Positions 1 through 49,834 of a DNA stretch of 49,834 nt are shown here, in pieces. Numbering within the stretch: position 1 is the first letter of the stretch; each line of letters begins with the position of its first letter. Under the pieces are notes generated by a model. That model was not told the origin of the DNA, searched no databases, and worked only from the letters and a program-made list of their open reading frames with translations. The position numbers and the translations under genes are program-made. The DNA comes from a virus. The stretch is from the IMG/VR virus record IMGVR_UViG_3300023112_000024, positions 1 through 49,834 of that record; one strand, written 5' to 3'.

Positions 1-295
1 TCTGAGTGTCTGTCACTCCAAGCCATCTTTGGGCATCTTTCATCGCAGTTTTCATATCCTGACGATTGACCCTGGCCCATAGATCCAGAAGATCGCCTCC
101 CGGCCCGTCCCCAGCGAAATCATTCCAAACCCCTGCTTTTTCCCCGGCCAGCCTAATCTTCAAGCTCTTCCCTTCGGTTCCGTCCAAGCCGCCAACTTCC
201 CACTCGCCCCCTTTGCGTTTTCCGCCGGGAAGCAGCGTACTAGCCACTGACTCAGCCTGCAGCGCAAGCCTGGCCGCGATCTCGTTCGCCTTCAT
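1..295 (-). CDS. Primase/helicase, N-terminal part (runs off window)
   Basis: Partial gene; 98 codons are visible before the left edge. The protein opens with MKANEIAARLALQAESVAST and continues with LLPGGKRKGGEWEVG, then KAGVWNDFAGDGPGGDLLDLW and a short DAQRWLG helix. This pattern (LLPGGK, then GxWxDF, then GDLLDLW) is known from the N-terminus of phage toprim primase/helicase proteins, which prime and unwind DNA at the fork. The start is the ATG whose first four bases overlap the TGA of the preceding initiator gene (ATGA, 292-295), implying translational coupling. The toprim and helicase domains lie outside the window, so which enzymatic activities it keeps cannot be judged. Confidence 0.7.
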   Translation of the reverse strand, partial: MKANEIAARLALQAESVASTLLPGGKRKGGEWEVGGLDGTEGKSLKIRLAGEKAGVWNDFAGDGPGGDLLDLWARVNRQDMKTAMKDAQRWLGVTDTQ

Positions 296-1059
296 TTCGG
301 ATGTCCCGTCGCCAGCAGCAACGCATCTAAATCAAATCCGGCCGATTTCAATTCATCGGAGCCCCAATCCTGAAGGTAATATTCATTTGGGCCGAGAAAC
401 GTACCCGGATTGAGGATGTAAACCGTCCCAGTTTTTTCAGTTCGATCCATATGATTAGAATATTTTCTCGCTCCCGCGATCAGCGCAGCAGGTTCCACCT
501 TGAGATTGATGCGGGCATTCCATTTCTTCCAACCTACTGTCCAGTTATGACGGTTCGCAGCTTTGGGGTATGCAGCCTTGAATTCTTCAAATAATTCTGG
601 GTGCATTGGGCCGGTAGGCGGATCCTTTGGTTTCTTTGGTGGCAAATCTTTTTTTGAATCAATTTTCTCTAGTCCCGCCTTTGGGGGGACGAAGGGTTTT
701 TCTGTCTCTGTCTCTGTCTCTGTCTCTGTAGTTACGGTTTCGTTACGGTTTCGTAACGGTTTCGTAACGATTCCAGCACATTCAATGAAACCGCACCTCT
801 CAAGCTCTTGGAGAGATTCGGTCAGTGTTGATTCGTCAATTCTTAGTCGAAACGAGATTTCTTTGATTTCTAGGTCAATATTGCCTGAAGATGGGTCTTC
901 ATCCTCGCAAGCTAAAAGCCAAATCATAGGCAATAAAGCGCGAGAATCTGCGCCCATCATTTGGAACTCATAATTGTCTAACATGGTGCGATGGAATCTA
1001 ATCCAAGGGGGGCGACGATCTTTGTAAGATTGATATTTTGACCAATTGATAACTTTCAA
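292..1059 (-). CDS. Lambda-O-like replication initiator protein
   Basis: 255-residue protein. The N-terminus (KVINWSKYQSYKDRRPPWIR, then FHRTMLDNYEF and SRALLPMIWLLA) is the winged-helix opening seen in many phage O-type replication proteins that bind origin DNA and recruit helicase. A Thr-Glu repeat follows near residues 112-121, then a Lys/Pro-rich linker and a C-terminal region with FEEFKAAYPK and WKKWNARI, typical of the helicase-loading end. I chose the TTG at 1059: it overlaps the upstream TGA by four bases (TTGA), has a GAGGA Shine-Dalgarno upstream, and gives the family's usual MKVINW start. An upstream start at 1173 would overlap the regulator gene by 118 bases. The coding sequence contains four 11-bp DNA repeats that look like origin iterons. 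Confidence 0.75.
   Translation of the reverse strand: MKVINWSKYQSYKDRRPPWIRFHRTMLDNYEFQMMGADSRALLPMIWLLACEDEDPSSGNIDLEIKEISFRLRIDESTLTESLQELERCGFIECAGIVTKPLRNRNETVTTETETETETEKPFVPPKAGLEKIDSKKDLPPKKPKDPPTGPMHPELFEEFKAAYPKAANRHNWTVGWKKWNARINLKVEPAALIAGARKYSNHMDRTEKTGTVYILNPGTFLGPNEYYLQDWGSDELKSAGFDLDALLLATGHPK
701..730. repeat. TCTCTG hexanucleotide repeat
   Basis: About five tandem copies of TCTCTG directly beside the iterons. On the minus strand they encode an alternating Thr-Glu run in the initiator linker and make one DNA strand purely pyrimidine over most of the stretch. It may be a flexible linker expansion, a slippage-prone tract or part of the origin architecture. Confidence 0.85.
731..774. 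repeat. Four tandem 11-bp iterons, candidate replication origin
   Basis: Four contiguous 11-bp units: GTTACGGTTTC twice, GTAACGGTTTC, then GTAACGATTCC. Eleven is not a multiple of three, so the repeat is conserved as DNA rather than as peptide. An AT-rich stretch lies about 65-95 bp to the left (644-668). Iterons inside the initiator gene with an AT-rich flank are the arrangement of lambda ori within gene O. The origin assignment is inference from this layout. Confidence 0.6.
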
Positions 1060-1271
1060 CAAGAGGGCTTCCTCTTCCCTCTCTCCAAAAAGTAGCGCAA
1101 CTCCACGCAACGATGCGTTGGGATGCTGGCGAGTTTCCCCGTTCGAAGCCGGTGAATGTATCTGTAAGACCAAGGCCGCCCCAACCCGATCACCATGTCA
1201 GCCCAGGGCTCCTTATATTCATCTAGCATTCGAAGAGTGTCGGCCTCAAAGCTTTCTAAACATACTTTCAT
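1056..1271 (-). CDS. Small putative DNA-binding regulator
   Basis: 71-residue basic protein, first gene of the leftward operon and nearest to the divergent control region. The segment IGLGRPWSYRYIHRLRTGKL followed by IPTHRCVELRYFLERG reads like a helix-turn-helix of the Cro/CII-like phage regulator type, but no canonical family signature is certain. The ATG at 1271 is preceded by AAAGAGAG. Its stop overlaps the initiator TTG (TTGA). Position, size and charge suggest control of the promoter at 1304-1332; this role is inferred. Confidence 0.55.
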   Translation of the reverse strand: MKVCLESFEADTLRMLDEYKEPWADMVIGLGRPWSYRYIHRLRTGKLASIPTHRCVELRYFLERGKRKPSC

Positions 1272-1285
1272 TTGTATCTCTCTTT

Positions 1286-1311
1286 TGTCACGACATTGTG
1301 GACATTCTGTC
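1286..1311. promoter_or_regulatory. Dyad operator-like sequence
   Basis: Two overlapping dyads of TGTC/GACA half-sites. TGTC-ac-GACA lies at 1286-1295, and GACAnnnTGnnCAnnnTGTC at 1292-1311, where all specified bases are symmetric. The second dyad covers the -10 element of the leftward promoter, the usual geometry for repression. The binding protein is unknown; the adjacent 71-residue regulator is an obvious candidate. Confidence 0.5.
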
Positions 1312-1332
1312 CCGAAAGTGCGACTATATCAA
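1304..1332 (-). promoter_or_regulatory. Leftward early promoter
   Basis: Read on the minus strand: TTGATA (-35, 1327-1332), exactly 17 bp, then CAGAAT (-10, 1304-1309). This fits a sigma-70 promoter (5/6 and 4/6 matches) and would start RNA near 1297, leaving a short leader before the regulator ATG at 1271. No equally good rightward promoter was found in the same gap. Confidence 0.5.
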
Positions 1333-1377
1333 CTCATTTAGTTAACTTTAATTATGTTTACTTGCCAAGGAAATATT

Positions 1378-2295
1378 ATGAGCAAAATCGAAAGTGATAA
1401 CAGTCAACACCCTCCTCTCATCGACGGTCAGCGCGGATACGGAATGACCGAAGCGAGGAATCCCCCAGCCAACACCCAAATTAACTACGAGAGTATCCCC
1501 CCGCAGCACACTCCAACCCAACAATTAATGCTTATGATACAAGGGTCTATGGAAAACCCTAATATTGACCGAGATATGGTGAAGGATTTATGGGCAATGC
1601 AAAAAGAAGCTCGAATTCTTGACGCGGAACAGGCCTTCAAAGAAGGGTTATCCATATTTGCTGGGCTCAAAAAGACAATAAATAAACAGACTAAAGGTCA
1701 TGTAAATGACTATGCAGATTACCCGACCCTTGTAAGCACCATCACTCCCTGGCTCGAAGCGTCGGGCCTTTCTTTTGAGCACCAACAGGACGCCCCCGTG
1801 CAGGACGAAAACGGCCGCATAGTCTTCGTAATGGTGCATTGTATAGCTTCTCACAAGGGAGGGCACACAGGAGCGAAGCATAGTATGCCCGCTCTGCCTG
1901 ACTACGAGAATAGCAACAGCCGAACCCTTTCGCCTTCACAGCAATTACAAGCCGCGATCACCTATGCCCAGCGTCAAACTCTCAAGCAGACGTTCGGCCT
2001 GGCCGAAGGAGCAGACAGTCTGCTGGATCTAGATTCGGTCCGAGGGCCGAGTAAGCGGCCAGATGATGTCGACACCGACACCGAAAGCCTCGTATCAAAG
2101 TCGACCAGCCCCCCGAAGGGGAACAAACAGGCGACTGCAACACTAAGCCAGGTCAAGATGATGAAAATGAAGTTGAATAATCTGGGCGTTGACCCGTCCA
2201 CGCTTCTGGCGGAATTCGGGCTAAAAGGGATTGAAGAAGTAGCGCGGCCGAATGTAAACAAGGTGTTGAAATGGATCGAAGGGCAGGCCAATTGA
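1378..2295 (+). CDS. erf: ERF-family single-strand annealing recombinase
   Basis: 305-residue protein. The core, starting near KLDAEQAFKEGL-type sequence (LDAEQAFKEGLSIFAGLKK), followed by NDYADYPTLVSTITPWLEASGL, TGAKHSMPALPD and LQAAITYAQRQTLKQTFGLA, matches the ERF (essential recombination function) superfamily that anneals complementary single strands during phage recombination. The C-terminal half is a Ser/Thr/Pro linker and a small helical end. ATG 1378 is chosen over 1354 because AAGGAA (1367-1372) lies five bases upstream. It is the first gene of a plus-strand cassette with an exonuclease and SSB, its usual partners. Confidence 0.85.
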   Translation: MSKIESDNSQHPPLIDGQRGYGMTEARNPPANTQINYESIPPQHTPTQQLMLMIQGSMENPNIDRDMVKDLWAMQKEARILDAEQAFKEGLSIFAGLKKTINKQTKGHVNDYADYPTLVSTITPWLEASGLSFEHQQDAPVQDENGRIVFVMVHCIASHKGGHTGAKHSMPALPDYENSNSRTLSPSQQLQAAITYAQRQTLKQTFGLAEGADSLLDLDSVRGPSKRPDDVDTDTESLVSKSTSPPKGNKQATATLSQVKMMKMKLNNLGVDPSTLLAEFGLKGIEEVARPNVNKVLKWIEGQAN

Positions 2296-2322
2296 ACGCG
2301 CATGCTTTTGAGGTAGAAACAG

Positions 2323-2919
2323 ATGCTTGAATTCACCGAAGAGGGGCATTTATACAAATGGAACGGCGAGAAAGTCTTGAGTGTTACTCAGACCCTTGAG
2401 CCTTTATACGCATATTCTGGCATCCCGGATCATATTATGAAGGCTGCATCGGAGAGAGGCACCGCCGTGCATCTGGCTTGCGAATACCTCGACAACGGCG
2501 TGGAATTTGATATTAGCCCAGAGATTGAGCCCTACCTGGAAGCGTGGAAAACTTTCTTGATAGACTCTCAATTTGAATGCGAACTGGTTGAAAGCCTGCT
2601 TTATCACCCGCTGTACCGGTATGCAGGAGCAGTCGATAGAGTCGGGCAGTTGCCCGGAAAGGGCAGAGGGAAAAAGAGGCGGGCTATCATAGACATCAAA
2701 ACCACGGTGAATTTGATGCCAACCGCTGGGCCTCAGCTCGCGGCCTATCTTGAAGCCTTTAACGTCAATTTTAAAGACATGCCAGCGCAAGATCGCTACG
2801 TCGTACAACTGAAAAAAGATGGGACATTCAAGTTTCACAAACACGCAGATAAGAATGACTTCCAGTTATTTTTATCCTGCCAAAATATCGTTAAATGGAA
2901 AGCCGCAAATGGCTATTGA
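2323..2919 (+). CDS. PD-(D/E)XK exonuclease
   Basis: 198-residue protein with the ordered motifs of the RecB/Cas4-like PD-(D/E)XK nuclease fold: RGTAVH (His about 50), a Glu near residue 90, GAVDRVG (Asp about 105), IIDIKTT (Asp124-x-Lys126) and QLAAYLEAF. The family resects 5' ends to produce single strands for the annealase, so with the upstream ERF gene it forms a two-component recombination system. The N-terminus LEFTEEGHLYKWNGEKVLSV is typical of phage members of this family. All expected catalytic residues are present. Confidence 0.85.
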   Translation: MLEFTEEGHLYKWNGEKVLSVTQTLEPLYAYSGIPDHIMKAASERGTAVHLACEYLDNGVEFDISPEIEPYLEAWKTFLIDSQFECELVESLLYHPLYRYAGAVDRVGQLPGKGRGKKRRAIIDIKTTVNLMPTAGPQLAAYLEAFNVNFKDMPAQDRYVVQLKKDGTFKFHKHADKNDFQLFLSCQNIVKWKAANGY

Positions 2920-2926
2920 GGGATTC

Positions 2927-3634
2927 ATGAGTGAGCAAGCAGGAAAAATGGCTGAATTCGAGGTGTGCATCGACCAAGAGACGCTAGACATGATGGAAAA
3001 GGCTTTCTCCTTTTGCAGCAACGAGGAATACATTGAAATCAAAACGGATGCTGATTACGACTATGTTGTGGAGATGGTGAAGAAGGTCAAAACCTACGCG
3101 AAGCACGGGACGGTCGCCAGAGGAGAATTAACCCAACCGCTGGAGGCGGCAAAGAAGTCGTTAATTGCCCAGTTCAAGGCATTTGAGACGATGACAGCGG
3201 CCACTGAGAGGCGACTAAAGGATTTAATGGGCGCTTACCAGGCACAGGAGGAAGAGTCCCGCAGGAAGGCTCAGGCGGCGCTAGACAGGAAGGCGGAGGC
3301 GAAAAGGAAGCGTCTTGAGGCAAGAGCTAAAGCTGCTACTGATGATGGGAACGATCAAAAAGCGCAAGATCTTCTCCAGAAGGCGGCATTTCTGCCGGTA
3401 GACCAGGTTGCAGGTGCCCCGGAAGTCGCCGGAGTCTCGCAATCGAGCCGCTATGTAGCAGAGCTAGAGGATCTGTCGCTTTTTGTGGCGGGAGTAGCGT
3501 CAGGGAAAATAGGGCTCAAGTTCATTGATGTCAACCAGCCCGAGCTGAACAAGGCCGCAACAGCTATGGGGCTAGATCTTAACTTCCCCGGCGTATCTGT
3601 TCGCAAAAAAAACCACATTGTTATAAGGAATTAA
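2927..3634 (+). CDS. Coiled-coil protein of the recombination cassette
   Basis: About 235 residues if it starts at ATG 2927 (GAGGGA just upstream). ATG 2909, which overlaps the exonuclease end, and ATG 2948 are also possible. Residues roughly 40-150 are long charged helices (YDYVVEMVKKVKTYAKHG, EAAKKSLIAQF, RRKAQAALDRKAEAKRKRLE). The C-terminal segment (SLFVAGVASGKIGLKFIDVN, then NFPGVSV) resembles phage proteins repeatedly found beside ERF/RecT and exonuclease genes, whose biochemical role is not established. The charged helices may help assemble recombination proteins on DNA; this is inference. Confidence 0.65.
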   Translation: MSEQAGKMAEFEVCIDQETLDMMEKAFSFCSNEEYIEIKTDADYDYVVEMVKKVKTYAKHGTVARGELTQPLEAAKKSLIAQFKAFETMTAATERRLKDLMGAYQAQEEESRRKAQAALDRKAEAKRKRLEARAKAATDDGNDQKAQDLLQKAAFLPVDQVAGAPEVAGVSQSSRYVAELEDLSLFVAGVASGKIGLKFIDVNQPELNKAATAMGLDLNFPGVSVRKKNHIVIRN

Positions 3635-3635
3635 A

Positions 3636-3953
3636 ATGAGTGATCCGCAATTTAAAGAACGATATGACGTAAATTCATGCACCTTCATTGGCCGACTAGG
3701 GGAAGATCCAGAAGCTCGCTATCTGGAGGACGGGACGTCAGTCTGCAATTTCAGCATTGCCGTACAAAAAGGAAAAGTTGCTATGTGGGTACGCTGCGTA
3801 GCATGGAAAAAGCTTGGAGACATCTGTGGTGAATATCTAAAAAAAGGCACTAAAGTCTATGTCTGCGGCAGAATGGATAATCGAAAATACGATAAGGATG
3901 GGGTGTCAATGATATCAACAGAGATTGTGCTGCGAGAAATGCAGATGCTCTAG
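3636..3953 (+). CDS. ssb: Single-stranded DNA-binding protein (short, no acidic tip)
   Basis: 105-residue OB-fold SSB. CTFIGRLGEDPEARYLEDGT, VCNFSIAVQK, WVRCVAWKKLGDICGEYLKK and GTKVYVCGRMDNRKYDKDG are the standard consecutive SSB strands. AAGGAA lies just upstream of the ATG, and the gene begins one base after the previous stop. The protein ends soon after the OB fold (REMQML), so the disordered acidic tail used by bacterial SSB to recruit repair partners is missing. It would coat single-stranded DNA during phage replication and recombination. Last gene of the rightward operon, convergent with the giant gene. Confidence 0.9.
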   Translation: MSDPQFKERYDVNSCTFIGRLGEDPEARYLEDGTSVCNFSIAVQKGKVAMWVRCVAWKKLGDICGEYLKKGTKVYVCGRMDNRKYDKDGVSMISTEIVLREMQML

Positions 3954-4024
3954 GTTCAAGCGCCGGGGAACTGGTTGAGCGATCCTTGACAGTCTTAGGC
4001 TTCACAGAGGCCACCCGGCGACCT
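3954..4024. other. Convergent gap with weak dyad
   Basis: 71 bp between the 3' ends of the SSB gene and the 1819-codon gene. CGCCGGG (3961-3967) is complementary to CCCGGCG (4014-4020), but the loop is 46 bases and no T-run follows on either strand. A terminator is expected here, but the evidence for one is weak. Confidence 0.25.
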
Positions 4025-7000
4025 CTACATTGCATCTTCTTCCCACCCTTTTGGCATTACGGCCTCAGCATATTGTTCGCTGAATTTAGCCATCAAACTC
4101 CTCATCTTCTCATCTATAGAATCTACACGGATTTTCATTTTCTCTCGATCGTCGTCACCGTATCGGCTAATCACTTTCCTTTTATTGGCTCGTAATTCTC
4201 GCAGCCTCGACCTGACATACTTCTCTCTCGCAATCATTCTCGATCTTGGGTCCGATCGAAGCTCGCGCACCAGTTCGACTGACTTCTGCTTCCTGGCGTC
4301 CTTAATCTCCGCACCATGAATACTAATATCTTCCGCCCGATCATAATACCGAGATGGAAGAGACTTACGGTCATCGTAGCCATACAACTTCCGGAGTATT
4401 ATAATATCATCGACCTCAATATCTTCCCCGATTGCGAGCTTATGGCCCATATTCAGGGAGTCAGTAACCGTTCTGAGCGCCGCGCCACCAGCAAAATCGA
4501 CAAGCAGATCCAGCCACTCCGGCGATACGTCGAAGAACCCCGGTCGGCGCGAGCTGCCCCCAGAGCCTTCGCTCAGGAATTTTGCAATTGCTTTAGAGGA
4601 TTCGCGGGACGATGACCAATACCTCTCCGCATTAGGAAGCTCCGGCCCATAGCCAAGACTCTCTGGCATCACTGGAATGCCAGCCCAGTTCTTATTTTCA
4701 GCGATCTGGGCAAACGGATCGATCACCGTGGGGGCCAGCGTTTGCAATAATGTGCCTTGGCCTACGGGATTGAATGCGTCTACGACAGAACTGGTAAATC
4801 TCCCGGCAGAATCCAGAGGGCTATACGATTGATCTTTCTCGGTCGCCGCCTGGAATCCTCGGCCCAACTCCTGGCCTAAGACATGCAGCGCGTTATATCC
4901 CCAAGGCAGCGGCCACTTAAAGATCGGGCCATCCTCCCCCATAATAATTAGGTTTCTGTTCTTTACGTGGTCAGGCAACGCATCGTAACGATTCTCGCCA
5001 TCATCATCATCACCCGACAATATGCGGTTCAAGATATCAAAAATCATAGCGAAGCCCACAGTGGCTCCAGCGAGCTTCCTGCCCTTCTTTGAGTGCTTTA
5101 ATGTTTGTAGCATCCTCACAGAGCCTTGCATCGAGGCGTTAAAGAACAGGAACGCGGCGTTCATTGCAGGCCCGTACATACCTTTCCTGTTAAAGTTAAC
5201 GGTCAGATCCTTCGCCAGAGAAGCCGCAGCCCTCTCAGACATACCGCCCCCTCCCTCCTCAACGGGTGTAACCCCGTGTTTGAATGCGGATAGCCGAATC
5301 GCGTTCTCAACTATAGTGTTGTAGTCATCAACAAGCTTGATGATAGGCTTCAAGATGTGATCTTGGCGGCCAGTTTTGTTGAACCGCTCAACCCTCTTGT
5401 TCAGGTCAGCAGCGGTCTTTTCCAGATCGTTGTGGACATCGATCCAGCCCGTCTTACCCCCGGCCTTCCGGAATCTTTCCGCCCAAGCCACCCACTCGTC
5501 GTTCGCATCCGACGCCATCTCATTTCGGATGTTCTTTTTCAAACCCTTCACCGCCTTCGGGAAATCGGCCATGATCTTTAATTCCATGCCTTCCAATTCA
5601 GTGCTCGTCAAATTGTATGCAGCGGTCTGTACGTCACGGGCGGGATTAGAGATAAAGAACTCAATATTGTAATTGGTGTTCATCGCAGACAGGAACCTAT
5701 TTAATGACATCAAGGTACGCAGGCCCCGGTTCATTCCCGTCTGGTCAAGGTTCTTCATCGCGCCAACCAATCTCATGGCCGAAGGATTCTCTTCATTGAA
5801 TGTAATGAAGTGCTGCTCCCCGTCCACCTTTACGGACAGAACATTATCTTTATTAGCAGGGTTCACCTCAGAATATCCCGCCTCGCCTTTCATTTTTAGT
5901 TCGTTTTCTGGATCTTTCTTGTACTTCACCCAAGACATTAGCTCAGGTTCGTCAACTTTCCACCAGGCGGGATCTGAATTCTCGTAGACAAAATTGAGCA
6001 AAGCTTTACCAACCCGATTTTTTTCTGCACGGACTTGGCTTACTTGGTACTGGGAGATCATGTTGCCAACCAAATTATCATGGTCTACATCCATCGAAGA
6101 GCCGACTCGCTGCTTGCTTTCCTTTCCCTTAATATTGAAGCCTTGCCCGTGAGCAGAAGAAAGATTGGCAACGGAATTATTAAAATCAGCCCGGCTCAGA
6201 GGGACGTAATGCCCGTATCGGGACATCCAAGCATTGGCTTCGAATGGAGATAACAGGTCATTATCGACCAATAGATCTACTCGAGCTTTATTGATCTTGT
6301 CTACTAGCTTGGCCACAGCAGGCAATTTCTCGTTTGCTCTTCTGTGCTCCAATATTTCTCGAGCCTCCTCATTAGACATCCCAGAAAGGGCCTTATTGTT
6401 GTCTCGGTTAGGATTAATCTCTTCCAGATAAGCGTTTGCTTCTTCTGCGTGGCGGGCATGAAGATATTCACCCACCTGCCCCATTGTCAGAGATGAATTG
6501 CCAATCGCTTCCAGTAAAGGCGTGAGATAGTCACGCTCGAAATTAGCCAGCTTTTCTCCCGCAAGCCCCTGCCATATCGATTCAGCCATATAGAAATCGG
6601 CATCTTCATTGCTGACCCGGCCTTTTTGCACCTCTTTCGCGTCAATCATCTTGTCCTGAAAGTTGTACCGGAATTCGTTTAAGCGCCCCCGGATCGTGGT
6701 TTCAATCGCTTGAACCTCTCCGAGCGTAGGCATAGGCGTTGGCGCTAAATCTGGATCACCCGCTTCTATCGAGAAGAACGTGGCCGTATCGTAGATCCGC
6801 TCCATTGCGGCATCGTCCAGATCGACGTACCAGTAGCCGGACGGGGATAGCGAGGAAGCTACCTTTTCAGCAGTCTCCTTGTCGCGATACCATTCTATTT
6901 CCCCAGAGCGAGCCCTGTCCCATTCGCCGTTTACATCAACGAGCCCCCACCTTTCGCCGCCTTTCTCTCCCGCCTCTTGCAGAAGCTCCACATCGTATGG

Positions 7001-9484
7001 CCTTCTGGTGCTTTCCCCTCCCCAGCCGCTCCATTGGGGCTGCTTCCCGGTCATCTTCTTAACCAGGGAAACCATTTTGTTGTCGTACTGGGACGCATAG
7101 CTCGCTGGCTCGCCCCAAACATTACCCACGGTCGTTGAATCGTTCCATGAGAATACCGGAGAAGCCTCGTCGACCGCAGCCATCAGTGCTTGTGATGTGG
7201 CCAGCCGGAGCCACTTGGCCCCTTGGAATGGCTGGAACTCCGGGCGTCTGAGATGAGCTTTGGCCTTATTAACGGCTTTTCGGTAGTCCATGATGTCCGG
7301 GTGAACATCCAAGGCCTCGTCGATAAAAGAAAGAGATCCTTTATCCTCAAGTGACCATGTCAGCGATTCAGGCTGCAGCGCAAGCCTGGCCGTGATCTCC
7401 TCTATTCGCCCAAACGTGGCCGCGATTTGCAGCCCACTTTTGAGCGCGGTCGCTACAAACAGAGGATCCTCAATGGATCTAAGCGTGTCGGCCACTTCAG
7501 GTTTAAGAACCTTAGACTTGCCACCCCTGTCCAACAAATCTACAGTGTCATAAAAGGCCTTCAAGGCCCCTGCTTCCAGCGAGGCCACCTTATCGGAAGC
7601 CGCTTCCAGCTCGCCTAAATTGGCATATCCGCCAGCCTTCCGCGCATCGTTGTCCCAGTCAGACTGAAGCTCATCGACATGGAAGGACGCCTTGGTTTGG
7701 TTGCCTTCATTGGTTCCAGTCGATCTGTTGGTCGCGCGAATAAAGCCCAGCATGTTCTCGTCAGGAAAGTGCACGTTTTCATAGTAGCCGTAATCTGGCA
7801 GACGGAACTTGATCTCACGATAGTTCTCGGCCTCATGTCCATCGTGGATGTATTCGCGGTATTGATATAACTCATCTGAGCCTACGGAAGATCCGCCGAC
7901 AGCGTTGCCGGTTTCATACGCCCAGCCTTCAGCCTGGAGCTTGGCCTCATTGAAGGCGCGAAAATAACTGTTGTCGCCAATCTCGTTTATCTCCTCGCCA
8001 TCCCACCTCGCTTGATATCCCGCAGCTGCGTTGCCTACGATAGTGAGCGTTCGCATAAACGTATCTTCCAAGCCTCTCGCTTCATGAGACTCGAATGAGG
8101 CCAAGCTCCAGGACGGTTCCTCTTCGGCATGTTTTTTGGCGATCTCATCGTCGGTGAGCTTTGTGTCGGGGTAGAATGTCTTATGATGAGCGATGGCAAA
8201 AAAGCGCCTTAGACCTTCCAGCTCGGTCCGGTCAGTTATAACTGACTCAAACCAACCAAAATCAGTGCCTGCATCGTCGACATCGGTTTCTGCTACCACC
8301 TTGTCAACATTGGGGAGCCTGTCTCTAACATGCTGGACGATCTCCTCCTGGGTGAACCTTGTGTCGGGCTCGATGTCATACAACTCATACAACTCCATCT
8401 CCGCCTTCTGAACGCCGGACATTTTTTGCAGCTTGCCCATGATCGATTCGATCTTCGCGGCCTTACCAGCCTTCCACTCAGGCAGGCTCATCTCGATCAG
8501 GCGTCTTTCGACCATGCTGTAAGTGCTGTTGGAATCCCGAGCTACATCGAATTGGCTTGCAAGGAGATCGCTAGAGTCTGCATTGTCTGGGTCGAAGGCT
8601 GCGCCCGGAGCCGTGGCCTGGGCCGGAGCTTGACCCATAGAGGCCTGCTCAGAGTACCGAAGGATCTCGTCAACGTCAGACATCCTGAACCTGTCCAGCT
8701 CGAATGCCCCCGTGATGATCTTGGCCTTGCGGAGAGCGTTAACGAACATCGATACCGCCCGGCGATAGAGATTGCCGATCGCGCCATCCTTGATACGCCG
8801 CTCTTCCGTGATCGCCAAGAATTCCCTCGACTGAACGATCTCATTTGCGTTGGGGTATCGGAGATTTACCTCCTTCATAATGCTGTCGAACCGCTTGCCG
8901 CCAGCTTTCTTCAGATTCCGGTAACTCTTCAGCCACCCGTTCCATTCAGCGTCAGGCACCAAAGAGGCCATAATAGAAGGATCTTGCATGGCCTTCATGG
9001 CAAAGAAGTGCGCTACCGCCTCATGCGCTATTGCAACCCGAGCATCTTCCGGAGTATCCAGATTGTCGTGAACCAGATATGCGGTCCCATCTCGGTAAAA
9101 GCCCTTCACCTTGCTCGTCTGATTCACGCCGAGGCCAGCCAGCTCGTTGGAGCCCACGACCTTGAGCTTCAGGCCAGCATCAGCGAAACCCGCTGTACGC
9201 CCGGAGATGGCTTGCTGAACTTGCCCCCTTGTGAGCCCGCCCTTGCGGAGCCCTCCCATCTTCTCGATTGCGCCCCGGCGAGGAATGAATCCACCTTTGG
9301 CGGCGACCTGGGCCGAGACATTGTTTCTTTCCTGCAACATGCCAGATAACGCAGCTCGGGCCGCCGATACCTCTGCTTGCTTTGGGGTTTTTCCGTCAGC
9401 GTTATACCGCGCCACCATATCGTTCAGCATGGCGACATCGCCAGCCGTTAGATCAACCCTGTCCAAACATTCCGTCAACGCCAT
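4025..9484 (-). CDS. Giant polyvalent virion protein with metallopeptidase motif and LPD38-like region
   Basis: 1819 residues. Residues about 130-270 hold AIAHEAVAHFF (His154-Glu155...His159), the HExxxH-type signature of the metallopeptidase domain known in phage polyvalent proteins. About 320-860 resemble the multi-domain insert seen in such proteins, including HVDELQSDW and AKWLRLATSQALM. About 1000-1650 match the LPD38-type region (YGHYVPLSR, FFISNPARDVQTAAYNL, WPLPWGYNALHVLGQELGRG). The C-terminal 150 residues are charged helices. Such proteins are packaged in virions and ejected with DNA to act early in the host; that role is inferred here. The ATG overlaps the upstream stop by one base (TAATG). 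It is the last gene of the late operon. Confidence 0.7.
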   Translation of the reverse strand: MALTECLDRVDLTAGDVAMLNDMVARYNADGKTPKQAEVSAARAALSGMLQERNNVSAQVAAKGGFIPRRGAIEKMGGLRKGGLTRGQVQQAISGRTAGFADAGLKLKVVGSNELAGLGVNQTSKVKGFYRDGTAYLVHDNLDTPEDARVAIAHEAVAHFFAMKAMQDPSIMASLVPDAEWNGWLKSYRNLKKAGGKRFDSIMKEVNLRYPNANEIVQSREFLAITEERRIKDGAIGNLYRRAVSMFVNALRKAKIITGAFELDRFRMSDVDEILRYSEQASMGQAPAQATAPGAAFDPDNADSSDLLASQFDVARDSNSTYSMVERRLIEMSLPEWKAGKAAKIESIMGKLQKMSGVQKAEMELYELYDIEPDTRFTQEEIVQHVRDRLPNVDKVVAETDVDDAGTDFGWFESVITDRTELEGLRRFFAIAHHKTFYPDTKLTDDEIAKKHAEEEPSWSLASFESHEARGLEDTFMRTLTIVGNAAAGYQARWDGEEINEIGDNSYFRAFNEAKLQAEGWAYETGNAVGGSSVGSDELYQYREYIHDGHEAENYREIKFRLPDYGYYENVHFPDENMLGFIRATNRSTGTNEGNQTKASFHVDELQSDWDNDARKAGGYANLGELEAASDKVASLEAGALKAFYDTVDLLDRGGKSKVLKPEVADTLRSIEDPLFVATALKSGLQIAATFGRIEEITARLALQPESLTWSLEDKGSLSFIDEALDVHPDIMDYRKAVNKAKAHLRRPEFQPFQGAKWLRLATSQALMAAVDEASPVFSWNDSTTVGNVWGEPASYASQYDNKMVSLVKKMTGKQPQWSGWGGESTRRPYDVELLQEAGEKGGERWGLVDVNGEWDRARSGEIEWYRDKETAEKVASSLSPSGYWYVDLDDAAMERIYDTATFFSIEAGDPDLAPTPMPTLGEVQAIETTIRGRLNEFRYNFQDKMIDAKEVQKGRVSNEDADFYMAESIWQGLAGEKLANFERDYLTPLLEAIGNSSLTMGQVGEYLHARHAEEANAYLEEINPNRDNNKALSGMSNEEAREILEHRRANEKLPAVAKLVDKINKARVDLLVDNDLLSPFEANAWMSRYGHYVPLSRADFNNSVANLSSAHGQGFNIKGKESKQRVGSSMDVDHDNLVGNMISQYQVSQVRAEKNRVGKALLNFVYENSDPAWWKVDEPELMSWVKYKKDPENELKMKGEAGYSEVNPANKDNVLSVKVDGEQHFITFNEENPSAMRLVGAMKNLDQTGMNRGLRTLMSLNRFLSAMNTNYNIEFFISNPARDVQTAAYNLTSTELEGMELKIMADFPKAVKGLKKNIRNEMASDANDEWVAWAERFRKAGGKTGWIDVHNDLEKTAADLNKRVERFNKTGRQDHILKPIIKLVDDYNTIVENAIRLSAFKHGVTPVEEGGGGMSERAAASLAKDLTVNFNRKGMYGPAMNAAFLFFNASMQGSVRMLQTLKHSKKGRKLAGATVGFAMIFDILNRILSGDDDDGENRYDALPDHVKNRNLIIMGEDGPIFKWPLPWGYNALHVLGQELGRGFQAATEKDQSYSPLDSAGRFTSSVVDAFNPVGQGTLLQTLAPTVIDPFAQIAENKNWAGIPVMPESLGYGPELPNAERYWSSSRESSKAIAKFLSEGSGGSSRRPGFFDVSPEWLDLLVDFAGGAALRTVTDSLNMGHKLAIGEDIEVDDIIILRKLYGYDDRKSLPSRYYDRAEDISIHGAEIKDARKQKSVELVRELRSDPRSRMIAREKYVRSRLRELRANKRKVISRYGDDDREKMKIRVDSIDEKMRSLMAKFSEQYAEAVMPKGWEEDAM

Positions 9485-12400
9485 TAAAGAACTCCCGCTC
9501 TCATTACAATTTCCGTTATATCAATGATATCTTGCTCATCCAATTCCAACTCTCGGTTAGCCTCAATCGAAATAGCTTGAGCCTTTCCGGGGTAAAACGC
9601 ATTCAGCTTCTTATCAAACCTACCTTCTAACCTTTGGACTCTAAGCCTGGTGTAATCCCACTCTTGCCCCCGAGTGAACCCTCGGATTAGATACTCGCCA
9701 ACCCCTTTAATCCTATAGGTTCTATGGAATTCTACATCAGTACCGGCGGTTTCATAAGCGCCAGAGTCCGGATCAATCTTTCGTCCGTACTCAAGATTCG
9801 CGTCAGCCCCCGATATCAGATAGGAGTCCCCTGCAGCCGCCATATACCGCGTTGTCAGGACTGCCGCAGGGAATCCGACTAAAGTGTAGGTGTCGCCATC
9901 AACATGGAATATCCTGTCGTACCTAGTGTCGGCATCAACTCCAGCAAGCGAATATATGCCAGGATCGCAAGGCAATGTGAAGTTGACGGCAAAATCTACG
10001 CCACTACCAGTCAGGGCGTAACCTTCTCCCTCCCAAGTAAATGAGTCCCAAGTGAAGCCATCCCAGAAAGCCGGAGTGCCGGGGTCTGCGAAAAGGACAT
10101 AGCCAAGTTCTAAATTCGCGCCAACAGAGGAAACTAAATACGACCCTGAAGCCGGATCTATTTCTTGCCCATACTCCAAGTTTGCATCTGAACCAGATAG
10201 GCCATAGACACCAGGGTCAACCTCAAATGCGAGCCCAGCTAGGAGATCAACGACCTCTCCCGTGAGAGCGTAACCCGCATCCCAGGTAAAGTCGTCCCAG
10301 TCGAAGACATCCCACTCCCCAGATGAGGCAGACTCGGCCTCGATTCGGTATCCTTTATTAAGGCTCGCATCGCTCCCTGAGATTGCGTAAACACCAGAAT
10401 TTGCGTCGGTTACATATCCATACAGAAAATCAACGGCAACGCCAGTTTGGACGTAAGCCCCAGAATCAACCTCAAATACCAGCCCAACTTGGAAATCAAC
10501 GACTTCTCCCGTGAGAGCGTAACCTGCATCCCAGGTAAAGTCGTCCCAGTCAAAATCGTCCCATATGGCATTTTGTGGAGGGTCGGCTTGTAGCACGTAA
10601 TCTGCTCTCAAGCCCGCATCCGCTCCTGATACGGCATAAATCCCTGAAGCCGGATCTACCGCTGCACCGAGAGTTAGCGTTGCGGGATACCCTGTAATTG
10701 CATAAACGCCAGAGGCTAAATCAAGCAGCTTGCCCGCCTTCAATCCTGCATCCGAGCCAAGAACAGCGTATGAGCCCAGATCAGAAACTATCGTGTAGTG
10801 GCGCTCTAGTGCCGCAATTACGCCTGCATAACTGTAACTTCCGGAGCCTGCCGGGAGCTGCAGCCCCGTAGCAAGATTGACGTCATCCCCTGTGAGCCCA
10901 TAACCGACATCCCAGTTAAAATCATCCCAAGTAAAGTCGTCCCACACCCCGTCGGCAGCGCCTGCCGCGTCAAGCCTATATCCCGCCTCAAGATTCGCAT
11001 CAGCCCCGGAAATTGTGTAATCCCCTGAAGCTGGGTCTACTACAGCAACCCGGCTAAGGACGGCAGGGGCCCCAACGATGACGTATGAGCCAGCACCTGC
11101 GTCAATCGCGTACCCAACCTCAAGCAAGGCCGCCGTACCCGTAACCGCATAGATCCCCGATGCTGGTTCTACTTCCTGGCCGTATTCAAGGCTTGCCGCC
11201 ACCCCTGAGATTGCATAAGAGGTGCCGTCTGCATCAATCGCGGAGCCTTTGATCAACCCCGAGTCTGCTCCAGAGGTGCTGTAAGCCCCAACATCAGCAG
11301 AGGCCAAATAGGTACGAGAGAAGTTTGCTGCCGCCCCCGTTAGACCATAGACCCCAGGAACACCGTCAATTGCGTACCCTCGCTCAAGGTCAGCAATTAC
11401 GCCTGCATAGCTGTAAGAGCCTGGGTCTACAGGGAACTGGTAGCCGGTACGAAGACCAATATCGAACCCAGTTAGGGCGTATCCCTCATCCCAACCAAAG
11501 TCGTCCCAAGTAAAATCGTCCCACCGGGCCTCGGGAGTTTCCGCGTCTAAATAATATCCAACCTCAAGATTAGAAGCTGTGCCAGAAACCGAATAATCGC
11601 CCGCATCAGCAACCATCTTGTGTGTTCGCCGGAAGACTACATTCGAACCAGCAACTGGGTAGCTCCCGGAGACTGAATCAAAAGCGCGACCATAAAGAAG
11701 GCCAACTTCGTCCCCCGTGGCGGCATAAACGCCACTGTCCGGGTTCAAGGCATATGTACGAAGAAAGGTGGCTGCCGTTCCTGTTAATACATAAGAGCCT
11801 GAAACCGGATCAGTGGCGTAACCCACCTCTAAGCTGGCTGTTGCACCGCTGGTTGTGTACGTGGTTGTACTGGCGTCAATGGCATAGCCATATTCGAGGG
11901 ACGCAGGAGTGCCCGTTAGCGAATAATTATCGCTATCGACATTGAAAACTCTTCCATATTCGGGATTGGCTGCGGTGCCCGTAAGCGAGTAGCTGCTGGG
12001 GTCGACATTGAACACGCGACCATAAAGAAGGTCGGAGGCGCCCCCCGAAACAGCATAAACTCCACTAGAGGGGTCAATCGCTTGCCCATATTCAAGAGCG
12101 GCAATCTTGCCGGTTATTGCATAGGAACCGATTTCTGTATCAGTAGCGTACCCGCGCTCTAGGCTCCCAGGGGTTCCGATAACTGAGTAGCTACCGGACG
12201 CCACATCAATGGCGTAACCATAAAGAAGATTAATTGAGGCGCCTGTATAGGCATAACTACCGGCCGCGAGATCGAAAACTCTCCCGTACTGCAGGGACGC
12301 AGCAGCCCCAGACAGAATATATCCACCGGAATCAGCGTCAACCAGCCATCCGACAACTAGGTTTGTCGTGGCGGGGCCGGTGACTACATAGGAGGCCGGA

Positions 12401-12678
12401 TCTGCATCGACCGCGTATCCTCGCTCGAGGAGGGCAGCGGTTCCAGCGACCTCGTAGCTATCAGGCTCGGCCACCAAGCCCCGACCAGCCCTAAATGTAA
12501 CGTCCGGCCCAGACACCAGATACGAATCAGTAGCCGCATCGACCGCCCTCCCAACTGTCAGCAGAGCAGCCGTCCCGGTAAGAACGTAGCCTATGTCCCA
12601 AGTAAAGTCGTCCCAAGTGAAACTATCCCACAGGGGCTTCTCTACAGCGGTATCAGCCTGGAGGGTATAATCCGTCAT
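9484..12678 (-). CDS. 22-residue-repeat virion protein with W-D-x-F-x-W-D inserts
   Basis: 1064 residues, almost entirely tandem repeats from about residue 16 to 1000. There are 34 plain units of 21-23 residues with the pattern G-Y/R-x-I/V-D, then S-G-x-Y, then S/T-G, then L-E-Y. Five longer units and the N-terminal block carry an insert such as WDDFTWDDFTWD, starting near residues 17, 386, 579, 706, 789 and 872. The last 64 residues are different (YTRLRVQRLEGRFDKKLNAF, then ELELDEQDIIDITEIVM). Each unit probably forms short beta strands, so an elongated beta-solenoid or fibre is likely. It lies between structural genes and the terminal giant gene and is probably a virion or fibre component. 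No catalytic motif is visible. Confidence 0.65.
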   Translation of the reverse strand: MTDYTLQADTAVEKPLWDSFTWDDFTWDIGYVLTGTAALLTVGRAVDAATDSYLVSGPDVTFRAGRGLVAEPDSYEVAGTAALLERGYAVDADPASYVVTGPATTNLVVGWLVDADSGGYILSGAAASLQYGRVFDLAAGSYAYTGASINLLYGYAIDVASGSYSVIGTPGSLERGYATDTEIGSYAITGKIAALEYGQAIDPSSGVYAVSGGASDLLYGRVFNVDPSSYSLTGTAANPEYGRVFNVDSDNYSLTGTPASLEYGYAIDASTTTYTTSGATASLEVGYATDPVSGSYVLTGTAATFLRTYALNPDSGVYAATGDEVGLLYGRAFDSVSGSYPVAGSNVVFRRTHKMVADAGDYSVSGTASNLEVGYYLDAETPEARWDDFTWDDFGWDEGYALTGFDIGLRTGYQFPVDPGSYSYAGVIADLERGYAIDGVPGVYGLTGAAANFSRTYLASADVGAYSTSGADSGLIKGSAIDADGTSYAISGVAASLEYGQEVEPASGIYAVTGTAALLEVGYAIDAGAGSYVIVGAPAVLSRVAVVDPASGDYTISGADANLEAGYRLDAAGAADGVWDDFTWDDFNWDVGYGLTGDDVNLATGLQLPAGSGSYSYAGVIAALERHYTIVSDLGSYAVLGSDAGLKAGKLLDLASGVYAITGYPATLTLGAAVDPASGIYAVSGADAGLRADYVLQADPPQNAIWDDFDWDDFTWDAGYALTGEVVDFQVGLVFEVDSGAYVQTGVAVDFLYGYVTDANSGVYAISGSDASLNKGYRIEAESASSGEWDVFDWDDFTWDAGYALTGEVVDLLAGLAFEVDPGVYGLSGSDANLEYGQEIDPASGSYLVSSVGANLELGYVLFADPGTPAFWDGFTWDSFTWEGEGYALTGSGVDFAVNFTLPCDPGIYSLAGVDADTRYDRIFHVDGDTYTLVGFPAAVLTTRYMAAAGDSYLISGADANLEYGRKIDPDSGAYETAGTDVEFHRTYRIKGVGEYLIRGFTRGQEWDYTRLRVQRLEGRFDKKLNAFYPGKAQAISIEANRELELDEQDIIDITEIVMRAGVL
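9679..12633 (-). repeat. Tandem 66-bp (22-codon) repeat array
   Basis: About 40 degenerate in-frame units, nearly all 66 bp, spanning about 3 kb of one gene. Copies have diverged at the DNA level, so this is an old protein-level expansion rather than a fresh satellite. Longer 114-120 bp units recur with gaps of 15, 7, 4, 2, 2 and 4 plain units. Confidence 0.9.
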
Positions 12679-12732
12679 GGATCATCAAGGGGATAAATAG
12701 TGGTTAATTCCACCCTTTCTCCCCCAGCTTGA

Positions 12733-13152
12733 TTACGTCAGGGTAAAGATTGACGCACCAAAGTCTACAGTGAAGGTTTCACCATCAGCCAAGGTGATAG
12801 AAGAGCCGTAATCCCACCATGAAATCAGGGGGTCAGCAGGCGATGTTGGCGTATCGTTGTAGAATGTTGCATACCTGAATGGGCCAATCGTGCCGCCGGA
12901 GGCAGTCCAGACGATATCTGTCCCCGTCAAGGTTCCAGTTCCCCCGGACTCAGAATACAGATTAGCGGCATCCTGCCCGCCAGCAGTGTACCCATTTCCT
13001 GCAGCGATATCAGCCAGGTCGGCCAAGACATTATCCAACGATGCCGAAGGTGCCGCGTTGGTGAGATAAACCTTGCACGTATCTGTGTTCAGATTGTGAA
13101 CCTTTAACCCAAGATCACCGACAAATGTTTGAAATTTATTATAAGCAGCCAT
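12733..13152 (-). CDS. Conserved phage virion protein
   Basis: 139 residues. The sequence AAYNKFQTFVGDLGLKVHNL, then VYLTNAAP, LADIAAGNGYTAGG, IGPFRYATFYNDTPTSPADP, and LISWWDYGSSITLADGETFT, is a pattern I recognise from small, widespread phage structural or tail-associated proteins of about 130-140 residues whose exact position in the particle is unsettled. GAGGAA lies seven bases before the ATG. It sits between the 111-residue protein gene and the repeat protein, inside the virion block. Confidence 0.65.
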   Translation of the reverse strand: MAAYNKFQTFVGDLGLKVHNLNTDTCKVYLTNAAPSASLDNVLADLADIAAGNGYTAGGQDAANLYSESGGTGTLTGTDIVWTASGGTIGPFRYATFYNDTPTSPADPLISWWDYGSSITLADGETFTVDFGASIFTLT

Positions 13153-13171
13153 TGTTATTCCTCAATTTGAT

Positions 13172-13507
13172 TTATTTCCCCTCTCCGTCATTGTAAAAGA
13201 CGTCCATTTCAACGCCTTCTATTCTGTTCTGGTTGTTTCTTGTAATCTTTGATATTACCACTCTAGAAGGCTTTCTGGGCTCTGGAGAAGGAGGAATTTT
13301 AATCTCTGGCACGATCACTGTCGGGGGCTTCATACTCTGAAAGGCCTCGATCATGTGATTGCAGGCCTTCAGGAAGATCTCGGTGACAACTCTCGCATCG
13401 ATCCCTGCCCCCCTGGGGTCTTGGGACACCTTTTTCTTGGAGAGCACACGGACGCCAGAAATCCCTTTCTTGCCCTCCAGCTCTTCTGCGGTTACTCGCC
13501 TAGCCAT
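13172..13507 (-). CDS. 111-residue protein, paralogue of the gene at 23578-23913
   Basis: Function unknown. The ends are conserved with the second copy: an N-terminal RRVTAEEL and a SKKK tract, a helical middle (ARVVTEIFLKACNHMIEAFQ), and a C-terminal SRVVISKITRNNQNRIEG with an acidic-aromatic end (DVFYNDGE). Both paralogues are exactly 111 residues. Each begins at the very end of a gene for a large virion protein; here the ATG follows the 917-residue protein's stop after one base, with GGGAGG upstream. A role as a partner or chaperone of the large protein is a guess from this context. Confidence 0.6.
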   Translation of the reverse strand: MARRVTAEELEGKKGISGVRVLSKKKVSQDPRGAGIDARVVTEIFLKACNHMIEAFQSMKPPTVIVPEIKIPPSPEPRKPSRVVISKITRNNQNRIEGVEMDVFYNDGEGK

Positions 13508-13508
13508 C

Positions 13509-16262
13509 TCAGCCTCCCAGACACTTGATCAGCGCCTTGATGTTATCAATTCTGTCATCAATTGCGACAATGGCGCGATCCGCAGGGATCACCATCTGAT
13601 GCTCATTTCCATTCTCATCCACCAGATCTTCAGTGACCCGGATCTGCTCCAAGGGCACGGAATCTTCGACTGACAAGATATCCTCATCAATGTCTAGGGA
13701 AAACATATCCCCCTGACCTTTCCCTTTTGCAGCGTTGTAACCAGCTAGATACACTTCTTCGTCGCCGGAGTTTTCCCACTCCTGCCCGACAAAATCGCCC
13801 TCCCCGTCTTCATACCCCAAGTTGAACACTTGGCGTTTATCTTGCCGCTCCTTCAGCCCCAAGCCACCATAAAGCTCTCCAAATTTTGCATCTCGCGCAG
13901 CATCGCTTTGGCTTTTTTCAGCTATGGACGGAATCTCGGCTGCGAACATATCCCCATTCTCTTCTGGAATGTCCCTCTCTCCTGGGCCTTTCTCGTATTG
14001 CCGTAGAGACGCCTGGGATTCTGCCGCCAACTCGCCAAACTCAGAGTCTCCATCAAGGAAAGAGCGGATTTCGACAATGATCTCCGATACACCTTCCTGC
14101 CCAAGAACGCTCTGCTGAACTCCAGCTGCCTGCATCGCCTCTATTATCCGAGTCTGCTTGGGCTTTACCTCAGAGTCGGCCAAAACCTGAGCGTCATCTT
14201 CCGCAGCCTCCGAGGCTTCTTCAACCGACTCCCATTGCTCGTTTGCAGCCTCTTCAATGATCTCATCGAAATCGTACTCAGGATAAATATAGAATGAGGT
14301 TTGCATCGCCCTTGGAGTATCGGGGTTTACGGTCACCTTCACTTCGTAAGTACCGTCATTCATCACGAAAACGCCGTTCCAATATCCCCGGCGCTCCCAA
14401 TACTCCTTGTTATCTATCTCGACCCTATATTCTTCACCCAAAACGGTTTGGGTTGCAGGCAAAGGCACTACCCAATCAACTTCTTCAAAATCCGCCGTCT
14501 CTCTGGAGCCAGGAGTGGTAACTTGTTCCTCGCTCCCATCCACGTACTCATCTTCGTATCGGTTTACGTCACGCTCTGAAGGGGTAGGAATGCCGTCAAC
14601 CTGATTGGGGGCGTTTTCACCACTATTAGCGATGAACAGGGCGTAAGCAAAGCCTTCAGGGGTTTCTGACCTAAGCTGCTTGTGAACCGGGTCATCTCCA
14701 CGAAGATCGTGAGCCCAAGATCCACCGATGGTGGTTTGCTTGCTCTTTTGCAGAATTCTGGACAGGTGCCCAGAGATAGGCTGGCCGCCTTTGGTCTTAA
14801 CCTTGGTAGGAACTTTAACCCGGTTCTTCCCCTTGCCCTTCCATGTCCAGCCGTCCTCGCTATCGAGGTAGATCGGCTCGCCATAAACATTATCAACATC
14901 TTCTGTTTTGGTGACATTTCGCTCAGTTGGATCCACGTTAGCTTGCGGTAGATCTGCGTTAAACGTACCCCATAACTGGGTTGTCTTCGTGTACGGCATT
15001 CCGTAATGATGAGGCTGGAAAGACATTCTCGCCAGGTTGGGGATTTCGGTCAGGCTATTGATTCGGCTTACAGGGTTTTCAATGATCCAAAACCGTGGCT
15101 GCAAGTATTCGATGATCGCCATTGTCTGATGCACCAAGTCGATCGCGGCATCTCGTTTCTCCTGGGCTCCCTCTTTCTCATCAACGCCGCCTACAGCCCA
15201 TCGGTTGCCCGCAACAGAGAATTCAGTACAAGGACACCCGGCGATAATCATGTGGATATCGCCCCCAGCCACATCAGGAATATTGTCATTGAACCATTCT
15301 CGATCCATGTCCATGACATCAAACGGCTTAAACTGGATCTCTCCAGCCTCATCAAGAACGTAATTCCCGTCCTCATCCATGATGGCCGCTGAGTCTCGAT
15401 TCATATCAAAAGCTCTAACGTCATACCCAGCCTGAGCCCAAGGGTTAGCCAGAATTCCGGTTTCATCAAAAATGCTGAGAACAACCTTGTTTCTGTTTTC
15501 CCCGGTAGCGGCCTGGCGGTGCGCCTCGGCTTCCCACTCCATGATCCTGTCGTCGGCCTCAAGGGTAGTAAGAAACTCGCCAGCCGCCTCGGCCTTGTGC
15601 TTCGCCAGAGTCTTGGTTTTTGGCTCGTTCCAGAGGTTTTCTCTCCGGTGCTCGAAAAGCGCATCAATACTGGTGATCCCCTCTTCGCTCAGGGTATTGA
15701 ACAACTCTTCTTTGGTGGTATCACCGAGATCGATCGCTTCGCTTTGAGCGAATAGAGAGGCGTCCTCGCTTAACTCTTCTTCTTGTCCCGGATCTCCCTC
15801 AAAATCTTCGTCGCTCTCCGCTTCGCCCTCAACGTCTTCTTGGGTTTCACCTTCTGCAAACGCTGTTTCTTCATTTAATATCTCCTCAACTTCTGCCTCA
15901 GACCACACCTCTTCGTCAGGTGTTGCCTCATTAAGCTCCTGGGTAAGAGCCTCCAAATCAACGGGTTCTGCTTCACCTTCATAGGGCTCAAGCCCGGCTT
16001 GCTCACGGATGTCATCCACTATCCCATCAAACTCGATCTCGATTTCTTCGAGGTAGTCTTTGGTGGCGTCTATCTCGTTATTCCACTCCGGGAGCCGCGA
16101 CTTGATAGAAGATATAGCATCATCAAGCATAGCCATCTCAGCGTCTGTTAATTTATCTGTTTTAACTTTCCCTGCAGCGTCACGCTCGTAGCTTCCGTCT
16201 TCGGAAAGCACCGGCATACCACCTTTTATTATTTTTGCCCGGCAGACTCTCAAGCTACCCAT
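13509..16262 (-). CDS. Polyvalent protein with cytosine-5 DNA methyltransferase domain
   Basis: 917 residues. Residues about 1-250 are acidic and Glu-rich. About 258-547 form a C5 methyltransferase: VVLSIFDETGILANPWAQAG (SAM-binding motif I variant), AGCPCTEFSVAGNRW (catalytic Pro344-Cys345), WIIENPVSRI (Glu395-Asn396, motif VI) and YGMPYTKTTQLWG, closing with ETPEGFAYALFIAN. The remaining 370 residues are acidic with short conserved islands (VFNLGYEDGEG, AGYNAAKGKGQ). A methyltransferase this far from any restriction gene and inside the virion block suggests self-protection of phage DNA, or an ejected modification enzyme. The start has GAGGAT upstream and overlaps the previous stop. Confidence 0.75.
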   Translation of the reverse strand: MGSLRVCRAKIIKGGMPVLSEDGSYERDAAGKVKTDKLTDAEMAMLDDAISSIKSRLPEWNNEIDATKDYLEEIEIEFDGIVDDIREQAGLEPYEGEAEPVDLEALTQELNEATPDEEVWSEAEVEEILNEETAFAEGETQEDVEGEAESDEDFEGDPGQEEELSEDASLFAQSEAIDLGDTTKEELFNTLSEEGITSIDALFEHRRENLWNEPKTKTLAKHKAEAAGEFLTTLEADDRIMEWEAEAHRQAATGENRNKVVLSIFDETGILANPWAQAGYDVRAFDMNRDSAAIMDEDGNYVLDEAGEIQFKPFDVMDMDREWFNDNIPDVAGGDIHMIIAGCPCTEFSVAGNRWAVGGVDEKEGAQEKRDAAIDLVHQTMAIIEYLQPRFWIIENPVSRINSLTEIPNLARMSFQPHHYGMPYTKTTQLWGTFNADLPQANVDPTERNVTKTEDVDNVYGEPIYLDSEDGWTWKGKGKNRVKVPTKVKTKGGQPISGHLSRILQKSKQTTIGGSWAHDLRGDDPVHKQLRSETPEGFAYALFIANSGENAPNQVDGIPTPSERDVNRYEDEYVDGSEEQVTTPGSRETADFEEVDWVVPLPATQTVLGEEYRVEIDNKEYWERRGYWNGVFVMNDGTYEVKVTVNPDTPRAMQTSFYIYPEYDFDEIIEEAANEQWESVEEASEAAEDDAQVLADSEVKPKQTRIIEAMQAAGVQQSVLGQEGVSEIIVEIRSFLDGDSEFGELAAESQASLRQYEKGPGERDIPEENGDMFAAEIPSIAEKSQSDAARDAKFGELYGGLGLKERQDKRQVFNLGYEDGEGDFVGQEWENSGDEEVYLAGYNAAKGKGQGDMFSLDIDEDILSVEDSVPLEQIRVTEDLVDENGNEHQMVIPADRAIVAIDDRIDNIKALIKCLGG

Positions 16263-16556
16263 TTAGATATCCTCATTCCTTATTAGCGTCACTACAATAG
16301 ACACCAGTTCCTCATCTTCCCGCACCATCTGAGCTATCAGCTTATCCCGCTCGTACTTAGCTACGCGAATATTTTGCTTTCTTAGCCCGTCATCAGAGTA
16401 AGACGCCGACCTTCCCGCTACAGGCTCTCTGCCCTTAACTGGCCGAGTAATAACTACAACTTCAAATACAACCCGGCCCCTAGTGCCGTACTCCAAAGGA
16501 GTATTGACCCCTGACAGCCTCCCTCTAAGCCCATACGCCAAGGGTTGGACAGCCAT
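16263..16556 (-). CDS. Small protein of unknown function
   Basis: 97 residues, not recognised. The N-terminal third has two similar blocks (PLAYGLRGRLSG and PLEYGTRGRVVF), followed by a beta-rich stretch (EVVVITRPVKG) and a helical C-terminus (YERDKLIAQMVREDEEL). The ATG shares one base with the stop of the upstream 736-residue protein (TAATG), and the gene abuts the methyltransferase gene, so it is certainly co-transcribed. Probably a small virion or assembly protein. Confidence 0.5.
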   Translation of the reverse strand: MAVQPLAYGLRGRLSGVNTPLEYGTRGRVVFEVVVITRPVKGREPVAGRSASYSDDGLRKQNIRVAKYERDKLIAQMVREDEELVSIVVTLIRNEDI

Positions 16557-18766
16557 TACTGTCTCGTAAACGTGTTGGAAGTCGTTCCGTTACCCGTGAT
16601 ATCTACAACAATACCTCCGCTTGCACTGCTGACGCGGGTTTGAGTTACCGTGATCGCATCTGTTGGATCTAAGTTTGAGTGCTTATAAAGCTCCTGCACT
16701 TGATGCCCTTTGACCAACTCATCCACAACCGTCGTCGTACCTGTATACGTGTTTCGGTTTACCCAATCCCCAACGCCTCGGAGATAGATGGTTCCTGCCG
16801 TCAATGTGCTGTCCAGAACTATACTGCCCCCAGCCATCTCCACGCTTGCAAGATCTGCTCCAGTCTTGTTTATAATCGTCACATCCCCTGCGAAATTCCG
16901 AAGCTGCAACGGTTGGCCAGCGCCTCCCATATCGATAGTTGCGCCCGCCCCAGCAGCGTCTGTCGTCGACCAGCAGTCCAGCAACACTGTCTGAGCTGCG
17001 CCCCCAAGTTCCAATGTTTGCCCTCCCACAAGCGCCACGTTAAGCATGAACCCATTAAACCCACTTATGCCGAATGACTGACATCGCTCCATCGTGGTGA
17101 AGCCAGTTAATTCCCCCGTGACAACTAAATCACTGTACAAGGCACCGCCAACAAGGGCCCCGGAAGGAGCCGTCAGAATAGTCCTGCTTGCGGATATCCC
17201 CGAGAAAACACAGGCACCAAAGTCTGGGCCTACGGGCAAGGTCATGTTTGTCCTCAAGAATATGTCTGGAATATTAAGATTTTGGGATATGGATAACGCT
17301 TCGGTCAGATTGTTGACAGGGAATTTAGGCGAGCCAATAGGAAAGAGGGTGCCTACAGTCCCGTTCGCGGAATCGACTGTTACTTTTTCCCCATACACAG
17401 TCCTGTCTAAAAGCTGGATAAGAGATCCTTCGACCAACTGATTAACAATCGTTGCATTGCCTGCGTAAGTCTCTCGGTTAACCCAAGTCCCTACGCCTCT
17501 CATTACTATTTCCCCAGCATTAACCGAGTCTTCAAGAGTTATAGCCCCTGATGCAAGATCTATAGACACCGCGTCTGTCCCAGATTTGTTTGTAAACCTA
17601 ACCTCTCCATCGTAACCCTTCATTGCCAGCGCCTGACCAGTCCCGCCGAAGTCAACCGTTGGTATTCCTACTCCGGGGTTAGTCGCGTCGACACCAGAGC
17701 ACCGATTAAACATCGCAACACCAGACCCTGCGAGAGTAATTGTCCCCTCCCGCAAAACGCACTGCTCTAAATGCCCGCTGATATAAAAAAGGTTTTTTAC
17801 AGCGCATCTGGTCAAGAAGCACAGGCCGTCAAGATAGCCGGTAACCAAAGCGTCTTGATATTCACAATTCGTGACATCGGCGGCATCAGCGATTGTAATA
17901 GTAGTTGTTTTAGGCGACCTGCCTATGAATTTCATTTCCTGGTGGACAGCCGTTGGTCCTATCACCAGATGCGAAAGTGTCCTAATTTCAAAAAAGCCCC
18001 GCGAGTCTGCAATTGCTTGGGCGTCTACCAAGTTGTTAACCGGCCTTCGGGGCGTTCCTGTAGGGAAAACCGTTCCAGTATTGGATGTGGTTTGGTCTAT
18101 CCAAACAGCGCCCTGGAAAGAAGAGAATTCAATATCAGCCTGCTCTTGAGTCGTCGCAGAAGATGATGCCGTCAGGTTCCCAAACACGCCGAATACAGAA
18201 AAATATGGGCTAATTTCCACTTGAGACTCGTCAACCGCAGTAAAGTTTCCGCCATCCAGAGAAAAGGCCCTAACTTCCCATATTTTATAATCGTCACCAA
18301 TTGTAAAGGCGTTGGAAGCTCCTTCTCGAAGCCCGCGTGTTCTCAGCTCTGTGGCGGAGTTTACCGTTAGAACTTCGGTCACTGACTGGTCGGTAAAGTT
18401 TATAATCCAATCCCCTCGAACAACGCCAAGAGCGACAAAATCCTTTCCGGTATCCGTCAGGATAAACCCTGTTAAATCCGTAGAGGTTATTGTCGAGGTC
18501 GTCCTTGGAGAAGTCGATCCCGGAGCAATCTGGCAGTTCTGGAGGGCCGTAGTAAGACCTACGCTAACACCTCCCGGAAGAGGTTGCCCTCCCTCAGTTC
18601 TAATAAGACCTGGGTATTGGGCCCCGGATTCTCCGTGGTCACTATCCTCGATGTCTGTCAGCGTGTCATGAGCATCTTGAACACTAAGCTCTTGACTAGA
18701 CGAGGTGATGTTTATTAATCGGGGGAAAACCTCGAAATCAACATCTATATCCGTCCTAGATGTCAT
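16556..18766 (-). CDS. Beta-helix virion protein with internal duplication
   Basis: 736 residues. Residues 1-220 form an N-terminal region (TDIDVDFEVFPRLINI, then SVQDAHDTL) of a type seen in phage structural proteins. Two copies of a domain of about 240 residues follow, near 221-448 and 461-700. Each starts with GT-V/L-FP-x-G-S/T-P-x-x-PVNNL, has a run of short beta strands with Gly turns, and ends in GVG-T/D-WVNR-x-TY followed by a helix. This looks like paired pectate-lyase-like beta-helices, common in tail spikes and other surface proteins. No catalytic acidic cluster could be assigned. It starts inside the end of the small coiled-coil gene. Confidence 0.6.
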   Translation of the reverse strand: MTSRTDIDVDFEVFPRLINITSSSQELSVQDAHDTLTDIEDSDHGESGAQYPGLIRTEGGQPLPGGVSVGLTTALQNCQIAPGSTSPRTTSTITSTDLTGFILTDTGKDFVALGVVRGDWIINFTDQSVTEVLTVNSATELRTRGLREGASNAFTIGDDYKIWEVRAFSLDGGNFTAVDESQVEISPYFSVFGVFGNLTASSSATTQEQADIEFSSFQGAVWIDQTTSNTGTVFPTGTPRRPVNNLVDAQAIADSRGFFEIRTLSHLVIGPTAVHQEMKFIGRSPKTTTITIADAADVTNCEYQDALVTGYLDGLCFLTRCAVKNLFYISGHLEQCVLREGTITLAGSGVAMFNRCSGVDATNPGVGIPTVDFGGTGQALAMKGYDGEVRFTNKSGTDAVSIDLASGAITLEDSVNAGEIVMRGVGTWVNRETYAGNATIVNQLVEGSLIQLLDRTVYGEKVTVDSANGTVGTLFPIGSPKFPVNNLTEALSISQNLNIPDIFLRTNMTLPVGPDFGACVFSGISASRTILTAPSGALVGGALYSDLVVTGELTGFTTMERCQSFGISGFNGFMLNVALVGGQTLELGGAAQTVLLDCWSTTDAAGAGATIDMGGAGQPLQLRNFAGDVTIINKTGADLASVEMAGGSIVLDSTLTAGTIYLRGVGDWVNRNTYTGTTTVVDELVKGHQVQELYKHSNLDPTDAITVTQTRVSSASGGIVVDITGNGTTSNTFTRQ

Positions 18767-18965
18767 CGTTATCTACCACCAGGTGAACATTTTTTTCCGC
18801 CTCCTCTTTTTTAGAGGCCTCCTCCTCTATGGTACTCATCATTATCCTATATTCGGCAATAGAGGCTCTTTCGTCCTCTATCGCTTTCTCCAAGACTTTG
18901 ATGTTTTTTTTAGAGTTAAGAACGCCGCGCTCTAGCCCCTCCAAACTGTGTCCTATTCTTGGCAC
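18756..18965 (-). CDS. Small coiled-coil protein
   Basis: 69 residues, almost wholly helical and charged (LNSKKNIKVLEKAIEDERAS, then STIEEEASKKEEAEK), with heptad-like hydrophobic spacing. It overlaps the beta-helix protein start by 11 bases, as is common for coupled phage genes. No family recognised. It could be an assembly chaperone or minor virion protein. Confidence 0.5.
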   Translation of the reverse strand: MPRIGHSLEGLERGVLNSKKNIKVLEKAIEDERASIAEYRIMMSTIEEEASKKEEAEKNVHLVVDNDDI

Positions 18966-18981
18966 AAAATCCCCTCATGGC

Positions 18982-21531
18982 TTATGAATGAATGGTGTCA
19001 GTGTTTCTAATCGTGGCCGTATTAACATCAGACCCAGTTGCCGACCCATCCGTTACAAACCGCTTTATCTTTGTCGAAGCTCTAGTGTTAGACACCTTCA
19101 CTCGATAGAAGATCGGGGAGGTATAAACAATGTTAACGGATGATGTTGTAGCCGTTGGGTAATCATCGATTACAGAAAGATATACATCGTCTAATGTGTT
19201 TATGGTTACGCCGGGGATACAGTTCAATTCGTAGCTGTCGGTGCTCACTTGGCCAGTAATAACCCTGTCAAGCGTAAGCTGAGTATTGCTATCAACCGTT
19301 TCCACATAAGCATAGCCTCGACCCGCACCTCCACCCTGAGTGTTCACCACAATATCCCCGCGTTTTGCGGTTGTGTTGAAAGCTCCTCCAGAATCAGTGA
19401 TCTGGGTAGTGGTTGTACCCGCAGTAGCCGTACTAGCAGTATTGGCAAACGTAAACGTCGAGCCTAACCAGGAAGAGTATCTAATCTTGTAATGCTCGTT
19501 GTTATTATCAGCATCTCTAAAGTTGAGCATTCCCCCTGCTTGCTTGCCAGGGACATCTGCGAGGATAGCTCCGTCTACAGCCAGCGTAGCGTCGCCCATA
19601 ACTTCGCCCCCAACCGCAGAGTATTCCTCCTTGTCGATAGCTCCAGCCAAGCCGGTAAGCCTGTGTACCGTGACATGATCCGCTGTGGCGTCTGTAATAG
19701 CTGTTCCAAAGACGTTGCTCACCGATATAGTGATAGCGATAGGCCTAGCTTGAGCAGCGCCGCCAGCACTAGGGATAGCTTCCCAGCTATTCTCTTCTGC
19801 CGCAAGCCAGTTGGTGGGAACGATGCCTCTTGCAAAGAATGTTCTTCCACCAGCCAAAGTCCCAAAAGGAGACTGCTTGTTAGCGTTGAATGTTCCCACC
19901 GACGCGCTATCAGCCGTCTCCATCTCAATAGATCCAGCTCCTGCGTCTTGAGAGGTGACCGTGGCGCTTGTTGCGCTGCCGGTAATAAACGTACCACGAA
20001 CATCTCTCAGAAGAATCTGATTCAGCGTAGTGTCATGAGATACCACGATCCCAGTAGCTCCGCTTGTCTCCTGAAGAACATCATCTCCCTCAGCGATCGT
20101 GCCCCCACTCACAGGAGAAGTACCGTAGAATAAATATACAGTCGGGCCAACGTACTGCTCACCCGCTATGGCGTCAGTGTTCCCAGTAGTCTTACCGCCG
20201 TTTCGGGTAATGTACTTGCCCCACTCATACGTCTCCTGAAGCGTATTTGAATTAACATCTAGAGTGATACCGTACCCTTCCGCCGTACCTTCATCAGCGA
20301 CATCGTAAGTCGTGGCTGTATAAGTCAGGGAAGGGAATGCGTTATTAGTAAACCACGTAGTTAACGCAGGGCCTTGATTCGCTGGAGCCGAGCCGTTTTT
20401 AGTGCCTGTCGCGGCCGTATCATCGTTTGTTATTCCCTCTGCAGCCGTCTGGAAAGTTATTTGAGGATCCCCAATAAGGTAGTAATGCAGTGTTTGAGTC
20501 GCACCTGCGTTAGCTATCAGGGTGATAATGGCCGAAGCGCCGCTTGTATCACCCGTTATTTGGTCACCTACGTTCCAAGATCCAGATCCCGCAGTAAACG
20601 TGATCGACTGATATCCAGTGGTTTGATTCGAGTCAGCGGCAGCAGAAAGAGGAACAGGGTTACGGCCCCCAGCCACAGAAGACGCAAGAACTTCAAACGA
20701 GTCATAAAGCGTGTTGCCTTTGCGGGCAAATACCGTGATGTAAGCCGAGTCGATCAAAGCGAGAGTTGCAGACGTAATATCATGCAAAGGGATACATCTG
20801 TCAAAAGCCCCTTCCGGCCACCAATCCTGAGAATTTGCATTGTTCCCATCGTTGATTTCTGTGATCCGCGCTCGAGCCCCCGTAGAAACTAGGCCCTGGT
20901 ACATATATACGTGAGTGTCTGCATCGATAGGCGTTACGTTGTAAAGATTAGCCCAAACTTGCTCTCCAGTTCCTGCCGCTGCATTTTGAACCGCTACATG
21001 CGCGTTACAGGTAAGGTTTCCTGAAGTAGAATCAAAAGAGTCTCCAGCAGCACTTGTGGCTGGCCGAATAACCAAGTATTCAGTCCCTCCACTTGTTGGG
21101 ACGAGTACTTCCAGGAGCGTTCCGGAATCTCCGGCCGCGTGGGTAATAGTAAGCCCGGCATCTGCGGGAACAATTGCCCCGCCAGTATTCACTGGAGTAA
21201 CAACAATACCTACTGCCGTGCCGACAACCCGTGTCCATCCCGCCGTTCGTAAAGCGCCTCCCGTCAGATGCTGAACTGCCTCATAGTTGATATACCAAGG
21301 ATCAGCGTCATTGGCGTCAATAATACCAATTGTGTACTCTACTGGCGTTTCGGCCGTCATACAGGTCGCGTCATCACCCGTGGCAGCCTCATCTAAAAGA
21401 CTGGCCATACCAGAGTAAACTTCGTTCATTGTCTGGGTGCCTGTGGCCGCTCCTATCCACGACAATTGTTTTCTTCGGTTATCGTCCAGGTAATTTACTT
21501 GTATCGTTCCGCTAAGAATAGTGTCAGCCAT
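18982..21531 (-). CDS. Large beta-rich virion protein
   Basis: 849 residues. Opens with ADTILSGTIQVNYLDDNRRK and contains ITEINDGNNANSQDWWPEGA, then FDRCIPLHDITSATLALIDS, features I associate with large uncharacterised virion proteins of short-tailed phages. Several Gly/Thr-rich modules recur, for example GSWNVGDQITGDTSGASAII and TIAEGDDVLQETSGATGIVV, and related modules occur in the nozzle protein. Few charged residues and no catalytic motif. GGAG lies upstream of the ATG. Likely a major component of the tail or particle surface. Confidence 0.6.
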   Translation of the reverse strand: MADTILSGTIQVNYLDDNRRKQLSWIGAATGTQTMNEVYSGMASLLDEAATGDDATCMTAETPVEYTIGIIDANDADPWYINYEAVQHLTGGALRTAGWTRVVGTAVGIVVTPVNTGGAIVPADAGLTITHAAGDSGTLLEVLVPTSGGTEYLVIRPATSAAGDSFDSTSGNLTCNAHVAVQNAAAGTGEQVWANLYNVTPIDADTHVYMYQGLVSTGARARITEINDGNNANSQDWWPEGAFDRCIPLHDITSATLALIDSAYITVFARKGNTLYDSFEVLASSVAGGRNPVPLSAAADSNQTTGYQSITFTAGSGSWNVGDQITGDTSGASAIITLIANAGATQTLHYYLIGDPQITFQTAAEGITNDDTAATGTKNGSAPANQGPALTTWFTNNAFPSLTYTATTYDVADEGTAEGYGITLDVNSNTLQETYEWGKYITRNGGKTTGNTDAIAGEQYVGPTVYLFYGTSPVSGGTIAEGDDVLQETSGATGIVVSHDTTLNQILLRDVRGTFITGSATSATVTSQDAGAGSIEMETADSASVGTFNANKQSPFGTLAGGRTFFARGIVPTNWLAAEENSWEAIPSAGGAAQARPIAITISVSNVFGTAITDATADHVTVHRLTGLAGAIDKEEYSAVGGEVMGDATLAVDGAILADVPGKQAGGMLNFRDADNNNEHYKIRYSSWLGSTFTFANTASTATAGTTTTQITDSGGAFNTTAKRGDIVVNTQGGGAGRGYAYVETVDSNTQLTLDRVITGQVSTDSYELNCIPGVTINTLDDVYLSVIDDYPTATTSSVNIVYTSPIFYRVKVSNTRASTKIKRFVTDGSATGSDVNTATIRNTDTIHS

Positions 21532-21548
21532 TTTTCAAATCTCCAGTA

Positions 21549-23147
21549 TTAAATTGCCGGGTCAGCCGTCGTATCTACCCTCATAGATCGTTTAACCGAA
21601 GCTCCGGTTGTATTTTCTATTGTTGCAAATCCCGAAAGATTTACATATTTTGTTGCACCTGATGATGATTTTCGATACCGATAGTATATATCAGCCGGAG
21701 TTGATCCTGTAAAGCTTCCGGAAGCAATTCCCGACCCATTTGACAGGGTGTTTATAACTTCTGCGTCGTTTGAAACTAAGTAGGCAGTTATCCTAACAGA
21801 AGATATTGCTACATCAGCAGTGTCTACAGACTCAAAAGATACGGATACAGCCACATTAACCGTGGTAGAAGAGCCCGCCCCAACATCTCTAGTCGTAGGT
21901 GAGCCGCCGCCAGTGACGTTGATTGTCACCAAGCCTCCTGAAGAGTTAATAACGTCGAAACTATTCCCGGAAAACGTCAGGCTATTGAAATCATAGGTTC
22001 CTACTGCCGTAATCTCTATCGCGCCAGAGTTAGCGTTAGCAGCGTTATCCCCAAAAAAACAACCGCTAACGACAGGGGTTCCCCCTCCCTGCCATTCTGT
22101 GACATTATCTACCAATAAAGCGCCCGTATCCGCGCCGACCGTCGATGACAAGATGTCACAGTTAGTCAGCGTTGCCCCGTTTAGCGTTACCTGCCCTCCA
22201 GAACTGAAAGTAGAGTCCTGCATAGTCGTGCTCGGATTAAGTGACGCCACCCTAAAAGAACCAAAGGTCGTTGCGTAGGCATTTAGTATCGCCTCTACAG
22301 CCCCTCCCTCAGTAACGGTAAGAGCGTATAGCGATGCTCCGGCAGAGGTAAAGGTACAACCGCCAGAAGTTACCCCTCCGGAGATAGCGCCCAGAGTGCA
22401 GGTGGCATCTGTGTCTACTAAAAATTCGTAGAAATTGGCGCTTACAGGCTGATCTTTATAAGTTATGGCGGTGCTAGTGTCGGTAAACACTGTGGTTGTC
22501 GATCCATCACCTATCTCTATCTTGCCTTGCGGGAAAATACCTCCCTCAAATTCTTGAACCCACCCCCAAACATTAGTAGCCTCGGCAGTGACGATATCCG
22601 CAAAGCTCTGAGATACCCCCGTCACTTCGACGCCAAACCCTATCGTCATCTGATCATTGCCGGTATTAACGAAATTACCCATAATCCCGGCAGTACAGTT
22701 GTAAGTCACTCCAAACGCATCGGCGGCCGAATCGTCATAAGTGCCTCCCGAAAAATCTCCACCCCCGGCATTAATTTGAGGGTTGAATGCTGCAGCAGTC
22801 CAGCCTCCAGAGTACCCGACCGTGGATATAGTTAACTCCTCGTAATTGGTTCCGGCGTCATTTCCAACATAAGCCCTGATACCCCCGTTAATATCAGTAT
22901 CCAAGTTGGACACAGTTAATACGTTGTACCACACAACAACATGCTCCCCCTCTTGGGCCCCTGTCCCCGGAGTAAAGTCTAGCGTCGGTGCCCCTAAATG
23001 ATTACGGCGAGTTATACCAGAGCCTGTTTTTACACCTATGTATCCATTCCCCTGAACCTGTCCTTCGGTTTGAAGCGACCCGTTAGACCACCCTGTAGCC
23101 GAATCCGCATCGTTACGAACTCCTACACCTGTTGCTGCAACCGCCAT
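21549..23147 (-). CDS. Beta-rich virion protein
   Basis: 532 residues, very rich in Gly, Ser, Thr and Val, poor in Lys. The middle (QDSTFSSGGQVTLNGATLTN, then CDILSSTVGADTGALLVDNV) has the short-strand periodicity of a right-handed beta-helix. The C-terminal part has an Ig-like look (SVSFESVDTADVAISSVRIT). The ATG shares one base with the upstream stop (TGATG). By context it is a structural protein working with the 849-residue neighbour. No enzymatic signature is visible. Confidence 0.55.
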   Translation of the reverse strand: MAVAATGVGVRNDADSATGWSNGSLQTEGQVQGNGYIGVKTGSGITRRNHLGAPTLDFTPGTGAQEGEHVVVWYNVLTVSNLDTDINGGIRAYVGNDAGTNYEELTISTVGYSGGWTAAAFNPQINAGGGDFSGGTYDDSAADAFGVTYNCTAGIMGNFVNTGNDQMTIGFGVEVTGVSQSFADIVTAEATNVWGWVQEFEGGIFPQGKIEIGDGSTTTVFTDTSTAITYKDQPVSANFYEFLVDTDATCTLGAISGGVTSGGCTFTSAGASLYALTVTEGGAVEAILNAYATTFGSFRVASLNPSTTMQDSTFSSGGQVTLNGATLTNCDILSSTVGADTGALLVDNVTEWQGGGTPVVSGCFFGDNAANANSGAIEITAVGTYDFNSLTFSGNSFDVINSSGGLVTINVTGGGSPTTRDVGAGSSTTVNVAVSVSFESVDTADVAISSVRITAYLVSNDAEVINTLSNGSGIASGSFTGSTPADIYYRYRKSSSGATKYVNLSGFATIENTTGASVKRSMRVDTTADPAI

Positions 23148-23581
23148 CAGATAGTATTCATATAAATATAAGAGGCTAAAATGCTACCGATAAATGGCCC
23201 GTGTTGAGCATCAAGACCCTTTTGAGGTATCCCAAGAGTTTTAGATCCCTCCGGGTAAGATCCTAACCACCCTTGCGCTGGGCCGATTAGATACCAAGCG
23301 AGAGGGTCATGAGTATGATCTGGAAGCAACTCGGCTACACCATTTTTCGGGAGATCGAGATAAATAAAAGTCTCTTTTTCGTGAGCCGCTAAGAAGCTTT
23401 CAATGCTGGTGTGTATTTCAATCTCTCGGCCGGTGCGAGATAGGTCTATCCTGGCGTTATTAACAATAGCATACCGATCTATACCCCAGTTTTGCTTAGA
23501 GATGAACCAGCTATCTAGATCAACTTCCCGACCAGACCACACATCCTTTGACCAGTCATCAAAATGAAATAAAATATTCAA
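23147..23581 (-). CDS. Protein of unknown function, 144 residues
   Basis: Not recognised. Mixed alpha/beta composition with aromatic-rich patches: an N-terminal NILFHFDDWSKDVW, a middle ETFIYLDLPKNG, and HDPLAWYLIGPAQGWLGSYP towards the end. A globular, soluble fold is likely, unlike the fibrous neighbours. The best start is TTG 23581, which overlaps the upstream TGA by four bases (TTGA) and has GAGGAA upstream. Its place between two virion genes suggests a virion-associated or assembly role. Confidence 0.5.
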   Translation of the reverse strand: MNILFHFDDWSKDVWSGREVDLDSWFISKQNWGIDRYAIVNNARIDLSRTGREIEIHTSIESFLAAHEKETFIYLDLPKNGVAELLPDHTHDPLAWYLIGPAQGWLGSYPEGSKTLGIPQKGLDAQHGPFIGSILASYIYMNTI

Positions 23582-23913
23582 GACAATTCCTCGTAATAAA
23601 AATCGATGTCTTCAATTAAAGGTATCCCAGTTTGCTTATGCTCTTTTCGATTGATCTTCATGCTGGTTATTCGGCTGCCAGGCTCCTTTAGAACCTTGGC
23701 AATATTTTTAACCATCTCCTGAGTCTGCGCCTGGGCCAGCAGGGCGTTTTGTGCCACGACTCCTAACGCTTCAGCGACAACTCCGACTACTGGGTCATCC
23801 TTGGGCTTCTCGGGGGCAATTATTTCAGGGGAGGATTTTTTCTTCGAAGTTATCTTCATACCACTCCGCGTCATTTCCCCAAGCTGATCTCTGCTTACCG
23901 TTCTCTTTTTCAT
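23578..23913 (-). CDS. 111-residue protein, paralogue of the gene at 13172-13507
   Basis: Function unknown. It shares with its paralogue the N-terminal RTVSRDQL, the SKKK tract (KITSKKKSSPE), a helical centre (VVGVVAEALGVVAQNALLAQ) and the C-terminal SRITSMKINRKEHKQTG with an acidic-aromatic tail (EDIDFYYEE). Starting at ATG 23913 it overlaps the stop of the 956-residue protein gene by four bases (ATGA) and is also 111 residues. The coupling to a large virion-protein gene is therefore the same for both copies. Confidence 0.6.
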   Translation of the reverse strand: MKKRTVSRDQLGEMTRSGMKITSKKKSSPEIIAPEKPKDDPVVGVVAEALGVVAQNALLAQAQTQEMVKNIAKVLKEPGSRITSMKINRKEHKQTGIPLIEDIDFYYEELS

Positions 23914-26780
23914 GTCAACAAACACTCCGACAAGACCCTAGCAATTCTCTCTCGCTGTTTTATTTCCGTAACCAAGATTATTGCTCGGTTTTCTTTGTAC
24001 TGAATCTCTCTTCCCCCGTCTTCCAGCAAAGCATCCCGAGTCTCTTCAAGAAATTCCGAACGTGCTATGAAGGCATCGGAGACTACTGCTTGGGAGATAT
24101 CGACGCCTTCGAGGCCCGGATGAAGTGCCGCTTGGCTTTCTCCTTCCGGCCCGCTTTGATTCTCTGTCTCAACTGTTCCTCTTTCATCTTGCTCAATCCA
24201 CTGCTCGACTTCTTCAAGGGTATCTGCGCTCTCTAATATGGATTCAAACTCATTATCGACCATTGCGGCATCAAATGTCGCCTGATCTTCTGCTTCCAAG
24301 GTATCTCTGAAATCGTTGTACTCATTGGGGTCGTAAGGATACCGGTCAACTTCCTCCTGAAGAGCATTCCTATCAAAATCACTAAACTCTTTCAGATGCT
24401 CAATAATTTCTTTCTGCTTTCTACCTGAAATCGACTTACCTTCAGCCCATTCTTTAGCTAAAACATTCCAAGCCGATTTCTTTGATATCCTTTCTTTGCC
24501 GCGAGTAATGGTGATATTTCGAAGTTCGCTTGCCGCCGAGTCATACGATGAAGCTACATCATTAGGAATGATTTCGGAAGATGAGGGGTATGTGGGGACT
24601 CCTGCAATTTCCTTTTCTATAATCTCAAGGATTTCGGGCCCTATCATCCCGTCCATGCCCAAAGCATCTTCAGGGATGTACCCTGCTTCTACCCCGCGCT
24701 CAACTGCCTCCTCCATCGAGATCCCGTCATCACGCATGAGCTTCATGCCCGAGAACAAAGTTTCCCCATTATCGTTTGTCTGCACCAAGTCGAGATCCCT
24801 GCTTTTCATCTCGCCGTTGTCGTCCCGGACACCGCCTTGGGCAATCAAAAAATCTCCAAATGAGACTTTATCTGGCGACTGCTCCAGCTCTTCGCCCAGT
24901 TTAGCTACCCGAACTTTAAATTCTTCTTCGGTAAGTTTTGACTCGATCTTGGGCTCGGCTGGCACTCCATCAGCCTCGTCAGCAGGATACCCCGCCTCTT
25001 GGGCCTGTTTTGATTCATTTAAGCTGCCAGCTATACGCTCCTTTTCTCCGGCCGCCATCGCTTCCGCGTCATCAGCATACTCATCACTCTCAGCAAGAGC
25101 CTCAGAGTCGCTGGTTAGATCCCCAGGCGGCTTGCTGTACTCAGCGAGGCCTGCATCAAGCCTGGCTTTATTTATCTTTGCAAATTCAAACTCTTGGGCC
25201 TCACGAAGCGCAATACCCATAGCTGTTTCTGGCGCAGCAGTCGCCCCAAAGGAGCCAGCAGGCTTGGTTACCGAGGTGTCGTTGGCCTCATCCTGCGCGG
25301 CCGCTTCTGACAGAGCGACTTTCTCTTTGGAAATATCATATATTTCCTGCATCTCCGCTTCTTTTTGAATCTCCTGCCGGGACAGCTCTTCAGTCAGAGT
25401 GGTGTCAATGACGTCTGCTTTCTGTTTCGCTAGAATTTGTTGACCAACATCGATCGCTGCATCAACACTACCCGTTTGCCCCATAACGGAATCAACTACG
25501 TCCATGAGGTTTATTGTCGTCTTGTTTGCTTCGTACTCCGCAGTGACCTCTTCGACAAGCTGATCGCCAAGAGGGGGAAGCCCCATAGCCTCACGAATAG
25601 AGCCACCGCTGGTGCTAGGAGGACTGCCACCGGGAGGAGGACTGCCATTCCCGTCAACGACAAACCCGGCAATCCTTCCCTGCCCAGGGATATTTCCTTC
25701 AGACCCTGCCAACTTCTTGGCGACCCACAGCTCCGTGGCGCTCATGGGGGCCGCTAGGAAAGATTCCAATATCATGTCGGTGTAACTGACATCTAACCCC
25801 GCCGCAAGGCTACCAAGCCCCTCTCCCGCGCCCTCAGACAAAGTTTCCAGGGTGAAGGCCGTTCCGCCTCTCAGCCCCCTATTCCCAAGAGACAAGGATT
25901 TTTCGGCAGCCGCGACTCCCACATCAACTACATCCTTCAAAATCATCTTGTTGGAAAAGGCGGCAGTCAAGGCCGCCTTATCCGCAATATCTACACCTTG
26001 AGCCACAAGAGATTTTGATATAGCCTTTTCGACAGCTCTTCCAGGCGCTCCCATCAACCATTTATTGATCCCGAGTGTCAGAGTGTCTACCGCAGCAATG
26101 ACGCCGCCCTTGATCGCGCCCTGCGTTCTGGCCTCTGCCATCGCCTCTTTCGTGATCTCGCCTATGGCGCCCGCTTTTTCTTGCGCGATGAATCCTGTCT
26201 CGATCGAAGCATTGCCCATCGCCATGCCCAAGAAGAACCCGGTCGTGCCAAGAATCATCCCTGCCGCACCGCCCAGCGCAGATCCTGCTGGCCCCGCAGC
26301 AGCACCAAGCACCATCCCGGCCTTACCCAGTGTCAAACCACCGGCCAGCGCAGCCGCCATATTAGGCGTCTGGGCAATCATTTCGTGGAGTGCGCCCTCC
26401 TTGTTATCAACCGCCGCAACAGAAACATTAGAGAGAGAATCAAAGAACCCCTCGCTCTCGGAGCTGGCGATCTGGGCCATGAAGGCTTCTTGTTGTCGGG
26501 TTTTGGCAATGTCGCCAGCTTCCCCGGCAAGTCTTTCGACCTCACCGGCATCCTCGTCGTAGGTGGCAACAGTTGTGGATAGAGCATTCCAAGTTCGCTC
26601 AAGACCGAACGAAAAGGCTTCAAACATTGAATCGGGCTGATCTTCGGGGCGCTCGAATAGGGCGTCAAGATCTTTGTCGCTCATTCTCCCTTGGAACGGC
26701 GTAGATAGTGCGGCAGGCGGAAGGCTCTCCTCGACAGGAGAGGAGAACAAGGAGTCTAGCTCTTCTTCAGATAAGGCCAC
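23910..26780 (-). CDS. Large internal virion protein with membrane-active segment
   Basis: 956 residues, GTG start with GAGGG upstream. Residues about 130-200 form a long Ala/Gly-rich hydrophobic stretch (AAALAGGLTLGKAGMVLGAA, then GMILGTTGFFLGMAMG) able to span or insert into membrane. The rest is helical and acidic, with low-complexity Ala/Glu-rich sections near 480-620. This organisation is known for internal core or ejection proteins of short-tailed phages, which form a channel through the cell envelope. The assignment is by architecture and context, as no named domain is certain. The twice-occurring motif L-D-S/A-L-F near the N-terminus (EELDSLFSSP, KDLDALFERP) may be a targeting or packing element. 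Confidence 0.55.
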   Translation of the reverse strand: MALSEEELDSLFSSPVEESLPPAALSTPFQGRMSDKDLDALFERPEDQPDSMFEAFSFGLERTWNALSTTVATYDEDAGEVERLAGEAGDIAKTRQQEAFMAQIASSESEGFFDSLSNVSVAAVDNKEGALHEMIAQTPNMAAALAGGLTLGKAGMVLGAAAGPAGSALGGAAGMILGTTGFFLGMAMGNASIETGFIAQEKAGAIGEITKEAMAEARTQGAIKGGVIAAVDTLTLGINKWLMGAPGRAVEKAISKSLVAQGVDIADKAALTAAFSNKMILKDVVDVGVAAAEKSLSLGNRGLRGGTAFTLETLSEGAGEGLGSLAAGLDVSYTDMILESFLAAPMSATELWVAKKLAGSEGNIPGQGRIAGFVVDGNGSPPPGGSPPSTSGGSIREAMGLPPLGDQLVEEVTAEYEANKTTINLMDVVDSVMGQTGSVDAAIDVGQQILAKQKADVIDTTLTEELSRQEIQKEAEMQEIYDISKEKVALSEAAAQDEANDTSVTKPAGSFGATAAPETAMGIALREAQEFEFAKINKARLDAGLAEYSKPPGDLTSDSEALAESDEYADDAEAMAAGEKERIAGSLNESKQAQEAGYPADEADGVPAEPKIESKLTEEEFKVRVAKLGEELEQSPDKVSFGDFLIAQGGVRDDNGEMKSRDLDLVQTNDNGETLFSGMKLMRDDGISMEEAVERGVEAGYIPEDALGMDGMIGPEILEIIEKEIAGVPTYPSSSEIIPNDVASSYDSAASELRNITITRGKERISKKSAWNVLAKEWAEGKSISGRKQKEIIEHLKEFSDFDRNALQEEVDRYPYDPNEYNDFRDTLEAEDQATFDAAMVDNEFESILESADTLEEVEQWIEQDERGTVETENQSGPEGESQAALHPGLEGVDISQAVVSDAFIARSEFLEETRDALLEDGGREIQYKENRAIILVTEIKQRERIARVLSECLLT

Positions 26781-26790
26781 AATACCCTCT

Positions 26791-27828
26791 TTAAAAGAGG
26801 CCGAACGTGTTGGCGCTGTTATCCATCTGAGCGATCAACCCGACGCTAGATCCTGCCCCGGCCTGTAATTGGGCCAGCTCTCTATCGAGATCTTCCGTGG
26901 GCATTCCTAGAGACTTTCGCTTCGCCAAAGCAGCCTCTAGCTGGATTATGCGCTCTCTATCAGCCGGAGAGGCAGTGCTATTCTGACCAGGAGTGTCTTG
27001 CTCAGTCTCTGGAGGGGGCTCAGTATCTTGAGCGGGCTCAGGAATTTCGTCCGGAGCGGCACTCTCTTGAAAAGTCTCCATCTCACGGACAGTTCGTTTC
27101 GCCCAGGCGATGGCTTCGTCAGTTCCAGGCTTGCCGAAAGTTCCTTGATTGTACGCGATCACAATAGCGTCAGCGTTCACAAAGTTCTTCCCGTGAATCT
27201 CTCCCAGCTTCTTGATAGGGGTTGTCACGGGGACGCCTTCATCATTGGTCACTGTGTAAGCAACCACGCGGCCATTCAAAATGTGGGAAATAGTTTCCTT
27301 GCCGGTGTCCTCGTCCTTCGTCTTTATTGTTGACCGCTTCGTTTTCCCAGCGGCTTCGAAGAATTCATCCATCATCTTATTTTTACGAACAGGATCAGGC
27401 TCCGCTCTAGCCGCTGCCAGCAGCTCCCTGGCAACCTTCTTATCAGCGATATCTCCCTCGATTTCCTGGTTCTTCAGCCTGGACGTTTCTTGGTTCAGCT
27501 TCTGAATATTAGCTTGGAATTTCTGGGTTCTCTCTCTGGCAGCCGCGCTTGCCGCCTTTTCGGCCGTTTCGGCCGCTAACCGATCAGCCCTAAACTTTGC
27601 CTGGGCTACGCGTTCGTTCTCCTGATATTCACTTTGCTGGGTTCTCCACTCAGCGTCAGATTCCATCTTCTTTTTGGCCATCCACATATCTTCTTGACGG
27701 CTCTTGTTCTTGAACGCCTGAAGTCGATTGTCACGCTGCTTTTGAAGTTCAGCCATTCGAGATGTCTTGTAAGCATCTAGGCCTGCCGACGCAGCGCCTC
27801 CCATGAATTTTGCTAACCCGCTTGCCAT
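26791..27828 (-). CDS. Internal virion protein, coiled-coil
   Basis: 345 residues. After a short N-terminus (SGLAKFMGGAASAGLDAYKT), residues about 25-150 are continuous charged helix (LQKQRDNRLQAFKNKSRQED, then RAETAEKAASAAARERTQK-like sequence), followed by a small beta section around KETISHILNGRVVAYTVTND, a Pro/Glu-rich linker and a final helix. The layout matches internal or ejection proteins encoded next to the tail module in short-tailed phages. It sits directly upstream of the membrane-active 956-residue protein. Confidence 0.55.
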   Translation of the reverse strand: MASGLAKFMGGAASAGLDAYKTSRMAELQKQRDNRLQAFKNKSRQEDMWMAKKKMESDAEWRTQQSEYQENERVAQAKFRADRLAAETAEKAASAAARERTQKFQANIQKLNQETSRLKNQEIEGDIADKKVARELLAAARAEPDPVRKNKMMDEFFEAAGKTKRSTIKTKDEDTGKETISHILNGRVVAYTVTNDEGVPVTTPIKKLGEIHGKNFVNADAIVIAYNQGTFGKPGTDEAIAWAKRTVREMETFQESAAPDEIPEPAQDTEPPPETEQDTPGQNSTASPADRERIIQLEAALAKRKSLGMPTEDLDRELAQLQAGAGSSVGLIAQMDNSANTFGLF

Positions 27829-27831
27829 AAA

Positions 27832-28278
27832 TTACCCCATTGCTCCGCTAATCAATCCGCCTTGACCTTCAGGCATCGGTGCTTGTGCTTGTGCTTGTGG
27901 TTGTCCTTGTGGTTGTGCAGGGTCTTCTTCCCCCTGCTGCGTACCAACTACAGACATGCACTGTTGTAGCGCCCGCATCATCACATCTTGGTTTACCTCA
28001 AACGCTCCCGACTCGGTTGCCAATTCCCCCAGCAACATCATTAGCTCTTTAAGAACTCCTTGGAGTATCTCGGGAGTTAGCTGGCCCTTAGATCGCTCCT
28101 TTAGCTGAAGAAGAATTATCGAGGCGGCCGACGCCAAAGCTTTCGAAGGATCTTGAGCCCCGCTCTGAAGGATCGTCATTACTTTGCTGTGAGTTTCATC
28201 CGAATATAGGATTTGTGCAACAGCCTCCATAGACTGCTCGTAAATCCCAGACTCTTCTGGCGTAGGCTCTCTAGACAT
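27832..28278 (-). CDS. Small helical virion-associated protein
   Basis: 148 residues, predominantly helical (SGIYEQSMEAVAQILYSDET, then KALASAASIILLQLKERSKG, LQGVLKELMMLLGEL), ending in a Gln/Pro/Ala-rich tail (QPQGQPQAQAQAP) and the motif GGLISGAMG. The same G-x-x-SG motif (GLISGV) appears near the C-terminus of the next protein, hinting at shared docking. The ATG has CAGGAA upstream. Function unknown; its position among ejection-protein genes suggests a virion component. Confidence 0.55.
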   Translation of the reverse strand: MSREPTPEESGIYEQSMEAVAQILYSDETHSKVMTILQSGAQDPSKALASAASIILLQLKERSKGQLTPEILQGVLKELMMLLGELATESGAFEVNQDVMMRALQQCMSVVGTQQGEEDPAQPQGQPQAQAQAPMPEGQGGLISGAMG

Positions 28279-28279
28279 T

Positions 28280-30538
28280 TTATGTTCCTGCTGAGTTATT
28301 CTGAGGGGTCAAGATTTTAGGGGTCTGATACGATACTCCAGAAATAAGGCCTGCAGTTTTTCTTCGAGCTTTTATGTTTGCCATATGATCTACAGGCTCA
28401 CGATCTGGGGCAAAGCTCTTAGGCCCATCTGGAATCCCCAGCCTAGATCCAGCGACTTGCCCAGTCTTAGGGTCATGAACCAAATTACCAAAGTTGTCTC
28501 TTAAAGGGCCGCGAACGCCTGATATGAGTCCACTACCGCGATCAGGATTGCCACCACCGATCCCTGTGTAAATCCCGCCACTATCTTCTATGCGCTGATT
28601 ACCGCGTTGTAGAGCCCTTTCCTCTTCTTTGGCGGTTGCTTTAATTATATCCTCTTGATCTGGAGTGAACAGCCCCACAAGCCCTCCGAGGCCTGCCGAA
28701 AGAAGGATGGGAGCAAGATTAGAGCCACTACCAAACCAACCTACAATTTTCTCGAAGAATGTAGTGTCTTCAGGATCTCCTATCTCGGCTGTAACGTAAT
28801 TCGGCGGCACTTTATCCCAGTCTTCAGGATTTCTAACGGTATTAATTTCCCGCACACCATCTTCGTTCTCGACCACAACGGCAATAACTTCGCCTGTCTC
28901 CCTCATCCGGTTGTTCAGAATATCCTGAATGCTCTCTTTCATCAGGCCCGCAGCAGGATTACCCAACTGGTTTGCAAGAATTTTCCAGATTTGCAGCATT
29001 GTGCTACTGGGAAGATCTCTAAGATCTTCTGCCGTAACACCTTCGCCTAGAACGTCAAGAATCTCTTGAGCATTACCATCCCCTTCCAATATCTCGTTTA
29101 TTGTATCTTCAAGAGTTTTATTCCCCTCCGGAGGAAGCTCAGTTCCACTCGCAGCGTTTTCAGCGTCAAGTACGGCTTGCTCTTCAGGCGTAAGAGTCGT
29201 ACCCGTAGCGGTTTCAGCGTCGAGTATGGCTTGCTCTTCAGGCGTAAGAGTCGTACCCGTAGCGGTTTCAGCGTCGAGTACGGCTTGTGCTTCAGCTTCA
29301 GCTTGTGCTTGAGCCTGTGCTTGGGCTTCGGCAGCGGCTTGTGCTTGTGCTTGGGCTTGTGCTTGGGCTTCGGCAGCGGCTTGTGCTTGGGCTTGAGCCT
29401 GTGCTTGGGCTTCGGCAGCGGCAGCTTCAGCGGCAGCAGTACCTTCAGCATCAGCAGTAGCTTGAGCTTCAGCGGCAGCTTCGGCAGCAGCAGCGGCGGC
29501 TTGTGCTTGTGCTTGAGCCTGTGCTTCAGCTTGGGCAGCGGCTTGGGCTTGTGCTTGGGCTTGTGCTTGGGCTTCAGCTTGGGCAGCGGTTTCAGCGTCG
29601 AGTATGGCTTGCTGCTCAGGCGTAAGAGTCGTACCCGTACCCACAACCCCACCAACCAACCCACCGCTTGTATTGCTGAGAGGATTGTTTCCAGTGTTTT
29701 CTTCGCTTAGAGGGCCTACGTCAGACCGATTGATGTCCTGACTGTTTTCGGCGGTAGTCGTATTCGCACCTGCCGCCGCGATCTGATCTTCTGTTGCCCC
29801 GATACTCTTTAGCACTTCCAGGTTAACGTCTGCAACATCAATTGTCCCATCAGAAATCTGGTCGAGAATAGCATCCACGTAAAGCTTCTGAAGCTCCTCT
29901 ACCCCGTAACCTGCTGGCGGAGGGCTGCCAAAGATACTAAATCCTCCTTGCGCGGCCCCTGTGCCGAATAGATCTTCCAATAGCCCTAAAGGATCATAAA
30001 GACTGCTGTCCCAGTTTTCTGTGGTCGTAGTCTCTGCGTCCTGCGTTACTGCATCCACCCCGATAGTGGCTGTATCGACAGTATTGGGATTATCTCCCAG
30101 TGGGCTATCTATAAGCCCTGCCCTCGTGTTATCTCTCCAGCCGTTTACTATTTCTCCGGAATTAGTTTCGGTTGTAGACGTATTGTCCATCGAGGGTGAG
30201 CCATTTGACGGAAAGGAAGAAGCCACCTCTTGCCCATCCTGAGCGCCACCGTAAAAACTTACCATCCAATCCTCTAGGTCGCCATCCACCAAGACGGGCT
30301 GGAAATTTATCTCATTATCACCAATCCCATATTCGTTAGTTGTTTCACGTGAAACACCCAGCGCCGCCAATTCAGCTTGTATTGCAGCCTCAATCTGGCC
30401 TTCTTTTATGCCCTCTTCTACTCTGGCTTCGTTGCCCTGAGATTCGCTTTCAGGCTCGTACCCGGTCTGAGGCGCAGTGTTTGTCCCCGGATTCAAGTCA
30501 GACAGGTTTGGTAGATAATCTGCTATTAATACGGGCAT
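28280..30538 (-). CDS. Gln/Ala-repeat virion protein
   Basis: 752 residues. The centre (about 310-460) is low-complexity AQAQAQ sequence expected to be helical, bracketed by copies of an 18-residue unit containing GTTLTPEEQAILDAE. A hydrophobic Gly/Leu segment (LAPILLSAGLGGLVGLF) lies near residue 620, and GLISGVRGP and GLISGVSYQT occur near the end. GGAG precedes the ATG. Such long helical proteins with one membrane-prone segment are typical internal virion proteins. No enzyme motif is seen. Confidence 0.55.
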   Translation of the reverse strand: MPVLIADYLPNLSDLNPGTNTAPQTGYEPESESQGNEARVEEGIKEGQIEAAIQAELAALGVSRETTNEYGIGDNEINFQPVLVDGDLEDWMVSFYGGAQDGQEVASSFPSNGSPSMDNTSTTETNSGEIVNGWRDNTRAGLIDSPLGDNPNTVDTATIGVDAVTQDAETTTTENWDSSLYDPLGLLEDLFGTGAAQGGFSIFGSPPPAGYGVEELQKLYVDAILDQISDGTIDVADVNLEVLKSIGATEDQIAAAGANTTTAENSQDINRSDVGPLSEENTGNNPLSNTSGGLVGGVVGTGTTLTPEQQAILDAETAAQAEAQAQAQAQAQAAAQAEAQAQAQAQAAAAAAEAAAEAQATADAEGTAAAEAAAAEAQAQAQAQAQAAAEAQAQAQAQAQAAAEAQAQAQAQAEAEAQAVLDAETATGTTLTPEEQAILDAETATGTTLTPEEQAVLDAENAASGTELPPEGNKTLEDTINEILEGDGNAQEILDVLGEGVTAEDLRDLPSSTMLQIWKILANQLGNPAAGLMKESIQDILNNRMRETGEVIAVVVENEDGVREINTVRNPEDWDKVPPNYVTAEIGDPEDTTFFEKIVGWFGSGSNLAPILLSAGLGGLVGLFTPDQEDIIKATAKEEERALQRGNQRIEDSGGIYTGIGGGNPDRGSGLISGVRGPLRDNFGNLVHDPKTGQVAGSRLGIPDGPKSFAPDREPVDHMANIKARRKTAGLISGVSYQTPKILTPQNNSAGT
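29160..29640 (-). repeat. 54-bp repeats bracketing a Gln/Ala codon tract
   Basis: Two adjacent, nearly identical 54-bp units (29160-29213 and 29214-29267), a partial unit from 29268, and a further copy at 29592-29640. Between them about 300 bp of GCTTGTGCTTGGGCTT-like sequence encodes Ala-Gln/Ala-Glu runs. High DNA identity indicates recent expansion or contraction. Confidence 0.85.
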
Positions 30539-30577
30539 TAGCCAGCTCCGCCATAGTTGTTAAAAATGAACTTATCT

Positions 30578-32836
30578 CTATACATTGTAAACTCCGCCGC
30601 TATCCCTATAGTATCCGGCTGCTCGAGCTTCTTCCTCTGATTGCGTAGGCGTCCCGATCCTTGCGTGGTAGTCGAACCAACTTTCTCCGGCGCGTCGTTG
30701 AGGTCGCGATTTATTATGCGCAACAACACCATCGACCAAATAAGTGTGTGTTCTATCAGTCGTAAAGTTATAAACCTTCGCAAGCTCTTCTCTGCTGATT
30801 AGCTCAGTAACTTCCTCTAGACCGTTAACGGTAACGAGATTATCACCAACTTCTAGTTGGCCAATTTCAATACCATACTCTTCGTAAGTTGGCTTTGATG
30901 CCTCTGGATTAAAAGATTTCCAACCTTCTTCTGTCAGGAAGGGATGAGAATCGGTACAGGTAATCCTGTCATTAATCGTAACAAGCGTTTTTAGTCCTTC
31001 AGGAATATCGTGAACATGAATAACTGTATCGAGTGAACCATCCTGAGTATTAACTTCATCGTCAACGATAATGTCTTCAATGTTTTTAGAACTACCATCC
31101 GCCATATCAATAGGTGTCCCGGCGACAAAACAATTTATCTCTGTTTCTCGTTCTGCCACCGCATAATCCTCCTCCCTTGGAGCAGCCTGGATCATGCTGG
31201 AGCCGTCCCTATTACCAGTCGCATAACTTTTATTATGCGCAACAACGCCATCGACCAAATAAGTGTGTGTTCTATCAGTCGTAAAGTTATAAACCTTCGC
31301 AAGTTCCTCTCTGCTGATTAGCTCAGTAACTTCTTCTAGACCGTTAACGGTAACGAGATTATCACCAACTCTTAGTTGACCGATCTCAATATCGTATTCT
31401 TCGTAAGTCGGTTTAGAAGCTTCTGGGTTACAAGACTTCCAACCATCTTCTGTTAAGAAAGGATGAGAATCGGTACAGGTAATCCTGTCATTAATCGTAA
31501 CAAGCGTTCTTAAAGCTTCAGGAATATCATGAACAAAAGTAACTGTATCTAGCGAACCGTTCTGAGTATTAACCTCATCGCCAACGGCAATGTGTTCAAT
31601 GTTTTTAAAGCCACCGCCCGCCATATCAATAGGTGTTCCAGCGACAAAACAACTTGTCTCTGTTTCTCGTTCTGCCACCGCATAATCACCCCGCCCTGGA
31701 GCAGGGCCGGTATTAGCGTCGGGCATCTGCTCCCCATATGTTTCCGCTTCTATTTGATCATAACCAGCCCGCGTAAGACCCGTTATGGGGCCGTAGGTTG
31801 GATGGTTAAAGGTATATCTACCGTCTGCATCCGGTGTTGGCTCTCCTGAAGGAGGTACATCATCCGCAGGAGGAGTCCCGGACCCCTCCTGATCGTCAGG
31901 GTAGCCAGAATAAAGGCCGTTAAGATCCATGTTCAGTATGCCGCCAACTAACGTAAGGCCATCCTCTATGCCCCGTAGAGCGGCATCAACCAGCACCTGT
32001 TTAGCCTCGGGGGTAAGATCCGGATCCGCTAAAATTTCACCTATCGCTGCCTGGCCTGTCGTGTAGACGAGCATTGCGTCACGGCTTCCCTGCAAGATCC
32101 CAGCATACTCATTCGCTATAGTCTGTAATAATTGAGCGTTCTGGTCGCTCATGCTTTGAGTATCTATTCTGTTCTGGTTAGCCATGATCTGAAGTTCTAC
32201 ATCGACCGCCGCTCTTTCTTGAACAGCCCTTACTCTCTGGTCGCCCTCCGCTGTAATAAGAATTTGATCTAGTTCATTTTTTCTATTCATCAGTCCAAGG
32301 TCGACTTCCCCTTGGGCGGCAATGTTTAGCCGAGACTGCCTGCCTTGAGCGCCGATATTTAGCCTGGACTCCCTGCCTTGAGCGCCGATATTTAGCCTGG
32401 ACTCATTGCCTTGAGCTGCAGTCTGTTCAAGCTGCTGCCTTCCTTGGACGTCAAGCAAGCCAAATTTGTTTGATTCCCCCGCATTAAAACGTCCAGCCTC
32501 ATTCATTTGACCGACATTAAATTGCTTGTTTTGGATTGATGCGTTTGCGTCTTGAGAGGCCATAGGGAGCGAATAGTCGTACAATGCCGATTCCCCTGCG
32601 CCGACGGCAAGTGAGGAGTTTAAGAGCCCTCTTCCTTCCATCGCTTGCTGTGATCGGGATCTGGCTTGCCGCATCGGAGCGGAATTCTTGGCAATGATCC
32701 CCTGAACTCGGCCCTCTACCGTGTCAGTGTCATAGTCCATGCTTGTCGTCGACGGGGAGTAGTCTGACACAGCAACATCATCGGACGCCGTGGATTCGTA
32801 AGTATTAATTATCCCCTGATTGTATGTCTCTGGCAT
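30578..32836 (-). CDS. Virion protein with two tandem Hint (intein-like) domains
   Basis: 752 residues. Residues 1-260 are helical, with three 11-residue repeats (ESRLNIGAQGR) near 150, as in internal virion proteins. Residues 396-535 and 569-708 are two Hint domains about 93% alike. Each has Cys1 in CFVAGTPIDM (block A), TCTDSHPFLT (block B Thr and His), VYNFTTDRTHTYLVDG (block F) and a terminal VVAHN (block G). Lys follows each His-Asn, so the Cys/Ser/Thr needed to complete splicing is absent. This is the bacterial-intein-like type known to cleave rather than splice. Cleavage after Asn708 would free a 44-residue C-terminal peptide. Processing of this virion protein is inferred. GGAAG precedes the ATG. 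Confidence 0.7.
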   Translation of the reverse strand: MPETYNQGIINTYESTASDDVAVSDYSPSTTSMDYDTDTVEGRVQGIIAKNSAPMRQARSRSQQAMEGRGLLNSSLAVGAGESALYDYSLPMASQDANASIQNKQFNVGQMNEAGRFNAGESNKFGLLDVQGRQQLEQTAAQGNESRLNIGAQGRESRLNIGAQGRQSRLNIAAQGEVDLGLMNRKNELDQILITAEGDQRVRAVQERAAVDVELQIMANQNRIDTQSMSDQNAQLLQTIANEYAGILQGSRDAMLVYTTGQAAIGEILADPDLTPEAKQVLVDAALRGIEDGLTLVGGILNMDLNGLYSGYPDDQEGSGTPPADDVPPSGEPTPDADGRYTFNHPTYGPITGLTRAGYDQIEAETYGEQMPDANTGPAPGRGDYAVAERETETSCFVAGTPIDMAGGGFKNIEHIAVGDEVNTQNGSLDTVTFVHDIPEALRTLVTINDRITCTDSHPFLTEDGWKSCNPEASKPTYEEYDIEIGQLRVGDNLVTVNGLEEVTELISREELAKVYNFTTDRTHTYLVDGVVAHNKSYATGNRDGSSMIQAAPREEDYAVAERETEINCFVAGTPIDMADGSSKNIEDIIVDDEVNTQDGSLDTVIHVHDIPEGLKTLVTINDRITCTDSHPFLTEEGWKSFNPEASKPTYEEYGIEIGQLEVGDNLVTVNGLEEVTELISREELAKVYNFTTDRTHTYLVDGVVAHNKSRPQRRAGESWFDYHARIGTPTQSEEEARAAGYYRDSGGVYNV
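30711..31168. repeat. 458-bp direct repeat, copy A (copy B 31230-31687)
   Basis: The two copies are roughly 90% identical by eye and cover the Hint domain plus the ten preceding codons (DYAVAERETE). Only about 61 bp separates them. The exact 519-bp offset and shared upstream codons point to tandem duplication of one Hint module rather than two independent insertions. Confidence 0.85.
30713..31132 (-). other. Hint domain 2 coding segment
   Basis: Encodes residues 569-708, offset from domain 1 by exactly 173 codons (519 bp). Cys1, the Thr/His of block B and the terminal His-Asn are all intact, and Lys again occupies +1. The downstream tail is KSRPQRRAGESWFDYHAR and about 26 further residues. 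Confidence 0.75.
31232..31651 (-). other. Hint domain 1 coding segment
   Basis: Encodes residues 396-535, from the catalytic Cys (TGT at 31649-31651) to the terminal Asn (AAT at 31232-31234). It has no room for a homing endonuclease (140 residues). The +1 residue is Lys. It differs from domain 2 at scattered positions, e.g. an extra Cys in WKSCNPE, where domain 2 has Phe. Confidence 0.75.
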
Positions 32837-32987
32837 TCAGTTTTGCTTCCAATTTTTTATTCGTCCGATTCGCAACAGCAAAACGAACATTCAGTTCAAC
32901 AATTTCCGCTAAAGCCGCGTCTCTCTGCGCGGCAAGCGCCTGGCATCGAATCCTAAACTCAAATACATCCTGCCCCTCTTCTTCCAT
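32805..32987 (-). CDS. Small coiled-coil protein
   Basis: 60 residues, a single charged helix (FRIRCQALAAQRDAALAEIV, then ANRTNKKLEAKLNARD). It overlaps the start of the Hint-containing virion protein by 32 bases and follows the tail assembly chaperone gene after 12 bases. No family recognised. A role in assembly or as a minor structural helix is plausible. Confidence 0.5.
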   Translation of the reverse strand: MEEEGQDVFEFRIRCQALAAQRDAALAEIVELNVRFAVANRTNKKLEAKLNARDIQSGDN

Positions 32988-32999
32988 CAGCGATCCCTG

Positions 33000-33308
33000 C
33001 TACCCCAGAAGTGGGCCGGGAGCTTCAGGTCTAGTATCCGGAAACCCAGTAGTCTCAGGATCGTCCGGCCATACCCTCAGTTCTTCTCTGTAGGTTATCC
33101 ATGCCGCGTGATCGGGAAAATCAGTAGTAGGCACTATAAAATCAGTAGCTTGTAGCTGACCATTCCTCCATTGAATTGCGGGAGCATTTATTTGCTCTTC
33201 CGTTAGCGGCACAAGTTCATATTCGGAGTAATTGGCCTCCATAAACGCTTCGTCGGCAATAACCGACGTAATCACCACACCGTTTTCTAAAACATTAAAT
33301 GTAGCCAT
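33000..33308 (-). CDS. Tail fibre assembly chaperone-like protein
   Basis: 102 residues. The C-terminal half, WRNGQLQATDFIVPTTDFPD then HAAWITYREELRVWPDDPET and FPDTRPEAP, is the recognisable motif of phage tail-fibre/tail-assembly proteins, in which a short W-R-x-x-x-L-x-x-T-D segment and Y-R-x-x-L-R-x-W-P segment recur. It probably helps fold or attach the neighbouring Gly-rich adhesin or fibre, whose gene is directly upstream. A strong GAGGGGGG sequence precedes the ATG. Confidence 0.65.
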   Translation of the reverse strand: MATFNVLENGVVITSVIADEAFMEANYSEYELVPLTEEQINAPAIQWRNGQLQATDFIVPTTDFPDHAAWITYREELRVWPDDPETTGFPDTRPEAPGPLLG

Positions 33309-34397
33309 TTAAAAACCCCCCTCGGGACCAATTATTTTAATAAACACAAAGCCAGAACCACCAATGCCACCGGCCGCTCCGTAAGTGGGAGCGACGTTTT
33401 GTGTACCCCCACCACCACCGCAACCGCCGACTTCTCCAGCGCCACACCCGTATTTGTGGCTCGCGAGATCCTGCTCCGCACACCCACCTCCAGCACCAAA
33501 CCAACCAGCGCGAGCAGTAACCAATCCCGCGGCGGCCTCGCCGTCCGTCGAACAACCCCATCTCTCGGACCGGTCACCGCCGGCGACATAACTTTTTCTC
33601 CACTTCAAAAGTTCTAAAAACGGTCCCTGCGGTGCCTGAACACCGGAACCTAATACGGCATCGAATCCCCCGATTGTAAGCAAGTCTGAGTTCGGCCCAA
33701 AAATGCTGCCTCCGGCATAACCGGAGGCTTGATTGTTAGTTTGATTTTTGCTAGGAAAGCCGAGTCCAGCACCTCCAGAGACGGTGCTCCTGTTTCCTGC
33801 GGCCGTATTATCGGTATGGGCTGTACCAGAAGATTGTGCTGGGCCCAATAAAGCTATAGATCCGCCGCCGGTTGAACTACATCCATACCCCGTGGTCATG
33901 TTTGTCGTAGCATCTCCAGATGACCCACCAGTGTAGTTTCCAAGGGTCCCTCCTGTTGCGGTCCCTCCTGTTGCTCCAGTAGCCGTGAGAGAAGTAGAGA
34001 TCGAAGTACCAGCATTGCCTCCATTGCCTCCATTGCCAGTCATCGTCGCAATGTCTGATCCAGAAAAAGTCGTCGCGCTGCCAGCATTACCGGGTTTATC
34101 ATTCCCTGGTGTAGCGAAAGTCGGCTGGTAAGCACCGCCCGCTCCTATCGTTGCCGTGTATGTAACACCAGCAGAAAGGGTCATAAGACTTACCGCGGCT
34201 CCACCTCCGGCACCGCCTGAAGCTGCAGCAGCATACCCAGCGATCTGGTATGAAGTGGCTGCTCCGCCGCTACCGCCACCGCCGATAACATACACATAAG
34301 CCTTGCAATCAAACGCCGGGGTCCAAGTGGTTGACGCTAATAGTAAGACTTCAGTAAGCCCGGCCGAACCTGTTCCTCCTCCACCTAAAACTGCCAT
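33309..34397 (-). CDS. Glycine-rich tail adhesin (receptor-binding candidate)
   Basis: 362 residues, about one-quarter Gly. The opening AVLGGGGTGSAGLTEVLLLA, then VYVIGGGGSGGAA, followed by repeated Gly-rich loops (MTGNGGNGGNAGTS, GGCGGGGGTQN) and the closing GFVFIKIIGPEGG match the Gly-rich tip proteins of phage tail fibres, whose Gly loops carry variable receptor-contact segments. Clustered Cys residues (WGCSTDG, GGGCAEQ, KYGCGAG, GGCGG) may stabilise the tip or bind metal. The neighbours are a tail fibre gene upstream and an assembly chaperone downstream, the expected trio. GAGGT precedes the ATG. Confidence 0.65.
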   Translation of the reverse strand: MAVLGGGGTGSAGLTEVLLLASTTWTPAFDCKAYVYVIGGGGSGGAATSYQIAGYAAAASGGAGGGAAVSLMTLSAGVTYTATIGAGGAYQPTFATPGNDKPGNAGSATTFSGSDIATMTGNGGNGGNAGTSISTSLTATGATGGTATGGTLGNYTGGSSGDATTNMTTGYGCSSTGGGSIALLGPAQSSGTAHTDNTAAGNRSTVSGGAGLGFPSKNQTNNQASGYAGGSIFGPNSDLLTIGGFDAVLGSGVQAPQGPFLELLKWRKSYVAGGDRSERWGCSTDGEAAAGLVTARAGWFGAGGGCAEQDLASHKYGCGAGEVGGCGGGGGTQNVAPTYGAAGGIGGSGFVFIKIIGPEGGF

Positions 34398-34400
34398 AAT

Positions 34401-35321
34401 TTATACCTCGAACCAGCCGACAGTTGCATCGACATAGACTAATTGGGTTGAATTGCCCGTGGGCAGCGTGCCGTCAGCAGCTGCTGAATTTATATTTGAA
34501 CTGTTTCGTCCTATTGTCACTAATGCTGCTCCTGCGTTGCTAATTATTACTGTATCTCCCGCACTTGGACTTGCAGGTAAAGTAATTGTGAAAGGTGTAG
34601 TTGCGTGATTACAAATCAACTGGTCGCCGCTAGCTGCGGTAAAGGTTGTTGTTTTGATCAGCCATGGCGAGTAAGCGCCCGCTGCGGATGCCTGCGAGTC
34701 AACATAGGTTTTGATAGCGAGCGATGAAGATATGTTTGTGTCGGTCGCGCCAGCCATTGTATCGCTTTCGATAATATCGGTTATTGTCGCCCCCGGCCCT
34801 AACTTTAAACTCTCAAGAGTAGCCAAGCCTGTGGTGGTAATCGTTGCGAGACTAGCCAAGCCTGTGGTGGTAATCGTTGCGCTAGAAGCCGCCCCGGTCG
34901 TAGTGATCGCGTTGTCCTGAAAGTCGAATAGAGATCCAGAATCATCATATTGCAGTTGCAGCGTGGCAGCCCCATAAATCTCAATGTCGTTAGGCTTTGT
35001 GCTGTGAGTGTCGCCATATAGACGAATAGACCCACCAAGGATGTTGGTTGTGCCTGCAGTGATGTACAGGATGCCATTTGTGTCGCTACCCCTGATCTCC
35101 GGATTAGCCACAGAGAAGTTGAGATCGTCGTACAAAGTAAGCTGAGTTTGAGCCAATACACCAGTGCCGCCAGGGTTTACCTGGAATATTCCGTTTGCTG
35201 TTAGCGCGGGGAATAAATCAAATGCTGTCTCAATCCCTGTGAATTCTGTCCTCATGACGGCAGAAGATCCAGACGAGCTGGTTATCGGTTGCCCTGTCGG
35301 AGTGTAATATGGAGCTGCCAT
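34401..35321 (-). CDS. Tail fibre protein
   Basis: 306 residues. The N-terminus (AAPYYTPTGQPITSSSGSSA, then VMRTEFTGIETAFDLFP) is a common start of phage fibre proteins that bind the tail. A beta-repeat region follows (ITTTGLASLATITTTGLATL) with near-identical 14-codon direct repeats around 34820-34880, then a conserved fibre segment ISSSLAIKTYVDSQASAAGA and a C-terminal beta domain (ITLPASPSAGDTVIISNAGA). GAGG lies seven bases before the ATG. Probably carries the Gly-rich adhesin encoded immediately downstream. Confidence 0.7.
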   Translation of the reverse strand: MAAPYYTPTGQPITSSSGSSAVMRTEFTGIETAFDLFPALTANGIFQVNPGGTGVLAQTQLTLYDDLNFSVANPEIRGSDTNGILYITAGTTNILGGSIRLYGDTHSTKPNDIEIYGAATLQLQYDDSGSLFDFQDNAITTTGAASSATITTTGLASLATITTTGLATLESLKLGPGATITDIIESDTMAGATDTNISSSLAIKTYVDSQASAAGAYSPWLIKTTTFTAASGDQLICNHATTPFTITLPASPSAGDTVIISNAGAALVTIGRNSSNINSAAADGTLPTGNSTQLVYVDATVGWFEV

Positions 35322-35324
35322 GAT

Positions 35325-37415
35325 TTACCTCAAATATCGTCTGTTTAAGTATCGGATAAACGCCCCAGAATACGCCAAAGGGTTCATGATATCCGAATTC
35401 TTGCGTATTATTATACCCATATTCTCGGCAGAACCCGAAAGCCCTAGACGAGAAGGCTCCAAAGTCACTCCATCCCACGTAAAAGCGTCCCAAACAACTT
35501 CGTCCCATCGAGATTCAAGGAACTCTGTTTGCACGGGATATGCTGTGGAACTAGGCTGAGGCATCTTACGAACATCACCATAACCAAGGTCATAAGCAAA
35601 AAAGAATTCTCCGTACCCTGACCCAGAAACTTCTAGCGCACAACTCATCCATCGTTTTTTGAATCTAGGAGTCCCCATGTTGTGGTAATGGAATACCAGG
35701 GAGGCCTCTATTTTGATTCCGTCAAATGAAGTGCCTTTGTCTAGTTCGTAGACAATTCCAGCATCGCTTCCAAAATACATGCCCTCAGAGCCATCTGCTT
35801 TCTCTACAGAGATCGATGTTTCTATTGAGTGAGAGAGGACAATAGGCATTATGCCGACAAGCTTGCCGTTTGCGATTGTGATGTGATATCCGGATTTGTC
35901 ATTGAAATAGACGCGATACTGGCTTTTTGCCCTAGATATCAGAGACGAAGATATTTCCGTCTTCTTTATATTTATTGTCTCTCTAACTTTGTCGGAGACA
36001 GTGCTAGTCACGAAATTACCAAACTTCTGGGTTGTTTTTAGGCTCGTTACGCCCCACTGCCCCATAAAGAAAGTTTCCCCCAGCGTTTGAATCGAGTTTT
36101 CATAGGCCCCGACCTCATCTCGAAATTCGACCAAATTCCAGTCCAGAACAGAGTTTCCGTAGAGAACATGAGCCAAGTTTGCGTTTAAAATAAGCAGAGC
36201 CGAATCTCCTGACTCTCCAGGCTGTATTGCAAATCCGGTTATTAGGTCTTCTGTTGCAATCTCCGCAGCGCCAAGTATTGGCTCCCAGTTGAACGGCTTA
36301 CCTGTGCCGGAGTGCTGAATCGAATTGTCGAACGAGAAAAATAAGCTATTGTTGTGAACGACAACATGATCCGGAGTGTCATCAACCATCCCTGTAGCTA
36401 TGGGCGCAAATACCGTCCCATCAAACTCAAACCCTCGATTAAGCTTGTCACAACCATATATCCTTGAGGATCCTAGCAAGTTAGCACGGACAGTCTCGTA
36501 ATCTCCTCCTGGGAGCAAGGTTATTGCCGTACTGTCTGCCGCAATTGTGGCGACATTCAAATTAGCGCCAACATCTAGGTTCTCTGATTGGAATGTCCCT
36601 GTCTGACTGGCGAATATAAGCCTGCCAGAGCCGTCGTCACCCTCCCAAGAACCCGATTCAAGAGAAATTCTAGTTATTACGGCCGTTGCACCGGATATTG
36701 CGCCAGTTATCGTATCGCCTTCCGCTACTATGTAAGACCCTCCGCCTGTGAAAGGAAGCTCTCGCCCAAGCGGGACTTTAACCCATCCCGCCGCAGTTGC
36801 TTTGTATAGATCGGCCTCCGTATTTCCGACATTATTCCTGAACCCGTAAACAACACTGCTCAGAAAGCCGATTCCTAATACGCTTCCCGCACCAGGTATC
36901 GCGCCAATATCGGACCTGTATTCGTTGGCAGTCAAGCTCTTGTAAGTAGCCTGCAAGAATGGCGTGGATCCACCGTTTGGCACTTGAGTATCGTCGGTAT
37001 TGCCCTCAGTGACCCCGCTAACCTGAAGATCCTCGGAAACATTGAAAGCCCCGGTGTCCTTTGTGATAACTAAATAGGCCTGGGCCCCGCTAGTGCCAGT
37101 TGATATGACTACAGCCGTTTCAGTGGAAGTAACCCCTGTGATCGTGTCTCCAACCGTAAACGTGCCAGTAATGGTGACATTCAATAAAGCGTAATTTTGG
37201 GCTGAAGGACTTGGGCGGCCATCATATCGCTCATACCCTTGGATATCACGGTAACCCCCATCGAGCCCCATCTCAAAATTCTGGGATTCTCGAAGCGACC
37301 CTGGGTCTGCTTCCCAAGGAGGAACCGTTTCGTCAAGCCCACCCTGAAATGCCAAGTAGTTATACTGGGGTGGCGGAGTCCTTGGAACCTGAGAGATACG
37401 ATTCCCGAGTCTCAC
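35325..37415 (-). CDS. Tail nozzle / tail tube closing protein
   Basis: 696 residues. The opening YNYLAFQGGLDETVPPWEAD with SQNFEMGLDGGYRDIQGYER, then SSRIYGCDKLNRGFEFDG, DHVVVHNNSLFFSFDNSIQH and IATEDLITGFAIQPGESGDS are features of the beta-propeller-like nozzle proteins that close short tails. Two inserted Gly/Thr-rich modules (VGDTITGVTSTETAVV, EGDTITGAISGATAVI) resemble modules of the 849-residue protein. Near residue 637 there is a WDEVVWDAFTWD motif like that of the repeat protein. GTG start overlaps the adaptor stop (GTGA). Confidence 0.7.
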   Translation of the reverse strand: MRLGNRISQVPRTPPPQYNYLAFQGGLDETVPPWEADPGSLRESQNFEMGLDGGYRDIQGYERYDGRPSPSAQNYALLNVTITGTFTVGDTITGVTSTETAVVISTGTSGAQAYLVITKDTGAFNVSEDLQVSGVTEGNTDDTQVPNGGSTPFLQATYKSLTANEYRSDIGAIPGAGSVLGIGFLSSVVYGFRNNVGNTEADLYKATAAGWVKVPLGRELPFTGGGSYIVAEGDTITGAISGATAVITRISLESGSWEGDDGSGRLIFASQTGTFQSENLDVGANLNVATIAADSTAITLLPGGDYETVRANLLGSSRIYGCDKLNRGFEFDGTVFAPIATGMVDDTPDHVVVHNNSLFFSFDNSIQHSGTGKPFNWEPILGAAEIATEDLITGFAIQPGESGDSALLILNANLAHVLYGNSVLDWNLVEFRDEVGAYENSIQTLGETFFMGQWGVTSLKTTQKFGNFVTSTVSDKVRETINIKKTEISSSLISRAKSQYRVYFNDKSGYHITIANGKLVGIMPIVLSHSIETSISVEKADGSEGMYFGSDAGIVYELDKGTSFDGIKIEASLVFHYHNMGTPRFKKRWMSCALEVSGSGYGEFFFAYDLGYGDVRKMPQPSSTAYPVQTEFLESRWDEVVWDAFTWDGVTLEPSRLGLSGSAENMGIIIRKNSDIMNPLAYSGAFIRYLNRRYLR

Positions 37416-38161
37416 GCCAACGGCCCTCTCATCCTCATCGCAGGCATCTGATTGCCTTCCAACTGCCTCATCATTCTATTTCCCTCTTTCTGGGCTCGAG
37501 CAATGACCTCTCCCGCGCTTTCGAAGTAACCATACTTCTCCAAGGCCTTATAGACGATCAGCTTATGAAATTGGGCAGGCATTCCCGGAACTTCAGTGTC
37601 GTCAGCGATGGTGTTAGTAGCCCCCAAAACTTGAGGCCCCCGCTCATAGTAACTCTGAATGTTGTAGATATCGTTCGGTTCTGGGCCAATAACAATGTTG
37701 TTTTGAGGATCAACCGTGATGTAACGGGGATAACCTGGGTTTTGCAGGCCTGTTCTATAGACCAAACGAAACCAATCCCACTCCACCCATATCATCCAAT
37801 TTTGAGTGGCACTACCTGCGGAAACTAAGTGAATCCTCGGAGGGTCAACACGATCGTCTAGACGCCAAGAAGAGAAGCGGTCAATAGGATTCGACGCCCC
37901 GCCCGTAACATCATTAATTCCTGCGTTATCATACGCATAAACACCGCCGTCAGACGCGGCTGTAACAACCTCAAAAAGACGCCTCTGCCATCTAAACGAT
38001 TCAGAGTGTCTATTTTGGATATCTATGTAGGCGTCACTTACCCAGTTTGTTACCCGAGCAAGCTCTCCAGTTTGGCTCACAGTGGTAGAAGGGACTGCTG
38101 CCCCTCCGGCCAAGTTGGCCTCTAATGAGAAATTTTGGCATAACTCAAGAAAAGTTGACAA
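37412..38161 (-). CDS. Head-tail adaptor protein
   Basis: 249 residues. The pattern STFLELCQNFSLEANLAGG, then RVTNWVSDAYIDIQNRHSES, FRWQRRLFEVVT, IVIGPEPNDIYNIQSYYERG and MPAQFHKLIVYKALEKYGYF is that of adaptor proteins that dock beneath the portal in short-tailed phages, with an N-terminal helical part and a beta-rich end. It begins at TTG 38161 with GGAG six bases upstream. Its stop overlaps the nozzle start, consistent with these two proteins being made in balance. Confidence 0.75.
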   Translation of the reverse strand: MSTFLELCQNFSLEANLAGGAAVPSTTVSQTGELARVTNWVSDAYIDIQNRHSESFRWQRRLFEVVTAASDGGVYAYDNAGINDVTGGASNPIDRFSSWRLDDRVDPPRIHLVSAGSATQNWMIWVEWDWFRLVYRTGLQNPGYPRYITVDPQNNIVIGPEPNDIYNIQSYYERGPQVLGATNTIADDTEVPGMPAQFHKLIVYKALEKYGYFESAGEVIARAQKEGNRMMRQLEGNQMPAMRMRGPLA

Positions 38162-38173
38162 TTGCTACTCCGT

Positions 38174-38800
38174 TTACGCAGCCTTGAGCCGTTCCTCAAG
38201 CCATTTTGCCCCTCTTGGATTATCATCTTTAAGTACCTCAAATCCGTACCTCAAGCCTCGTCTAGCGGGATGATCAACTCCGACGCCACGCTGATCGTCG
38301 TATTCAACATTGCCGTAATGTACTGGCTTTGCTCCAGCCAAGACGCCAACAAACATTCTCGGGACAGTAAAAACTTGCCCACGGACAAATGTTCTCGAGA
38401 TGCCATTAACTGAAACTGTGAACACACGGTCAGCGTTTCTTTCTGCAGTGTCCCCTATCCGGATAGTGACCATTTCTTCATCAAATAGAAGAGCATCATG
38501 CTTATCCTTAAACTCTTGGCTAGTTGGATCAGTATTCCCAATATCCGTAACGATGAGCTTTGGCTCTACACCAGACTCATCTACCGTCATTATAACAGGA
38601 GGCCCAAGATCTACCGCGCTTGCATCTGTTTCAACATGCGTACTACCAGTAGGGCGATCTTGAGCAGTCATGCCCTCAAGCGCCTGCAGTATCCGATCGT
38701 TAGTCTGACTAATATCAGTCAGCTTCTCCTCAGTCTTTTCGAATCTTTCGCTGAACTCTTTCTCTAACTGCTTGTTGGTCTTGTTTTTTTGATACGTCAT
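38174..38800 (-). CDS. Virion protein of unknown position
   Basis: 208 residues. N-terminal coiled coil (KEFSERFEKTEEKLTDISQT), a Pro/Gly linker, then a beta-rich domain (EMVTIRIGDTAERNADRVFT, VSVNGISRTFVRGQVFTVPR) and a basic end (RYGFEVLKDDNPRG). GAGGGG precedes the ATG. Located between small capsid-associated genes and the adaptor, so a head or neck structural role is likely. Not assigned to a named family. Confidence 0.55.
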   Translation of the reverse strand: MTYQKNKTNKQLEKEFSERFEKTEEKLTDISQTNDRILQALEGMTAQDRPTGSTHVETDASAVDLGPPVIMTVDESGVEPKLIVTDIGNTDPTSQEFKDKHDALLFDEEMVTIRIGDTAERNADRVFTVSVNGISRTFVRGQVFTVPRMFVGVLAGAKPVHYGNVEYDDQRGVGVDHPARRGLRYGFEVLKDDNPRGAKWLEERLKAA

Positions 38801-38820
38801 AAGCCCCTCTATAAATTAGT

Positions 38821-38838
38821 AGGGCCCCGAAGGGCCCT
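38821..38838 (-). terminator. UUCG-loop hairpin after the 161-residue protein gene
   Basis: On the minus strand AGGGCCC-TTCG-GGGCCCT, a perfect 7-bp GC stem with a UUCG tetraloop, begins four bases after the stop codon region. It is followed by ACTAATTTATAG rather than a clean U-run, so it could be a leaky terminator, an RNA processing or a 3'-stabilising hairpin. Confidence 0.45.
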
Positions 38839-38841
38839 GGT

Positions 38842-39327
38842 TTAACCACCTTCATAATCCCCAGCCACTGTGGCCGCAGACACTGAATTTCCAACACCTG
38901 GTAAGTATACTACGATGGCTTCCCCTGCTGTATTAGCAGAATCAACCAATGAAAGGTTGATAATTCCACTGGCTGGCGTCAGCACTTCAACGTGCTTTTT
39001 AGCCGTCTTAGTGTGCAGTATTGACCCGTCAATTGCGGTTAAAGCACCCGAAGCGGCCGTAGCCGTTAGCGACAAAGCCGCCAAGTCGTCTGTAATCCAA
39101 ACGTCCAAATGGTGTACTCCCGGTATAACATTGCCAGCGCCGTCTCTGACCGCGATCGTAATGTCCATCTCGTCAGTTGCAGCTCCAGCGGCCAAGGTTG
39201 GCACAGCAGAAGCTGCCGTATTAACCTCTGTTCCGTCTGATTGCTCCGTTACTATCCGAGCATTTTTACCTATGCGAAGCTCGCCGGTAATCTTTAGCCG
39301 TGTTTCTCTTCCGTACAATCTACTCAT
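38842..39327 (-). CDS. Small virion protein, possible capsid decoration
   Basis: 161 residues. Contains MDITIAVRDGAGNVIPGVHH, LDVWITDDLAALSLTATAAS, then HVEVLTPASGIINLSLVDSA, a pattern that looks like an Ig-type beta domain. It is preceded by AAGGGA and flanked on both sides by GC hairpins. Closeness to the major capsid gene suggests a head decoration or accessory protein; this is inferred. Confidence 0.6.
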   Translation of the reverse strand: MSRLYGRETRLKITGELRIGKNARIVTEQSDGTEVNTAASAVPTLAAGAATDEMDITIAVRDGAGNVIPGVHHLDVWITDDLAALSLTATAASGALTAIDGSILHTKTAKKHVEVLTPASGIINLSLVDSANTAGEAIVVYLPGVGNSVSAATVAGDYEGG

Positions 39328-39351
39328 TTTACTTTCCCTTCATAAGCGTCA

Positions 39352-39369
39352 CCCCTACCTAAGTAGGGG
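39352..39369 (-). terminator. GC hairpin between small virion genes
   Basis: CCCCTAC-CTAA-GTAGGGG on the plus strand, so a perfect 7-bp stem with 4-base loop on both strands. No T-run follows on the transcribed strand. Possible attenuator or mRNA stabiliser. Confidence 0.35.
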
Positions 39370-39383
39370 CTTCGGGGGATGGA

Positions 39384-39854
39384 TTAAGATCCTTGGGGTC
39401 TAAGAGGCAGAGTGGAAATACTTTCCATTGCTTCGAAGGTGCTCCAAGTGGTTGCGCCAAAGTTAAAAACAGTGCCAGAATTGTTCTTAATCACAATGTA
39501 GCCAAAAGGCATATATGTGTCTAAGTCAACCCAGGGGAATGAAGGAAAGGTTATAAAGTCACCAGAAGAGTCAAGCGATTGCAGCGCACCCTGATGAATT
39601 TGTAAAGCCCCCGCAGCATCCACGCTCATTACGAACACTGTTCCTTTGTCATCAGGAATAGTTTCGAAAGTTTCGCCTGCATAATCTGTAGTTCCCGGCG
39701 CTGTGTTTGTTTGAGCTGCATAGGAGGTAACAAACTTACCGCCAATAGAGCCTTCAACAGCAGTGTCAGTTGTAATTGTGGAGGTTGTGCCTGCGACCAA
39801 ACCTGCGTCGGTCATGCAGAGCGTTACTCCGCGAATATCATTTGCTTGAGCCAT
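39384..39854 (-). CDS. Small virion protein near the capsid gene
   Basis: 156 residues. Thr/Ala/Gly-rich beta protein: TDAGLVAGTTSTITTDTAVE, then YAGETFETIPDDKGTVFVMS and PWVDLDTYMPFGYIVIKNNS. AGGAG precedes the ATG. It resembles small proteins coded just after the major capsid gene in N4-gp56-type phages, often of unknown role and sometimes decorating the head. Hairpins lie on both sides. Confidence 0.55.
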   Translation of the reverse strand: MAQANDIRGVTLCMTDAGLVAGTTSTITTDTAVEGSIGGKFVTSYAAQTNTAPGTTDYAGETFETIPDDKGTVFVMSVDAAGALQIHQGALQSLDSSGDFITFPSFPWVDLDTYMPFGYIVIKNNSGTVFNFGATTWSTFEAMESISTLPLRPQGS

Positions 39855-39887
39855 CTTGTAAATCTCCTGTTCAGAGTGGTAATAACG

Positions 39888-39936
39888 CCCCTGTTTGGGG
39901 AGCTTTCACCCAGAAGCCCCACACTAGGCGGGGCTT
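39888..39936 (-). terminator. Double GC hairpin after the major capsid gene
   Basis: Two stem-loops: CCCC-TGTTT-GGGG (39888-39900) and AAGCCCC-ACACTAGGC-GGGGCTT (39914-39936). They lie between the capsid gene stop and the next gene. T-runs are lacking. Partial termination or 3'-end protection of the abundant capsid mRNA is likely. Confidence 0.4.
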
Positions 39937-39958
39937 AGGGGAAACCTTGTCGGGTTAC

Positions 39959-40999
39959 CTATAGATCTGTGACCCCAACTTCGACGACCGCCATCCATCC
40001 ATCGTTCTGGATAAAAGGAGCACACCAGAAGATCGCGCCAACATAGCCACGCTGGCCGTGCGGATCATTCTTATCCTTCTGGGAATGAGGAATGTGAGAG
40101 ACATCGAACGAATTCAATCCGCGCAATGCAACGTCACCCCAAGCATCTTCGCCAACAACGATCACAGGGTAAACGTCGATGTTTGCCCCAGTCGTGCTTA
40201 CTAGGCCGGTGGCACCAACAGCCGCGCCAGAGTCCGGTATAGAAGTAAGCTCTGGCGAGATGATGAACCTGTATCGATCCACTGCACCAAGCTCGCATTC
40301 GTGCATGACCTTACGTGAACCGTAAGACGCACACTCTACAAATCCTGGCAATTCCCGAATGTCGTTCTCACAGTCGGTGTGGCAGAAAACGAGGAAGCCC
40401 GCTTCTACAGCCGTGGTGTTGTAGTTAGCTGACGGAGCCAGAATCTCCGTAATCATGTCGCACCGATTACCAAGCAGGCTACGAGTAACCTTTCGAAGCA
40501 ATCCGAGTTTGACAGTTTCATCAACAGTAACTCTTGAAGTACCGCCTGCATAGAACAGGTTGGTACAGCCTTTAAGGACACCGTAGCGAACCTTCTCGCG
40601 TACAAGGCCCATACGCTGACCACACTGCTTCTTCATGGCCATAGGGATATCATCCTCATATAGCTCTGCAGTCTTGTCAGTGTACATATAGAGGGCGCTG
40701 TATTGATTAAGCGTCACAGTGATATCTTGCGGGATCAAAGTGTCTGCTGGAGGTGTTACGCCGTCCTGAGTCAAATGGGTATTGGGATCTACCACCCATT
40801 CGTTGATGGTTGTTGCGTTAGTTGTTGCGCCACCAAAGGGTAACCAGCGCCTGAAGATAACTGTATCAGACTGGTTTTTACCCATCTTGTGCTGTGTGCC
40901 GGTGATGCCAAGCACTTCTTTAGGTACGGCATGCTTGAGGATAGCCCCTTTGAGCTTTCCAATTCGCTGCGCCGTCGTGTCATATGTTTGCATAGTCAT
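39959..40999 (-). CDS. Major capsid protein, N4-gp56 family
   Basis: 346 residues. The sequence TAQRIGKLKGAILKHAVPKE, then DTVIFRRWLPFGGATTN, ALYMYTDKTAELYEDD, RCDMITEILAPSANYNTTAV, VFCHTDCENDIRELPGF and DRYRFIISPEL matches the N4-gp56 capsid family, a HK97-fold shell protein of short-tailed phages. ATG 40999 (MTMQTYDTTA) is chosen over the upstream TTG because GGAGT lies eight bases before it. The scaffold gene is upstream and hairpins lie downstream. Confidence 0.92.
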   Translation of the reverse strand: MTMQTYDTTAQRIGKLKGAILKHAVPKEVLGITGTQHKMGKNQSDTVIFRRWLPFGGATTNATTINEWVVDPNTHLTQDGVTPPADTLIPQDITVTLNQYSALYMYTDKTAELYEDDIPMAMKKQCGQRMGLVREKVRYGVLKGCTNLFYAGGTSRVTVDETVKLGLLRKVTRSLLGNRCDMITEILAPSANYNTTAVEAGFLVFCHTDCENDIRELPGFVECASYGSRKVMHECELGAVDRYRFIISPELTSIPDSGAAVGATGLVSTTGANIDVYPVIVVGEDAWGDVALRGLNSFDVSHIPHSQKDKNDPHGQRGYVGAIFWCAPFIQNDGWMAVVEVGVTDL

Positions 41000-41131
41000 A
41001 GTGCGATACTCCAAAAATTTCGCTAATTAGAACAACAACCGCATATATAAGCGGATGCTCTTTCATTCCCTTTCCTAATCAACGAAGGATTTTCATCGTT
41101 CGCATAAACCTATTGGGGCAGTTTCCTGCGC
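41000..41131. other. Leader of the capsid gene
   Basis: 132 bp between scaffold and capsid genes. On the minus strand GGCGCAG-GAAA-CTGCCCC (41115-41132) gives a GNRA hairpin touching the scaffold stop, and CCGC-TTATATAT-GCGG (rough centre 41050) gives a small second stem. No convincing promoter was found. The stems may serve to stabilise or separately tune capsid mRNA. Confidence 0.35.
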
Positions 41132-42055
41132 CTAACCCTCAAACCCTTGCTCAAAAGCCTCGTCTGCCGACATTCCTCCAGTTGACCTTCTTGCCGTACT
41201 GCCACCTGAAGTGGGAGTATCTGACCTTTCTAGCAAACTGCGAGATAACTCGCCACGCTCTCCTCGCCTTTCCTCTCTTTCGTATCTCCTCTTCCGCTCG
41301 GCTCCGAAACCGTCTAACAGCACAAGGGCATCTTTAACCCTGGGACTGTGTTTCAGCTCTTGTACCTCAGCGGGCTGAGAAGACATCCATGATTGGAAGG
41401 CCTGAGATTTTACAGCTTCTTCCCATCCTTCATGCTTTATGTCCAGATATGCAAGGGATCTTGCGTTTGCGGCCGTTTCATTGGCGGCATTAAGCTCTCC
41501 TTTAAATTCTGCACGTAAACCATCTACATCAGGAATCTTACCTAATAAATTGCTTGCCTGTAACCCTAATTTTTCCTCCATTGCTTCCGCCCACTCCGGG
41601 AACTCTTCTTTGAAGGCTACAAACTTGGCTCCATCCTCGTAGGCATCGAGCATTTCCGCCTTAGATGGTGCTGACGCCCCTCGTAGAGCTTGGGGTGGTT
41701 GAGAAGGGCTATCAAGCTTCCTCAACAACGCCTGCATGGTGCCGTTCATCTCGCCAAACTTGCCTTCCATGTTCCTGACGCGCTTCTCGAACTTTTCGTC
41801 CTGATCAATCTCCGGGGCCTTTTCCTCTTCCGGGGCTTGAGATCTTTCGAAATCATCGAACATTTCGTTCAGCTTTTTCTCTTCCTCCGGGATTTCTTCT
41901 GCAACTGCCTCCTCCCGAAGCTCTTCTTCAGGCTTCATTAAGAACCCTTCGCTACGCTCTCCTGGCGATGAGTCTTCCTCAAATCCAGCATTAAGAGCGT
42001 CTTCCGCCGATTGCTCTAGCGCCTCAGAACTTAAATCTCTTTCCTGATCAGACAT
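41132..42055 (-). CDS. Scaffolding protein
   Basis: 307 residues, highly acidic in the first half (EEELREEAVAEEIPEEEKKL) and helical through the middle (KFEKRVRNMEGKFGEMNGTM, then LGLQASNLLGKIPDVDGLRA), with a basic Arg/Ser-rich tail (ERKRRYEREERRGERGEL). This composition and its position between portal and major capsid protein are typical of scaffolds that line the procapsid and are lost at maturation. AGGGG precedes the ATG. Confidence 0.8.
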   Translation of the reverse strand: MSDQERDLSSEALEQSAEDALNAGFEEDSSPGERSEGFLMKPEEELREEAVAEEIPEEEKKLNEMFDDFERSQAPEEEKAPEIDQDEKFEKRVRNMEGKFGEMNGTMQALLRKLDSPSQPPQALRGASAPSKAEMLDAYEDGAKFVAFKEEFPEWAEAMEEKLGLQASNLLGKIPDVDGLRAEFKGELNAANETAANARSLAYLDIKHEGWEEAVKSQAFQSWMSSQPAEVQELKHSPRVKDALVLLDGFGAERKRRYEREERRGERGELSRSLLERSDTPTSGGSTARRSTGGMSADEAFEQGFEG

Positions 42056-42067
42056 TTATATTACCCC

Positions 42068-42325
42068 TCAGTTGTAGTTTACTTTTCTTTTGTGCTTTAA
42101 ATTCATAGATCTTGTTTTTGACGCTTTTAGAAAATGCTTAATCTCTGCGATCCGGCCCTTACGAACAGAGGATTCGGAAACCGTCTCTTTCAGATCGTCG
42201 CCCTTTGAGCGTAATTCGTCTAACCGAGCATCCATATAGGCACAGATCTCTTTATACACTGCCCGCTGCTCTTGAATCTCGGTTAGATCAAGGACTACAC
42301 CGCCAAAATCCTTATCTTGACTCAA
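42068..42325 (-). CDS. Small helical protein between portal and scaffold
   Basis: About 85 residues if it begins at TTG 42325 (GGAGG six bases upstream; GTG 42328 is close behind). Upstream starts would overlap the previous gene much further. Helical and charged (LTEIQEQRAVYKEICAYMDA, then ARLDELRSKGDDLKE), with a basic C-terminus (KHKRKVNYN). Not assigned to a family. Position hints at capsid assembly. Confidence 0.45.
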   Translation of the reverse strand: MSQDKDFGGVVLDLTEIQEQRAVYKEICAYMDARLDELRSKGDDLKETVSESSVRKGRIAEIKHFLKASKTRSMNLKHKRKVNYN

Positions 42326-42533
42326 CACTAACCTCCGCCCTGTAGTGATAAGACTGCCCTCTAACTTGGGCCACCTCACCTCTTTTAATTCTACCCATTG
42401 TCACGGGGTCTTTAATGCCGTCAGGCACATCGACATGGCTTACTGGCACCCAATCTTCAGGAATCGCACTAGGATCTAGTGATTTAAAGACAGTAAGTCT
42501 GCCAAATGATAATTTACCCAATTTTACAGTCAT
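42312..42533 (-). CDS. Small protein downstream of the portal gene
   Basis: 73 residues, probably beta-rich (TVKLGKLSFGRLTVFKSLDP, then EDWVPVSHVDVPDGI). Its ATG overlaps the portal stop by four bases (ATGA, 42530-42533), so it is translationally coupled to the portal. Unknown function. Confidence 0.5.
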   Translation of the reverse strand: MTVKLGKLSFGRLTVFKSLDPSAIPEDWVPVSHVDVPDGIKDPVTMGRIKRGEVAQVRGQSYHYRAEVSVESR

Positions 42534-44848
42534 GCTTCGAATGCCCTCCCTGGAGGAGCCCTGCCGGGCACTTCGGTAGCGGGCCTTATTGTTTGCCCTC
42601 CAGCCCCTGCCAGCTCTTTCTGAGTTGTTAGTTTCATAACGACTTCCGCAATACCGGCCCTGATCTTTTCTGCTTCTCTTTCGGTCAAACCGTCCTCTTT
42701 AGCCTGAACTATTGCAGTATCAATCTGCTTCATTGCTGCCTCAAACTCCATCTTCTTCCTGGTTTCTTCCGCCTCGAATTGCATTCTCCTCTCATCCACC
42801 TGCACATCAAGCTGCTTCTCCATCTTGGCCACTTCACCTCTAATGTTAGCCACCTCAACTGCTGGATCTGAAGGTGGCTGAGACATCTGCTCAACAACTT
42901 TCTGCCATTCAGGGTCGTCATACTGGAATTTTTCAATGTCCAGTCGTTGCTGGGTTAGCTGCTGGGCCATCCACTTTTTTGGATCTAGCCCGAATACCGG
43001 GTTCATTACTAGCTCGCCCATCTGCTGTATAAATTGATTTTGAGCATCCCGCTCAAGTAACGCCGAAGATCCCTTGGCATGGATCTCGAAATCCCCCTTA
43101 ATCTCCCAGTCCTCTCCGTGCTGGAGCAGATATCTATAATATCGCCGGATATGAGGCTCTGTGATCAGATCATCAAACAATCTGGCAATTCTTCGCATGA
43201 CTGTGGATGCGTTGTTATGCAATAACTGCATGCCGCCAACCGTTTCCGGAGCAGATCCCTGCTGGCCCTGCATAATAAGAGGCATGCCGCTGACATCTTC
43301 AGCCATTTTCAGGCCCATAGTGATTATCGCCTGCAGCTCTTGTTGGACCATCGGGATGGTGATGAATCGAAAGGCGTTATCAATATGATTTAGATCAGCG
43401 TCCTCAGCGGCCATCCACCCTTTTCTCGGCGCTAACTCCATCACTCCATCCATAGGGGTTACAAGACCTTGCTGATACATCCACATAGGACCGCCAGCCA
43501 GGCCAGCATTATCCATCATGTTTCTTGCGGCACCGTTTACTACGCGCTGCGCCGATCGGAGCTGACGAGAGATACCAATACCCCAGCATGTTCCCTGTCG
43601 CCTCTGCCAAACCATGACATCGTAAGGGAATTCGCCTGTTTCAAGGTGGTTAGGCATTAACCGAATAATATGGTTGTTTACCATCGTAACGCAGATATCA
43701 ACGACATCTGCGTATTCTTCCCCGACTTCGAATCCAGCAAGAGCTATATCTTCTCTTTCCAGCCGACCATAGAAATACCAGATCTCAAACAGGCCGTCTC
43801 TACTGCTAGATTCTGAGAGGCCGTTAAATGGGGCGTGTGACCCTTCTCCCGCCTGGAACTGCTTTACTGCAATCGCAGGGCCTTCCATTAAAACTTTTTC
43901 GATTTGTTCGTCCAGATACCCTGGGTTTCCGCGAAGCTCACTCAAGCTCTTTGCTACAAGCAAGTCGCGCTCAAAAATGAACCCGCCAGTGTGAATATCT
44001 TCGCCACAAGCAGGATCAGGAAAGAGCTGCCAAGGGTCAACCCGAACGGACACCGGGGAGATCTTTTCTTGAACCAAAAGCTCATCTTTAACAAACGCGA
44101 CACTTTTGGTCTTCTTTGGGAGAGGCCCTTTCAGAACTCCACAGCCAATCTTGGCGGCATCAGCCACCACAAGGCGCATCTGTGCCGTGTAGTTGCACTC
44201 TATGTGCCAATCTTCTATCTGCTTTTCGGCACCATCAGCCTTCTTTTTGGATTCCTTAAGCTCTTCCTGAACTTGGCTGACAAGTTGATCTCTGACTTGA
44301 ACGGCTTTTTCCGCCCCCGCCTGAATTGGGTCTTCCTGATCGTCAAAGCGGCCTGTATCTACTTGATTTTGGAATTCGCTATCAATCTGATTCTGAACTT
44401 TCTTAGGTACTTCTCCGCCCGCTATCTGAATTAAGTCAGGAACTGGCGTTGGCTTAATAGACCATCCCTTCTCATTGCTGGGAAGCAGCATGTCGCCAAC
44501 CCTAGCGTCGGCCGCATCTACATAAGGCCTAGTGACATTGAAAAAGATTGTTGATCCGTCAGGCCGATCCCCTCCAAGAGCAGCCTGGCCCATAGGCTTT
44601 GTTCTCCAAGCCTTGGATTCACCACGATTGGTGTCATCGACACCCTCGTAATGCTCTTCATCTTCAAGCCATTCTTCCTCAATACCGGATTGTGATCTTC
44701 CGTCTATCGCATGAGATCTTTTTTGAGCGATCGCCATGCCAAGATTCTTTAGCATGGTATCAGTATCGTCAATCGATCCTTCCATGCCTTCTTCGCCAGC
44801 AGAAGATGCAATGTCATCCTCCTCTTCCGTTTGCATCATTTCACTCAT
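42530..44848 (-). CDS. Portal protein
   Basis: 772 residues. Acidic N-terminus, then RPDGSTIFFNVTRPYVDAAD, AEVGDMLLPSNEKGW-like sequence (ADARVGDMLLPSNEKGWSIK), VRVDPWQLFPDPACGEDI, EFPYDVMVWQRRQGTCWGIG, ISRQLRSAQRVVNGAARNMM and MAEDVSGMPLIMQGQQGSAP, the typical sequence progression of large podovirus portal proteins, which form the dodecameric DNA gate at the capsid vertex. The C-terminal 150 residues form a long helix with heptads (EVAKMEKQLDVQVDERRMQF), as in portal barrels. GGGG precedes the ATG. Confidence 0.88.
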   Translation of the reverse strand: MSEMMQTEEEDDIASSAGEEGMEGSIDDTDTMLKNLGMAIAQKRSHAIDGRSQSGIEEEWLEDEEHYEGVDDTNRGESKAWRTKPMGQAALGGDRPDGSTIFFNVTRPYVDAADARVGDMLLPSNEKGWSIKPTPVPDLIQIAGGEVPKKVQNQIDSEFQNQVDTGRFDDQEDPIQAGAEKAVQVRDQLVSQVQEELKESKKKADGAEKQIEDWHIECNYTAQMRLVVADAAKIGCGVLKGPLPKKTKSVAFVKDELLVQEKISPVSVRVDPWQLFPDPACGEDIHTGGFIFERDLLVAKSLSELRGNPGYLDEQIEKVLMEGPAIAVKQFQAGEGSHAPFNGLSESSSRDGLFEIWYFYGRLEREDIALAGFEVGEEYADVVDICVTMVNNHIIRLMPNHLETGEFPYDVMVWQRRQGTCWGIGISRQLRSAQRVVNGAARNMMDNAGLAGGPMWMYQQGLVTPMDGVMELAPRKGWMAAEDADLNHIDNAFRFITIPMVQQELQAIITMGLKMAEDVSGMPLIMQGQQGSAPETVGGMQLLHNNASTVMRRIARLFDDLITEPHIRRYYRYLLQHGEDWEIKGDFEIHAKGSSALLERDAQNQFIQQMGELVMNPVFGLDPKKWMAQQLTQQRLDIEKFQYDDPEWQKVVEQMSQPPSDPAVEVANIRGEVAKMEKQLDVQVDERRMQFEAEETRKKMEFEAAMKQIDTAIVQAKEDGLTEREAEKIRAGIAEVVMKLTTQKELAGAGGQTIRPATEVPGRAPPGRAFEA

Positions 44849-44860
44849 GTTGTCCCCAGC

Positions 44861-45454
44861 TCATAAAGCTCCGTTAACCGTTTCATTTGCCGAATAATAA
44901 TCTCTTGAAATGTATTTCCCTTCCGGTAATTCTACGACGAGTCCTGCCGGTACGCCAGCATCCACCCCTCTAGCTAACTTCACTTTACGGATCGCCTCAG
45001 CCTTAGTCAGCTTGTCGTCGTCAGGGAAGTCTATGGAGCTTATCTCTAAGGACGTCATAGGCATGTCTATAAGCTTGCTAAAACGCACTGTGCGGCCGCT
45101 AGGCAGCCTCTTAGGACGCATCACCTTCCTGCGATCCTCAGCATCGGCTTTAACTTGCGCCAGGGTCTTTTGAAGAGACTTTTCTTGTTCCAAAATTAGA
45201 TCGTGCTCTTTCTGACTTATCTCCAAACTTAACTCATGCTCTTTTTGCGCTCTTATCACTGTCCCGTAAAATCCTAAAAGCAATAATATAATGCTGGCTG
45301 CAGAGGTTGCGCTATAAAAAACAAAATCAAGCTCAAGATAATTCCCCGCAAACGAGCAAATAAATCCCACGCCCCCTATTGTCATCAACTTTTCTGATGG
45401 CATCGAGCCAAAAAAACCTTTTGCTACTTCTCCCCCATCTAATTTAACAACCAT
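44861..45454 (-). CDS. Two-TM membrane protein with coiled coil
   Basis: 197 residues. Hydrophobic segments near 24-40 (MTIGGVGFICSFAGNYL) and 44-67 (FVFYSATSAASIILLLLGFY) are followed by an 11-residue near-repeat (QKEHELSLEI, QKEHDLILEQ) in a coiled coil and a basic-then-acidic globular end. Strong AGGAGG precedes the ATG. Function unknown. A membrane protein between the terminase and portal genes is unusual; lysis, superinfection exclusion or a virion membrane role are open options. Confidence 0.5.
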   Translation of the reverse strand: MVVKLDGGEVAKGFFGSMPSEKLMTIGGVGFICSFAGNYLELDFVFYSATSAASIILLLLGFYGTVIRAQKEHELSLEISQKEHDLILEQEKSLQKTLAQVKADAEDRRKVMRPKRLPSGRTVRFSKLIDMPMTSLEISSIDFPDDDKLTKAEAIRKVKLARGVDAGVPAGLVVELPEGKYISRDYYSANETVNGAL

Positions 45455-45478
45455 TTCAGCACCTCCTGCGCCAGATAA

Positions 45479-45775
45479 CTAGGGGGATATACCTCTCGCC
45501 TCCATCTCTTCCCGATCCGAATCTAAACGAATCTGTTTAATTTCTAATCTTCTTACTTCTCTTTGCTGCGGCGGGCTTAAATCAGGAAGCTGGTCTAGCT
45601 GGGTCAGCCTAATATCGACAATTACTGACGACATCTCATTTCTAGCATATTTAGACTCATCTTTTGTCAGAAAAGTGAGATCCATCCACCAAGCCCCGCC
45701 CAAAGCGGCAACTAACAACGCCAGCAAAGTTGAAGGGTCAAGTCTTTGAATCAAAAAATCTATAAGATTATTCAT
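45479..45775 (-). CDS. Single-TM membrane protein, possibly spanin-like
   Basis: 98 residues. One TM near 16-36 (TLLALLVAALGGAWWMDLTF) followed by a helical, charged segment (LSPPQQREVRRLEIKQIRLD, SDREEMEARG). An inner-membrane helix with a long coiled tail is the shape of an i-spanin or a membrane-anchored accessory, but no spanin partner is seen. The ATG overlaps the preceding stop (ATGA, 45772-45775). Confidence 0.5.
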   Translation of the reverse strand: MNNLIDFLIQRLDPSTLLALLVAALGGAWWMDLTFLTKDESKYARNEMSSVIVDIRLTQLDQLPDLSPPQQREVRRLEIKQIRLDSDREEMEARGISP

Positions 45776-46056
45776 CCATTTCTTCCGGAATATTCTTCAT
45801 AGCCAAGAAGTATCTCTCCAGTGGCCCCGGCCGCAGGTGCGACAACAATATTGAAGGGGAACTCAATACCCCCCTCGTAATACTCTATCTCGTCAGCCGC
45901 CTTTGCCGACTTTAGCTTAATGACACTTGCCAGGCCGTCATTAATCGAGCAAACATGAGCAGAAAGAACCGTATTTACCCGGATAAGTTTCAAGAGAGCC
46001 GGTGTAGTTATGGCGGTCACTTTCCCCAGAGATAGGTCGACAATCACATATTGCAA
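45772..46056 (-). CDS. Small protein of unknown function
   Basis: 94 residues from TTG 46056 (QYVIVDLSLGKVTAITTPAL, then GGIEFPFNIVVAPAAG). A compact beta-rich domain is likely. It starts four bases after the upstream gene's stop and overlaps the TM protein gene by four bases. Shine-Dalgarno is weak (AGGCC). Probably a virion accessory protein of the same block. Confidence 0.45.
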   Translation of the reverse strand: MQYVIVDLSLGKVTAITTPALLKLIRVNTVLSAHVCSINDGLASVIKLKSAKAADEIEYYEGGIEFPFNIVVAPAAGATGEILLGYEEYSGRNG

Positions 46057-46059
46057 AAT

Positions 46060-46575
46060 TTAAGGCCTGTCATCTCTAATTCGAAGAGAGCAAAAGAATG
46101 TCTCTGCAGACTCCGGGACGTAGCCATTTTGCATGATCGGATACCCATATAGCTCTCTCGTACCGCTAATATTAAATGGCAGAGCAATATTTTGTACGAT
46201 GTTGATTTGGTCGGTTGCTGTAGTAGTCCAGCCGCCTGTAGGGAATGTGACAACCCCCACACACGTTAATAGCTCGGCATTAGTCAGTGTATTCGGTGCA
46301 TTATCAGCATCTACGCCTACATCGGTATGAAATAAGAGAAGATCTATCTCCGGCCCTACAGCTACCGTCCCGCTAATGACCATTGTGGCCGATACAATCT
46401 CCCCTGTCTTGCTTCGATCGCCAACGACTCTTGGGAAGGTGTAATGAAGATTGCCAGTAGCGTCAGCCAAAGCATCTCCAATCGTGTATGTGGTGGTGTT
46501 GGCGGGGCGAGTAATAAGATTACCCCCGACACTACTGCTTTGAATAGACTTTATAGCTAATATGGATTCTGACAT
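46060..46575 (-). CDS. Virion protein of unknown role
   Basis: 171 residues, beta-rich (ISGTVAVGPEIDLLLFHTDV, then IVQNIALPFNISGTRELYGY, and PIMQNGYVPESAETFFCSLR). Composition resembles small virion structural proteins, including decoration or neck types. GAGGA precedes the ATG. It follows TerL after 14 bases and forms part of a block of small genes before the portal. Confidence 0.5.
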   Translation of the reverse strand: MSESILAIKSIQSSSVGGNLITRPANTTTYTIGDALADATGNLHYTFPRVVGDRSKTGEIVSATMVISGTVAVGPEIDLLLFHTDVGVDADNAPNTLTNAELLTCVGVVTFPTGGWTTTATDQINIVQNIALPFNISGTRELYGYPIMQNGYVPESAETFFCSLRIRDDRP

Positions 46576-46589
46576 TTTATCCTCGTTGT

Positions 46590-48194
46590 TTAATAACCCA
46601 CACCAGAATCGGTATAGGCCCTTCTTTTAAAGGTTGGCATGGGCTTGGCCTCCATAGGCCCGATAATTTTCATCTCATCATCACAGATTCTACTCATCAT
46701 ATCCAAGAAGTCATCCCACTTGGAAACGGGAAAATGAGAATACTCAACTTCTATTAGATCTGCGATTATATCTCTGCTTGTCCCGTCTACCATCGGTTTC
46801 ATCAATCTTTCTGGTAACCAGATCTTCCCTTGGCTCAAAAGCGGGATCAAACGACGGATACGATCCTCCTTTTTTAGCGAGCCACCAAGCTCAATAATCT
46901 TAAACCGATAGTCTAAGACCTCCATTTCTGCTTGTATGTGGGCAATATCGCTTTGCGCTCCGTATTGCTCATAGCCTACTCCCTTTGGCTTGTACTTGTG
47001 ATGCCACTCGAATAACAGCTCCGTGCGCTCAACCAAGTTCAGCCGGTCACGAACCCCGTCTATTAGATAGTATTGGTCATCCTGGCCTTTGCCAAAGACT
47101 CCCATTGCCGTATTGTCTCTTTTCCCTGTTACGCCGGGTTTTCTTTCCCCAGCAGGGTCTACCAGTATTATTTTGTTGCAGCGTTTTGGTGGAGTCTTGT
47201 ACGTCATGAGCCAGTCTAACCGCAGTTCGCCCCCTCCTTTCGGTGACGGCCTTTGCTGATACTGCCCTGCTGTATTGTATGGCCCCCACTGCTCCTCCTG
47301 AGCCAAAGCCGCAGCCTCGTTGACGCGAGACTCAAACATTAGCTCCCCAGGGTAGGTTCTTGGATCAAAGAGGTCAGGCCGATTAATATCTTTGCCAGCA
47401 TCGAATGCCGACTCACCTTCGTATCTCATGGGGATAATTAGATGAATCCAAGGCTCTTTCTCCAGACTTAGCAAATAGCCAGTAAGGTCTTCCGAGTGAA
47501 GCCGCTGCATGATCACAACGATCGCGTCTTCATTCGGATTGTTCATTCGGGATGTCCAGCCCTCCTTCCAAGCATTAAGAACCTGCTCCCGCTTTACGTC
47601 AGAAAGGTTCTTTGCGTCATGAGGATCGTCAATAATCAGCGTCTGACCCCGCTTACCAGTAACGCTCGACGTCATCGACTGGGACTGCCTATGCCCCCGA
47701 TTTTCATTAGCGAATAGACCTTTCTCGTCTTGCTGACGATCCATTGTAACTTTATCGCCCCATCTTGTCTGGAACCACTCAGATGTCACCAGTTGACGCA
47801 TCTTTACAGCATCACGCAAAGCTAGAGACTCATCGTTGGATCCGCAAAGAAATCGATGGGAAGAATCAGTCGCCCATGTCCACGCAGGCCAGAACACTGA
47901 AACAATCAATGATTTCATCGTCCCAGGAGGAATGTTGCAGATTAAACGCTTAATCTCTCTAGAGCTAACCTTCTCCAGATACGCGCAAATAAGACTTAGG
48001 TGCCAGTTCCACTGCAAAGGATTTGATGGCTCGAGAATATGCCACCCGCCTTTGATAAAATCAGCCAGATTCTCTTCTTGGCTGGCTTTAAGGGCCCTCT
48101 CAGATACTTGCTGCCGTAACGCCTGTATTTGATCCGGGCTCAATTGAGAGAGATCCACTGTCAGCCCTGGCTTTTTCACTCCTCTCATCGGCAC
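46590..48194 (-). CDS. terL: Terminase large subunit
   Basis: 534 residues. Walker A is IPPGTMKS (about 88-95), Walker B is TLIIDDPH (Asp189-Asp190), coupling motif region VVIMQRLHSEDL follows, and the RNase-H-like nuclease starts at IILVDPAGER (Asp346), with a linker AGQYQQRPSPKGG and later SDIAHIQAE. These are the ATPase that pumps DNA into the procapsid and the nuclease that cuts concatemers. GTG 48194 (GGAAG upstream) or ATG 48188 may be the start; either overlaps the upstream small gene by about 90 bases. Confidence 0.93.
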   Translation of the reverse strand: MPMRGVKKPGLTVDLSQLSPDQIQALRQQVSERALKASQEENLADFIKGGWHILEPSNPLQWNWHLSLICAYLEKVSSREIKRLICNIPPGTMKSLIVSVFWPAWTWATDSSHRFLCGSNDESLALRDAVKMRQLVTSEWFQTRWGDKVTMDRQQDEKGLFANENRGHRQSQSMTSSVTGKRGQTLIIDDPHDAKNLSDVKREQVLNAWKEGWTSRMNNPNEDAIVVIMQRLHSEDLTGYLLSLEKEPWIHLIIPMRYEGESAFDAGKDINRPDLFDPRTYPGELMFESRVNEAAALAQEEQWGPYNTAGQYQQRPSPKGGGELRLDWLMTYKTPPKRCNKIILVDPAGERKPGVTGKRDNTAMGVFGKGQDDQYYLIDGVRDRLNLVERTELLFEWHHKYKPKGVGYEQYGAQSDIAHIQAEMEVLDYRFKIIELGGSLKKEDRIRRLIPLLSQGKIWLPERLMKPMVDGTSRDIIADLIEVEYSHFPVSKWDDFLDMMSRICDDEMKIIGPMEAKPMPTFKRRAYTDSGVGY

Positions 48195-48405
48195 ACTTCT
48201 TCCTATATTTCCGCATGTAGTGTTTCATATAAACCCTTCTGGAGCTTAATTTCTTTTTGTAGCGCCTTACTCTTGCCGACTTCTTGATAAACTGGGATAG
48301 CTTATTTACCTGGGCTTCGTACAGCTTACATTGCTCACAAGAGGCCGATTCCAGCATATTCGCTATATCAGCAAGCTTTTCTTCAACCGTCTTCTCAGGC
48401 GGCAT
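48100..48405 (-). CDS. Small basic protein upstream of TerL
   Basis: 101 residues. A CEQC-type pair (SASCEQCKLYEAQ), a Lys/Arg-rich helix (FIKKSARVRRYKKKLSSRRV, then YMKHYMRKYRKKC) and a Ser-rich end. Basic helices suggest nucleic-acid binding. It could be the terminase small subunit or another DNA-end protein, but no conserved small-terminase helix-turn-helix is evident. GGAGGAG precedes the ATG, and the stop lies about 95 bases inside TerL. Confidence 0.5.
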   Translation of the reverse strand: MPPEKTVEEKLADIANMLESASCEQCKLYEAQVNKLSQFIKKSARVRRYKKKLSSRRVYMKHYMRKYRKKCADERSEKARADSGSLSIEPGSNTGVTAASI

Positions 48406-48637
48406 TGGGAGGCTCCTCCGAAGGCTGCGCTTCTTCTAACTGTATCTCCATAATAAATCGGCGCTTAAACGCCTGATACATCTCTTCGATCAGCAGGGGA
48501 GCTATTTCATCCTTCCCAACAAATTGGCCGGTAATGACGCTCCCCATAGGAATAACATACTCGGATCCTCCGTAAGTTTGGAAAAACTCCACCATGTCGT
48601 CGCTCGTCATGGTTCCTTGCTCGCCTCTAATTGCCAT
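48395..48637 (-). CDS. Small acidic protein, 80 residues
   Basis: Not recognised. Contains MTSDDMVEFFQTYGG, VIPMGSVITGQFVG and LLIEEMYQAFKRRFIMEIQL. Mixed helices with an acidic Glu/Pro tail. It overlaps the basic protein gene by 11 bases, has AGGGAT upstream, and lies in the packaging/lysis cluster. The pairing of an acidic with a basic small protein just before TerL is compatible with a small-terminase role for one of them. Confidence 0.45.
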   Translation of the reverse strand: MAIRGEQGTMTSDDMVEFFQTYGGSEYVIPMGSVITGQFVGKDEIAPLLIEEMYQAFKRRFIMEIQLEEAQPSEEPPNAA

Positions 48638-48656
48638 ACAACATCCCTAACATCTA

Positions 48657-49067
48657 TTATTTTGCAGCTACGCCACTCTTCTTCTCATACGATCGCATCG
48701 CCCCAAGGCCCAGCATCCCCATCAGCACAGGCATCAGAACCGTTAAATCAACTACGGGCAGTACCGGTGGATCAGGCATAAGAATCGCGGCAGCAAAAAC
48801 AAATATCGGCTGGAGAATCGTGTTGTAAAACAACGCCAGGACACAAGTCCAGCCACAACCAGGCCTCCAACCACCTTTGAACAGGGAACCAGACTTGGCC
48901 TCCTCCATGTTGACCTGAATCTGGGCCAACATAACCTGAAGCTCACCAGTGAACTCCATCGCATACTCGTTACTCGCCAACTTAGCAGCAAGATCTTTGT
49001 CCTTAACAAACTTATCAACAAACTTGCCAGCAAGATTTAAACCAGCCGTAATTGGATCAGCAGCCAT
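48657..49067 (-). CDS. 3-TM holin of the GTA-release type
   Basis: 136 residues from ATG 49067 (GGAG upstream). The helical N-terminal part (LAGKFVDKFVKDKDLAAKLA, then MLAQIQVNMEEAKSG) is followed by GGWRPGCGWTCVLALFYNTI, LQPIFVFAAAILMPD and VDLTVLMPVLMGMLGLGAMR. The GGWRP...W motif followed by hydrophobic segments and an R-S-Y-E-K-x-x-G-V-A end is the signature of the GTA_holin_3TM family, which opens the inner membrane for lysis. The longer start would add 30 atypical residues. Confidence 0.8.
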   Translation of the reverse strand: MAADPITAGLNLAGKFVDKFVKDKDLAAKLASNEYAMEFTGELQVMLAQIQVNMEEAKSGSLFKGGWRPGCGWTCVLALFYNTILQPIFVFAAAILMPDPPVLPVVDLTVLMPVLMGMLGLGAMRSYEKKSGVAAK

Positions 49068-49260
49068 TATTATTCTCCGCAGGGATTTGGCTCGCGTAAG
49101 CTCGAAATTCTCGGCTTCTTTTCTCAAATTTAAGGCGAGAGGCAGCGTATGCAGCATCTGCTTTAGTCAAATGCTCACTGATTACCACAGGAATGTCTCC
49201 GGTAATCTCAACCAGGTAAATAACACGCGGCTTATTCGTCTCTGTTTCGGGCTTGTCCAA
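49057..49260 (-). CDS. Small protein of unknown function
   Basis: 67 residues from TTG 49260, with a stop codon three codons upstream in frame. Contains PRVIYLVEITGDIPVVISEH, then TKADAAYAASRLKFEKRSRE, an alpha/beta composition. It overlaps the holin start by 11 bases. Weak ribosome site. A small phage protein in the lysis cluster. Confidence 0.45.
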   Translation of the reverse strand: MDKPETETNKPRVIYLVEITGDIPVVISEHLTKADAAYAASRLKFEKRSREFRAYASQIPAENNNGC

Positions 49261-49393
49261 AGTTCATCGCCATAACGTCAAGTACTTCTCTCCACCAAGT
49301 CCTTGTAGCAGGCCTATTGATCACCGCCGCAAGCACAGCAAATACCCCAATAAGGGCAAACATTAAAAATATAAAACCAATAATCTGTTCCAT
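49232..49393 (-). CDS. Small single-TM protein
   Basis: 53 residues from ATG 49393 (GAGG seven bases upstream). One strongly hydrophobic helix (QIIGFIFLMFALIGVFAVLA), then RPATRTWWREVLDVMAMN. A longer in-frame start at 49567 would add a basic Arg-rich stretch overlapping the upstream gene and is less likely. Its neighbours (holin) suggest a role in lysis or membrane control, unproven. Confidence 0.5.
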   Translation of the reverse strand: MEQIIGFIFLMFALIGVFAVLAAVINRPATRTWWREVLDVMAMNFGQARNRDE

Positions 49394-49403
49394 AACAACC
49401 TCT

Positions 49404-49649
49404 CTATGAATTTCTAGTTTCCATCGCCGCAGCAAAGGCCGCAATGTCCTTGAATCTATCCGCCGGGTAATCATCATATGCCACTTTCGTCTTCCCAGGC
49501 ACCGGGGGAACTCGAAGGTACTCATGCCTCCAAAATACCTCCTTGTCCGACTGAACCTTGAATACACCAGATAACATCTGGCTCAATCCGGCTCGATCTA
49601 ATATCTTCATCCCATGACCCTTAACTTTACTCTTCTTTGCCTTGCTCAT
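49404..49649 (-). CDS. Small basic protein of unknown function
   Basis: 81 residues. Basic N-terminus (SKAKKSKVKGHGMKILDRAG), then FKVQSDKEVFWRHEYLRVPP and YDDYPADRFKDIAAFAAAME. Very strong GAGGAGGGG upstream of the ATG, the best ribosome site in the window. Not recognised. Confidence 0.5.
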   Translation of the reverse strand: MSKAKKSKVKGHGMKILDRAGLSQMLSGVFKVQSDKEVFWRHEYLRVPPVPGKTKVAYDDYPADRFKDIAAFAAAMETRNS

Positions 49650-49664
49650 AATCCCCTCCTCAAT

Positions 49665-49834
49665 TTATCCCTCATCAACACGATCAACGATCGGATCTTT
49701 GATCGGATCAACACCCTTAATCAACGGATCAATATCCCGCCTGTCGGCCTTCGCCCTACTCCGACCAGGCCAAAGACCACCATGCATAAAACACATCCAA
49801 GAAAAACCACACCAAAGCAATACCACGCCAACAA
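49665..49834 (-). CDS. Partial gene running off the right edge
   Basis: The last 55 codons of an open frame ending at a TAA (49665-49667); the start lies outside the window. It reads WCGFSWMCFMHGGLWPGRSR, with a hydrophobic opening, then RRDIDPLIKGVDPIKDPIVD and a RVDEG end. The short DP-I/V-x repeat comes from GATC-rich DNA. A membrane-anchored small protein is possible, but nothing is recognised. Confidence 0.35.
   Translation of the reverse strand, partial: VGVVLLWCGFSWMCFMHGGLWPGRSRAKADRRDIDPLIKGVDPIKDPIVDRVDEG

Follow-up and report, generated by a model that had tools for sequence, protein, structure and literature searches.

The minus-strand gene at 30578..32836 of the window (by which we mean the whole 49,834-nt stretch of viral DNA that was analysed) specifies a 752-residue protein with two Hint domains in tandem. 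These are probably intact A-type bacterial intein-like (BIL) cassettes which lie in flexible sequence of a late-module protein, leave their host protein through cleavage and splicing by aminolysis, and spread by recombination. The original prediction had described two nearly identical Hint domains, each retaining Cys1, the block B Thr/His and the C-terminal His-Asn; this is borne out by the residue positions, and the lengths it gave for the linker (33 residues) and the C-terminal part (44 residues) are exact.

The ORF has an ATG start, and all of its parts are given here in minus-strand order. The repeat-rich N-extein (residues 1–395, 31652..32836), which has a Hint-free homologous part in Pseudoalteromonas phage Y3, contains a 33-nt tandem repeat (SRLNIGAQGRE) at window positions 32310-32449. 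Hint 1 (C396–N535, 31232..31651) is recognised by Pfam and TIGR models, catalytic residues, an AF2 model and Foldseek, and Hint 2 (C569–N708, 30713..31132) by residues, nucleotide comparison and AF2. Between them is the linker (residues 536–568, 31133..31231), which begins with the Lys+1 of Hint 1 and ends in DYAVAERETEIN, a copy of the sequence preceding Hint 1. The C-extein (residues 709–752, 30581..30712) begins with the Lys+1 of Hint 2 and has no recognised domain. Cys1 is C396 in the first copy and C569 in the second, the block B motif TDSH begins at 455 and 628, and both domains end in HN-K-S (N535 followed by Lys536, N708 by Lys709). The copies share 89.3% amino acid and 88.0% nucleotide identity; since dN/dS between them is 0.16, both appear to be under purifying selection. 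The duplicated unit also takes in some 10 codons upstream of the Hint (DYAVAERETE). The identical tandem is present in two more IMG/VR contigs (L001 and L002), which rules out an assembly artefact as its source. No second Hint gene was found elsewhere in the window.

Several Hint-clan models of Pfam match above their curated cut-offs, namely AXH (4e-19), Hom_end_hint (1e-16), PT-HINT (PF07591; 1e-15, 58.6 bits against a cut-off of 27.7), Vint and Hint_2, as does the intein_Cterm model TIGR01443. The PF14890 Intein_splicing model scores 23.6 bits, below its gathering score of 35.8, and gave no match in another search. AF2 models of Hint 1 (pLDDT 90, pTM 0.84) and of Hint 2 with its tail (pLDDT 85) both adopt the Hint fold. 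The best PDB match by Foldseek is 6y75, BIL2 of Tetrahymena BUBL1 (E 1.5e-10, TM 0.74, 25% identity), which is also the best profile match (1e-25); the BIL of C. thermocellum (PDB 2lwy) is a further structural match (5e-8). Additional PDB matches (tagatose aldolase) and Pfam matches (DctP, PDZ) were at chance level, and a match to PHROG 21587, a family of unknown function, was uninformative. Across 24 non-redundant, divergent viral Hints the C1, T..H and H-N positions are near-invariant, and dN/dS is 0.10–0.31 across all Hint pairs compared.

Because of the terminal His-Asn and the absence of a nucleophile at +1, both copies are read as A-type BIL domains, a reading which fits the sequences and the predicted models. 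Each has a Hint fold of about 140 residues with Cys1, the block B T..H and His-Asn, followed by a residue other than Cys, Ser or Thr (Lys536, Lys709). Insertion is into variable sequence, as seen in 37 host-protein groups with no detected similarity to one another and in the Gly-rich hinge of a related family. Such domains are said to have been reported by Amitai in 2003 and Dassa in 2004. The phage Hints resemble A-type BILs such as that of C. thermocellum (PDB 2lwy) in the terminal His-Asn, the non-nucleophilic +1 residue, the lack of an endonuclease and the location in variable regions, which for A-type BILs are those of non-conserved proteins (PMC7765530). They differ in their phage hosts, the conserved Lys or Arg at +1, the frequent ending of the protein at HN-K and the sharp exchange of cassettes between unrelated phages. 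With the class 1 phage inteins of terminase, DnaB and RNR they have in common the Hint fold and the residues of blocks A, B, F and G, but they lie outside any conserved active-site motif of an essential protein. A canonical intein with an endonuclease is ruled out by the 140-residue domain, the Lys at +1 and the PF14890 score below cut-off.

Relatives were gathered from viral and genome contigs by patterns that excluded the +1 position, in searches seeded with HNK Hints, so that the following frequencies describe one clade and not Hints at large: +1 is Lys in 15 and Arg in 6 of 23 non-redundant viral groups (60% identity clusters), against a Lys background of 5.8% in these proteins, and Lys in 17 of 27 Hint groups from genome contigs. 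At 28 loci (several of these represent the same phages in overlapping copies) exactly one residue follows the Asn at the end of the protein, and it is Lys in every case (28/28). Three Hints of the annotated phage collection have Ala, Cys or Leu at +1. Judged by sequence, Lys (or Arg) at +1 is a conserved signature of this phage Hint clade and not a defect. The original prediction that Lys at +1 blocks normal splicing is called into question by its presence, or that of Arg, in 21 of the 23 viral groups, and by A-type BILs without a +1 nucleophile, which still splice by aminolysis, that is, attack of an amine on the thioester, with cleavage dominating in vitro (PMC4031507).

A bolder suggestion from these sequences, and one we hold to be rather unlikely, is that the Lys+1 of the clade may be a dedicated, built-in amine nucleophile which resolves the thioester by lysine aminolysis. 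This would make the Hint a self-contained mobile splicing cassette with no need of the host protein, and might also join virion proteins covalently through lysine. BUBL1 BIL2 (PDB 6y75, 6tmm), the closest relative in structure and profile, likewise lacks Cys, Ser or Thr at +1 and is reported to join its N-extein through an isopeptide bond to the epsilon-amine of a lysine (PMC8616854). In BIL2, however, the lysine that accepts the N-extein belongs to the ubiquitin-like domain that comes next, and Met is the residue aligned at +1 in the solved chain, whereas the phage Hints have Lys at +1 itself and occur in late-module hosts without ubiquitin-like domains.

Self-processing by paired Hint domains in a packaged protein was, in the original prediction, not known to be described. 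The BUBL1 locus has two BIL domains (PMC9200820), and at least two Hints per ORF were found in other phages (L033-L035, L101, L103, L121, L125, L127, L129-L131, L134 and L136) and in bacteria (L167 and L172). As tandems recur in unrelated phage and bacterial proteins, that of the window is one case of a recurring pattern. A literature search, with little coverage of subscription journals, found no papers on such phage Hints in virion-region genes. BFVD and UniProt hold phage Hint proteins of similar predicted structure named “Hint domain containing protein [uncultured Caudovirales phage]”, an automatic annotation only.

The boundaries of the cassette are seen in comparison with other phages. 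Hint 1 shares 93% protein identity with the Hint of L003, which lies in a different host protein, and at the DNA level a stretch from residue –1 to Lys+1 (31229..31654, minus strand) is 95% identical by blastn to the L003 Hint in its unrelated gene. Between the window and L003-L008 the Hint is the only part shared at the DNA level, and besides it the terminase alone is detectably related (24% identity in protein comparison). Since the shared DNA runs in L003 exactly from residue –1 to Lys+1, the cassette brings its own +1 residue. Both copies are mosaics, each with an interior almost identical to Hints from another phage lineage: the middle of Hint 1 is 98–100% identical to the L003 Hint, the interior of Hint 2 is 95–100% identical to the Hint of L004 and, in nucleotides, 98–100% identical to that of L004/L005, and the two copies are most alike at their C-terminal ends. 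The simplest reading of this pattern would be that a Hint was duplicated and the copies were then converted by Hints from other phages, and from such identities we infer that the Hints are mobile. Window positions 1354-3634 encode an Erf-like annealing protein and exonucleases, which could drive the exchange.

All Hint matches taken together are spread over 37 host-protein groups, between which no similarity was detected, and some of the host genes exist in two forms. The host gene of L003-L008 occurs Hint-free in L194-L198. A second host gene, adjoining that for the portal, has a Hint in L203, L207 and L208 and is Hint-free in most of L209-L228 and in gp76 of the cultured Pelagibacter phage HTVC033P. 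Here the Hint occupies a Gly-rich hinge preceding the C-terminal domain, which is identical in L203 (with Hint) and L210 (without). In the Hint-free alleles the flanking parts remain fused in one chain.

Many Gly-linker proteins of the virion region have at their C-terminus a conserved domain of about 105 residues (CTxM/CTEL...GYHKLFLPLV...), for which Pfam gave no match; it was found in L022, L027, L210 and HTVC033P gp76 (L201 2693-4330). The C-termini of L217, L025, L073, L079, L099 and L103 are formed by a second Hint-like domain, a divergent one (CFxxGTxITMxDGS...SGSHMV...), which has no terminal His-Asn, is possibly B-type-like and often stands directly past HN-K-G. In phrog_358, a family of very large phage proteins (2056 aa), the protein is divided between at least two ORFs with a Hint near the split point (L075 1-5295 and 5286-6881; L021 1402-7730).

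These alleles bear directly on the principal alternative, which is the view of the original prediction: that the Hints only cleave, and that release of the N-part, the 33-residue linker and the 44-residue tail is regulated and belongs to virion assembly or ejection. We think this fairly improbable, and the suggested timing of activation on assembly or ejection is speculative, even with the mostly cleaved products of A-type BILs (PMC4031507), the placement of the gene in the structural module, and the L022/L027 family, in which the Hint precedes a conserved C-terminal domain of its own standing. Because the Hint-free alleles hold the two parts together in a single chain, there is no conserved need to separate them; that the Hint is excised, whether or not the ends are rejoined, is the more plausible reading of these alleles. 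Nor does the defined 44-residue product that had been envisaged recur among relatives: from one family member to another the C-exteins are unrelated, and at 28 loci a lone Lys makes up the whole C-extein. Self-excision of the Hints, rather than production of a conserved 44-residue peptide, is most likely on these comparisons. The fused flanks of the Hint-free alleles would favour splicing, yet in vitro the chief outcome with A-type BILs is cleavage (PMC4031507).

It is very unlikely that the domains are decayed, inactive remnants retained as inert structural filler. The absence of a homing endonuclease and the position of the copies in low-complexity, non-conserved regions would agree with this, but the near-invariant catalytic positions of the 24 divergent viral Hints, the dN/dS of 0.16 between the two copies and the high-confidence AF2 fold speak against it. 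Least probable of all is a pretoxin-HINT which frees an effector at the C-terminus for delivery with the phage. PT-HINT is one of the Pfam matches, and toxins typically carry a HINT immediately ahead of their C-terminal domain (PMC3482391), but a polymorphic toxin was ruled out as no toxin domain follows the Hint, the 44-residue C-extein having no Pfam match. Many relatives also end at HN-K, and the neighbouring genes that were scanned, which were part of the ORFs, included no recognised immunity gene.

That the Hints lie in a virion protein, as was originally proposed, stands in part: two intact Hints are present in a late-module gene, and the protein is likely to be part of the phage particle, given the position of its gene in the structural module and synteny with phage Y3. 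The module, on the minus strand, includes genes for terminase (46590-48194), an SU10-type portal (42530-44848), the major head protein (39959-41014) and tail and fibre proteins (33000-38161); these last are followed by the Hint gene and then by large proteins, among them an LPD38 polyvalent protein (4025-9484). Near the latter and inside the late module is a 917-residue protein that contains a C5 cytosine methylase domain (13509-16262). The neighbour of the Hint gene at 28280-30538 encodes another 752-residue protein, in which Ala, Gln and Glu form long repeats (AQAQAQAAAEAQ...). The only homologue of the N-part, found as one weak match to a 97-residue query and backed by pairwise blastp (29% over 110 aa, E 1e-7), is a 519-residue protein of Y3, without Hints, whose gene occupies the same place between a tail fibre gene and a very large protein. 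A 349-residue query found no relatives in phages, and in IMG/VR the N-part had near-identical contigs only.

Returning to self-excising BIL cassettes, we take from the sequences the identity of the Hints, their intact residues, the Lys+1 signature, the cassette boundaries, the mosaicism and the presence/absence alleles, and add to these a predicted catalytic activity and ratio of splicing to cleavage, a presumed role for Lys+1 and a putative route of recombination, besides the likely location in the virion. Mini-intein-like cassettes, predicted to be catalytically intact, would occupy hinges or disordered stretches of a phage protein from the late module. Cys1 would form a thioester with the N-extein, Asn cyclisation would cut the C-terminal junction, and the Lys+1 that belongs to the cassette might then resolve the thioester through its freed or its side-chain amine, so that the Hint would leave by splicing without Cys, Ser or Thr, or else by simple cleavage. 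Since the cassette brings its own Lys+1, no host nucleophile would be needed and almost any flexible site could serve, including the very C-terminus. Copies would spread, and convert one another, through homologous recombination between co-infecting phages; the tandem would have arisen when one Hint with some 10 upstream codons was duplicated and then converted with foreign Hints.

What role the residue after Asn plays when classical nucleophile chemistry is impossible becomes, with these Hints, a testable question. If Lys+1 cassettes work, new ligation tools would follow, and phages would possess a large natural repertoire of self-excising domains that lack an endonuclease and do not depend on the host. 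This would explain the persistence of BILs in non-conserved regions of proteins, and Hint sequences would be recombination islands between unrelated phages.
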